The notes under the pieces are model-generated. The model ran no database searches and had not been told where the DNA came from. It saw only the letters and a program-made list of their open reading frames with translations. From assembly GCF_035083965.1 (NCBI RefSeq), contig NC_089735.1, forward strand, positions 9,884,001-9,948,000: a stretch of 64,000 bases of DNA. Reading direction: 5' to 3'. The DNA is from Branchiostoma lanceolatum. Lineage: Eukaryota > Chordata > Leptocardii > Amphioxiformes > Branchiostomatidae. Numbering within the stretch: position 1 is the stretch's first letter; the number at the start of each line of letters is the position of its first letter. This document shows positions 1 to 64,000 of the stretch, in pieces. The translations under genes and the position numbers were made by a program.

Positions 1-921
<921 letters not shown>

Positions 922-2580
922 GTTACGAAAATAAGGAATACTACCACACTATTAGTATAATCTAAGTATGAGCAAGACAGAAATATCTTATTACATCTTC
1001 TCAATCACTTTAATGGTTAATGGTTTTGCCGTAAATGCATTGTATTCCAATATGTTGAGCGTTGACAAACGCTCTATGTATCAAATTATGTGACATGTTT
1101 AAAATCTGATTTTCTTAAGTTCTTGAACACTTTTGGATTACTTGCTAAATCAAAGTGGAAAGAAATTCCGTATTTTCTACGTTGGTGGCAAGATATTGTG
1201 AATGTTTAGTCAACAATGTTGTAACCTAATGAGTTACACAGTGTAAGTTTAAATGCCGTGTCCATGTATAGTGGCCTTGTTCTTGTTGAAACAAACATTT
1301 AGATGTCAATGAAGAAGATATCAGCATCAGAATTTAAATATATAACTTCAAGTAAGAAAACGCAGGGTACGTCTATGTTTTTCCACGTCTGACGATGTGA
1401 AGATTTATTTGGTGTTGTATCGGTTATACAAAAAAAAAAATATATATCAGTGATATCTATAAGACATGTTAACGATGGTTCATGTCGTAAATTGGTGAGA
1501 AGAACTTATCATTGGAGTGCCGATGACAACTTCAATTTACATCTAGTTTATCCGGGGGTGATATTCAAGTTCTGATCTTTTGATAAGTGTCTATGGTTGG
1601 ACATTGTCAATATTCTATAGGATAATTTAGACTATGGATGTCAAAGTTTAGTAACAACGAGTCAGACATCTTTACTCTCTGTTGTGAGAGTAAACTACCC
1701 ACGTACATTCAAATTTAATTTTATCTTAACATTACAAAAATCAATGGAAGTAAAAGTGCCTGTAGACCTTTCTTATCTTTTGAAGTAGTACGTCCGTCTT
1801 CAGGGAACAAGAGTCCTTGGAGCATGTTCTCAAAGAATCCTTTTATCTATTAAAAAAAAGGTTGGCGATGAAGGACCGTTTGATCTTGAATCAAAAATAT
1901 TGTTAGTAACGGATGTACAAAACAGCTTTGTTGTGGTACATGTGCCAGTTTTCCAATGGTAATAAGTCGGTTCCTGTGCTATTCACTATGAAGTGACGTG
2001 TAAAGTTAACGTCCTTGAATATATTGAAACCGTGTCTTGTTACGAATTGCTGTATAACCCTTTATGACATCGTTTCTCAAGAAAGTACAATGTACATAAT
2101 TTGTAACTGCTAGATTTGTCACACTTTATTAGTGTAACTTGCTTTAAAAATCAGATCACAGGAAACACTTTTATTGAAAAATATTCTGTATACACTTTGA
2201 TTTAAATTGATGAACTAGTGACACCTTAGGAATACAAATATCATATGCCAATCACCGGACACAATACATGATAAAAGTAAAGTCAATCTGTTTTGATGTT
2301 GTTAAATGACTCTATCGTGTTTTAAGGGCCATGCACAGCATTAAACAGAATAGGATTTATTCACTAGACTGATATATTGTACATGTTATTTTACGATGGG
2401 TTGTATGTATTTGGTATTCAACGCTTACCGTTAAGTACATTGTTATGATAAAGATATTACAATAAGTTAGTCAAAGGAATAGGAACACAAGAAAAGACAT
2501 TTGTATTTTGTACCGTACTATCTGTTGCCTGTAAACGTATTAAATGCTACTGAAATAAACATAACCTAAATTGATCCAAA
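922..2580 (+). other. Probable 3' UTR of the GPRIN-like gene
   Basis: AT-rich, non-coding sequence follows the stop codon. There is a canonical AATAAA at 2554-2559 and another at 2824-2829. I see no open frame of interest and no splice structure here. The end point is set from the first AATAAA and is approximate. Confidence 0.5.
2554..2559 (+). terminator. Candidate polyadenylation signal AATAAA for the GPRIN-like gene
   Basis: A perfect AATAAA hexamer lies about 1.6 kb after the stop. A second hexamer at 2824-2829 could be used instead. Confidence 0.4.
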
Positions 2581-3697
2581 TGTTGTGTTTTTTAAAACTA
2601 TTGTGACGGCTTAAGGAATATTCTGTGACTCTCAGTCGAATGGAAGTAGGCAGTAAATCATGTTTCAAGAGGCATTTTCTGTAATTTATGGAATCAAGTT
2701 TTCAGTATAGCCAGACTGGAAAGGGATCTTGTAACGCATTTATCACTAAGCAGTATCATGAACTCATTGGATATTTTCAGAGTACTACCGTCACTTTAAA
2801 TTCCTTGAAAAAGTATAATCTATAATAAATGGTATTTATCATAAAATATCAATTGGTTTTTCCTTTTTCTTCTAACCATTTAGTGAAAAACTGTTTGGAT
2901 CATCAAAATTTTGAAAATCATCTGATTTGAACGCGTAAACACAAAAATATTCCACTGCAAAAAAGACATCGAAGACAAGGTTGCTGAACGATAAAGCTTC
3001 TATTTCTTATACTTCAGAATCTTGGTGTATGCTTATACTCATCTATAAATATTATCCTAATTCTGTTTCAAAATCAATTGATAATGAGCACACCCTATGC
3101 AAACTAACATGTATAAAAAGTAGATTGCGGCATATACATTAATCCTACATTGCTTAGGCTAAATCAGAATTGCATTAAATCACTTCTGGTATCTAGCGTA
3201 GCGAAAAATCTTAAATACGTTGCACTTTGCATTCTGTATAGGAACTAATAGAGCAATACAATATTTTCTTTACAGGTATGGCTAATACCTATTAACTACG
3301 AATAAATCTTCACATATTTGGAAAACACACTGCATGTTAAAGGCTAGCTATTCATCAACAATAAAAAGAATCAGTGTCGATAAGATAGGAAAAATGTATT
3401 TAAAAGAATGTATATGTAAGTCTCTTCCTACGTATGCATACTTTTGTTATAATTTTTGTTCGACACAATATTCATGAGACAGATTGCTAGACAAATTAGT
3501 TCTACACTATGGTCCTGGTTTACCTTCAAATTGATAAGATCAAACTTAACTAGACATATTTGACCAAAACAGGCTTGTACCTGTTTTTCAACAAGTCTTT
3601 GCTGTTGCATTCGACTGGACAGCATGGTCGCATATGTGGTATATATGTATATAATAAGATAATATAATATGACTGTTAACATAGTACACAATTTACT
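2581..3697. other. Convergent intergenic spacer, no gene seen
   Basis: AT-rich DNA between the ends of the GPRIN-like gene (+) and gene A (-). Only short random frames occur and I recognise no element. Confidence 0.5.
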
Positions 3698-3703
3698 TTT
3701 ATT
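3698..3703 (-). terminator. Candidate polyadenylation signal of gene A
   Basis: TTTATT on the plus strand reads AATAAA on the minus strand, 95 bp past the gene A stop codon at 3798-3800. The spacing suits a short 3' UTR. Confidence 0.5.
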
Positions 3704-3797
3704 CAGCTGACGATTTTGAAATATCTTGACGGCAACGGTCATGAACATAGTAGTTCATAGATGGCTAATACACGTCGCGATGTTTTATGTCTTAAGT

Positions 3798-6124
3798 TTA
3801 AATCTTGCTGCTTTGCTCATGCTCGTAGTAGGTCCCGTCGTACACAGGAAGACTTATCATAGTGTTGTCTACTTCCGTTTTCTTCGAGAAGACCTACAAG
3901 ACAAGAAAATAGGCCAAAACTTTTGATTTTCATGATGACAACTTATCTTTTTATCTTAAACATTCCCAACTCGTACATCCAATATTCATTAGATTTTAAT
4001 TGTACTTCATTCTAAACGTTGGCATCGTAGTAATTCGTATACGTATGTAATAATGTATGCAGAAGCAAACATACCAGTTCACAACATTGCTCAATACCTA
4101 ATATAAGCGAGTAAAAGAGACGTGGATATGAAAGTTTGTTAAGAATTGAGCTCACCGTAGTTGATACAACTTCTCCGTCGGCGGCTCCGGTAGTGTAGCC
4201 GGTAGAAGTCCCACGGGGGTCGCGGGTGAAGACGGTGGTGTGAACTGGTTCCTCATCACGCTATAGATCATGGTAAGGGAGAGTAAGAAGTTGAAAAAGA
4301 TTAACATAGGAGACGGTTCAAAGAGATGCCGCCTTGTTACCTATGGCATCAAGATAACAAGATGAGCCCTTGAAGACGGACGTCTTTTTGAAGATGAAAG
4401 AACATCACAGAAGTGAGCAAAGCTTCTAGAATCAAATCACGGTTCAGATACACGTATGCGATGCACTGATGTGAATTGGTATGCTAAGTAAAATGTCATG
4501 GAAGGCTTTGAACGCTAGATAACGCACTTATGTATCAGATTCTGTTCAAAAGAAGGGTGAAATGCGTTCCATCTAATATAATTGAAAGTTTATGCAAGGT
4601 CTTACCCGTAGGCCAATTGCAGTAACACATAACATGAAAAGGGCGGACGGACAGTGATGAACTGTATAGCATGTGACTACTGTAGTCTAATTATTGGCAC
4701 TGAATCCTAACTTCTTGCGTTCGACTCCTTTATTCGAGACAGTTGAAAACGAATGATCCCACTTTTTCTAATGATTACTGCTTATTATTATGGCGTCGGT
4801 GTGGCGCAACGGTTAGAGCGTTGGACTCAGAACAAATAGGTCTCAGGTTCGATGCTCGCGATGCCCCGACATTGTGCCCTTGGGAAAGGCACTGTCTACG
4901 ATATTCCTACCATCACAGTGGAATGACGCCCACCGAGCCTCTTTGGCTAATCTGTTAAATTTGTGCTAAAAACACACTACGGATTTGGCTGCCGATGTGC
5001 CAACATCCAGCACATTTTCATCAAGAACCGTTGAATCATTATCATTATTATCATTAGTATTATTATTATTCTACTGCTTATTAAAATTGATGTACCTCCA
5101 TGGTGAAGGCAGCGTTGTGGTTGCCCAGTTCTTGAGGAGGAATCCGTGTGCTGATGTACTCGTGGTAGCCAATGGCTTGTTGGGTTTTAGTTGTGGAGGC
5201 AAAAGTTACCCCATGACTGTTGAGGTCAGGTTTGACATCGTGTCCGAAATCCATGATAGCAAGCTGCGTTTCTAGCTCCCTAAAATACATCGTTTATTAA
5301 TATCAATAAGTGCCTCATATCAATGTCGAAGTAAATGTAAAAAAACGATGACCAAATGTTAGAAAGATATTATTTTGTACTTTTAGATCCTAAAACTAGT
5401 AGTAAAAAACTACAATACTACGGTTTATAATTATTAGCATATGTTGTATAGAATATAATAGAACACAAAACCTTGTTGTATAGATAATATTTGTGAATGA
5501 AAATGATCATAATCTTAATACTCACTGCTTTTCTGTGAAAACTGGGGTGAGGTCCTCTTCTCTAAAAAGACCAAGAAAAGGAAGAGAAGAAAAGACGAGA
5601 GAATTGTACAAGAGATGGATTGAATTTTAGACTGTCATGTAAGATTCAAGATACAAGAAATCAAGATTGTAATGCAAAAATAAGATTAACTTAGAGAGGT
5701 ATAACTGTTAGATTTAGTAACATTTAGTACCAGAGGTTAAAAAAAAACAAGATGAAGCAAGGTGAAAAAATATATCATCATTATCGAAACATATAAATCA
5801 GGCTCTTTTTATACTTACGTAGCGGGCTCCGGTACTGGTTCTACCAACAACTTGCCTACGAAGCAAGGTGCATATATTAGATCATTTTGGATAACATATG
5901 ATACTTTGTCTATAGGTCTTGTGAATATGTTTATTGCATTATAATCATTAACGAAGAACAATGCACTCGAAGCTCATGTCATTCTAGCTACTGAAAGATC
6001 TTACGATCTTAAAGCTCAAAATATCATTCCAATACTATATACATTTTTGTTTAGTCAGTAGGTATTCTACAGAATAGCGCATTGGTATGTAATTAAATAC
6101 TCACTGTGCATCTTCTTCTTATAC
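3798..6124 (-). CDS. Gene A coding exons 25-30: cytoplasmic tail with PDZ ligand
   Basis: Exons: 6105-6124 (a 20-nt microexon), 5819-5855, 5526-5561, 5096-5279, 4156-4260, 3798-3893. The microexon encodes YKKKMH, a stop-transfer basic patch. Conserved tail motifs shared with gene B are KLLVEPVPEPAT, ETQLAIMDFG, GYTTGAADGEVVSTT and PVYDGTYYEHE. The last four residues SSKI fit a class I PDZ ligand (S at -2, I at 0). A SINE lies just downstream of exon 28, inside the intron. Confidence 0.87.
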
Positions 6125-9100
6125 CTAGAAAAAGAAAAGGAAACACGCGTCATCATCACTATGGAATCAAACTATTGAATAAACTCTCTGCTGAACAAAG
6201 ACAACCGACCACAATAACGTCTTTTACAAAAGGACTGTAGTAAGATGATTTTATTGCTATTTGACCGAAATTGCTATCTTTAGCTATACAATGTGTGTAT
6301 ATTGTTGTTAATGAGTATTGTACATGTACGTCTCCAGGGACAGCTGAAAAACAGGCCGCAGGCCTGAGGTGTGATGTCCCTCGGTAAAATAAAATGTAAA
6401 TGAAATTAGAAAAAGTGAAACTGATATTCCACTATTCTTCCGTAGATCTATACTTTTATGTGTGAGTGTGAAGTGTGAGCATTGGTATGTACAATAGCAT
6501 TTCATTTCAATATACACAAAACAGCATTCTTATTGTTTATACGACTTGTGTCTTACCAGTGTCGGCAGTAACAGAGGAGACATAACAAGAGGAGGAGGGC
6601 CAAGAGCAGGAGTGCGGCAAGGGCGACGAGAAACGCTTCCCAATTACTGAATCCCTCATAATCACTGCCGACCTGAGCGCTCTGAAAATAAACAATCAAA
6701 TTCTTTATCAACCAAAGAATATTTCTAAGTCAAATATTTTTGATTCAAGAGCTTATACATTTCAAGAGTAAGCTTATCACACGCCATTATCCTGGCATAA
6801 TGGAAAGTTGTTTGGTCCAGAACCAAGTGGTCCTGGGTTCGGATCGTGACATGCCCTGTTAAAACATTGTGGCCTTGGGAAAGGCACTTGATACCAATTT
6901 CATCACTTCAATCACGTGAAAATCAGTACCTAGCTTCGGTTAGGGACGTCACTTGAATAGAACATTAAATGAAGGCCCGGTTTCTAAGTAGAGCCACACC
7001 TCGAGCACATTAAAGAACCCAAGACACTTATCGAAAAGAGTAGGGGTTCTTCCCAGTGTGAGTGGATCAATTAGATATGTCCGCATCTTTAGCTTGTACT
7101 GTCCAAACAAACAACAACGTCAGATAAATAATGCAATCACTTACACGAGTTCCGGCTGGGGGTGGGCACTCTGGTCGAAGGGTGTTCCAGTCAATCCCAT
7201 CAACAACTCTTAGGGAAATAAAGCAAAGCATAGCTTTCATAGATATACATATACGGACATATCAAATATCAGAAATAAGATTCTAGGAATAGGTATCAAT
7301 ATGAGATATCTTGGTTGACTGTAAAATCAAAGCAATTTTCACGGTTTCACCTACTTCATTCCCTCTTGTGAAGTTAGTACCATGTTTGTGGTGTCGTCAA
7401 CAAGGTAGTAGCGCGCTTGAGATCTGAAAATAAGGTAAGAAAGAATATGAGTTGCAAAGATAATTGTATAATAGAATTGAGGTTTTATTTTAAAAGATAT
7501 AACATCTAAGACTCAAATTCATCTGCATGGGACTTTGTGTTTGTCCAGTAAAGAACTCACTGTTGTTTGTTAACGTTTCCCTGGCTGTTTGTGCCATAGT
7601 GCAGTCCTTGGTAGACCACCCTGCGGCCTGTTCGCTCCTCCAGGCGCCTGGAATCAGAACAACAGCTGTCGTTTTACAAAGGAACTGGTATACAATGTAT
7701 AATAGATTGTCACTTTTGGACAAGCGAATCAAAATAGTGTTGTGGTGTTAACCGCCTTATAACAAAAGCTTTCAATTTACAAAAAAAAGTGTAGACTAGT
7801 TCATATGATCAATTGTCATTTTTGGACAAGCAAGTCAAAATATCCCCATCAAATAGTGCTGTGATGCTTTCAAGCATCTCCACTATTAATAATACGACTG
7901 TATAAGCATAATTTCCTGATTTATGGTTAGCCTATGTCTGCACAGGCTTAGTCAGCTTGTTGCTTTCTCACCTCAGACATTCCTGTATCCTAGGCGGCTT
8001 CAGTGTATCTGGGCTAGTGTCAAACACTGTGCTCAGTCCGTACTGCGCAGGTAACGCGTATGCCTGTGTTGGATTTTAAGAGTACACATCTCTGTAATTG
8101 AAGACACAGACTTTATGTTATCATATTCTCAAATTTGTTAAGACCCTTATTGGAATAGATGGCAATTACATTGCGCTCTCGCTGCGACCTAGATAGGATT
8201 TTTCTAATCCTTGATTTTATAATTGGAATATCATGCAATATGCAAAATCATGGCTAAAAAAAGACAACCAAACACACAAGGCGTAAAAGGATTCATCTTT
8301 ATCCATGAAACACTGTTAAATCTTACATCGCAGTGAGAGCGTGGCGAGAGTGCCGTCCTAGTGCAATGGGGGTATATAAGACACATGCCACATTAAGCGT
8401 GAAAGCTTACCCTGACTTCCGTATCATCGGTTCTCCCAGCGCCGTCCCGAGCTCGGACGTTGGCTGTAAAGTAACCATTCTGGTAATCGGTGAAGAGTTG
8501 GTTGGTTTGGAGTTGCCCTGTTTGGGGGTCCACCCGAAATGCGTTAGGCACCTGTTTCAGAACAAATAAAGTTATTAGACATATGAAGTCAAGCTTCTCA
8601 CAATTACATGAATTTCCTTTGACACATAATGTGCCTATATCATTGGTCAAGAATTTACGAAACCAAAAAAAAAAAGAACTTGAAGTATGCTAACGTTTTG
8701 CAGCTTTGAACATATTATCTAACATTTGAAAGCTAGTATATGTGCAGATACTCCGTGGCTGGTAATGCTTAAGGATAAATGCTGACATTTCAATTCTCCG
8801 ACATTTATGATGATAAGACAGATTGAATATCTATTGATTTCAACTCACCGGTCTACTCTGTTCCCCCGTGATGTCATTCCTGTTGGCGATGAACTCAGCT
8901 GATGTGATGCTGTACGTGATAGCACTGTTTACTCCTGCATCGGCGTCAAATGCCTGCAAAGGAGAAGAAATGATGTGTTGGTACATTGCACGGTTTAGGC
9001 CGTCGCAGGCAACGAAGGTTGAAGGCAGCTGCCAAAAGACATTGCCAGACAACAATACAAACATACTCAGTAATAACGATGATAGTAATAATAAAATTTC

Positions 9101-12100
9101 AACGCTTTTTCAAAGTAATTACAAGCGTATAGGAACTTATTTTCATCTATTTACATTACTGTTGAACTACAATATGCTAAATGCAAAAATTTCGTATTTT
9201 CAAAGCAAAACAGTATTGAAATAAAGAAGATAAACTGTATATATATCTTACCTGGACCTGAGTTATAGGTCTGTCGAATGTGGTATCAGCCGGTATTCCT
9301 AATAAACATACAACATACTTGATCATTGCATATTCCTGTGCCTGCAAGTGCTGAAGTGGACTACAAATATGATCTCAATAATATTTGATACCACATACTT
9401 CAAAAGTGTTTTACCTGCGTAGTACACCTTTGTTGGAAATGTTGGGTTGTTGTCGTTCATGTCGTTTATCGTAATGAGTGCCTTGTTTAGAGTAGCATCG
9501 TTATCGTCGTATGCAATCGGCCCCGATGGACAATTGGAACCCTGAAAGTTCAATCAACACTTATTATGCACTTAGTAATCATCATAATGATGAATTTGCC
9601 TTGATCTAATGGTCTGTTTTATTTGAGACTTTGATTGTTCAAAGTTGGATATTGTTCTGTACTTTGATTAATGTACCTATTTTGTAACAACATGTTGTTA
9701 TCTTACTGGTACTCGTACTTATTTGTAATATGCCGTCATATTACTGGACCACAGTGTTTGCATAATATGACAATATGTTTTCTATGGCAAAATGTTATAG
9801 GTAATGCATATCATGTGATTCGTCATATACCAAAAGAAATCTTTTATGGCTTAGATATACCCTGATAATCTGATGGTTCTAATTGATAATGTTAATGTAA
9901 ACTTACCGTAGGTACTTTCTTGATGACAATCTCGTACAGAGCCTTCATCTCTCGGTCTGGCTGTGTTACCAAGGTCACCAGGCCAGCGGACTTGTCTATT
10001 GCAAACGTGCTGTTTGTATTTCCACCTGGTATAGAAATATGCTTTGTTGTTATCATGCACTAACATACGGGCATTTAATGATGCATTTTATTTTCATTGC
10101 GGTACAAAAATCTACAGGTTACTGTGTTTGCCAGGTATATGTATATGTATATACAATAAAACTTGTCCATATATAGTGTCCTCTCAAGGCACTAAGATAA
10201 AACGGTCACTGTAGATATGCTCAATGAAAACATTGGTAACAATGTTAGATCATACTGTAGCATTGGTGGTAACTTGTACATGTATGACTGTCTTTCTATA
10301 AAACAACTTTTCTAGTACAATGAAGGCAAGCTTATTCAATGCCCATGTTATATTGTAACACAACTTTTCTTTTGTTTTATATCTATGGTGAGTACACATA
10401 TATATTATCCTACATGCATGTACCTGCTAGATTTTGCTTACTTCTTGAATGCAGTCGCCCTATTCATAAGGTCACAACGATTCATAGATAGCTTGAGTCA
10501 AATTCAGTTTCAACATACCTACAATACAGAAGTCTACACCAGTCTCTCCGTCCCTTCTGACTGTGCCAACATTGGTGCCAGGCGATGAGTTCTCAGTCAC
10601 GTCCAGATTAAAGATTCGGTTGTTACTCTCCTGACAAGGATTAGACACAAGTTGCATTGGCAAGGTTTCATTTTCAAACACCGATATTTACAGATATATA
10701 CTATAAACAGGTATCCCTTGTGTATTTATTATTATCTTTGACGACAGCTGAATAGAGAGGCAATGGCACTATTAATACAAAATCAGAATTATTGTTATTG
10801 TACTTATCACTTGCATGACGTATAGGGTGATATTAAAAGTTAATTGTCCGCCTGTTCCTAGGTGTATATGGTATTAGAAGGCCTGGTCATTTGATATTAC
10901 ATATAATTTGATTACATACCATTATATATCATTATATATCACTATTTTATATGACAAATGAATCAAATCACAGAGTAAGTGAAGTGAACTACTTTGATTC
11001 TAAACATCAAAAGTATCTTAATCCATGATCCATTTAGCTCCTATTTTGTCCCAAATTTTCTTTTATCAATATGCAGACCCTAGATATGGCTAGATTGATG
11101 CTGTTGAACTTACTGGGGCGTCCTTGATGTTGATGACTACAGGAACAGACGTCTGCTGAGGGTTTCCACCACCAGGTAGAAACTCAGTTGCCTGAACCTA
11201 ATAAAAGAAATGTAATTGTGTATCATGAATCGACGTTATGGTACAATACAAATATATCCATGTTTTCGTTCTAAGTGTAATGCATAACAGCTAGATCCCT
11301 AGATGGATCAGCATTAACCTAAAATGATGGTGGCAGCTGCTAGATTGGTCGATATACAGCCAGACAGATATACTTATAGTGGGATAAATGAGACAGCTAT
11401 TCATATAAACGTAGATAGAAAGATAGGTAGATAGATATATAGCATTCCATAGATAGACGATCTAAGATGGATAAACATATACGTATACGCATCATTAGAT
11501 AGAAAATGTAAGATGGCTAGATAAATGGATAGATGGATAGATACCCTAATGGCGATCTGGTGATTGGGCGTTGTCTCATAATCCACTTGAGACGGGTCGT
11601 TGACTAGCAGGTTGACGATAGCCTGTCCTCCCAGCACGGTTTTAGGCTCGATGTCGAAGACGTTGTTTGGGTCGTTGATGACACTCAAGTTGAACAAGTT
11701 GTTGGGCAACTGTTCAGCAAAAAAGTAAACAAACTGACATCAGCAAGCAATGCTGATCATTTACATCGTATCCTACTAAAGTAATGCAACATACAGCTGC
11801 AAACTCTGAGCTTTCAAAAGGTTCCTGCAAATACAATTATATTTAGAGTAAGCAAATAGAAACAAATAGATGACATTGATAACCAATAATTATAGCTTTA
11901 CATCATAATCATATACTATTGATATAAAGCAAAGCATAAACTAAGCTTACATTTAGACTTAAGTATGATTTAGCTGACCAAATAGAAGTAAAATGCGTGT
12001 TTTTTTTAGTATAATTGTTAGTAATTCATCTAAGAGAGTCATTGTTGGGAAGATTTGGTACTTACTGAGTCCTTGTCAGACACGGTCATCCTTAGACGGG

Positions 12101-15100
12101 GAAGCGGTGTGTCCACGGCTGGGTTCTCGGTGATTTCTACATTGTAACCTTGTTCGTTAAACTCGGGTAGGTTGTCATTGGCGTCGGTAACACGAATGAT
12201 CACGGATACTTCGCTGGACTGCTCTGGGTTGGAAACTGTCCCATCGGGCTTGTACTCGGTTCCCTGTATAATGTTAACCATGTACAATTATTTTCATGAT
12301 AAAAGTGTATCAATCACCTCTTGAGTCATTCTCTTCCAAAGTATCCAACAAAAATACACCTGCGGTCTCACAAAGATCCGTAAGGGGGCACAGACCTATA
12401 CACAGACCTATGCCACTTTTTCAGAGACCAATGGTAGGATGCGGTTGTTCGGTAAGCTACACGTACCACAATTTCATTCTAAAGATGACTATATGCACCT
12501 TTATTCTCAGCAGGAAGACTCCAGGCGTGGTGATGGAAAATATGCTTGGTGCCTCCCTGTCCAGGTCTTGGTTTAGCGTAAACTTTCCATTGGTGGTACC
12601 GACATTGAAATAGTTCGAAGGATCTGAAAAGTGTTAATGTATACTTAGAACTTAAGACATATTCATTCCATTCAACAATCAATTAAGTAGGTCAGATATT
12701 GGTTTTTAAAGCACTGAACTTGATATACTCTATACTTGAATTAGGAACTCTTGCATGGATGGAATACATCGTATCTTTGATAACATGAATATGTAGATCG
12801 TGGTCGTACGATACGGTATATCAACATAACATTAAATCATCTAACAAAAATGGAAGTGTATGTTTTGCATCTTGTAGCAGAATGAGTGACATACCTCCCC
12901 TAACAAGCTGGTAGCGGACGGAGTTTGTATTGGACCTGTCCCCATCTCTACCCTGAACAGTGAGAACGGTTGCGCCCTGAAAGAAAGATAGAGTATAGCA
13001 TTTTATTCATCTGAAGATCCTACACCATCAGTATTGAACATCTAAGTACATCTATTTACCATACGAATTTATTGCAAGCAACTCTGATGTGATCTAACTG
13101 ATAATAAAATGATGCCAAAAGCAAGAAGAGGTAGATATTCCATGACACTTTATAAATGAATTGCCTATTTTCTGTCTTTTTTTTAAATTTAAAAAAATGT
13201 TTAATTTTATTACCAGCCGACTGTTGGTATCACCCTCTTTGATGGACACGTCATAAGGTTCCCCAATCCACACAGGGGCCCTGTTCTGTACATCATCGAC
13301 TGCCACAAACACGTCCACAGACGTCGATAAAGATGGGTTTCCGCCATCCTGGAAGGAACGACAACTTATCTATTGTCTTTAAACGATATTATGTTTTTAT
13401 CTGATATCATGAAACATACATGGACTTCAAGCTTGCTATTTACACTTTGTAAATGCTGCGCATCTAAGGACATGTGTTGCGTTATTTCAACCATGATTGC
13501 CACGGATTATATTAGATCAAAATTATTTCTTGTACACATACGAGCTATCGTAATGAAATTTAAAAAAAAAAAAATAGACAAATGTAGAAGTTTCGTCTTA
13601 CAGTTGCCTGGACAGTGACTGCATACGCTGTTTCTGACTCCGATTCAATGTCCGTCCTGTCTTTAAGTGTGATCCACCCACTCACCGAATCGATGTCAAA
13701 AGAGTTTGTGTTCTATGGAAAGACATAGGAAAAAGGTTATGTACACTTGCCTTTAACTGTGTAAAAGACATTGATATGTTAACAGGAGGTAATACGCTAT
13801 TCAGGCAATGTTGTTTATGTGTTTCGGGCAAAACTAACCAAGCAGATGTTGGGGTGAAAAAGAGCTGCCAATGAGCCTCCGAAGCCAGAGAAGTACAAAG
13901 CCACAAAAATTGTAAACTTTAATCTAAACATCGGATTGGTTAAATCAAAATCCGATTAGAGAATCCTGGCTTCTGATTGGCACATCTCATGCCATGATTG
14001 ATACGTCTCAACATCTGATTTCTGAACTATTTAACCAATCATTAGCTATTATCTAAATCAATACTAAACTTACAACAACTACAAAAGGAGCACCAAAAAA
14101 TAAAACCCACCGAAGTTAGATGAAAGTTGATGGCACCATTGGCGCCACTGTCTATGTCAGTCGCTGCAACTTGAAAGATGGACGTCCCAATATCTGCAGT
14201 CTGTCAAGATATACGAAAAAATACAATAATCAGGTAGAATTTAGCTGGACACCTTCAAAAAGACCAGAAGTAAATATTGATTGATATTGAACAGCATCTC
14301 GCAATAAGTCAGCATAATTGTTTATCTTCTAATGGCTTATATGTTTGAAAATGCAACAGTAATTTTCAATCAGTGGATGATGTAGATAGATTGAATGTAA
14401 CAGACACTTACCTCACTGATACTGGTTTCGTAGGGCGTGTTTTGGAACTGTGGTGAGTTGTCATTATAGTCAACGATGTTGACATGAATATCGTTGTATG
14501 TGATCTTCAATTTGAACAACAACAAAAAAACACGCACATGAATATAAAAGCATTAAGAAGCATTGCGATCTCCTGCCTTTTGAAAAGATGCGACATACGT
14601 TGCCTCTAGCTCTGCACCACCACTGTAAGGTATTGTTGTTACGGCTATTGTGAAAAATTAAAGATTTTTTATACAAATGAAGCATTCCTTGTTTATATCT
14701 TAGTGATACTTAGCCAAACTACGATCATTATCTCATAACATGTCGCTGTGCTGGGTAAATAATAATTTATTGACAAACAAAATGTGCAAAACAGACCTCA
14801 TGTCCTCCAATTCCGTCACGTACAGTCAGTGCAAACGTGATAATGGGGTTTGTCTAAAAAAAACATGAAATTGCACATGCATGAAAACATCACACAAGAA
14901 TATATCTCTCATAAAAAATACACAGCACACTTTGATATCAACTATATCTATCTGTGTCCTAAAATCATGACCATGGCATGTTTAAAACATTTTATATCAA
15001 AAGCAGAAGTTCTTTTGCAGTAATACAGAAATACCCTAGGGGGCGATAACCAAGATTGCCCTTTGTTTCACTGACATCGACCGACCAATCGGCCGGCCGA

Positions 15101-16630
15101 CCGACCGAAAGACAGACAGACAGACAGACAACCCGACCGACAAAAAGACCGAAAGGAGTGCATACAAACAAATAAACAAAACAACAAACAAACAAACAAA
15201 CATTATGTTCACAAACAAACGGGAAAGAAAAAAAAAACTATATCTAACCTCACGATCCAAAATCTTAGCCACCGTTATGTCTCCCAAACTTTCCTGTTGA
15301 GCATTCAGCCCTGCATCGGTGATGTCGAAGGAGTCGCCGGTAATGAAAAACTGCAACGGATTTCCGTCTTCTCGGTCAATAGCGCGGACTTGAAAAATTG
15401 ATGTACCTGAAACAGATTAATGAGAATTGCAACAAGATGGAGATTTCAAATTACTAAAATGATATCTTATATACGTTTGAGAATATTAGACATCCAGGTC
15501 AGGAAAATAGGAATATAATTGGATCTTTACTACTGGATTAATAAATTTGTATACAGTATTACTTAGATGTTTCAAGCGCCCATCCGGCAGCTTTTTTTCA
15601 ATGATTTTTGTATGTTTATCACATACATATCACAAATCGAATACACTTTTTTCAGCTTTTATCTTTATTCACTTAAAGAAAAGAAGCTTCCTGATGGGCG
15701 CTTGAAACGTCTGAGTATACAGATGTATTAATCCTGTAGTAAAGATTCAAGTTAATTTCTCAATATCTTATATATTTTCTGTTCAGGTTAGAAACGTTAT
15801 TAGTTTACTCAGTTTCATATAAGATATCAACATAAAAGTTTAAAATACACTAGTTAATTTGTTTTGAACTATTGCATTCTATATCCAGTAGACCACATGT
15901 ATGATGAAATCTACCTTGAATCTGTTACTACATTTCTTATTTAAGTTAATGAATTCACCAGGTTCTTACTAAGTGCAAACATAACATTCGATTTGCGTGG
16001 CAAAGGCAGCAATCTCAATGAATAAATCAAATAATGATGATATGTAAGACATTGGAAATATCTTTCAAGCCATTTGTGAAAAAATAATTGCTATGGAGCT
16101 ATAACATATTGGTCTGGAGTCCAGCCTTATTAGCTTTTGTCCGCTACCCAAGCTCCGCTCCTCGCCAATAATTGTTGGCGAGGAGCGGAGCTTGGGTAGC
16201 GGACTAAAGCTAATAAGGCTGAACTCCAGGCTAGCAATACATATGAGACCTAGATAAAAAAAAATAGACAACGTACCAACTGGAGTGTTTTCTGAGATCT
16301 GTTTGCCGTTAAGTTCTGTCTCAACGTTCAGGAACTCAGGCGGCTGAACGCTCACTACAACACAACGATGATTTCTTTATGATTTATATCAATGTCTACT
16401 GGAAACGTTTGTGTAAATGTCAAATGTCATTGTTCCAATTTTAACGTATGATTTGCCGTTCATTTCAACTAATCAAGGTACAATTAATACTATAGACAGT
16501 CTATGAGAATTCGATAATGTTAATCACAGACATGATATATGGAATACACTTTTTACTTCATTCCAGGTATTTTCTCACCTGTTACACCTACACAGGTGAT
16601 CAGCACAATAAACCACTGTCTTGTCCTCAT
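3798..16630 (-). CDS. Gene A: six-repeat CDHR2-like transmembrane cadherin (30 coding exons, 997 aa)
   Basis: I rebuilt 30 coding exons, all with GT-AG borders, that sum to 2994 nt with no frame break. The start is the ATG at 16628-16630, opening a signal peptide (MRTRQWFIVLITCVGVTG). Six EC repeats follow, with DRE/LDRE and DxNDNxP calcium motifs, then a membrane-adjacent domain, a helix at about residues 814-836 and a 160-residue tail ending SSKI. The EC4 segment (NNVFDIEPKTVLGGQAIV then DPSQVDYET) resembles EC4 of vertebrate CDHR2, and the membrane-adjacent domain also fits that family. CDHR2 is an intermicrovillar adhesion cadherin that binds PDZ scaffolds; human CDHR2 has nine ECs, so this is a shorter relative. 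PCDH15/CDH23-type cadherins are the alternative. Exon by exon it is a duplicate of gene B. Exon details are in the block entries. Confidence 0.9.
4790..5075 (+). mobile_element. tRNA-derived SINE (copy 1)
   Basis: The 5' part is tRNA-like: an A-box-like TGGCGCAACGG at 4802-4812 and a B box GGTTCGA at 4846-4852. The body holds CCTTGGGAAAGGCACT, also present in copy 2 near 6.87 kb. The 3' end is an ATT/ATC-rich tail at 5030-5075. It is inserted in a gene A intron beside exon 28. It is a retroposon and not a working tRNA gene: the element continues past the tRNA part and the acceptor stem does not pair. Confidence 0.7.
6557..8063 (-). CDS. Gene A coding exons 20-24: membrane-adjacent domain and transmembrane helix
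   Basis: Exons: 7972-8063, 7561-7647, 7355-7423, 7145-7208, 6557-6681. Exons 20-23 encode about 100 residues without cadherin motifs (RIQECLRRLEERTGRRVVY; SQARYYLVDDTTNMVL). This resembles the ferredoxin-like membrane-adjacent domain of the CDHR2/PCDH15/CDH23 group. Exon 24 encodes SAQVGSDYEGFSNWEAF and a Leu-rich helix ending CLLCYCRHW. The intron before exon 24 is phase 0. Confidence 0.88.
6785..7110 (+). mobile_element. tRNA-derived SINE (copy 2, diverged)
   Basis: It has a B-box-like GGGTTCGGATCG near 6836 and the same CCTTGGGAAAGGCACT core as copy 1. The tRNA part is more decayed and the body longer. It lies in the gene A intron between exons 24 and 23. Confidence 0.6.
8411..10630 (-). 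CDS. Gene A coding exons 14-19: EC5 and EC6
   Basis: Exons: 10519-10630, 9907-10025, 9415-9541, 9252-9298, 8849-8953, 8411-8551. EC5 starts IFNLDVTENSSPGTNVG. The EC5-EC6 linker is canonical (NDMNDNNPTF). EC6 contains DADAGVNSAITYSITS and RARDGAGRTDDTEVR. Exons 16, 17, 18 and 19 have exactly the same lengths (127, 47, 105, 141 nt) as their gene B counterparts. Confidence 0.88.
11114..12976 (-). CDS. Gene A coding exons 9-13: EC3 and EC4
   Basis: Exons: 12895-12976, 12499-12623, 12066-12263, 11545-11709, 11114-11197. EC3 carries LDREAPSIF and ends in a canonical linker (TDANDNLPEF). EC4 carries the CDHR2-like stretch LPNNLFNLSVINDPNNVFD. It ends VVINIKDAP, without NDN, where a calcium-binding EC4-EC5 linker would be expected. 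Exon 12 is followed on the transcript by a GATA-rich simple repeat. Confidence 0.88.
11430..11545. repeat. GATA-rich simple repeat
   Basis: Imperfect TAGA/GATA units run up to the splice donor of gene A exon 12, and the donor itself (GTATCT) is built from the repeat edge. Confidence 0.7.
13214..16630 (-). CDS. Gene A coding exons 1-8: signal peptide, EC1, EC2 and start of EC3
   Basis: Exons, in transcript order: 16579-16630, 16277-16354, 15249-15406, 14797-14853, 14412-14504, 14111-14200, 13602-13712, 13214-13348. Exon 1 encodes the hydrophobic leader; the exon may begin at 16638, just after an acceptor AG. EC1 opens QPPEFLNVE and ENTPVGTSIFQVRA. The EC1-EC2 linker is canonical (DYNDNSPQF). 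The EC2-EC3 linker reads VDDVQNRAPVW and lacks the NDN calcium triad. Exon 6 uses a GTGGGT donor. Two palindromic elements sit in the intron between exons 3 and 2. Confidence 0.88.
15090..15210. repeat. Compound simple repeat (CCGA/CAGA/AAAC)
   Basis: Runs of CCGAC, CAGACAGA and AAACAAAC lie next to each other in the gene A intron between exons 4 and 3. Confidence 0.7.
15515..15750. mobile_element. Palindromic MITE-like element in a gene A intron
   Basis: There are two inverted arms of at least 75 bp. The left arm contains GGATTAATAAATTTGTATAC and TTTCAAGCGCCCATC. The right arm contains GATGGGCGCTTGAAA and GTATACAGATGTATTAATCC. The central spacer is AT-rich. No coding capacity is seen. Confidence 0.65.
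16114..16229. repeat. 116-bp near-perfect hairpin in the same gene A intron
   Basis: The arms are about 54 bp (GCTACCCAAGCTCCGCTCC and its complement GGAGCGGAGCTTGGGTAGC) around a very short AT centre, with only a few mismatches. It has the form of a fold-back MITE or a recent inverted duplication. Confidence 0.75.
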
Positions 16631-18749
16631 GACTGCATCTACACGTCGGAATCAAAGATATGCATAATTCAGGAGCAACAACATCAATGCATATATACGA
16701 ATTTACCTGGATTTTTTTAATGTATTTCTATTTGCGATTGAACGCTTCTATGGTAATATCAACCATATGCTGAATGTAGTACTACACGCTTTATACTTAG
16801 ATGTCTAAAACTGGGCCGACATACTGACAAGAGATAAAGCTAATTTATGTAGTATACCTTCATTTTGTGAAGCCAACATCTAAATGGCATCAAAATAGAT
16901 AGGACTTAGCGTATTTTACATCTATATGTAACGTCAACATTATATACTAGTTAACACGCTACACTTATTGAAATGTACCAAATTTTCCCATGGGAAAGGC
17001 TATTATCTGAGGTTATCACATGAAAACCACAATTGTCACTGTAAACTGACTCTTTGAAGCAACCGACTTTAAATGAGAAAAAAATCTATTTGTTTTGTTT
17101 GTCATTTATTCACATTATGGAGCCAAATTCTATAGTCAGGTATTCTTTGTTGCTGTTTATGTGAAAAGACAAATAGTGTTAAGTCATGCCATAATCTACT
17201 GCTCATACGGTGAATTTAATATGCGTGTTATTGCGGCAACAAGTCACTGCACAAGAATCCGCCGCGCCCGAAGCCAGTTCAGTTCTCACAAAAACATTAG
17301 CTGAATAGAGGTTCGGGAGACTGATGCAAAAACCGTGTATTTCTTCTGGCTTGTCCAACGCGTCTGAGAAGATATCAAAGTACCACTCCCTATTCCATTT
17401 AGTTATATATTAGTAAGTATTAGTGATTCAAGATTATTAAGTACTTGGTAATTGGTTCAGAGTCAGATAAGGTAATAATGGTATTTTACCGTCCTAGCAC
17501 TGACGCATTTTCTATTTCTTTGATATGATTCAGATTCATCTTTAAGTTTAGATATATGAGGACATAACCTTCAAAATGGCGTAACCTCACCACATATTTA
17601 CGACTGATTACACAACTAAAATGGGATGCAAGTCAGCCAGGTGTAAGTTAACATGATAATGAGGAAGAGAATGATACGGTGACTTTATTTCTTACAGATA
17701 TCACCGCAGAATTGCTAATTTCTGTTTCAAGCTGCTGCATATGGTTATCCTTGATGCAGTACTATAGTGGCAAGAAACTAAAGCGACGAGCCGTCTAAAC
17801 CACATAAGAACACATGGGGGCAAGCGAAAACCAGGTTCCCATAGACAATAGGTAACCTTATAATTACCTTGACATGACGATGTGGTTCTACCGATGACTA
17901 ACACCACATGGCTACTAGTATAAAATGTGAAATAATGCAACCAAAATTTGTTGAGTCATTCTCAACCTTGACTGGGGTCTTGCGTTATAGGAATATTCAA
18001 ATTGTGCATATTTAGGTGCCACCCAAAATGTCTCTCGCCTAATTTTGCTCCCAATCTTATTACAAGAATTTTACTGAAATCGTATGCCTATCACTTTTTT
18101 GAAAGTTAAACGATACAATAAGTTGCCATAAAGCTATATATTTACGTCAGTTACATATTGTTATTTCTTAAATACCGATTACCGAATATGCAGATAACAT
18201 ACCTACAGGCAAATTACCCGGCATCGTCCAGTCGAGTGTATACTACACAATGACACTACGCATTCAAGGCCATCCCCCCTCCCACACTTGTTATACCACC
18301 AGCATAGTAAACAAGTCGCATGTACTGTATCAGCAAAACGATATTAGAAAAAACATGCATCGTGCTATATATATACGCCGTTATTGAGTGATTTTCTCTC
18401 TGGTGAATAGAAATGTGATGAATTGGTGTCTGTGAAAGTAACAGTTTCAGTAGCGTAGCTTCTAACCATTTGAAGCATACTGTAACTGAGAACTTGAATA
18501 TTTTCCATATTTGAAGTTAAATACTTAGCAACGGATGATACACATATCTGATAGTACTAAAGTGCGTTCATATCAAGATAGTAAAAAACAGAAAAAACAT
18601 TTAGGAGACCAGATCCCTCAGGCCAATAGTATTTTGGTTTATTCCCACGGTCTCCTACCTAAACATATGTATACAAAAGCCAGTTTAAAAACGCACGTTT
18701 CGGTGAAACTTTTCAATTCAACAGTAAAAGAATTGGAAGAAACTCTTAC

Positions 18750-18840
18750 CTCTTGAAAGGAGTAGAGTAGAAAAACACTTCGCCAACCTTCTCGAACGGT
18801 GTACAAAATGGCACTGATACTTTTCTCACCACACCCAGCT
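18750..18840 (-). other. Gene A non-coding first exon (5' UTR)
   Basis: A GTAAG donor on the minus strand (plus 18745-18749) follows a stretch that aligns with the matching position upstream of gene B. Both contain ATGGCAC and TCTCACCACACCC on the plus strand at similar spacing. Conservation between the duplicates marks this as leader plus core promoter. The 5' end is approximate. Confidence 0.55.
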
Positions 18841-20450
18841 TACGTCCCTCAGAATAAGTACCGTAAATCCTAGAATAATACAACTTTTAAACGTCCTAAT
18901 TGACATTCAGCCATCTATTATTACATACAATACACGAACTGCTTTACCAATTAATTTCTTGAGCCTGAGAAAATATCGGTTAACCAGTTTTGTTTATGTT
19001 GCTTGTGAAAGAGAATCGATTTGCGTATCCAAAACAAAGTAGACATACGGTAGGTATGTCGGGTCAGAAAACCGGTTGGACCGTTGATACAAACAAAAGC
19101 ATCCAAATCAACCAGCCGATGTCTGATACAATGGGAGGACTCTAACTGTCCGTGGGAACACGAACACCTGGCATTTAACCTTTACTCACCTAAGGTGGTG
19201 GTATTAACCCCTTAATTTCTTTGTGCACACACAACTGAAGGCATTTGTAGCCTTCTTTGTTATTCAGACTGTTACCTGGGCGTTGTAAGTATCTTTTTTG
19301 TGACATCATAAACGGTATATGGGAGTCTGGGCGTTTTCCACCCTGCACTCCCTTAAGGCGGCACCTTTATTTTTCTCTAGAACTATCTTTTTATTTTAAC
19401 CCTTTTTAACGTTGTTGAATGTTTCAGTAATTTTGTACCTTAAGTCATAATACGAGTTCTAAAAGTATTGCCGTTAATCTAATAACCTAAAAAGTAGGGA
19501 CACGTCCATATCAAAAGAAATAACACGAAATTACATACTTCTTGTCGAACTAGATCGCTGCATATTAATGTTTTATTTTTCTTGAATGAGCTGTATTGTT
19601 TAATGCTGCTACGACAAACGTAATTAAGAGAATAGCTACAAAACATCAAGAAGGCATTCGGTGTGGTTGTATGATTGAAATAAAATCACATATATGTCTT
19701 CAAACGTAGTCTGAGCGTGTACCTATTCAACAAACGTGTCTACCTATCGCGTTATTGCAGGTGAGAACAAATTCAGAGCGAGGTACAAAGTGATTTTTGC
19801 ACTAAGTTTATTATTAGCATGTGCCATGCATATTGCAGCAAAAAGTGCATCATCAACCAAAGAAACGTAAAAACATGTCAGAAGCAAACTGGTCTAAAAA
19901 TCATTTATCAAGATATGTCATAAAGAAAGATATCGTAATTATTTGTGTAGTGCCTAAGCAATGCAATTTACATCATCGATATACTATATGCAAATGATGG
20001 TCAACTATATAGTGTACCTTATCTTGAAGTTTTCTACAGACTACGGATATAAACTATTTACTATTATACCGTATTTTGAAGAAGTTGTGAATTATACATT
20101 TAACTATGAACAATGTTATTTACCTTCATGATACATTTTATTTTGCAGGTTAGGATCACTTTTTCTGCGATCTGTGTTTATTTTGGCCAATATTGACGAA
20201 AGTGGTTGGTTTATTATCAATACATTCATTTATGTACATAATTTTTATAATCAATAATACAAAAAGTTGACAAACGCATATAAATTGTATTCACCGTTTC
20301 TAACTACATGTACTTTTCCATGCATTCAATTGATTACCAGCACGTGGAATGAAATGAAGTATGTATTTAGAATGAAACATGTTTCAGTTGTCATAAAAAG
20401 ATTCACCATTTTTCTAAATATTCTACAGAAATGCTTAAGCCTCTATCTCA
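18841..20450. other. Spacer between genes A and B, no gene seen
   Basis: It holds the presumed promoter of gene A and the 3' flank of gene B. Frames are short and show no splice logic or family signature. I recognise no element until the inverted repeat at 20.45 kb. Confidence 0.5.
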
Positions 20451-20451
20451 C

Positions 20452-20665
20452 TGGAATCGTGGCACGTTGGCGACCTCGCTGTGGCTAATCGATTTGACAG
20501 AATTAATTTCATCGATAAATTAAAAACGAATCTTTAATGCCTTGTGTGTTGTGTTGTCTTTATAGTCACACTTGTACGTTCTTCATGATATTCCCATTAT
20601 GAATTCATTGGTAACACAAATTCAATTCAGGATGCAGCTAGGTCGCCAACGTGCCGAGTGTCCAT
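20452..20665. mobile_element. MITE-like element with inverted ends downstream of gene B
   Basis: GGCACGTTGGCGACCT near 20461 is repeated as a perfect reverse complement (AGGTCGCCAACGTGCC) near 20640. About 170 bp of AT-rich filler lie between, with no coding capacity. Confidence 0.55.
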
Positions 20666-20763
20666 GAAATAGGGGCCTCCCTAATCATCACAAGCGAGCG
20701 GAAATGATTTCCAAGATGGCGTTCCAAAATGGCGTCTCTTGAGACGGTATTTATGCCTCCCGT

Positions 20764-23700
20764 TCAGAGCCTGCTGTTTCCCTGGTCCTCGTGCTCGTAG
20801 TAGGTCCTGTCGTATACCGGCGGGATCAGACGATGAGCGTCCGGGTCAGGCTGACTGGTGAAGACCTGAATGATAGAGAAAATTACATTAGAATTGATAA
20901 ACGACATGTCTTTTTTATTGTTACTTTTGCCAAGGAGGTGATTTTTTCGTCGCAATTTATTTGTTATTTTTTGTTGTTGACTGAGGGTAATTTAATAAGC
21001 TGTGGATGGATTCATAAGGTATTCGGTTTGTTAATGAATGATTTACGTAATAGAAATCTATATTTTAACCAAACTTAGAAGACTGCATACCGTTACATCT
21101 GTCGACTGGATGGATATGTGTAGAGACACTAATTTGCAAAAGTGGTTTAGGTTTGTATTGCTTAATCTCCAAGCAGCTCTAATGGTTGCTGGAAGACCGT
21201 ATCCAACCTTAGGTTTCTTTACCAGTTGGATATGGTCTTCGATCCAGCAACCATTATATCGGCTTGGATATTAGTATTGCTTAGAGTACAATGGCAATGT
21301 CACGATTAGAACTCAGAACATAATGCTAGGGGTAGTTTCGTTGGCGGGCTAAAAACACAAAGCAGTAAGTAACATGTCTAAGCAAGATTTGATAGAGTGT
21401 TTGATTCTAGGTATGCGCTTTTTCCGCAGGAAAAAATTAGTAGTAACAGAACCGTAATGAAAGAGGACACTCGTGTCCGCTGTTTTTCTGTACTCTCCAA
21501 GCAGAGGTTGGTGGAGAAGATTGTGATCTTTTTTATCATATGCCACGTTATCTATCGGCACTCTCCGTTAGAAGATTGGGCAGATGGCAAAAAAGTTTAC
21601 AATCTTCTCCAGCAATCTTCGAGTGCTTGGCCATGGGGAGTCGTTTTTCTGTACGTACCGTGGTGGACACGACCTCCCCATCGTCAGCGCCGGTGGTGTA
21701 GCCGGAGGTCCCGCGAGCATCACTGGTGAACAGGGTAGTGTGGGAGGGTTCCTCCGGGGACGGTGCACGTTTTGTCTGCGTCTATTTCAAAACAATGTTG
21801 ACACAAAATACCATTATAAATCTAAAGCGCCTAAAATGGTGAATGGCTCAAATAACGGATATAGAAATATTTAGTGACACAACAAAAGTTCTACGACTTT
21901 CGTAAGGTCTACTGCATCCATACATATACAAACAGTCAAGCAGATAAAAATGAATCAACCTATACATAAATGTATACAGGTTATGCATAAGTGAGTTGTT
22001 TTTAACTTGTAATATAGTGATGTCTATATATATTATTCACCAGGTTGTAAATTATTACAGCCAGCTAGTAACGTTGTTGTAACTGAGTAATGAGGTTGTT
22101 TTTAACGCGCTCGAGGCACCTTCTCGAATACGGGCCCCCAATTCACGTCTCTTTCGTAAGACAGTGCAGCTCCCGACTAGGATACCCTTCCCAGATTCGA
22201 TGCGGGGTCTTCTAATTACCAGCTAATTATAAAAACCAGGCGGCTCAACTGTGAAGCCGCTATGAAGATGACAACTAAACCCTTGGCCTTGAGTGCCTCG
22301 CCCTCGTGCAAGATCACGTCAAATTGCGCTAGACTGTACTCTCGCGGGAGCACTTTTTCAAAATGGCCGCGGAAAATGGCCTATTGAGCTACTTCCATTT
22401 CGACACCATTTAGAATTTATCTATATAGGCTTCTACTCGCCTCAGTAGTGGTGAAGGCGGGGTTGAAGTAGCCGTCATCACGACGTGTCTCCTGTGTGGT
22501 GACGTATTCACCATAGTCCATGGCCGGAAGAGGGCGCTTTATCGGGATGGGTGCTACCACGGGCTCGTAGACATCAGGCCTTGCCTTGTAGTCACTGCCG
22601 AAGTCCATGATGGCGAGCTGAGTCTCCTCTTCCCTAAATAAACGGACAAAAAACATGATGTTTGATAACAAGACCTCCACATATAACTGTTGCTTCTTAT
22701 AGTTATACATTTTTTGCGCAATTACTAGAATATTGAAAGGATCTGCCATGTTAAATGCATAAACGTTAAACAGCCATCTATATGCGAATTTATGTCATGC
22801 CTGGGCCTGATACGGGTGTTCCGGACCGTGTGATAACTATCCGGATCACATAGGGTTCGGAAGTGTTATCACACAGGCTTCCATAGAATATTTCGAACGC
22901 ATTTCGAGCGCGCCGGTTGTGCGGCCGTCGGAAATTCGAATACCGGATTCGGAGATTGGAATCAATGTTGCTACAGTTTCTTGTTCGTGGACACAAAACT
23001 CCCTCAACTTCTGGCGCATTCCGCATTGAAATGTATGTTTTCTCGGGTGGGTATGACCAAGGTATGACATAAATAAAATACAACACGTTGTATTCCGCAT
23101 CACCCTCGGTCCCAGCCCTCCCGCGGGTCGGATCGCCCTCCGGCCTACGGCCGTCGGGCGATCCGACCCGCGGTCGGGCTGGTACCTCGGGTGATACGGA
23201 ATACCCCGTGTTGTATTCTATATATATATAACTTGACTTTAGTCTTCATGTCTTTGAATTCTGTGTACATACAAACAAGGTAGAAACTATTAGAGAACGG
23301 AAAATGCTCTTTATGAGGCTTTTCGAATATTGCTCAAAGTCAGAGAACGTATATTCGTACTCTACTTACTTGTCTGTGAAGACCGGGTTCATGTTAATCT
23401 CCCTGAAAAAAATGAAAAAAATATATTTGTCATACACGCATTTAAAGCTGTTAATGTTGACTATTTTTTTCTCGGATACACATCTTTCTTTTTAAGTAAA
23501 GGATAATGTATTGACAATGTATGTAAGGAAATATTTTACATCTTGCAAAGGTTTGCATACACTACAAGAAGAGCAAAGTACACTAAAGATGCGCTAGAGG
23601 TCGCTGCAATACAACACTTTCACAGAAACCTCGCGTAGACAGGTATTTTCACCCCTAGGTAGTATATTTCTTTATCGCTATTACTTACGGTGCAGGCTCT

Positions 23701-25659
23701 GGGATCGGTTCCACTAACAGCTTGCCTGAAACAGAGTTATGTATGTGTCAATTATCCACACTAAACACAATGAGAATAGCAATATGTACATTATAGGCTA
23801 AGTTGATCACATCTGAAAAATTTTCAGAACGAAGGGTATTTACAGGTTTGACGTATGTCAAAGCCTGTATTGCTTTAGTACGATTGTGATCACGTGGTCT
23901 ATGGGCGCCGCCATGTTGTTACGTAGCAGTGCATCAGCCAATGATATCTAATTTTGTCACTGTGACGCAAGTCATTCCTCTTACTTATTCATCGCCTTTT
24001 TACTTATTCATGACATCTGTAGCTCAGATACATCTTCTACTGAATATATAATAGTCATATCAATATTAATTCGGTACCTTTTTACAGGGTCGTCACTATT
24101 GCTTATTCATTACATCATCTGCTGAATATTTAACACTATCAATAATTGCCATCATTCAATATTCATTCATTTGCAGTTCAAGCTTTTTGTACTGTCTAGG
24201 CCAGCCAGTCTTCCCACTAGAAATACCACCGACTAAGCTGGTAACTTTTGTTTGTGGGTTAACACTACATGAAAATGCAGTTGAATTGATGCTGAATAGA
24301 GATTAACCAATACTAAACTGGTATCAATTAATAGGCAAGAAGATAAGTTTTTTTACTATCTTGACGAAATCCACGTTGTTAGATAATTAACATAGATAAT
24401 TGATATATTCATGTGTAGTTCTGTCTCTGATCGAAGGTAATTAACATATTAATAGAAACTGCTATAACACCTCACTGGTAAAGGAAAGGTGTTTCATCTT
24501 TAAGTCATATGTACTTATCATTATCATCTTTATGTGTATTATGTTAATATGGACCTCATTTGCATAATTTATGCAGAAACTTCATATTTCCCTTATGCTA
24601 AATGCTACACATGTCATATAAGAGGTGAATGTCGTTGTAGGACAGGCGAATACAATTGAATGTTCAGTATGCTAATTATGGCCTCATTTGCATTATTAAT
24701 GATTTATGGAAAATCTATGTTTTCCTTACAATAAACGTTACAGATGTCATAATGGAGGTGTAGGCAGCTTTAGGATAGTCGAAAATAATGGAGGAGCATT
24801 ATGCTAATGAGGGCTTCATTTGCATAATTTATGCAGAAAAGTTATACTTCCTTTAGGATCCTTTAGGGTAAATGCTAGGGATGTGATATTAGTGATGTGG
24901 GTAGCTTTAGTAAAGGTGAATACAATGGAATGTATGTTATGCTAATGAGGACCTCATTTGCATTATTATTGAAGAAACTTCATATTTCCTGTACGATGAA
25001 TACTACGGATGCCACATTGGATGTGTAGGTAGCTTTACTAAAACCATTATCTTTAGGTGTGTTATGCTGATGATGACTATATTTGCAAAATCAAATGCAA
25101 AAATGGTAGGGGCTTCATATTCGACATATATGTAGCTTGAATAAACAACGATGCTGTTTCATACCTCTTTTATGAATGGAGATAAATATTCTTTATTTAG
25201 GGTGGCAGAAGTTAGGGTGGCAGAAGATGATTACCGAGTAGTTTTGAGGCTTCCGGGAGTCAGATGTGACGTCATAATATTATACCAGTGCAAAGGTGTA
25301 AATGGTAGGGTAGGGTGGCAGCCGCAGACAAAACAGACGAACAGTGATGCGCACATGGTATATGCGATGTCGTTCTTATAATCAAATTAACATGGCATTA
25401 CTAATTAGTAAATTATTGTGAATAAAAAATACTTTTAATCTCCGTGGAGGAGGGTACTCGCGACAGTTATGAAAATCGGCAGTATGTGTGCCTCTGACCA
25501 TGGATACGCTGGTGCAATGGCATTATTATCCCTATATAATGTTCTTGGTTGGTATTGATTAGGCTAGTAATGTCTTCTCCATAGGCAAACCTGTCTGTAT
25601 TTGCCGCTAGTTACAAATGATTTTGCAGTTCGTACTCACTTTGCATCTTCTTCTTGTAC
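20764..25659 (-). CDS. Gene B coding exons 25-30: cytoplasmic tail with PDZ ligand
   Basis: Exons: 25640-25659 (20-nt microexon, YKKKMQ), 23689-23725, 23370-23402, 22441-22633, 21659-21775, 20764-20865. Motifs conserved with A: KLLVEPIPEPAP, ETQLAIMDFG, a Tyr-rich centre (AMDYGEYV), GYFNPAFT, GYTTGADDGEVVSTT, PVYDRTYYEHE. The last residues NSRL form a class I PDZ ligand. Exon 28 ends at GAG followed by GCGAGT, which I read as a GC donor because the gene A homologue ends at the same codon and phase with GT. Confidence 0.85.
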
Positions 25660-28505
25660 CTGTAAAATATTTAAGGAATGGAATGATTATGATGCTAGAA
25701 ACAAACCTTGTCGACTATACACACAATCAATATTTAAAAGAAAATGCCATCATCATATATCCTCATATGTACTAGAATAGTATTTACAGTATGTACAACG
25801 GGAGTAATGTACTATACGCAATTTTAACAAAACTATAGAACAGAGGAATTGATTGTAACTTACGATCATGAATCTGAAAAGAATTAACAATATTGTCCTG
25901 CCGTACCAGTATCTGCAGTAGCAGAGCAGACACAGCAGCAGAAGCAGACCGAGAAGCAGCAGGGCGGCCAGGGCGATCAGGAACGCCTCCCAGTTACTGA
26001 AGCCAGCGTAGTCACTCTTCACCTGGGCAGACTGCACGAACAGTGGAACGAAAATATATTTCAGTATCCAAATGGATAGTCATTAACATTAATCCGGCAG
26101 GTAACATAGATCCGCCACTTTGAAAAGCAGTGTGTTCGAGGGATATCTAGTGCAGCACCCCAGGCATGCACTGTTTAGATGTACAGGAGTGCTTTATACT
26201 GGGAGACGTTGGTTTGGAGATCTATTTGGACGTATCTCTTCAGGGTGGCGGAACTATGTACCCAGGTGGAATTATGTTAGTAGATGTTGTTTCTTGATCT
26301 CTTATAACTAAATCTCCTGTTTTATGTTTTTCAGTGGATGGGGGCTGTTTTATCCAAAAGAAGAAGATGGCACCCTCCATATGGTTTTCAAACAATGTTG
26401 TCATATTTTGTCATCTATTAATAATTTGCAACTCACAAATTCCAAAAAGAAGACTACAATTCATGTCAAATGCCAATAAGTGAATGTTATGATGATGTCA
26501 TAATGGTCAAAGTCATACCTATATATTCATGATCCCATACTATACACTCTATACACTCTTGTATCAGGTAGATTAGCCTTTTAGAGCTGTAGTCAAGTAC
26601 CAGCAGATGCCTTACTTTTAACCTTGTACAATTATTGTGCAATACAGTTATATATGATATTATATAAATGGTTGTGTAAAGAACTCACCCTAGCACCGAC
26701 TATCTGGCAGTCCGCCAGCAGGCGATCTCGGTCCACATTATCAATAACTCTATAAGATAAAGATATGGATTTTATTGACATGTATATATACGATTGACCA
26801 CAACAACACAATTTTCAATTACATCTGCATATCACGGCAAAAGTACAATTTAACAGGGCAGCTAAAGGTATACCTTTTTACATATTAATGGTTAAGCAGT
26901 AAAACAATAGACTGATGTAATTCGAGTCCGCAATTAAAATACTACAGATCATTCTGTTTCTATAGTATATTACTTACCTAAGTCCCTCAGCATCGGTAAG
27001 AACTAAATCTGTATTCTTGTCAATGAGATAGTAGAGCACCTGAGACCTGTTTTTCGAAAAGCCACATGTTAGTGCAATCATCAGTTCTCTAATTCCATTC
27101 ATCATTATGGTTAAAATCATTATCAAAGTATCATGTTTACTGAACTTGAAATTTTGACAATGACCAACCTTCACCGACATTGTGAAAAAAATCATCTGTC
27201 GAGACAATATCTACTTATTCATTTTGGTGTTATATCCGCATTGCGTGCAAGAATTTGCAATATGATCATTATTCGTAATACTACAATTGGTAAAACATAA
27301 TTTGATACATTTCTACTTAGCTCCATTGGTCTAGATAAGAGTGTTCATACGCACAAGATGACACCTTGATGATACCTTTTGCTTAGAAATGACCTCGTAC
27401 TCACACAATTATGGACTATTATGTTAATTGATGACTCAGAAAAGCAACGCCCTGTCTTCTTCTGAGGAAGATGGTTGTTAGACTGTATTTTTGATGCTAT
27501 GGGAATTAGGTACTCACTGTTGCCTGTTGATGTTTCCTTGGCTGTCCGTATTGTACTGCAGTCCCTCATAGATAACCCTGTAGCCTGTTTGGTCTTCAAG
27601 ACGCCTAAAACAAGTGATTGTTTTTACAAAGTTTAACTATAATAGCTTGTAGGTTGCTGGTTATTTCATACTCATCATTTAATATACATGGTGGACTTAT
27701 CATATTTGATCAGGAATCATGAACATAAGGTGGTAGTCTCTCGTTTTATGCCATTAAAACTAGCATCATAAGCAATACAATTCATAATTAAATAAGTATG
27801 TATGATCAAACAATAGTTTTCAACTTACTGTAAACATTCTTGTATGTTCGGCCGTACGCTCTCTGGTGGAGCATCCAAAACTGTACTTAGACCAAAGCGA
27901 TATGGTATGGTGTGTACCTATGGGGGAAAAGAGATTTTGTTTCTTTTGCTACTAATGCCTCCACACAAAAAAAGATATGTATTCTATGATACAACGGTGA
28001 AACAACGTCTGCATATATATCAAAGTCATATCTTCTGACATGTGATATTTGGAATTCAAAGCGTAGAGAATCTGCTTAAAGAATTGTACAATAATGGAGA
28101 TCTGAATGAAACAAACCAACCAAAAGATTTAACAGGAGATAGTTACCCTGACTTCAGTGTCGTCAAAACTGCCTCCCCCGTCCTCTGCCCTGACGTTGAC
28201 AGTAAAATATCCATTCTGGTAGTCATCATAGAGTTTGTTGGTGAGGATCTGGCCTGTCTGGGAGTCTACCAGAAACGCGTCATCTACCTAATGGTTTAGA
28301 AATACAAAAACAGAAGTGACATGAAATGTTAGATTCACATTTTTAATCTATCAATCATTTATATTTCATGTCTATTCTAATCCTTATATGTAATTTCAAA
28401 ACTTTTTTAATGCATTGTACTCTTGTGCTATGTATAACAAGGCATAATACAGCCCATGTCTGCTAGTCAGTTGTTTTAACAATAAACAATTTGATTGATT
28501 GATTA

Positions 28506-28563
<58 letters not shown>

Positions 28564-31500
28564 AAATGCACCATTCAGAGTGAAGCACGTCTTGACTTTA
28601 TTTCCTGCTAGTGCGATGCCAGTAAGTGTGTGAAAGCGTATAAACCAAAGGACACATAAACCCCATTCTTTGCATGAAATGACCAAAGAACAAGTTCTAA
28701 ACTATATCAAATTTGATACATCCGTCCCCTCCCCCACAAAATGTGCCATAGGAATATGAGCTAGGTATTATAATGTAAATATTTACTTACCTGTGAACTG
28801 GGAGAACCAGTTATGTCATCCCTGTTTGCTGTGAAGAGTATAGAGGTGATGCTGTAGGTGATGTCACTGTTAGTCCCATCGTCTCGATCCGTGGCCTACA
28901 TGTTCAGGAAAAATCTATATTTCTTATCATTATCATTATCATCGTTGTCGTCCTCGTTGTTATCATTATCATCGTCATCATTCTCATTACCAAAGGCTAT
29001 TATGACATATATACTACACTGCAGACACAACAAAGAATGTTTCTATGGTATGAAGCGTTAAAGTACATGTTTGACTGGGAATTTTGTACTTGATTTAAAT
29101 GACGCAAAAGATCTCACAATCACAAGAAGATTAGAAAATATAATCATACCTGAACGCGCGCCACAGGTGTGTTGAAGTTGGAGGACGCTGTCACACCTAG
29201 GGGTAACAATTATAGAATTTATCTCAAGAGGGTACGTTTGAATGAAACATTGAAATTGATATTGAACTTCAAGTTAACGCATGATTTCCTTTTAATTGGT
29301 TTCACCTGCGTAATAGACTTTCGTTGTGAATCGGGGAGCGTTGTCATTCTGGTCGTTTATGGTGATGAGTGCTTTGCTTAGGGTGTTGTCATTTGGATCA
29401 TATGCTGTAGGTCCAGTAGGGCAGGCCGTGTTCTGAAACGTAGATCAGCAATGTATCTTATGTCTTAAGAACATCTAACTTTCGAAATGTTAAGTGCCTA
29501 CTATCTAGGATATAACATTTTGGAGCATCATATATCTTAAGCGCTGTCCTCTATATCTAATCATAGTGATGTATTTGAACTTTTTAGTTACACAAGCAAA
29601 ACACAATTCCATATTTGACAATCTCAATGTAATAAAGTGATGCTGTGATACTATAAAAGAGCTTCAAGACAAATCACATTTATTACTATGTAGCAAAGCT
29701 TCGTGCAGATGTATCGTTCATAACCGTTAACTCTTTAATAAGTTGTCATTTCTTTTAGAAATATTCTGAACCGTCTATGCATCATCAAAATTAGAACTCC
29801 CACGAACCGACGGTAACTTCTGGATGACAAGGTCATACACAGCCTGCAGTTCCCGATCCAGCGGTAGGCGGTTCACTGTCACGACTCCGGTTGTTTTGTC
29901 TATGGCAAAGGTGCCGTTGGTATTGCCTCCTAAATGACAAATATCATGTAGGAAATTAAAAAGAATATCTTGATATCCGATTAGTAAACTTGAAGAAAAA
30001 TCCCAGAGTGCTATACGGGCTTAAATTATATATTAAGCAAACATTGCCGGTCTGTGAAAAAGAATATTAGGATGTTAACATTTTACATATCAAAAACAAA
30101 ATGCTGACAAGTTGTACGTACCCACAAGGCAGTAGAAGATACCGCTCTCACTGGGTCTCTTGGCGGTGCCCACGATGGTCCCAACTGGTGCGTTTTCCGT
30201 CACGTCAAGGTTGAAAACACGCCCCTCGGTTTCCTGAGCAATGAACAACACATAACGATTATCGATATCAGGTAAGTGATATCATCACTCATCCCTAAGA
30301 CTTGTAATCATATCAATACATACAAGCATATACCACAACAGATTAACAAGTAATTTCTCTCGTCAACTTAAACGCTAACTCTGTAACTTAAAAGTACGCA
30401 TCATCCGTTTTTAGCTGGCTTCGTCATGCGTGAAGAAGTCTTAGAGTTACCGGGGCGTCTTTAATGTTGACCCTTACGGTCACTGCGGAACGTCTTGAAG
30501 ATCCTCCGCCAGTGAGATGTTCCGCGGCTTGGACCTGGTAAGAAAATTATAAAGTTATATGCTGTAAAAAGATATTTGCGCTGTTGTTCAATTGGCGACA
30601 ATCATTGCCTTTTCTAAAATAAAGTGCTAATTTGGGTTTCCGTGTTATTCTAAGTGGGGGTGTTAACAAAATCTAAACTTAACAAGTCTTACCCTGATGG
30701 GGATTTGATGACTTGGGGCAGTTGTTTCAAAATCCACCATAGACGGGTCCATGACCAGAATGTTGACAATGGCTTGTCCTCCCACAACATTCTTTGGCTC
30801 GATGTCAAAAATGTTGTTCGGGTCATCTAGGAGCGTCAGGTTGAAAAGGTTGTTGGGGGTCTGTATAGAAAATGTAAAGTTGTGGTCAATTCTAGTATCA
30901 TTCTTGTAACTTTAATAATGTGAAACGGAAATGCGCTTTATATTCTACAATAGCATAGCATGTCTATGACAAAGGATGCAAAAAACAGATGCTCTACTGC
31001 AGTATAATAGAAAGCCGCCTTGAGCCTTGTATTTCCAAGACCTACCTACACACAAAATATAAATTGTAATATCATTCCATCCAGACAGATATGCGAAAAT
31101 ACAAATAGACACACAGACAGGCACACTCCAAACAATATCTCCGTTTTTATAGAGGTAGCTGCAATACGTCAAGTAGAATTGAGAATTATCATCATATTCT
31201 AAGAAAGGTGAGTTTAAAACTTACCGCATCCCTATCCGATACGGTCAGCCTCAGACGCGGCAATGGTGTGTACACCTCCGGGTGCTCAGTGATCTCCACA
31301 ATCCTCTCGGTAACTTCGTTATCGTAGTTTTGATCGTAGAACCTCGGCAGGTTGTCGTTAGCGTCTATGACGAGAACGGCCACGTTCACCTCCGAGAATT
31401 GCAGCGGGTTCGTGTCGGTACGGTCAGTCCTTACTTCGATGGCCTGTATGAATATTAACAAAACGTATCATTGTCTAACAGCATCAACTTACTTCAAACT

Positions 31501-34500
31501 GTAAACAATGAAGGCAATCTTAAAAAAACACTACGTTATAGTTTATTAAAGAAGGCTGTTGCATTTGAAGTAATATCTCTATCAAACGGACAGCCCCCGT
31601 ACTGTAGAGCAGCAATAGATGCTAATAATAATGTAGTGAGTATCTGTCTTCCGGTAAATATAGATATGCAATAAGACATATCATATTCAGAAAAAACGGC
31701 TTTCCAATAGTTTTCTTAACATATTAGCTTAAGGAATGATTTGCAATATCATCTTTCATTTAATATACGACGCAGGTAACCAAGGTACACAGGGTCAGGG
31801 GCACATAATACTTACCCGGACTCGTAGAAGAAAGAGCCCAGGAGATTCAACTCGGAAGATATTCTCTGCCTCCCTGTCGAGATCCTTCCTCAGCGTTATC
31901 CTCCCTGTGTCAGACTGGATGGTGAAATAGTTGAACGGATCTGCAACGTACAGCATCATTTTGATGACTACTCCTCCATTTTTCTTACCTCTTTCTCTTA
32001 CGATCTATCTATTTTAAGTCAGACCTAAGACCTTTCAGTCTCCAACATGTCCATGATACAATAAATATCTACAGATATACAGATATATAAATTTTGCTAA
32101 GACTTGAGTGCTGTTTTTTCTTCTTTAATAAGGCCAGTCAGGTATTCATTGTCTTAGTATTTCAGTTCAATGTGATACTATATACTAATAAGATATAGTG
32201 ACATACCTCCATTTACAAGCTCGTAACGAATTCCGTTTTCCCTTGACCGATCTCCATCGACGGCTTCAACGGTGAAAACAATGGCACCCTGACATGAGAG
32301 GGAAAACAAAAGTATCATGGATATTAATTTCTATTTTTGCAAGTATTGTATTAGCATGCGATACCCTATAGCATCTACTACCCCCCTTTCTCTCTATCTC
32401 TAAGGCAGCGTTAGTTCTTTAACTTGCCTGTAGACTTCCCGGTGTTCCCTCGGTGATGGAGACCTCGTAGGGTTCATTGAGCCAGACGGGAGCCCTGTTC
32501 TGTTCGTCTGTGATTTGCACAAACACGTCCACAGAAGTCGCTAGGGGCTGACTACCGCCATCCTGAAAATATCAGAATTCTGATTTTACAGTTCGGCTAA
32601 GATTTCACCTCTGAGTCAGTGATATCACTACTCTGTATGCTTTACCTAGTGCATTAAATGTCAATATGATGTGTATTCTATACAGTTTAAATTGTGCAAA
32701 GAATCTATTGCTATAGCCTATAAGCCCATTCGTACGTCTCGGTGGCCCTCACTTTTGACACTTGACATGCGTACTCTAATCTACTAATGGGCTTGTTAGT
32801 CTGGGAAAGCTGTTTGATTATGGTCATTATATCTAATGTATGTTAAGTGTTAACAGAACAACTTTAGAATAGACTCGTCTTACCCAAGTAAAGTATTGTA
32901 TCTTAAAGAAAAGTCATTAGACATTAGACATTAATTTGCAATAACACTGCATACAAATGCTTTGAATGATACATCGGATTCCATATTCCTAAATCTATAA
33001 CGAGCATCGTTACTCTAAGAAAAAAAACTCGATCGAAAGCAGTTTAAAACTTAGATAATGTTTCTTACCACCGCCCGGACGGTAACTGCGTACGCTGTCT
33101 GTTGTTCCGACTCGATAGCAGTCCTGTCCAGCAGCCTCAGGATACCGTCAACCTGGCCGATCTCAAACGAGTCGGTATGCTGAAAATAAAAGAAACGACA
33201 CAACAAAACAAAACAAAATTACAAGGAGGAACTGACTGATATGTGTCGATCAAAACTTTCTAATAGATGAATCATTCAAACAACTGTTGATAAGTGTAAA
33301 TATCAGTTAGCTAAAAGACATTGATGAAGTCTTTTCTTTTGTTCAATCGTGTTTTTTTTTAATGGAATTACAAATTGTTCTGTGAATGTTGCATAGCGCG
33401 AAAGTTTAAAGCTCCGATCGTACATACCGAAGTCAGTTGATAGTTGACGGCGCCATTTTGTCCGCTGTCTATGTCAGTCGCTCTCACGGTGATGATGGAG
33501 GTACCTATATCTGCATTCTAATAAATATATTTGAAAATACATATAATCAATACTTGTATGATCAATCAAAATACCTTTGGATCAATTGTTTCATTACCAC
33601 TGTAGAGAAACATTTTTGGTGTGATGACTTCGCTGTTTTGTAATATTGCAGAGTGGCAAAATGTAACAGGCGGAAGTGGTGTAATAAATATAAAGGATGC
33701 TTGTTTGAAAATTTTGTGAAGCAAATAAAAATATATAAATTTCAAACCCCAATCTATCTTTGCAAATCCAATGATGAGGGAAGTCTTACCTCGGACAGTG
33801 TAGCTTCATATGGCGTGCCTTGGAACTGAGGCGAGTTGTCGTTGTAGTCAATGACATTGATGAGAATATCAGAGTGCGTGATCTGTAAGTCAGAGATAGC
33901 ATAACATCTTTTTTTAACATATAGATATCTAGCTTTGGATATTTTTTTGCAATTTAGATAAAAATAGTCGATAAACGCAACTATTCAAGAGAAATGAGAG
34001 AGTCTGTAAAATTTAATACCGTGTGTCCGCCGAGGCCATCTGTTATTGAGACGTCAAACCTGACTACTGGGTTTGTCTGGACAAAAAAGACAAAAGACAT
34101 GAAAAAACATTTATGTGTAGCCAGTATACCTACTTAAAATCACCATGTACTAATGGATAAGATACAGAGATTGCTTCCAGACGTTTTGAGTGACATCCGT
34201 CATTCTTATTCATTATATCTAAGACCATTTTACTCTAGTGCCACTGAAGAAGGATGATGTGCGTAAACGTCTGAAGATAATCTTTGCATCAAATCATGCA
34301 GAGATTTTTCTTTGATTTTCTTCCTGGATATCTAATATTCATCATTTTCAAAGGAACATTGTTGTGATAAAGCTAAAACAATCGCCAGTTAGGAGATCAT
34401 ATAAGATAAACAAAAGCAGTAATTCAATTGAACTCATCTAGACTACAGTTCGACCATCTAGCATACATAGTGACAGAATCTTTTAGTCTTCCAGGGGATG

Positions 34501-35850
34501 TCCGTGGTTAGACTTAGACAAGAGCATATAGTATATACTCCGCCGTGAAAAACACGGAAATTAGTAAACACCAAAAAAACTATCTGAAAGAAATGATTGG
34601 AATGTAAAGCAAAATAAATCTGCTAAGATTGTACAGTAATATGTTTTTGACAAGTACAAGTTTGAGCAATCTGCGTACAAATTGGTGTTAAGATTTGTTA
34701 TATGTGTTATCTTCCAGGGCTTAACAATAAGTCGATTAAGATAGTAACCGACCTCACGGTCCAGTATCTTCGCTACTTCTAAGTCCCCCAGAGTCTCCCC
34801 CTGCGCGTTGACTCCGGCTGGGGAGATACGGAAGGTGTCCCCGCTGATGGAAAAGTCCAGGGCATTCCCGTCAGGATCATACGCACGAATCTGGAAAATG
34901 GACTCACCTATAACAAACAAACAAACAAACAATAAAACAACAACAAGTGAACAAGATGAAAGTATCCGTGTAGAATATTAATGCGACGTGTAGAATATAC
35001 AGACTCGTGCGTGTACCACATACCAGAAAACGTACTACTGACTAGAAAATATGATTGTACTTACAGCTATAAATTATGGATCTTTGCAACAAACACAATT
35101 TGGATGTTTGAGTGTTAGGAGACTACAACTTTCATACAGGACTCAAATATTATACATATGTCTGCAGATGGTGCCAGCGTCTTTAAGCTGGGCATGCATA
35201 GAATCGCATTAGATTGAATTGACTTGAACGACACCATAACAAACAGCCAATTATTAAGTTACAAACACACAGAAATATGCAACGTTTGAAAAATATGAAA
35301 AAAGTAAGGCCCCGAGTTTAAAAGTAAAATGCATTATAATCACATGTTGTCAATAGATATTTCCTTACCAACAGGTGTGTTCTCGGAAACTAGCATGTTG
35401 TTCAGGTCACCTATGTTGCGAAACTCTGGTGCAGTAGCAGCCACTGCGATATAAATAAATCACGTATAACAACTGGTATTGCCGATGAAAAATTAGCCAC
35501 TTCAATGTATGCAGTAGTTATATTAGACAATTCAAAACGATACAGAAAATGGTCTCTTCAAATGTGGAAAAAGGAGATTTTTTAAATGATTTCAAAGCGT
35601 AGGTGCAGTAACAACCACTGTGGTATAGATAAATGACATATAACATACGGTATTGCCGATAAAAAGTTGACCCTTAAATGTATGTAGTAATTCTATCAAG
35701 CTGTTCAAAACGATACAGATTATGGTTATCTTCAAATGTGTAAAAAAGGAGATTTAGAAAATGATCTCGAAGTGTATTGTTATGCTTCTGATACATACTT
35801 GTGGTGCCTATGCCGGCCAGTAGGAGAAGAATGCATTTTCCCTCTAACAT
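20764..35850 (-). CDS. Gene B: six-repeat CDHR2-like transmembrane cadherin (30 coding exons, 1010 aa)
   Basis: Thirty coding exons sum to 3033 nt in one uninterrupted frame. The start is the ATG at 35848-35850 (MLEGKCILLLLAGIGTT signal peptide) and the stop is TGA at 20764-20766. Approximate domains: EC1 22-131, EC2 132-238, EC3 239-360, EC4 361-485, EC5 486-595, EC6 596-700, membrane-adjacent 701-802, helix 819-841, tail 842-1010. Every intron phase equals that of gene A and most exon lengths match, so the two are tandem duplicates. Two introns appear to use GC donors (after exons 8 and 28). The tail ends NSRL, a class I PDZ ligand. The likely role is cell-surface adhesion anchored to a PDZ scaffold. 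CDHR2 kinship is by motif memory; a search could favour another non-classical cadherin. Confidence 0.9.
21180..21256. repeat. Hairpin in the last gene B intron
   Basis: TAATGGTTGCTGG and AAGACCGTATCCAAC are mirrored by GTTGGATATGGTCTTC and CCAGCAACCATTA around a 17-nt loop. A small fold-back element. Confidence 0.65.
21495..21630. mobile_element. Hairpin MITE family 1, copy 1
   Basis: It opens CTCCAAGCAGAGGTTGG and closes with an inverted copy (AATCTTCTCC...AGTGCTTGG), with about 40-bp inverted ends. It sits immediately downstream of gene B exon 29 in transcript direction. A second copy opens with the same bases at 50.54 kb. Confidence 0.65.
23077..23217. repeat. GC-rich palindrome in a gene B intron
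   Basis: The arms are about 65 bp. The left has AATACAACACG...ATCACCC and GGGTCGGATCGCC. The right has GGCGATCCGACCC and GGGTGAT...CGTGTTGTATT. It is far more GC-rich than its surroundings and lies between exons 28 and 27. The preceding 280 bp may belong to the same insertion, because they hold another inverted pair (GTGTGATAACT and AGTGTTATCACAC). Confidence 0.7.
24540..25130. repeat. Tandem repeat of about 130 bp (four to five diverged units)
   Basis: Each unit starts near ATGCTAATGAGGACCTCATTT (starts about 24545, 24668, 24800, 24938 and 25066) and continues GCATAATTTATGCAG, CTTCATATTTCC and ATGTCATA. Copies are 70-85% alike by eye. It lies in the intron between gene B exons 26 and 25. 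Related sequence recurs at 60.75-61.06 kb and 63.2-63.45 kb. Confidence 0.7.
25907..27917 (-). CDS. Gene B coding exons 20-24: membrane-adjacent domain and transmembrane helix
   Basis: Exons: 27829-27917, 27518-27604, 26978-27046, 26689-26749, 25907-26031. The membrane-adjacent domain reads IQECLQRLEDQTGYRVIY, then SQVLYYLIDKNTDLVL. The transmembrane exon begins SAQVKSDYAGFSNWEAF and ends CLLCYCRYW. The phase-0 intron just upstream of it is the point at which gene C departs from this architecture. Confidence 0.88.
26110..26300 (+). mobile_element. Dispersed non-coding repeat, copy 1 (gene B intron)
   Basis: Landmarks are AGCAGTGTGTTCGAG, TTGGTTTGGAGATCTATTTGGACG and GGTGGCGGAACTATG. They match the reverse complement of 45.89-46.09 kb over about 190 bp, with an internal gap. 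I recognise no terminal repeats or coding sequence, so it is an unclassified non-autonomous element. Confidence 0.65.
28147..30233 (-). CDS. Gene B coding exons 14-19: EC5 and EC6
   Basis: Exons: 30122-30233, 29808-29929, 29306-29432, 29150-29196, 28791-28895, 28147-28287. EC5 begins FNLDVTENAPVGTIVG and has LPLDRELQAVYDLVI. Its linker to EC6 is canonical (NDQNDNAPRF). EC6 has ATDRDDGTNSDITYSITS and RAEDGGGSFDDTEVR. Exons 15+16 total 249 nt and exons 18+19 total 246 nt, the exact lengths of single exons in gene C. Confidence 0.88.
28490..28563. repeat. (GATT)n microsatellite
   Basis: About 16 almost perfect TTGA/GATT units in a gene B intron. Confidence 0.9.
28920..28990. repeat. ATC/ATT-rich trinucleotide microsatellite
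   Basis: Degenerate CATTAT/CATCGT units start 25 bp upstream (transcript sense) of gene B exon 18. Confidence 0.75.
30451..32288 (-). CDS. Gene B coding exons 9-13: EC3 and EC4
   Basis: Exons: 32207-32288, 31816-31940, 31225-31443, 30693-30860, 30451-30534. EC3 holds AVDGDRSRENGIRYELV and LDREAENIF, and ends in IDANDNLPRF. EC4 holds TVSDRDA, NNIFDIEPKNVVGGQAIV and DPSMVDFET. It ends VRVNIKDAP without an NDN motif, as in genes A and C. Confidence 0.88.
32428..35850 (-). CDS. Gene B coding exons 1-8: signal peptide, EC1, EC2 and start of EC3
   Basis: Exons: 35799-35850, 35369-35443, 34753-34907, 34020-34076, 33790-33882, 33428-33517, 33069-33179, 32428-32562. The transcript probably enters exon 1 at 35870, just after an acceptor AG. 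EC1 has ENTPVGESIFQIRAYDPDG and LDRE. The EC1-EC2 linker is canonical (DYNDNSPQF). The EC2-EC3 linker is degenerate (TDEQNRAPVW). Exon 8 ends SLQ followed by GCAAGT, a GC donor. Taking the next GT would break the alignment with gene A. Confidence 0.88.
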
Positions 35851-35870
35851 GGCCGCAGCTATAACCTAAC

Positions 35871-37839
35871 CTGTTGACAGAGAGTGTTCAATAAATGTAA
35901 TGAGAGATAATGTTATCTATTCACACGTCTATAGATATACAATCTGAAATGTATTGATAATGATGTGTAAACGTTTACTATGTCCCTATTTACGCATATA
36001 CACATTTAATAATGTCTAAGAATGTGCCATCATGTTTTATTTTATTTAATGTGAAATATGAGCGACGTCACAGTTCATTGTATGTTGAAGGGTGTGGTTT
36101 AATACCCACTTATCAGCAACATGGCCGTCCTCTTTATAAATAATGAATTAGCACCACCTTCAATACAAACGTAGACTATACTATTTGTTTTGGTTTAACT
36201 AGTTTGTCTTTTTCTTGACGTGACTGCATTTTCAAGTTGTTAATGATCTTTTATTGCATGGGTATATATTTCAACGATGTTTCAGAAGAAAGGTTCGCAG
36301 GCAATGGGGAGGGGGGTACTGACAAATATTCCACAGGAAAGCTAGTATTAAGATCAGTGCAAAGTCATTAAAATGCAAAAATATGTTTTCTTATAGAATA
36401 CTCATTGACTCAATTAACTTTTTTCATGTATTGAATGCACAATAGCAGTGAACCACCATTGAAATAATATAGTACGCGTGGTATTTGTCCATAGATATTA
36501 CACTAACTTTAAACTGTATCACTCAAAATAGCAGTCTACCTACGGGAAATATGTAGTGGATTTTAAAAATCCCTGTGGTTGATCTTAAGAAACATATTCA
36601 GTATTGTGGACCACTATACTTCCAAAAGAAGTCTGTTCATAATATATTCTACTCTATTCACACTCTTGTCAAAGCTCCAAGGGGAGCGCTTGATTTACAC
36701 GTCGAGCCCAGCGGGGATTTAATTTAGTCTCTTTTGTCATCATTACTATAGAAGAAAGGCTCTACGTAGAACAGCATGAAACGCATTTGTTATGAAAAGA
36801 TATCATCACACCATGACGTACTCAAACAATATGGTACCATTTCTAAGATATCCGTAACATTGACAAAACTCGGGCGACTGCTAAAAAGAAGACCCCCTCA
36901 GTCGTAAGGAAATAGTCAAGAGACGTGACAAGACTGAGTTATAGACATTTTGTCTTCACATTTTCTTGCGGTCAGGTCAGAGTGTCATCGTGTTTTCACA
37001 AGTCGGCCTCTTTGCCTTTCGACACGCAGATAAACACAGTTTTGTCAGGAATAATGTCAAAGACCGAGGCTTAGCAAAGATTAGGTCTAAAGAGGCACAG
37101 TCGTAGAGGTTTAGAATATGGTGTAGGGGTACCGTTAGCTGCGAAGACACGGTCTTCTACAATATTCACAGGCCATTTAAGTTTTCATAATCTCAAGGCT
37201 TTTCGATTATTTTTAGATATTTGGAAATCTGCAAATATCAACATATTACATCTATGATATAACATGGCCCCTGCATGTTTGATACTTGGATGTATATTTC
37301 AATGTCTAACTATTCTATCTGATATGAGTTGAACTGAATTTTCAAAAAGGATATTTTGCATTATTTGTCGTTACGTTTTCTGAATCTAAGAATATTCTGA
37401 TATCAATGTGAAAAGTAAAGATGATAGTAACATTTCGGTTTAAAAATGCAATATCATACGTCCATTAAGTTCAGGAATTTCAGAGAGGAATACCGCTAGA
37501 TAATCTTTAACAAGCAGATTGACTGAATGCAATTCAACTTCTTTATTATCTCGTCTCCTACTTATTTCACAAATAATCGTGATAGAAACATATTTCTAAA
37601 TGTTTAATGTTAGAAGGAACTCAACTGCAACACACTCGTTGTGTTTGAAGACGCAAACACTGTGTACACAATGACCCAAAGAACCTTCTACACGGTAAAT
37701 ATGTATCACCGACATCTTCTCTGTGCAAATCTCACGCCCCCATACAAACCCACTAGGCCAAAAAGTACATAATGGTGATCTGTTGTCTCAACAGCGTAAG
37801 AGACTTAACATAAACCTAGAGATTCTTGAGTAAACTTAC
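35871..37839. other. Gene B first intron, no coding sequence seen
   Basis: AT-rich intron between the conserved leader exon and the ATG exon. I see no frame, repeat unit or element that I can support. Confidence 0.5.
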
Positions 37840-37940
37840 CTGGTGGGTGAAGTTAAGAAGGAGGCGACGCTTCAGCCGTCTTCTACAAAGCTGGTGGAAT
37901 GGCACAGTGGTTTCTCACCACACCCTAAAGGCGGCCTCCA
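37840..37940 (-). other. Gene B non-coding first exon (5' UTR)
   Basis: A GTAAG donor on the minus strand precedes the stretch that aligns with the gene A leader (shared GGAATGGCAC-like bases and TCTCACCACACCC on the plus strand). It should splice to the acceptor at 35870. The 5' end is approximate. Confidence 0.55.
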
Positions 37941-39761
37941 ACGAAATACCGTGAAGTTTATAATCTATTCACACCTTTAAAAAGAGTTAGCCAAACGTTT
38001 CCACGATATATCTATTTCTCATATATGTACTTTAAGCTAATAAAGAACTTACGTTTAAATGTTATTCACAACGGTTTACGAAATGGTTTTATGAAGATAG
38101 TCGGTTTTCTATAGGTCCAAAATAAAGGAGACTTACAGTACTCGGGTGGACAAAGAACTCGGGCTGAGCCTTTGGATAGAAGCGCCTATTATTTCCAAAT
38201 AATACACGCCCGACATTTAGCACAATGGGGCACTTTGGGAGACTAGGGGAAAATGAATAGGACGGGCGAGGGTGGGTATTAAATATTCATGGTAACGCAG
38301 ACTCATAAGTCTGGAATTTTGTGTCCATTTCCTTGTGTATTTTACAGTGAATATATAAAATAATGATGTTAGCTTTTAGATAGCCTATGAAAATCCATAA
38401 TTTGTCAATCATTTTTGGCTTTTTCTAATTTGTAGCAGACTAACTGGATTGATAGTACCAGTACATTAAGCTGAAAATTTTTGTGTTTTCTCTCTACTTT
38501 TTGAAATATAATATATACAGTCACCAGCATTTTTTCAATGCAATATGTCTAATGTTGTGCACAATATGTCAATGCGCCTATATAGATGATGCACTGAATA
38601 ATTTAGAAGCATCATTGAGCCTACTGTTGCGTGTTAAGCCGGTGTTTTGGAATGGCTGAATATTGGATTCGATGATGTCACGAAACCCAAAGCGGCATTA
38701 GTGAGTCCGTCTTTTTCCAAGCTCGGGTCTCAAAATTTGATGTTTTGTTATATATAGAAAAAAACAGGAATTCCTTTTTGATAGCAACAGGTTTTTGTAG
38801 ATGACACACTTTTTGGACTGTTGCATTATCATAAAGGTTAATGTATAAAACAATGCCTCTAACGCTCTTCATTTACTATATTCCCGGCAAGTTTTGAAGA
38901 TAGATTTTGTACGTCTGTAATAAATTTACCTTTAAAATTGAATTAAGTTTTACTCCTTAGTTTGTGAAATTTCTATGACACTATTTGAAAATTGCGAAGC
39001 TTGCAGGTGTGTACTATATCTTTTGTTTGGCGTGTGTCCATTGTTTGCCAATACGACATGAAATGATGTTTTGTCCTTGACCCCAACGAATGGTTTCAAT
39101 TTATCTAAACGAAAATAACTGTATTTCTACCCATGTCGTAAAGTCCATAAAGATAGCTGGTCTTTTTTCCCACAGGAGACGAATATCAAAACAACAAATG
39201 TCAAAATGAACATGTGGGCATTTCAACGTAAAGCTGACTATACCGTTGGTAATAACTTCACGCATGGACATGTTTCCATGCAATTTGTCACCAAATCGCT
39301 TGGCGGTACTACTGTATAAACTCCCATGTTCCACTAAGGCCATGTTTTCTATTATTCATAAACATGTATACCTGTTACCCTGTGTCATGCGCTCAAAGAA
39401 TTCGAACAATGAGAAACAATGGCAAAAGTGCAACGTTTTTATTTGTCTGTCACTGGTGTCTAGCATACAGACCATGCACCGCAGCAGTGCTAATACAATA
39501 TGCCACCAAAGGTTCAATCTATTATTATAATATCAAAAATACATCTCCAGCTTGCATAATTGGTTTACAATATCAATATAAACTAAACATATTTCGTATG
39601 TACATTAAGGTGCAACATTTTCAATTTCATTAAAAGTTATAGGGACTCTGTTTTATATTACAAATCAAAATTGGCTAAAATCTTAATTCAAGCCTAGTTT
39701 AAAAATAGCTCATGATCGACCTTTCTCTTTCGTTGTCATCAGAATCGGATTTTGGCAGATT
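37941..39761. other. Spacer: gene B promoter side and 3' flank of gene C
   Basis: No coding structure. A TTTATT near 39437 (AATAAA on the minus strand) is a possible polyadenylation signal for gene C, about 325 bp past its stop. The core promoter of gene B should lie near 37.95 kb, but no clear TATA box is visible. Confidence 0.45.
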
Positions 39762-42434
39762 CTAGCATTTCGCCTCCGGCATGTTGTTAAGTATGTCCAC
39801 GTATTTGTCCACGGCAGTCGATACTTTGATCTGCTCCAGTAGTCTGGCGAGATGTTTAAAGCTGGGGCGTTTGTTGGGATCCTTGTTCCAACAGACCAGC
39901 ATTGTCTTGTAGCTGCAAAATGAGAACAATGTTAAAACCAAATGTATCTCTTCCATAAAATAAAAAAGGCACTTACACAGCAGCGACCACATGTAATAAG
40001 TGTGATAATCCTTTTTGGCAACTATACTTCATAAAAATGATTAAAATTATACAACAATTGTAAAAGATACAACCTACTGTAACTTCTATCACTTGACAAT
40101 TTTCAGAGACTAAGCTACTTTTACAGTCTTTGGTGCAAGTTCTAACACTTAGGGTATTCTCATTTGCTGTCCTACGTTTGCAATGTATGGATGGTCAATG
40201 TATTCTAAGTACATCTTTTATGCACTGAGGTGAGTTCTAATATAGAAGACGACAGGAAACGTTATATGGTGTATTACGCATATCAGAATGTATATTTATG
40301 ATATTGGGGAAAATCAACGCACATTCGAGTTGGGCACTCTTCCGGTTTGCGCAGGCGCCGATCGCTCAGAAGGTAGTCCGCCATGTCGTAGATGTCTACA
40401 TCCGGGTACGGAGGGACTCCACGCGTCATCAGTTCCCATAGCAACACACCAAACGCCCACTGAATAATGTCAAGAGGTAAAGAATTCCTTTTAAACTTTT
40501 ACCGAAAATCTTCAAGAATGTCCATCAACTTAATTACTTTATCTGTCGTTTGTGAGAAGTTTCCCCATGGTTTTAATTGTAACCGCTTGTAATGTTCTGA
40601 CATTTCAAGTCTGAGGAATGTAGATTTAATATATTCAATAGATAATAATACAATGCTAAACTTTCTTCCAACACTAAGGTATTCACGGATCGAATTTTCG
40701 ACGACCACTGTCGCCTTCTTCATGATCAATAATTATCAATCACTGCCGAATTTAAACTCGCGAGAGTTACGGACACGTGACTTTATTGACACGTGTCATT
40801 GCGGATACGTGACGTCAGCAATTGGTCAAACGTGCCAGGAAGTTTATAACGCCCACTGTCCCTGTTATTTACATGTTCAGTGATGGCTGGAGTGCCCTGA
40901 AGTGTATGGCCTCCTTTATACCTCTCATCAAGTAGTCCTGCTTAGTGTCCACATAACGATATTACCCTTCTGATAGTAAAATATTTGCCCCTACCACGTC
41001 TGTTTTTGTGTTGAAGACGTTATGCGTGAGGCTCTCTATCGCCATCCACTTGACGGGCAGTGCCGGCCCGCCCTCGCGACTGGTGTAGTAATCATGTTCG
41101 TAGATGTCTCTGGATAGGCCGAAGTCACCGATTTTCACAATGCCGTACTCATCAATCCTACATTGTTTGGTAAAGAGAGTATTAAAACTGATAAGGAGTA
41201 AATGATATGCGTGATACTGTAGCATAGTCTACTTATAATGAAATATAATATTTGTTGTATTCATGTTTTGTCGTAGGTACCAACACACCCCGGGAATATC
41301 TCTTGGTGTTTCAGTAAAGCTATGGAGTTGAACAAACATTTCTGTTTGATACACTGCATATTTTGTGGGGAAAGATTAAAAAAATCATAGCATCAATTTT
41401 CTATTCTTGTTTGCATATTTCCTATCAAGCTAAAAGTATTTCTAGAAATGTTATCTTTTTCAGTTCTCAGAAAGACAGTACATATAATTCGGAACATAGA
41501 TATAGATGACAATGCAAACTCACATGCAGTTTCTGGCCGCAAGATCTCTATGTACATACTTCATACCGCCGAGGTACGACATGCCTTCGGCTATCTGCTG
41601 CCCGAAGTCAATCAAATCCTTTGTTGTAATGTCCTTTGGCAAGCAAGAAAAAGAGTTAGAATTACATTACAGAATGCATCTAAGATCTAAGAAAAGTTTA
41701 AAAGGTTACAATTTCCCATTGTTAGCACAAAAGAAAATGAGGGCGACTTCATAAATCATTTGCAATATTTGACACAATATTGAATACAAATATGACGAAC
41801 ACTGCAGGGTGCTGATTGATTTGTGCTATAAATGACAAACAAATCCCGCTACAGAAGAGGCAAAAATATGTGGATATACAAGAGATATTTACCTTTCCCG
41901 AATCCCTAATGAAATTCAGAAGGTCGCCGTTTTTCATGTAAGGAATGATGATCATGGGCGGTTCTCCCTGATGTAGACAGATGCCGACAAGTCCCAGCAC
42001 GTTCCTGTGGTTAAACTGCCTCATCATGATCCCTTCCCTCAAAAACGTGTTCAGATTCTGCCTGTTACCTAACAAAGAGACGAGACATGGCCGTAAGAAA
42101 CTGCTACTGCATAGTCTAAGTTTCCCCAAGTATGCAAATTAGAAACATGCAAATAAACACATGGCTATGTATTATGATTATAATCTTGTCTATACTGCTT
42201 TATCCTCTTACTCATGTTGCATTTGTAACACCCAACTTTATTCTAATACACTTTAAATTGTATCATGACCATACTTTGAACATGGCTTCGCAAAACAACT
42301 TTTCACAACAACCAATTGACAAAATAATTCAGAAACATTTGTGGCATTGTCAGTTCATTGCTTACCTTGTAATGTCTTCACAGCTACTTCAACTTGCGTT
42401 TTCAGGGTCCCCTTTAGCACTTGACCAAAATTTC
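39762..42434 (-). CDS. Gene C coding exons 17-22: tyrosine kinase domain
   Basis: Exons: 42366-42434, 41893-42068, 41524-41633, 40995-41157, 40323-40459, 39762-39912. Exon 17 carries GNFGQV and the catalytic Lys; 18 the alphaC Glu and hinge ([12 protein letters not shown]); 19 HRDLAARN; 20 DFG and the activation loop; 21 [14 protein letters not shown]; 22 [12 protein letters not shown] and the C-terminus. The first Gly of the nucleotide loop is Ala (FAKGNFG instead of LGxGxFG). The tail after the kinase is very short and ends [14 protein letters not shown]. One YVDI motif (Tyr1018) occupies the place of the two-tyrosine docking site of MET. Confidence 0.9.
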
Positions 42435-45400
42435 CTATCAGAGAAATAGAATTCCGTTATCATAAGGAATGATACAATCGACTGCCTTCAGTGTTTCAGA
42501 ATGCAACATTCTATCATTAAGGGTATTGGGAACGAGACGTGAAACCTTTAGTTACATGTACGAGACCAGTGTTGCTAGGGGGAACGTCAAAATGGCCGCC
42601 CACCGTTAAAAAACATCTATGGCAAATCAAAATGACCTTTTGCAAAGACGGGTCCAAGTTTCAGCCATTTCCGTTCTATGAGGACATCATTGACAGAGCA
42701 GGCGATGTCTTCGTCCACTCCTGAGAACAGCGGCTCTTCATAATGATCCTCTTTTGACAGGACTTTGAACTCTAACGGCCCTTCAGCGTTGTCACCATGT
42801 TGCCGTAGATCGTTGACCCCATTGTCCACGTCTGTAAGAATGAAATTTACTTTTTGAGTTTTCAACACTTACTTACAATGTTCAAAAATATTTGAATCAA
42901 GAATGGTTTGTAAAACAATATCGCCTATCTATTTCTGTTCAAATGACGGATGATATGTGCGGAGATTTCAACAGAATTACCAAATGCGTTCAGTCAAACC
43001 TGTCTACAGAGTGACCACAAGAGGTTTTTAAAAATCGTCGAAGTAGGTAGGTAGCCGCTATAGACAGCATTCGTAATGCTTAGGTCAATAAAAAGACAAT
43101 CTAAGTGACTATCAAATGTTTTTGAATGGCCGGGCCTTCCATACCGAAAGGTAGTCACTAATATAGGCATGATAATTCTACAGAAATGCAATACTGAATT
43201 TGCAGACGAATTCACAGTTGCCGTAAACATTGCATAAGAAATCAACATGCATTTTAAAAACAATATCAGTCCATCTCAGAATGTTTGAATTAAAATTCAG
43301 AGTTAAAAGAAATAAGTACATACCAGGAGGAAAGATCCGTGGTCTATTCTTGCCATGTCTACTTCTGGTCCCCCACGTCCTCCTGATAGTTGATCCCCGT
43401 CTCTCCACGCTCCTCAGCCGCTCCGTTGTGGGGATGTTTCTCGGTTGAGCCGCTAGAGAAGACGTGCGGTAGCGTTTCGGTGGGTTTTTCCTGTACCTAC
43501 AGCACACTATGACCAGTGCGGTGAAAGTAGCGGTGAACAGGACTGCTCCAACAAGGGATATGATCAAGATGGGGACTCCAACGGTGAGGTCAGTCCATGA
43601 GCTGGATTCTGGAGATGCCTAATAATGATAAATCGATGTAATATGATATGATATGATATGACATGATATGAAATGATACAAAGTGCATAGTATGGCAAGT
43701 TTAAGTAACATCTTTGTGATATTTCTAGGAAACTTACATGTTTTAAACACAGTAAAAATATTCTAAAATGATTCAAAATTACTGAAGTACTTTACATACT
43801 AGGAAAAAACCCCTAAAGATTATGTCTTGTATTCGATATTGTGAAGTATCTATGTTTTGATCTTACTTTCAAAAGCCTGCAGAAGTGGATATCTATAGGA
43901 GTTGTGCATTCATGAGTTTTCATAACATTTTCAGTTAGATAATTTCGCAGGACGTTACAGACCAACGTGGCGTCAATCACAACATTAGTGCTACAAAGGA
44001 CGAGAATCCGTTACCTTTAAAACAGCTAGATCACTGCACCCTTGTTGTAAAATACTGCTGTTAAGAATGCTGAAAAAAAATGAATTGAAGGAACTCATTA
44101 CTTACTACTGTACTATTACATCAAGTTTCATGTAAAAGTAAAGTCTCATGTTCATAGTATCGTGCCATTGATAGAAAAGACTCTAAGCATATATAATATA
44201 CTAACCTGGAGGTGCATCGAGAATCACAAATGATGTTTTCGTCTGTTTTTACCACGTAAACGTCCAGTTTCAGTCTGTCTGGGGGGTCCGCTCTCATACC
44301 GACTATATGTACTGCTGCATTTGATGCATTAAATACCTCGCTATTGGAATTAATAGAATGAAAAATCACTTATTATTTTGGTATATAAGTGTTGCATTGC
44401 ATAAATGTAAGTCATTAATGATATTTAGTTCTCATCATCATAATATTAAGTGCTGTTTAGTAAAAACATTGAATCAGCATTATAATGGTTCATCAGCTCT
44501 AAAAACAGATCTTTATTTCATATACATGCTCAAGGGGGTAAATACACAGATGATCACATGTGGAGGCAAAACACTATTGTGTAGTACCATTACATTCTCA
44601 ATTGTTGATCTTGTTTGGAAAATCAAGTACACGTAGTTATGAAAAATTGGCAATTAAAAACTTACCCTACACAGGATGGCATGTATGGTGTGTGACTCGA
44701 CAACACCGTTAGAGTTACGAACTGATCTCTCTTAACGACGTAAATCTGAAAGAAAATACAACATAATGAATGTTAAAATCTTTACCTGCATGTAAAATCC
44801 TATGGAACATGATTTGCATACCATTAAGTTTTTTGTTCACTTGGAGGATTCGATAGTATTTTATTTCAACTTAAAAACTAAACTTATCTCCTTTTAACAT
44901 CACACAACCCACACATTGCAGAAAAAGTTGCATCATTCGTCTTCCACTGTCTCGGAAAAAAACTCGCTAAGTTAGAATTTAGTGTCAGTATTTAGACTAG
45001 AATAGTTACATGTTATATTGTTACCCATTGTCTGTCCTGTTCGTCCTTTCATGATACATGTATTTGCAATTAGCCTACGGGCAATAAACTTGCCATTAAA
45101 AGTAAACAAGTGTCATATGAAATTATGACTCACATTAATCTGCATCGTGTCAAAAAGCCCTCCACCGTCTCTTGCTCGCATTACAACTTCAAAATGGCCG
45201 TCCAGGTAGCTGTCAAATAACGTGGCTGTGGTGACAGCGCCGTCTTCCGACCTGACGAGAAATGCACCTTCTACGAACATGTTCGCCACCGGTCGGCTGT
45301 TCTTCGACCTCGGACGAAACAGGATGCTGTCTACACTGTACTGGATAGCCCCGTTCGCTTCAACATCCGCGTCAGTAGCCTGAGGAAATCATTGATTTAA

Positions 45401-48400
45401 AAACACCATCTCTAAATCTAACGGGCATTTTGACGTTTCCCATTGCATGCTGGGAGACGCGTTGCACTATGGGTAGCTCGGGGAAAAACCAACATCCATA
45501 CTAGCTATGACACCCCGTGTGTGGTGCACGAAGACTACGCTCGGATCGTCTATGTTTTCATGGTAAATGGTTTTGTTTGCCCACAAAGCTACCCATAATA
45601 CCCCGCGTCTAACATGCAATGGAATCCAAGAATAGGTCTATGATCATTTTGAAATGCAAACCGATGATAAAATGTTGGTTTATTAATATTATTTGCAAGT
45701 TAAAAATAAAATCTAATGGCTTACCTTCAATTTTGTAATTGACGTCTGGTAAGGTGTATCTTCTTCCACGACTATATACGAGTACAGAGAAAAACAAAAC
45801 AATACGTATTGTGTTACTGAAAAGTGGCTTCCAATTGAGAAAATATCCAAGTTCGTAGACGCAAACAACAGTTCACAGTTTGTCATTTTAATCTAGTAAC
45901 ATTATTCCACCAAGGTCCATAATTACGCCACCGTGGAAAGATATGTCCAAACAGATCTCCAACCCAACGGACTGGAGTATAATGCATTCCTGTATATCTA
46001 AACAAACCTGGCGGTGGGAGGGGGGGTGCGGTTGCGCCACTGGAGATCTCTCAAACACACTGTTTTTCAATCTGGCGGATTTATGCTACCCGACGGATTA
46101 GTGTTGAAGAAAGTTACTTCAAATTGAGGAAAAAGTGACGACATAAGACTGCCTACCTACCCAGATATTTGTGAATTTCATCAAACTGTGGAGAATTGTC
46201 GTTCACATCCTCCACTTCAACTATGACCTTTAACAGGCTTTCATCGTGTTCGTTGAAGGGCGTGTTGACATTTGGAACCAGGTAATCTGCCGCCCGGGTT
46301 CTCTTGACAACAAGCGTGTAGGATGACTTCCGTTCTCTGTCTAGTGCATTGATGACACTGGTCTCACCGGTACGTTTATCCAGACGAAAAGTGTTGTCAT
46401 TATCACCTCCTGAAAAGAAAGAGATAAAGCAAATGGTAAGATCGTTTGCGGAGGGATTCTAATAGAAATAGTATATTCTCTGTCTGCACATGCTACATAA
46501 AGTAGCCGTTTGGCACATAAGTTTCTATAGGTTATAGAGTTAGGCAATAGGCAGAAGGCAAGCTATTGGAGGCCGGGAGCTTTACCTACATGACGTATTT
46601 CCTACGTCAACAGCTATCTGCCAAAGACAAATCAAGAACATAGCAGTACCATCTCCTACAGTAGCTAGAAAAGGGACTAGTAGGGCCAAAGTTTCACTTT
46701 CAATACATAGCAACATCTTAAATATTGCCGAAATTGAATTATTCTCTTGTATATGTCACAGTAGAGTACATTAGCAAAACTATGCGGAGACACAAACAAA
46801 TACATTAAAACACAAAAAAGTACTTCTTACACAGAGATAACGGGAGAAATCAAGGCTTTATTGCATCAAGTCACAGTCTTGCCTATCACATAATCCTTTT
46901 TTATATCGCTACTGATTTAATCAGTTTCCACAACTTACCAACGATATAAAAGAATATGTAGTTGTCTCCCGGCCGCCGTACAGTTCCTACCACAGTCGCT
47001 GATCTGACATTTTCCCGGACATCCAAAAGAAACATGGCGTCTTCCTGTAGGCATAAAAGAATAAGAGTCGCAATGGCATGGCTTGGAATGAAAATGTAAT
47101 CATAAGGGAAAATATAAATGTGGAACAAATTTGAGAAATATTAGATACAACATACGGGTACGTCCTGTACATGGACGGTTATTTCGGTGACAGCCGTGTA
47201 TGCCTGGGGTGTTCTTGACTCCGTTGCCTGTATCTGAGAGAGAAAAGGAATCATAACTCAAAGGAAAAGAACTGCATGTACCGTGTGGTATTAGAATGTT
47301 GTTTAGCCCTACGTTACTATATGTGTATGTCTGATAGCAATCTGGGAATGCAATAAACAGAATCTTAGAAGTGCCTTTGGCGGTGAGCAACCGCCTTATA
47401 TCTAATGAATATACATTGTCGCAGTGAGTATTATCCTCCCACGCCAGGCCCACTGCTTTTGTATGTCAAACAACAACGCAGGCGTACCGGCTGCGTTCAG
47501 TCCTTTTTGATGCGTTAGCCTTTGTAAAAACATTCTGTCCCTACAGCTGACTCAGAAATGGGAGAGAATGTGTGAGTGAGCGAGCCTATGGTAAGCCACC
47601 ACCAGCTGTCAATCACGTGCACGCTGCAGTCCACTGTCAAGAGGCAACGTGATTGGTTGGTAACTTATCTTCCAACAACAGGAAGGGAAGTGTCTGATTG
47701 GCTGACAGCTGTAGGCTAACGCAGCGAGAAGAACGCAGCCCGTTACTCAAGGGTGGTTGCTTAACATACAGAAGTGGTGGCCTGGCATGAGAAGCTAGTG
47801 TTACATATATGTGCAATTAGCGTTATATTTGAAACATCGTGTTATGTTATCATATCATCAGTAGACACTTACCAGAAAGCGCAGGATTTTTTCAGGTTTC
47901 TCCAGAGTTTCGTAGTCCAGTGCAGGTGGATCCACAACGAATATGCTGACTGTGGCTGCTCCACCCAACACTAACTTGGGCTCCACGTCAAAAACAGACG
48001 CGTCATCTCCTAACAGTCTTAGCCTGAACTCACTGTTTGTGCCCTAGGCATATATCAATAAATTACATTAATAGTAATTACATTTACGCCCATGTCAATG
48101 AAAGAAGAACCATATATAAGCTATGTGCATCAGGATCCATAAAACTTCAGTTAACCGGGACGGGGGCCTCTACATAATACCAACTCCCTTTAGCCCGCTG
48201 TTCACGTCACGCTTGAGGCAAGTGTTTCGAGCAACCTGGTCCTTATCTAATAATATGCTAAAAGAACTGGTTACGCAAATCTTTGTATTTTACGTTAGAA
48301 CATTGATTAAGTTTTTGATAATAATCTCAGATTTTGATAACATCAATGCTAGCAATAATAGCACAATATAGCATAACTATTCATACATGTATGATGCTTC

Positions 48401-50733
48401 TCATTCAAAATTTTTCCATCTCTTTCAACTAATGCAAATTACAGTAAAAAATCATCAGTTCATTCTTTGTGTTTATAAGACATTATTGTCCGTTAAGGCA
48501 TTTGGAATTGGTACAGCTTGCGTCATCAAAATGGTGGCTGCTCGCTGGTTGGCTACCGCCATTTCGTTGACGTAGGTTTAAATTTGACTAATATTAAGTG
48601 CTTTACCTGATCTGCGTCCGAAACCGTCATCTGCAGACCTGTAACAGGAGTGCGTACGGCCGCGTGCTCGGAGATACTGGCGCTGTAGGACTGTCTGTTA
48701 AACGTTGGTCTATTGTCGTTGACGTCAAGGACCGTAATCTGAACAGTTGTCGTCACACTCAAAGTACTGTTCAACAGTATCTCTTCTACCTGTTGCATAC
48801 AAAGCAATAGAAAAGATTAACAAAACAAACGTTCTGCTGCAATACCGAGGAAAGTTGCCAGGGTGCCAAAGACGGCGCAATGTCATTGGTTGGCTGAGGT
48901 CTAACTACCTAGCAAATTCCCTGGCAATCCAGCCAAATCGTGTTGAGCTATGGTCTTCAAACAAAACCACGCATTGTTGGCAAAGGTTATTACCTATTGT
49001 GCAGCATATGTAACTTATAGTTTGATGCTGTTTACATCTAACTACCAGTGGCTTGTTTGTGTAACTTTTAGAGGTATACGTTGTTACAAACTATTAGATA
49101 GCGGCCTACAATTTCAACGCAAATGCAACATAAACAGAGTCAGAACAAAATAGATGTTGATGCTAACTAATTCTACTTTTTGAAGAGCGCGATAGTGAAT
49201 TGCATATCATTTGAAACATAAAATGGTGAATTTCATCAAGTGGACTTTCGTACCTGAATGGTAAGGTTTATAACCCTAGGTGCTGATTTGTCGCCGACGC
49301 CAGCCTCTCTGTCTATAACAGATGATGTTGTGATGACGCCAGTTGTTTCGTTTACTTTGAAAAGAGCTTGTTGATCTGTAATATAACATGTTAAAAGATG
49401 AATGCTTGTGGTTACTCAACACGAAATGTACATCTACTGTGCCTTTATGTAGTTTGTCATAGTGTGTTCATCATTCATTGTATTTTCCTTTTTTGGCGAC
49501 GCCTCAAGAGTTTCTTTGTTCTTTAAACGTAGACTTACCGTTGTGTACGATAGAGTACTGGATTCTGCTGGAATGGGGACTGCCTGAAGTCGTAACCTGC
49601 ATCACTGTAGTACCCTGCATATACAGAGTTATCAAAATAGACTTGTTTGTTAGGGTGCTCGTGCATGCTTGAATAAATAATACTATAGCATAACTTCAGA
49701 CATGGATGACATATTTTCTTTAATTCCAAATAAGCCATAGAATTATGAAAGTAGTGCATGTAATACATTTCATTTAAGACTTACAGATCGATTATTTGTG
49801 AATTTATCGAAGATTCATGTAGATTATTTCTTGTATCAATCTACTAGCACATAGTGTTCAAATTTCAAACATCCATTCTCACCATCGCAATGTTGCTCAT
49901 TGAAACAAGACTAACTACAGTACAGGCATCCTCAAAAGTTAGCTCTAAGCAATTCCTAAAGTTTCATGTGCACACCTAATAAGGTGTGGCGGGTCTTTCG
50001 GTATAATATGTACCGCTGCCACCGCGTGCAAGGCTAAGTTACGCCGTAGGGCAGTTTTAGCGACTATACACAATACAGATTTGAATAGATACCGGGATAC
50101 AGTAATATGAGGGAGTTATAGAGCGGCCATTATTGATGGTTATAACGTACCACGTCAGCGTTTTCGGACACAACTGCGAAGTAGGGCTCATGAAGAAATG
50201 ATACGGCAGGGGTCTGTGACGTTGTTAAAGTTGGCGTAGCTGTTTCAAAAGTTCCCGTGGGTGACGGTGAAATAGCACCAACTGTACAATGTGCAAGACA
50301 ATTAGAAAGAGTTAGAAAATATTTTAACTTTCACAGGCATTGCCTGGGAGTGAAGGTGAAAGACATACAGAGCAAACGAAACACCATACTTAAGTACTAC
50401 ATTATACCTGAAACGTCTCAAATTACATTGTAGCTTGATGATATAATTATCTCTATCATCAATAGAAACAGATAGGAAATTCATTTAAATTCAAGGTCAT
50501 TTGCAGCAATGGCAATCGAGTATCGGCACGTATACCTTGCGCTCCAAGCAGAGGTTGGTTGAGAAGATTGTAACCTTTTTATCAAAAAGGTCAGAATCTT
50601 CTAGCTTCTAGCTATCAAATAAGCAAAAGACTTACGTATACAGTATTACTGAAAATGCAGTGTAGAATAATTACATACCTGTACATACTCCGATGCACAC
50701 GATAATGGCTGCCAAAGATCTTGCCCCTTCCAT
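39762..50733 (-). CDS. Gene C: cadherin-repeat receptor tyrosine kinase (22 coding exons, 1030 aa)
   Basis: Twenty-two exons sum to 3093 nt in one frame, from ATG 50731-50733 to TAG 39762-39764. Order: signal peptide; Ser/Thr-rich linker (about residues 19-48); four EC repeats (about 33-486) equivalent to EC3-EC6 of A and B; membrane-adjacent domain (487-599); helix (about 612-639); basic juxtamembrane region; tyrosine kinase (about 753-1010). Kinase landmarks: catalytic Lys782 (VAVK), alphaC Glu797, HRDLAARN with Asp874, DFG 892-894, activation-loop tyrosines 900, 904 and 905 (DIYEHDYY), LPVKWMA. The core resembles MET/RON and AXL ([36 protein letters not shown]). It is probably an active receptor kinase driven by cell contact. 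Drosophila Cad96Ca is another cadherin kinase, but its kinase is nearer RET/FGFR, so convergence is possible. Confidence 0.9.
42637..43618 (-). CDS. Gene C coding exons 15-16: transmembrane helix and juxtamembrane region
   Basis: Exons: 43324-43618 and 42637-42831. Exon 15 starts [20 protein letters not shown], crosses the membrane, ends the helix at VIVCCRYRK and continues with an Arg/Lys-rich juxtamembrane segment. It has nothing in common with the transmembrane exon of A and B. Exon 16 is acidic ([19 protein letters not shown]) and ends with the first kinase strand, [10 protein letters not shown]. Confidence 0.88.
43630..43685. repeat. GATAT/ATGAT simple repeat
   Basis: Ten or so imperfect TATGA units lie beside the acceptor of gene C exon 15. 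Confidence 0.75.
43867..46409 (-). CDS. Gene C coding exons 9-14: EC5-, EC6-like repeats and membrane-adjacent domain
   Basis: Exons: 46161-46409, 45725-45771, 45134-45379, 44666-44745, 44206-44340, 43867-43990. Exon 9 (249 nt) equals gene B exons 15+16 and exon 11 (246 nt) equals exons 18+19 to the base, so two introns differ between the paralogues. The linker is canonical ([11 protein letters not shown]). The membrane-adjacent part has six or more cysteines (for example [20 protein letters not shown]) that A and B lack, so extra disulfides are likely. Exon 14 ends in phase 0. Confidence 0.87.
45438..45622. mobile_element. MITE with roughly 38-bp inverted ends (gene C intron)
   Basis: The left end has CCATTGCATG, GAGACGCG and ATGGGTAGCT. 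The right end has AGCTACCCAT, CGCGTCT and CATGCAATGG. The 100 bp between are non-coding. It lies between gene C exons 11 and 10. Confidence 0.7.
45893..46087 (-). mobile_element. Dispersed non-coding repeat, copy 2 (gene C intron, opposite orientation)
   Basis: Its reverse complement aligns with 26.11-26.30 kb (landmarks AACAGTGTGTTTGAG, GGGTTGGAGATCTGTTTGGAC). It carries a GC-rich insertion that the first copy lacks. Confidence 0.65.
46939..50733 (-). CDS. Gene C coding exons 1-8: signal peptide, mucin-like linker, EC3-, EC4- and start of EC5-like repeats
   Basis: Exons: 50679-50733, 50151-50281, 49539-49614, 49254-49375, 48607-48789, 47873-48043, 47156-47227, 46939-47044. Exon 1 encodes [19 protein letters not shown]; a possible acceptor at 50806-50807 marks its upstream edge. 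Exon 2 joins a Ser/Thr/Pro-rich stretch ([20 protein letters not shown]) to [14 protein letters not shown], the equivalent of the first EC3 strand in gene B. EC1 and EC2 are therefore absent. The first linker is canonical ([10 protein letters not shown]). The second is degenerate (VQDVPEDAMF), as in A and B. The CDHR2-like run [19 protein letters not shown] is kept. Confidence 0.88.
47484..47746. mobile_element. MITE with roughly 35-bp inverted ends (gene C intron)
   Basis: The left end has GTACCGGCTGCGTTC and TGCGTTAGCCT. The right end has AGGCTAACGCA and GAACGCAGCCCGTTAC. The 263-bp element has no frame and lies between gene C exons 7 and 6. Confidence 0.65.
50542..50605. mobile_element. 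Hairpin MITE family 1, copy 2
   Basis: It begins CTCCAAGCAGAGGTTGGTTG like the copy at 21.5 kb, then folds back (AAGATTGTAACCTTTTT versus AAAAAGGTCAGAATCTT). It lies in the first intron of gene C. Confidence 0.6.
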
Positions 50734-50805
50734 TTTTTTCAAAGATGTAAGTCACGTTGTAGGTGATGTTAAGACGTTGACAAAGTCTTCATAACGGTGA
50801 CACAT

Positions 50806-53800
50806 CTAATAATGGAGACGGGAACAGTCACTATAGTTTAAACAAAACACTTAGTAAGCCATACATTGTACCGTGTACAATTGTCGTGCAGTTCTTCTAG
50901 TAATAAGCTATGTTTACGGCTATGTTCGAAATAGAATACGATAACCTAACAACGATATTGCAGCTGACTGTAGTTAGTACATCATGCTTATACTTCTAGA
51001 CATATTGACTGGGGGTGTTATTTGAACGGAGGTTTCTATCTCAGTACAGACCTTGCATCTAAGAGGGAATTCGTAGATTGTTTTGAAGATATGTAGATAT
51101 CAGAAATTATGTCAGAGTCTGGAAAATATATCTAAAGTAACTTATGCAAATAGATCAAACATGTGTCTGGGATCTATTAAGGAGGGAATTCGTCTTTCGT
51201 CACGAGAGAAAATTAAGCAAGGATACGAAAAGATATATCTATTCTGTACTTCCTAATATAATTTGCTGTTCAATAAAACCTCTTACTGACCCTTTTTTTA
51301 CATGTGTACCCCTGTACATTATACTTACTGAACAAACCCCGGTTACGCCCGGCTATAGGAATCCGGGAGGGTCAAACGAATCGGACACAATGCGAGTCTG
51401 AATTATTAACGTCGCTTTAACAAAAGCTCTATTCATCTCATCTATCTCATCGTGAGCCCAGCGCCGTGATTCATAGCCCAGCGTCACTAAACAGGTTATC
51501 GACACCGACTTCTATACGATCTATCTGTTGTTATTTACTGTATACTTTAAAACAACTGTCCTTGGTGCAAATGACTGGTGTCACCGTGAAAACAGCACAA
51601 ACACAAAGAGATGTGACCCTTTTTTTCAGGTCACCAGTTAAACTTCTAAACACTGTTCAACCTTCGTGATACATCTTGTATATGTTACATATACGTACTG
51701 ACAATACACATTCATGGTCTCTATATGATAGTAAAGATTTAGATATGCAAACAGATCTATGATAAGTTGTGTAGAAATCCTTATATGACAACTTAGTCTA
51801 GCCGACATTATCGCTTAGAAAATGTGCACTAAGGCAAACGACGTGTAGCGCCAATACGTTCTATGATCGGAATTCTTACTAATAATTGCAAAGAGACAAC
51901 TCTGTGAATCACACCTTTGTTGCAAAGTTCCAATCACCTTTACACCTGAACTGGTACCGTGGGAAGACACAAACATCGAGATAAGAACCCTGCATACCTC
52001 TAGTCACGGGGCCTTGGTTACTAATTAGACACAAATAAGGCTTCAATTGTGACACATCATCGCAAGAGTGTCCCCTTTGACCTCCGAGATGCAGTCCGAC
52101 CACTACTGTTTCCGAGACGTTGAACCTCCCCCCTGTACGCCGAGTATTACCGAGTTTTACCGAGTATCTACGAAAACTACCGAGTACCGAACGTATACGA
52201 AAGTTTCCGAATAACACGTCATCGCAACATGTCTCTTTTGACCTCGGATATGCCGTCCGACCACTCGTTACGTTAGAGCACCGAACAATACCGAATATCT
52301 TCGAAAGTGCCGAACACTTACGAAGATTGCTGGATGATGAGTTCGAATGTTGGATCGTAGCAACTGCTTACTAGACAATACATATACTGATTGTAGAAGT
52401 CCTGTGCTTTACGTCTCTCGGTCTGAAAGATGCAAAATATGAATATAAGTTATTTATTAAACAAGGTCATTTCTTAAAAAAAACCTGCATGGTAAATAAA
52501 CTATACAACCATTACTTTTGTACTGTAAACGTTTCTAATTTTGCTAATTTCTATGCTGCAAAACACGAGTTCCAAGATCTCGTAGCTCCGTGAAATAATT
52601 GCAGTTTCTCATATCATGTCAACCAGATCAATCACATGTGTCTATTAATCACTTCATGTCACTCTACGGTCAATGTGACTAGCAGAGGGGAAATATATAA
52701 CTGCGAAAACATTGAACCTAATGATATACCTCCCGGTGAATTGGTAGCCTTTTCTATTGACCCCATGACTTGAAATTTCATGTCTGATTAAACTTTGTTC
52801 TACCACCTCTGACCACTGCTTCCTGCAACTCGACATGTCTGACCTTTGAGGTCATATCCCCACTCACTTACCCACTGCGGCCTGCCACTCTTCTGGTTGT
52901 GTGATGAAAATGTTTACACAAACAAACCTACAAACAACAAAGAAACAAAATCATATCCAGTTGTTTGAGTAATTGCTTTTTTGGTGTATCTCATTACCTG
53001 GATGTCTAATCTTCATCGACGTAACAAAGAAACAAGTAGACGCTCTGAAAAATGCCTCCGTACACGGTGTCAACAAACAGACACACAAGAACTGAACAAG
53101 GCTTCTCTACACAGAGTCAAAATAACTTTTATATAAATGTTTTTAAGATAGATGCATGTTGCAAAGAGCAGAGAAACTTTTTGCTTTGATTATAATTCAA
53201 GATAACAATGCTGCAATAAAGTACCCTATCGTAACTACAGTATGTGACGGAGTCAACAGACATTTCTACATAACTACAGGATCATAATGTAACGTATAAA
53301 TCCCATGGGCATCATAAAGGTATCAGCTGTCGTGATTTCTTTTAATTGTTGTTACAGGAAATGGCCCGTGCCATAAATCAGATACATTAAAAGGCATTTC
53401 ACAAAATGCCAGTCATGTTTTGCAAAATATAGTCTTGTCCACACTATGCCCTTTCATACTGTAAAAGCTTCTACTGAAACTGACCTTCATGCATTTCAGG
53501 GCTTTAAAAATTGAAAAAGCCATTTCGGACGGGTGACACTCCGGCCATTAAGTAGTCGGTATTTAACAAAATAATGCTTTTCATTAGTGGCGAAAAATGC
53601 CAATTACTAAAGCTAAGTAATGAGAAAGGTCACTTTCATTTGAGTGGTATGAAACAAAAAAAAAGAAATGACATTAATGTATTTGAGTTTGGGAATAGGC
53701 CGAATGAATTTTATTTTCAATTCATGTAAAATGTGCATTTGGCTCTAAACACATTAACACAATATTTCATATCGACGAGTGACAATGTTAAGTTGTTAAA

Positions 53801-53940
53801 CGCTACGCAGCGTAAATGTATATCTTTGGCTTCGTTTCGTACCATTAGGGTCAGTTTGAAACGATTATCCTGGAATCTAAATATAGAAGATCATTGCACG
53901 ATGATGGGATTCGCTCTATTTCATTCCGTTTGCCCGAAAG
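50806..53940. other. Upstream region of gene C, no certain gene
   Basis: AT-rich spacer. A 60-bp stretch at about 52873-52930 is bordered by an acceptor and a GTAAGT donor on the minus strand and could be a non-coding leader exon of gene C, but nothing conserved supports it. Diverged direct repeats occur at 52.05 and 52.21 kb. Confidence 0.4.
52052..52270. repeat. Direct repeat pair with ACCGAGTA-rich spacer
   Basis: ACACATCATCGCAAGAGTGT...TTTGACCTCCGAGATGC at 52052-52103 recurs as ACACGTCATCGCAACATGTC...TTTGACCTCGGATATGC at 52213-52264. Between them, TACCGAGTA/TACGAAA motifs repeat six or more times. It resembles a decayed tandem array with a unit of about 160 bp. Confidence 0.6.
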
Positions 53941-53948
53941 TATAAAAG
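53941..53948 (+). promoter_or_regulatory. TATA box of a putative plus-strand gene (gene D)
   Basis: TATAAAAG is followed after about 30 bp by GC-richer sequence that ends in a strong splice donor. Spacing and composition fit a core promoter, divergent from gene C. Confidence 0.45.
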
Positions 53949-53969
53949 GCACACTGGCTACCGTGATTC

Positions 53970-54079
53970 TCTGCTCAACGCCCTAGTCCGGAGAAGGTTC
54001 TAACTCGGGACGCACCCTGCGTGTGTGTGTGCCCTAAAGAGGCCGTGGGTAGGGGAGAAGGCTGGCGGTGTGCGTCAGG
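53970..54079 (+). other. Putative 5' leader exon of gene D
   Basis: From the expected start site to CAGG followed by GTGAGT at 54080-54085. It contains no ATG and is clearly more GC-rich than its surroundings. Supported only by the TATA box and donor. Confidence 0.4.
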
Positions 54080-57000
54080 GTGAGTACTTTTTTATTTTAT
54101 TTTAAATATAATGTCCTTTCTTATAATTCCACCCAGTATCGTAAAATCCCGACATTAATGAAAGCGTTTTTTAGGTAAACACCTGGTGGTCTTAGATGTT
54201 CATACCTCGGGGATTACTGGAATATATCTTTGAATGGTTGTCCATCTATAAGTGACGCTCGTAAGGTACCTAGCTGGTAGCTTAACCATGCAGACGAGAA
54301 AAAAAAAAACCAGCGGTGCTGTACACAAGTTATACGCGTATACTAGCAGCACCACCGGAAAGAACATAACACTAGGCAAAATATGTACGAAAGGTACACA
54401 TACAAGAATTTGAACGCACGGGAAAAATGCCGACTGAAATACTTTCCATATTCACTCAAAAAAGAGAAGTGATATTGAAATACTTTGGTGCAACTGTGTA
54501 GAAGGATGCCATGTGAAACAGAAATGCAAGAGAAACAGAATATTTATTTTGTATGAATAAGAGCGGTGGCAAAACAGGCATAGAACAATAAGTTTTTCTA
54601 ATATCTTTTAAAGTAGCTAGCGTAATATAGCTTACACCTCTGGTCATATCAGTATACTGATACTTTCTCCAGAAATATCAACAAATCAGAAAGGTTGCAG
54701 CACCTGTTTGTTTGTTAATATTGCGGGTTCAAGGTAGTCAACTGCTGCATGTCCTTATCCTGGTATTCTAGGGCTTTCTTTCATTCTTCCCAATTTCTCC
54801 AGCATATGGTAAGGCTTGGGAACTAACTGAGCAATGTAGACTTCAGTTGTGTTTGTCTCCTGCTAGGCGCTCATAAAAATCAACAGGTTGCTGTCAGATC
54901 TATATACCCAGCTTGTTTGAAAGATTGAATTCTGTGAATTGATATTGAGCACAGGTACCTACACCATTGTAGTTTCACACAAAGCCGATATATCTGCCTC
55001 TAGAATCCTATTAAGGAGCTGATTATGATTCAAAAAGTTCATATGAGAAAAGCAATCATGCTGTCATGTTGCAGTATAAAGGAATAAAAGAGTAATTTCT
55101 GGTTTGTTATTGGTGCAATAAAATCTGGACGTTTGCGATTATCCTTTATTGGATATATAATCAATGTTGTAAAATCAATACTCTAAAATGTATGCAACGT
55201 ACTATTGTTTATCGCATTCAGGATCAGTGTCAGAATATAAGAGAACAGCCTGAATGAACATGATATAAGTATCAGTTTCGCAGTTGGTAATTTTCATCTA
55301 TTTCGTACATCTAACAACGATTTCAATTCGCATTACGCTAAGCATATCTGATATCACTGTTTTTTTTTCCTTCAAATTTTTGTAAGTATGTCTTTGTTGA
55401 CGCTTTGCGATTATATCGTCTCTATTTCGGTGCCAAAAAAAGATGCTTTCGTTTCAATATCTGAGCAGAGAAAGCAGTCATGATAAATCTAACTATTTTT
55501 GAAGGTGTAAGCTAATTGAAAGTTCCTCGAGTGTTTGGTAATCAACACTTTGTCACGTTGGTTGTTGTATCTCTGGTGTGTATTTAGTTCTTCGGCATAT
55601 TGTAGATGCAAAAACCTATTATTTTTACACAATGGCAGCGACATCTCCAATCATCCTATGAATGTTTATACCATATTTTTCTATTTGAATAACTGTCGTT
55701 TGAGAAATATGATCCGTTTAGAAGAAGAAACTGCTGTAAAGTTTCAGCAGCTAGACACCGGTTGCACTCACGGTCATACAATTCATTAGAAGCCTCATAT
55801 GTTCCATTTCTTCGGAAGCGTTGTAAGTAGTGCACTTGGCATCACTTGAAAACTCAACTAGCCATATTCGTCTGGCGTTTTGGCTTCAAGTTGTTTACCA
55901 GTGGCAACCTGCCTGTGAATAGTTGAACTAGAAATAAGTTAAATCAGTTCAAATCTTCACATCCCATTTCCTACGAACGCGCTAGGACCTCTGAGTGACA
56001 AAAGATTTGAAATATCGCTGAAAAGATAAAGTAAACATTTTCCCTTTTTTCTGTTTCTGATTTAAATAATATTTTTACATCCTGCATACTTAATTATGAA
56101 ATCAGGGGTAACAAAAATGAAATTTAGGTTGCAGAAAGGTCGCAGCGCGGTCCCCGTCGAGTGGAATGGGGACCTTAGGGGCCGTTTTGCCGGTCTAGTT
56201 ACCCACTTACTACAATTTGTCTTAATATCGCGGCTAAATTGGCGCAAAGCTCTAACATAATGTGATCCATTACATGTTCATTAGGGAAAGTGGGTATGGC
56301 AAAGCCAAAGGTAGAATCAAAGTGCACGTAAAAAGGGTGAAATACATCGAAACGTGCACGTACATTTCAATTGGTTTCACCGCACCAATAGCCTTTAGGG
56401 ACATTTGTTATGCATATGTGAGCAATTTGACCTTGGGATTGCATTCAAAACCGACGGCTGAATTTTTTACATTTCTTCATACATTTGCGTCTATATCCTT
56501 TTTTGCGACTACTGTGTATTGGTACATTTTCTTCAAGCGCTCAAATGTCATGTTGAAGGTATAATTTTTTTGTTTCTGATAATGACATGTTTATATTTTC
56601 TTTCAACTAGAGACTGCAACCGCGTAGCAATCGAAAATTTCACAGATCACTGAATTCATTTCATAGGTTGTCGTCTAAATCTTTAAACATATTTACACAC
56701 ATCCAATGTTGGTCGCACAGCAGTTGCCGTCTAGTAAAAAGGAGTGCATGTAAGTTTCTATTTAGTAATAGATTATTAGCGTTTGTTTCATAACGTTTAC
56801 GATTGGATATTGGCTGAAATCCCTCCTTCCCTAAAAGCTATTAATGCCGATTATTATCTATTACCACTGGTCAGTTCTATTTCATTAAAGCATTTGATTT
56901 TCACTCAATATCTTGCAAATTGGACCTTATCAACAACAAGTAACACTTGTTATAATTTGAATTCAGCTGCCGACGTACGCGTGTGTTTCTGATGTTTTTG

Positions 57001-59578
57001 TGGGGTTCTTTTCTTCAATAGAGGTAAAAAGTTAGTCTGTGGAAGCCCCCGTCCCCTTTTTGCCCGCTCAAAGACGAAATTTTCAAGACCCAGTTCTCAA
57101 CTTTAACCGAACGAAGGCCCACCTCAAAGGACGTTCCGGAATAACTGTCTATTTTTCAAACTTGATTTTCACTCCCTGCAACGGTATGTTTTACAACGAA
57201 AGGCACCATTCAATATAATCCTTATTCCCAAATGCTCTATTCCAAAGTATGGTATGTTTTGGAATACATGCCTTTATGTTCTACTTGGTAGTGTATCACG
57301 GCGTGTTTTGGAATAAAGAACTGTTTGGAATACATCTTTAGTCCCAAAAGTTGTATTCAATCGTGTGCCATTTCGTGTTTTGGAGTGCAGAACGTTTTGG
57401 AATCCAACGGAGGTCACAAATGTATGATCGTTTTATGTAAGACTAAAAAAAATACAAGTTATATATTCGCTGAAAGTAGCTGTGACACTTTGTAAGGTCA
57501 TTTACCCTCACTCTAAAGAAGCCTTTTACTCGGGTTGAAAGCAAATTTGAGACGACAGCGCTAACAGCGCTATTTGCACCTTGTTGAAGAGAAATTGATC
57601 TAAGCTCTTTTACATAAGCACCACTTTAGCAAATGGAAGACTGAGTAATTGAAGTGATATTACCACGGAAAGAGGTGTAAAAATGAAGCCCATCTCGTAG
57701 AGAGAGGGGCTTAGACTAATGACACGTTTTCAGTTTAGAAGTGAGTATGCTGCCGAGGTTAAAGTGTGCCAGGCCTGTGAGCTGTGAAAGCAATGATGCC
57801 ATCTAAAATGTTCAGCTGTTGCCAATGAGGCAAGACGTAAATTTGTCACTTTGTTTTTGTAAGTTTCGCTTCATTTGTGACGCACTCGGACTAAATACCC
57901 TCTCCCGAAGTGCAACATTTATTCTATCTAAGCTAAGGACTTTTGTGCACGGATACATATCGCATGTAAGTTTAATAACCTCAAAGCAGTCTAGTTTTTA
58001 TTAATGTACGGCCATTGACATCACGCGGTTCATTCACAGATATTGTTATGTTTGGGTACTGTTGTGTTTGTGTTCGTAGGTAGTTTGATAGCATAACTTT
58101 CACCCAGCTATAAAAAAACTAACTAACTATAAACTAGGCTAGCATCAATCAAGAAGCTATTGTCGGATTGTTATGGTATTGACAAAAAACAAACAAAAAA
58201 AGGATACTGATTATCAGTGTCCAGGCGGTTTCCCTTGGTATTGCGGCTTCCGGAACGTCCAGTATTTGTATCGTATGTTTTGAATATGCTTTGACCAAGA
58301 TTTTATAGTGCCACCTACCTTATGGGCTCAGGCACAAGTGGTATCAGTTTGGCATCCCTAGCTATCTGCATTTTTGTCTTAAACTCTAAAACGTGATAAA
58401 TACAGAAATGATCGAATGTTTTTTTTTTCTCATGATTTTAGCTTTGTTTGTAACAATTTCACCTTATCTGGTTTATTGATGAAATCACTCAAGTTTTAAA
58501 CATCAATTCTTGGTTGTTATGTTTTCATAATTCTTCAGCAACACGTTCGGTAAAACATTTGAAGAGGCTTCCAGGGTTCAGTTCCGGCTGGAGATGAATT
58601 GGCTATCTAATCTCTTCACATTACTCCAATCCCACATTCACAGTTGTTTGGAGAGCCTTCTGACGCATTTCGACCTGTGCAGGGATACCTAAGTGCTCCC
58701 ATCAGCGTTTTGAATTATCTTTTAAGTGAAAGAGTGGCTCTATCCATGCCGTACGTTAATAAGGTCTATTGGGGGACGTTAGGTAATGTCTTCTCAAACG
58801 AGGTCTTTCTTCCCGTTCAATTTAATTCTCCAGATAACATATGAGACAGGTTTTACCAGATACTAATTGGCCCAAACGGAACTGTTTTGCAGATGTACGA
58901 TTTGTCGGGAATGACAACGGGCTGCCCATTAGTTTTCTGATGGAAGCATGGGTGCAAAGCAACCTTTCTGTACGCAAAATGCCACAATATTGTCGTTGGA
59001 AGCCACTGGAGCCAACAATTTTGCTAGTGGCTCTTAACTTTTCCTATTTAGAGTCGCTCTACAATAACAATAGCAACAACTGATAGGAAATTGATTCAGA
59101 AAACAACAATACTCAAAAAAGAAACAGGACTGTTAAATTAACTTGTGTATAGTTTTTACGTGCCAGAATGATGATATCAAAAAATGACAATGATTACATA
59201 CGCAAGGTGCTGCAAACTATGCTTTTTAACAAACTGCAAAACTGAAACATTGACATATTTCAATAATTGCTGATGCGTTGAAAACTCTTGCCTGAAGGAT
59301 TGTTGTTAATATGAAAATAGATACAGTTAAGAAAAAAAGAGATTGTAGAGCATGATGCTACTCTCAACGTGATGCCTTTTTGAAAGCAATACTAAGCCAA
59401 TAGGAGACGACATAACCCACAATGAATAGTCTTTGATGGTGCCTTTTTTAAGACAACCTATAATTCTTTACACAGGTGTTCTCATTAAAAAAATCAATAC
59501 TACAAACAGACCGATGTTCTTACAATGTAGCTAATGGTTGAATCTTCTAAGCGAGAAAATTATGCAATTTGTTTTTAG
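54080..59578. other. Long spacer or first intron of gene D, no supported coding exon
   Basis: AT-rich. The region 57.18-57.42 kb has several degenerate TGTTTTGGAAT motifs. Neighbouring frames at 58.64-58.84 and 58.84-59.08 kb (+) look protein-like but match no family I know and lack clear splice sites. Confidence 0.4.
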
Positions 59579-59693
59579 GCTAAATGCAAGAAAGATGACT
59601 GATCTCCCGTCGTTTCAACCTCCAACCAATAGTACTGGTATAGAGGAGGAGAATGCTGTGTTTCCAACAGCACTGACAGAATGGATCTCGGAG
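59579..59693 (+). CDS. Putative first coding exon of gene D (unknown protein)
   Basis: After a T-rich acceptor (TTTTTAG) comes a short leader and an ATG at 59595. It opens 33 codons (MTDLPSFQPPTNSTG, then acidic IEEEN, ending TEWISE) that stop exactly at a consensus donor (GAG then GTAAGTG, phase 0). The peptide looks like a soluble, disordered N-terminus. I recognise no family. No downstream exon is evident before 64 kb, so the gene, if real, continues past the window or across the repeats. Confidence 0.4.
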
Positions 59694-59937
59694 GTAAGTG
59701 TGTCTTTATTTGTTTGTTTGTTTGTTTGTTTGAACTTTGCTTCTTCGTTAGTAGCTCAAATCGGCATGCAGGTCGTTTTTCATTGGAGCAAACAGGTCAA
59801 AGTATTTGTATCTATATAGCTGGTACATTGTATATCCTTCGGCGCAACACAACATCTTCACAGGAACGCGGCGCTAGGCAGCTGGTTATATTGTACCGAA
59901 CGACCTGTCACATCAAGATCTACCCTTTGCAAATCTA

Positions 59938-60127
59938 CACTGCACGAAATGGCCTCGTATCCCGGCGTATACGTACAGGGATTCCTCCGGAAATATTCCA
60001 TATCCCGGTGCGGATTTAGCGTATCCGTTAAAACTAACGGAAACGCTAAATCCGCACCGGGATATGGAATATTTCCGGAGGAATCCCTGTACGTATACGC
60101 CGGGATACGAGGCCATTTCGTGCAGTG
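59938..60127. repeat. 190-bp near-perfect palindrome
   Basis: Two 93-bp arms (59938-60030 and 60035-60127) are exact reverse complements except for one position near the apex, around a 4-nt AAAC loop. Both strands show nearly the same frame (MASYPGVYVQGFLRKYS) because of this symmetry; it is not coding evidence. Confidence 0.95.
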
Positions 60128-60744
60128 CTAACTGCATGCTTTGTTCAAAGCTATCTAATGACGATGCCTCTACAGTACTTGACGGTACTAACGAGTTCTA
60201 GGAAAATACGAATGTTTAAACACATCAATCCCAGGTTGACAAGCAGGACATAAGCCGTTCATTTGTTTGCAGTATTTTTAGAATATGTTGTTATCAAACA
60301 ACTCCAGTCTATACATTGCGTGGATAAAACTTATTTTACCCTTGAGGCCAATTTGTACGGTGTATGGCATTACAGACTGTCCTTAAATGCTACATGGCAA
60401 CAATCGGTTGTGGATATATATATCGGTACTGATTCTTTGGGGCTCATGTAGATATGCTGTACTTTGCGCTGCAAAGCGGACATTTTATAGTCAATGTTAA
60501 TTTCGTTCAATTAAAATGCTTCGATAGATGACATTAGAATCGTATATAATATCATATTACTAGGATAAAAATTATAAACCATCGAATATTATGTTGAACT
60601 AGAGTTCCACGACCTCATACCTTCGCCAAATGATTGTAACCTTTATGACTGATGTATTTAGGAGTGTTTCTCATCAATCATAAACCATACCAGTTGATCG
60701 CCTTCACCCAAATAACAGAAGTTGTCCAAAGTATGAGCTTATCA

Positions 60745-61060
60745 AAGAAGGCTATGCTAACATTTATCATTAATTATGCAAATTAGGTCCTTATTAGCAT
60801 AATTTGATTCAAGTATGATATTGCCATCATTTACCTGTAACTTACGCCTACAATTGCATATCTTCTATCTATTAACATTCCTCTCTTCCTCAGCTACAAA
60901 TGTCACATATTTGAATAGTCATCTCATGGAACACAGCGGGTTTTTAAAATTGTCTCCTTAGTTATGCGAATTAGAATCTGATTTGCATAATGCGCAGAAT
61001 CTGATTTGCATAATCATGGTCCAATCATACTTAAGCTATCTACATACCAAAAACCATGAC
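60745..61060. repeat. Dispersed repeat, left flank of the minisatellite
   Basis: ATTAATTATGCAAATTAGG, TATGTCAC-type, TGATTTGCATAAT and CTATCTACATACCA blocks occur in the same order at 63.2-63.45 kb, and partly in the 24.5-25.1 kb array. Confidence 0.6.
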
Positions 61061-61084
61061 CATCCATCAAGCCCATCTTGAGTT

Positions 61085-62190
61085 ACGTTTGACGAACGCT
61101 TCTGAACGTCTTGAACGACCAGGAACGTTGTTCATTGCGACGACCAGGAACGCCCGATTCCAAATCTTCCAAATCTTCAAAATCCTCCGGAAATTTCAAA
61201 TCTTCAAAATCTTCAGAATCTTCCAGATCTTCCAGAAATTTCGGATATTCCGGAAATTCCGGAATTCCGGATATTCCGGAAATTCCGGATATTCCGGATA
61301 TTCAGGATATTCGGGATATTCCGGAAATTCCGAAAATTCCGAATATTCCGAAAATTCCGGAAATTCCGGATATTCGAAATCTTCCAAACGTTTTTGGTTT
61401 TTGGTGAAATCTTCCAAATCTTATTTTTGCTTTATTGGTATCATAACTTCATGTTTACTACAGAAAATAAGGCAATTTGTTGGCATGATTAGCCAGTTGT
61501 ATCAGAGAATCAAAGTTTTTGTGGGAAAGAAATATGCTGTTGTCATCGGCAAATAGCATAGAATAACGTATGTTCTGTTGACGTTTGACGTTTGACGAAC
61601 GCTTCTGAACGTCTTGAACGACCAGGAACGTCGTTCATTGCGACGACCAGGAACGCCCGATTCCAAATCTTCCAAATCTTCAAAATCCTCCGGAAATTCC
61701 AAATCTTCAAAATCTCCAGAATCTTCCAGATCTTCCAGAAATTTCGGATTTTCCGGATATCCCGGAAATTCCGGATATTCCGGAAATTCCGGATATTCCG
61801 GATATTCCGGAAATTCCGGATATTCCGGATATTCCGGACCGGATATTCCGGAAATTCCGGATATTCCGGAAATTCCGGATATTCCGGATATTCCGGATAT
61901 TCTGGATATTCCGGAAATTCCGGATATTCCGGATATTCCGAAAATTCCGGATATTCCGAAAATTCCGGATATTCCGGAAATTCTAAATCTTCCAAACGTT
62001 TTTGGTTTTTGGTGAAATCTTCCAAATCTTCCAAATCTTATTTTTGCTTTATTGGTATCATAACTTCATCTTTACTACAGAAAATAAGGCAATTTTTGTT
62101 GGCTTGATTAGCCAGAGAATAAAAGTTTTTGTGGGAAAGAAATACGCTGTTGTCATCGGCAAATAGCATAGAATAACGTATTGTTCTGTT
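61085..62190. repeat. Duplicated unit containing a 9-bp minisatellite (GGATATTCC/GGAAATTCC)
   Basis: Two copies of a 0.5-0.6 kb unit start at TTTGACGAACGCTTCTGAACG (61088 and 61591) and end at GAATAACGTAT. Each holds a core of 9-bp units (ATTCCGGAT/ATTCCGGAA) at about 61240-61375 and 61740-61985; the second core is longer. The flanks (CTTCCAAATCTT units, TTTTTGCTTTATTGGTATC) are nearly identical. Because 9 is a multiple of 3, several frames stay open on both strands. Confidence 0.85.
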
Positions 62191-63199
62191 ACGAACCAAG
62201 TGCATAGAATAATGTAAGACGGGTCAAGTGTCACATAACAGATAAGGTGAGCAGAACTAAAGCATGAACGTCGTATATCGTGTTTCTTTTTGAGCTCCAG
62301 TGCAATTCATTTACGCCTCGAGATGTGCCCACCAGGAGCATGCCTGATGTCCGACCGTCTTTCGCGGGGCATTTGGCAAGGCCCTGTCCTGTACAAGAGC
62401 AACTGACGGGTACCTGTCAAAAACCTGCCAACGAAGGTGACAAACCTTTACAAAAATGCCACCGAGTGCCCACCGAGTGCCCACCGGAGCAACCCGGGAT
62501 CCCAGCATGCAGGGTATCGCGAAGGAAACTTTTAGTTGTGACCACGACAGCCGGTGCCCCCCAGACGTCAGAACCAAGCCGGGGCTACATCCCCGATGTG
62601 ACCGTAGCATTAATAACACTAACAACTCAACCAATTTGGAAAGTCTGATCTATAGTTCCTACATGGAAATAGGAAGCTAACATGTTGTTGCCTAGGTCCC
62701 CTCTCCCACCACACGACCTGGCCCGCTTGACGTCATACATGACCCCATGATCACATGATCGCCGCCTTCCTAACGTTTATCAAATAAAGAAAATTCTCTC
62801 TTAACCGCATCTTGTGAAATAGAGTCCCGAATACTATATTACGTAATGAATACGAACCTTCTTTTTCTGCTCGCGATCTTCTAACTTTCGCTCCTCTGAT
62901 GCTAACCTTGACCTCTTCTTTCCCCCCATGTTGTCACGACTTTCGATAAGAGGTTACAAATCTCTAAAATCGCTAAGAAATGTGCTGTTTTCTGACACAA
63001 AGAACTTCTCGCAAATGTAGCTATAATCCTTCTGGATCCTTCTGGGCCCCGGGTAGACGGTCATGTAAGTTAAATATGTTAATGTAATCATTATGTTAAT
63101 GAGGCATCCTGCATGATTTCTGGCTGATATTGTTAACCTTTACTTAGCTTCCTAATGATACAAGAATGAAATTCCAATCTTTTACAATTGTGGTATTTT
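62191..63199. other. Non-coding stretch with a GC-rich block
   Basis: 62.30-62.62 kb is GC-rich and has a short direct repeat (CACCGAGTGCC twice). Frames on both strands overlap there, neither resembling a known protein. The rest is AT-rich with nothing recognisable. Confidence 0.4.
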
Positions 63200-63450
63200 C
63201 AATTAGTATTTTCTTATTAATTATGCAAAATAGGTAGCTATTAGCATCATCGGTATCTATCGATACCTCTCTCTTTTTCAACTATATATGTCACGTGTTT
63301 GAGAGTCCTATTTTGAAAGGCAGCAGATTTATAAACTTTCCTTACTAATTATGCAAATTAGCTCCTGATTTGCATAATGAGTATTCGATTATGTAAAGCA
63401 TTAATCAAGCTATCTACATACCATAAATCAAGACGATCCGTTGACCATAA
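63200..63450. repeat. Dispersed repeat, right flank copy
   Basis: Matches 60.75-61.06 kb in block order, including CTATCTACATACCA at its end. Confidence 0.6.
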
Positions 63451-63579
63451 GTCAAGTTATTCATGTCCAAAGGTCAAAACAAATAAATCGAAAACTCCCG
63501 CTGCAGCTCCAAACAAGCCGCTAGAGGGCCCAAACGTACACAACTTACTTCATGTGGCATGGACTATTCACCACACAAA

Positions 63580-64000
63580 AATCATGACCGTAGCACTTGC
63601 AGAAAATTTGACCTCAGACTTTGGAGCTCTGCTGCAGTACCTTAGGTGCCCGCTAGGAGGCCCATCATTGAACTTGACCTTCTCCTTTAATAAACTTACC
63701 TATTCACTAAATATCGTGCACAGCCATCAACAGTTTCTCGAGTTATCCTGTCAACAAGCAAATACACATACATAAACAGCCCACTGCAGTACCGCAGGAA
63801 AATGCCAGGTGACTCATTTTTGAACTTGACCTCTGTTATCACAATCTCTACGTACCCACCAAAAATCATGCAGGTCCATCAACAATACATCGAGTTATGT
63901 TGTCTACATACAAACATACTAACATAAAAAGTCCACTGGAGCACTTAAGGAAAACGCCAGGTGAACCATTTTCGTACATGACCTTTGTTTCTACAACCGC
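63580..64000. repeat. Tandem repeat, unit about 140 bp, running off the window
   Basis: Three units share AAAATCATG, TCCATCAACAA, TCGAGTTAT, CACTGCAGTACC, AATGCCAGGTGA and GAACTTGACCT in order. They start near 63585, 63715 and 63860. The 132-aa frame at 63377-63775 is a by-product of this repeat. Confidence 0.7.

Follow-up and report, generated by a model that had tools for sequence, protein, structure and literature searches.

A predicted receptor tyrosine kinase with a cadherin-type ectodomain and a MET/AXL-group kinase lies beside two tandem cadherin genes in the lancelet Branchiostoma lanceolatum

The window that we analyzed, a 64-kb stretch of Branchiostoma lanceolatum DNA, contains three genes, here called A, B and C, which lie in tandem and are all encoded on the minus strand. 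Gene A (3801..16630) is a cadherin gene of 30 exons whose 997-aa product (P0145) has six cadherin repeats and no kinase. Its tandem paralogue, gene B (20773..35850), encodes about 1002 aa in a homology model of 32 exons, which is provisional because two of the exons are only 8 and 2 bases long. No protein answering to gene B was recognized among the 120 matches listed in the ectodomain-relative search, so that gene B, though it has a full open model, may be absent from public sets or wrongly annotated there. Gene C, a cadherin receptor kinase gene with a coding span of 39762..50733, was modeled manually, exon by exon. It has 22 exons, all introns are GT-AG, and a single open frame runs from ATG to TAG. 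A sequence-only reading of this DNA had described 22 exons in one continuous frame of 1030 aa; the exons and the frame stand, but the protein is 1009 aa long. Its spliced product is letter-identical to P0001, a public B. lanceolatum "uncharacterized protein". Chance assembly of the gene C exons is ruled out by the single frame, the identity to P0001 and the introns that gene C has in common with A and B.

Elsewhere in the window, a Ser/Lys-rich open frame of 306 codons on the plus strand (1..918) runs off the left edge and is probably the end of another gene. Long open frames that encode simple repeats (for example PEIPDIPDIP) occupy both strands at 61035..62104, which looks like a minisatellite. 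At about 59820..60198, open frames of both strands encode nearly the same peptide, suggesting an inverted repeat that may belong to a mobile element.

In the gene C protein a signal peptide is followed by four cadherin repeats, a membrane-adjacent domain (MAD), a single helix and a tyrosine kinase. The signal peptide, called by eye, is encoded by exon 1 (50679..50733; 55 bases, ending in phase 1). Pfam, the exon table and the introns in common with A and B place the four repeats (about residues 47-490) in exons 2-11 (45134..50281), and the predicted fold and structural matches place the MAD (about residues 489-581) in exons 12-14 (44015..44745). Intron 14 (43619..44014, phase 0) separates these from exon 15 (43324..43618), which, according to the exon model, alignment and predicted structure, encodes the membrane helix and a basic juxtamembrane stretch and is longer than the corresponding exon in A or B. 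Exons 16-22 (39762..42831) encode further juxtamembrane sequence, a MET-group kinase and a short tail, as assigned with Pfam, a PDB sequence search and trees. Pfam scored four cadherin stretches at 122.9 bits (cut-off 28.8) and one tyrosine kinase at 297.9 bits, and the predicted structure has one membrane helix, at residues 592-622. This anatomy, like the common introns and the kinase group described below, is a computed result. All features of a receptor tyrosine kinase lie within one predicted polypeptide, from signal peptide and ectodomain through a single helix to an intracellular kinase, and this one gene model predicts a genuine receptor of that kind in Branchiostoma.

Three further lancelet records correspond to parts or all of gene C. 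P0002 (B. belcheri, 965 aa) has the same domain order as the gene C protein, with 80% identity over residues 300-1009 and 78% over residues 45-640. P0003 (B. belcheri, 559 aa) runs from the fourth repeat through the MAD and helix to a complete kinase. These two records come from contigs of differing length and both span the MAD, helix and kinase, and the exon-15 stretch is conserved in each (84 of 99 residues in P0002, 85 of 99 in P0003). Two kinase stretches of P0003 are absent from P0002, which looks like a model fault in the latter. The third record counts against the one-gene reading: P0238, a model from the genome of a B. floridae x B. japonicum hybrid, has its initial methionine within exon 15 and is without an ectodomain. 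It groups with lanceolatum (100/83 in a tree of 48 rows, 100/79 in a tree of 47) and, because it is like lanceolatum, probably represents the B. floridae side. P0238 is either a truncated model or the product of a lineage in which the ectodomain was lost or uncoupled.

The ectodomain introns tie gene C to its neighbors. In a three-way alignment, 13 of the 14 ectodomain introns of gene C matched both A and B in column and phase. The remaining one follows the signal-peptide exon and was not paired by the aligner with an intron of A or B; all three genes nonetheless have an exon 1 with a phase-1 end (55 bases in C, 52 in A and 52 in B). When the 11 introns that lie past column 300 were placed at random, matches averaged 0.42 and never reached 11 in 20,000 draws. 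Sequence similarity around the MAD is too weak to fix the exact columns of three introns there, which therefore lean on the aligner, and the series of intron phases in this region is the same in gene C as in A and B with one intron missing. Two introns inside repeats are also absent from gene C: its exon 9 (249 bases) corresponds to 119+127 bases in A, and its exon 11 (246 bases) to 105+141. The final intron common to all three genes is in phase 0 and lies directly before the membrane exon. Over 628 aligned positions gene C and gene A are 32% identical.

Because the introns coincide in column and phase, gene C can be read as a duplicate of its neighbors with an exchanged tail, and because intron 14 is the last one in common with A and B, the joint lies at this intron or downstream of it. 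The best explanation, which we hold with moderate confidence, is that gene C is a tandem cadherin copy without the two tip repeats, in which MET-group kinase exons have replaced the cytoplasmic tail; the order of these events is one that we infer. Lancelets are reported to shuffle exons at a high rate (PMC4284660). The kinase protein P0002 and the A-type protein P0182 share the longest-contig figure 24254466, which suggests that linkage between the kinase gene and an A-type gene has been kept in B. belcheri.

The predicted structure of gene C has a strand-helix-strand-strand-helix-strand fold at residues 482-581. The best solved folds matching the ectodomain were PCDH15 EC9/EC10-MAD12 and CDH23 EC25-MAD28; five listed PCDH15/CDH23 structural matches extended to residues 582-592, and 6c14 to residue 624, the scope of these matches being such that the model is barely tested outside residues 46-495. 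The fold model was built from an alignment in which five of 13 rows were CDH23, and it is usable for the ectodomain only, with pLDDT mostly under 40 in the intracellular half. Sequence-profile comparison gave no match between the MAD of gene C and those of A, CDH23 and CDHR2 (probabilities 0.2 to 4.8%), and 43% for the MAD of A against that of CDH23.

Among 234 proteins compared, gene B not being one of them, four amphioxus A-type proteins matched the whole gene C ectodomain at 205-244 bits and the next protein at 102. A-type proteins were likewise the best matches for each of repeats 2 to 4; for repeat 1 they were not, and the MAD alone had no match among the 234. CDHR2 (P0234), among the matches listed, scored best of the named vertebrate proteins for EC2 and for EC4 and tied with CDH23 for EC4-MAD (35.9 and 36.0 bits), and for the whole ectodomain it fell outside the top 8. 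The ectodomain of gene C is of the CDH23/PCDH15/CDHR type, with cadherin repeats followed by a MAD; we do not assign it specifically to CDHR2, for which the matches are mixed. The sequence-only reading had called it CDHR2-type; CDHR2 is one among several comparable vertebrate matches, and the nearest relatives are the two neighboring cadherin genes.

In the three-way alignment nothing in gene C answers to the two most N-terminal repeats of A and B, a statement of homology to A and not to CDHR2. The CDH23 and PCDH15 handshake is reported to be made by EC1-2, and the smallest mutually binding pieces of CDHR2 and CDHR5 are EC1 or EC1-2 (PMC8691648). Because gene C lacks the pair of tip repeats that A and B have, and so has none answering to the trans-contact part in CDH23/PCDH15 and CDHR2/CDHR5, a proposed link to microvillar-type adhesion is weakened, and the usual EC1-2 handshake is not to be expected. 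Action of gene C in cis, beside A or B, is possible.

The kinase domain of gene C contains the catalytic lysine K761, HRDLAARN at 851-858, DFG at 871-873 and an activation-loop YY at 883-884. Its P-loop has alanine in place of the first glycine (AKGNFG, 740-745), as seen in P0001, P0003 and P0238. Thus, of the earlier description of four cadherin repeats, MAD, helix and a kinase with all catalytic motifs, the layout is borne out but the complete motif set is not. The juxtamembrane tyrosine Y707 lies in YEEP, kept in P0002 and P0003 and changed to YEQP in P0238, and the tail tyrosine Y997 lies in YVDI; both YVDI and the activation-loop YY are conserved in P0002, P0003 and P0238. Conservation is highest in the kinase domain, where 243 of 252 residues agree between P0001 and P0003. 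Its branch is long, at 0.81 in a tree of 33 rows and 0.73 in that of 48 rows.

A PDB sequence search with this kinase gave, among the best 60 of 2526, human MET at 294 bits, RON at 275, MER at 243, AXL at 227, RET at 221 and ABL1 at 220; the top row, an EGFR chain at 309 bits, consists of two kinase copies of 154 bits each. In the 33-row tree the gene C kinase fell inside a MET-type clade (98/95), with AXL and MER outside, and a MET-type clade including it was recovered at 84/91 with 48 rows and 95/92 with 47. The two larger trees were built without six rows of the 33-row tree (SRMS, Argiope MET, one Xenopus RON, Glandiceps, Maylandia and Dinothrombium MET) and the 47-row tree also without a C. 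briggsae kinase; the first forced-union test was run without SRMS. The Cad96Ca row used in both forced-union tests is a provisional, unverified sequence.

Membership in RET was rejected (forced union with RET alone, p 2.4e-97, 47 rows), as was membership in Cad96Ca with this provisional sequence (p 2.5e-101 in the first test and 9.4e-4 with 47 rows). Forced union with RET, FGFR1, TIE2 and Cad96Ca together gave p 0.016 in the first test and 0.062, unrejected, with 47 rows. Also unrejected were unions with AXL/MER (p 0.096 in the first test, 0.072 with 47 rows) and with amphioxus MET, P0107 (p 0.247 and 0.223, respectively), as well as trees in which the gene C kinase was left out of a clade of the MET-type rows (p 0.289, 47 rows) or of the Sema-type METs (p 0.548, first test); together these results single out no one donor gene for the kinase. 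Bit scores and trees agree that the gene C kinase belongs to the MET/AXL group, as the sequence-only reading had it, and within that group it is likely of MET type: the kinase phylogeny that the reading had proposed excluded RET and Cad96Ca and favored MET, but left the AXL/MER union unrejected (p 0.07-0.10). A pairing of the gene C kinase with that of P0008 reached 95/82 with 48 rows and 73/28 with 47; we do not claim it, because support fell after one long row was dropped and the pairing was absent from the 33-row tree.

Our protein searches covered lengths of 0.55-1.75 times the query, with just under 8000 candidates scored in each and the best 120 listed. In a search with 1433 significant proteins, cadherin and kinase Pfam domains occurred together in 2 of the 120 listed (P0001 and P0002). 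The same two of 120 had both domains in a search with 445 significant proteins, where a kinase was present only in P0001-P0003, and in a search with 2363 significant proteins cadherin repeats were found in none of the 120 listed. Among the matches listed, the architecture is apparently limited to Branchiostoma, in keeping with the suggestion that it is lineage-specific, and one hybrid-genome model (P0238) is without the ectodomain; cadherin-kinase proteins of other lengths or lower ranks may exist elsewhere. Receptor kinases with cadherin-type repeats, RET and Cad96Ca, are already known. The cadherin domains of RET are described in PMC8662651, and Met-LP is a MET-type kinase with another ectodomain (PMC6374515). 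The union of cadherin repeats with a MET-type kinase was not found in open-licence literature, represented mostly by titles and the starts of abstracts; the amphioxus survey of D'Aniello et al. 2008 may cover gene C.

Other records join MET-type kinases to varied ectodomains. In P0008 (B. belcheri, 1474 aa), as judged by Pfam and a tree, a MET-type kinase is joined within one model to integrin-alpha FG-GAP and Ig-like domains and to an integrin-beta VWA domain; the protein may reflect a second exchange of ectodomain or a faulty model. P0336, P0338 and P0350 are Branchiostoma Ig-domain proteins with a kinase; the kinases of P0336 and P0338 fall with the MET-type rows in the 48-row tree, and the domains of P0336 were assigned by Pfam. 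P0349 (B. lanceolatum, 600 aa, named MET) has a MET/AXL-like kinase behind FN3 and a weak CARD-like match below the Pfam cut-off. In P0271, P0282, P0285 and P0310, all of them short, a Gla domain is combined with a MET-type kinase; P0271 and P0285 are from tunicates.

The membrane-near unit of PCDH15 has a role as a cis-dimer, and by analogy the MAD may dimerize the gene C receptor. Through the membrane-near unit of gene C, the four repeats and MAD would keep one receptor next to another, or next to the product of A or B, and cis-dimerization would drive autophosphorylation. Contact, ligand or calcium could alter receptor packing. The activation-loop pair Y883/Y884 would be trans-phosphorylated, as in MET, and the juxtamembrane YEEP (Y707) and tail YVDI (Y997) might recruit SH2 proteins. 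In such a scheme cell contact may switch on growth-factor-style signaling.

A quite improbable alternative is that gene C is a prediction fusion of a cadherin gene ending before exon 15 with a separate MET-like kinase gene. Published work reports a high error rate in lancelet gene models (PMC4967905) and judges all echinoderm CDH23 models except LvCDH23 to be wrong fusions (PMC10734073), and P0238 is a kinase model without ectodomain. However, exon 15 bears the membrane helix and has in-frame joins on both sides, P0002 and P0003 both cross MAD, helix and kinase on contigs of differing length, and a kinase beginning at exon 16 would be without signal peptide or helix. We keep a small share of our belief for a fusion because lancelet domain novelties have been attributed to gene-prediction errors (PMC4967905). 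It is somewhat less improbable, if still unlikely, that the receptor is genuine but that its kinase, instead of belonging to the MET family proper, came from the side of AXL and MER or from the MET/AXL stem. The unrejected AXL/MER union and the unrejected MET-type clade without gene C would allow this, whereas the higher score of MET over MER and AXL and the MET-type clade recovered with gene C in all three trees argue for MET.

RET uses its cadherin-like domains for ligand. Gene C might similarly be an ordinary ligand-driven receptor whose repeats bind a soluble or matrix ligand with no sensing of adhesion, and we regard this as doubtful to the same degree as an AXL/MER-side origin of the kinase: with the two tip repeats gone, cadherin-style trans adhesion is without its usual site (PMC8691648), but the MAD and most introns have been retained from adhesion-type cadherins. 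Very improbable is a catalytically weak kinase in what would mainly be an adhesion or scaffold protein; the P-loop alanine and the long kinase branch would fit such a protein, but K761, HRD, DFG and YY are intact and the kinase is the domain best conserved between P0001 and P0003.

We prefer to see gene C as a tandem cadherin duplicate with an exchanged tail. Gene C would then be a further, independent union of cadherin repeats with a tyrosine kinase, beside RET and Cad96Ca and here with a MET-group kinase. Because its ectodomain relatives adjoin it with matching introns, the steps by which a new receptor was built can be followed across its exons. More speculatively, and only as a tentative proposal, the MET-group kinase of invertebrate chordates could be a traveling cassette (combined with adhesion-type ectodomains that are unrelated to one another: Sema-IPT, integrin alpha/beta, Ig, Gla and tip-link-type cadherin), and gene C could be a receptor gated by adhesion or tension, with its kinase dimerization governed by a MAD clamp instead of a soluble growth factor and with A and B serving as cis partners or ligands. 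Gene C offers a test case for the MAD as a dimerization switch of a receptor kinase and for the freedom of MET-type kinases to swap partners, and it bears on the dispute over whether domain innovations in lancelets are genuine or the product of faulty annotation.

Compared with known systems, gene C resembles MET and RON, including amphioxus MET (P0107), in its kinase core, its place in the MET-type clade, its activation-loop YY and its PYPDV motif. Unlike MET, which has a Sema/PSI/IPT ectodomain, it has cadherin repeats and a MAD, with no Sema/PSI/IPT domains detected by Pfam. The MET tail carries a two-tyrosine docking site, for which gene C has one counterpart, YVDI. With CDH23, PCDH15 and CDHR2 (PCDH24) it has in common repeats followed by a MAD near the membrane, the fold matches being CDH23 EC25-MAD28 and PCDH15 EC10-MAD12, but it has only four repeats, and its cytoplasmic part is a kinase, not the usual tail. 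Amphioxus A and B are alike to gene C in 13 of 14 ectodomain introns, in strand and in their adjoining loci, whereas A differs in its six repeats, in having no kinase and in the low identity given above. RET and insect Cad96Ca (Stitcher) are, like gene C, receptor kinases with cadherin-type repeats, but their kinases are of another group. Met-LP, the integrin-type P0008, the Ig-type P0336 and the tunicate Gla-type P0271 and P0285 likewise carry a MET-type kinase under a non-standard ectodomain; unlike gene C, none of them has cadherin repeats.
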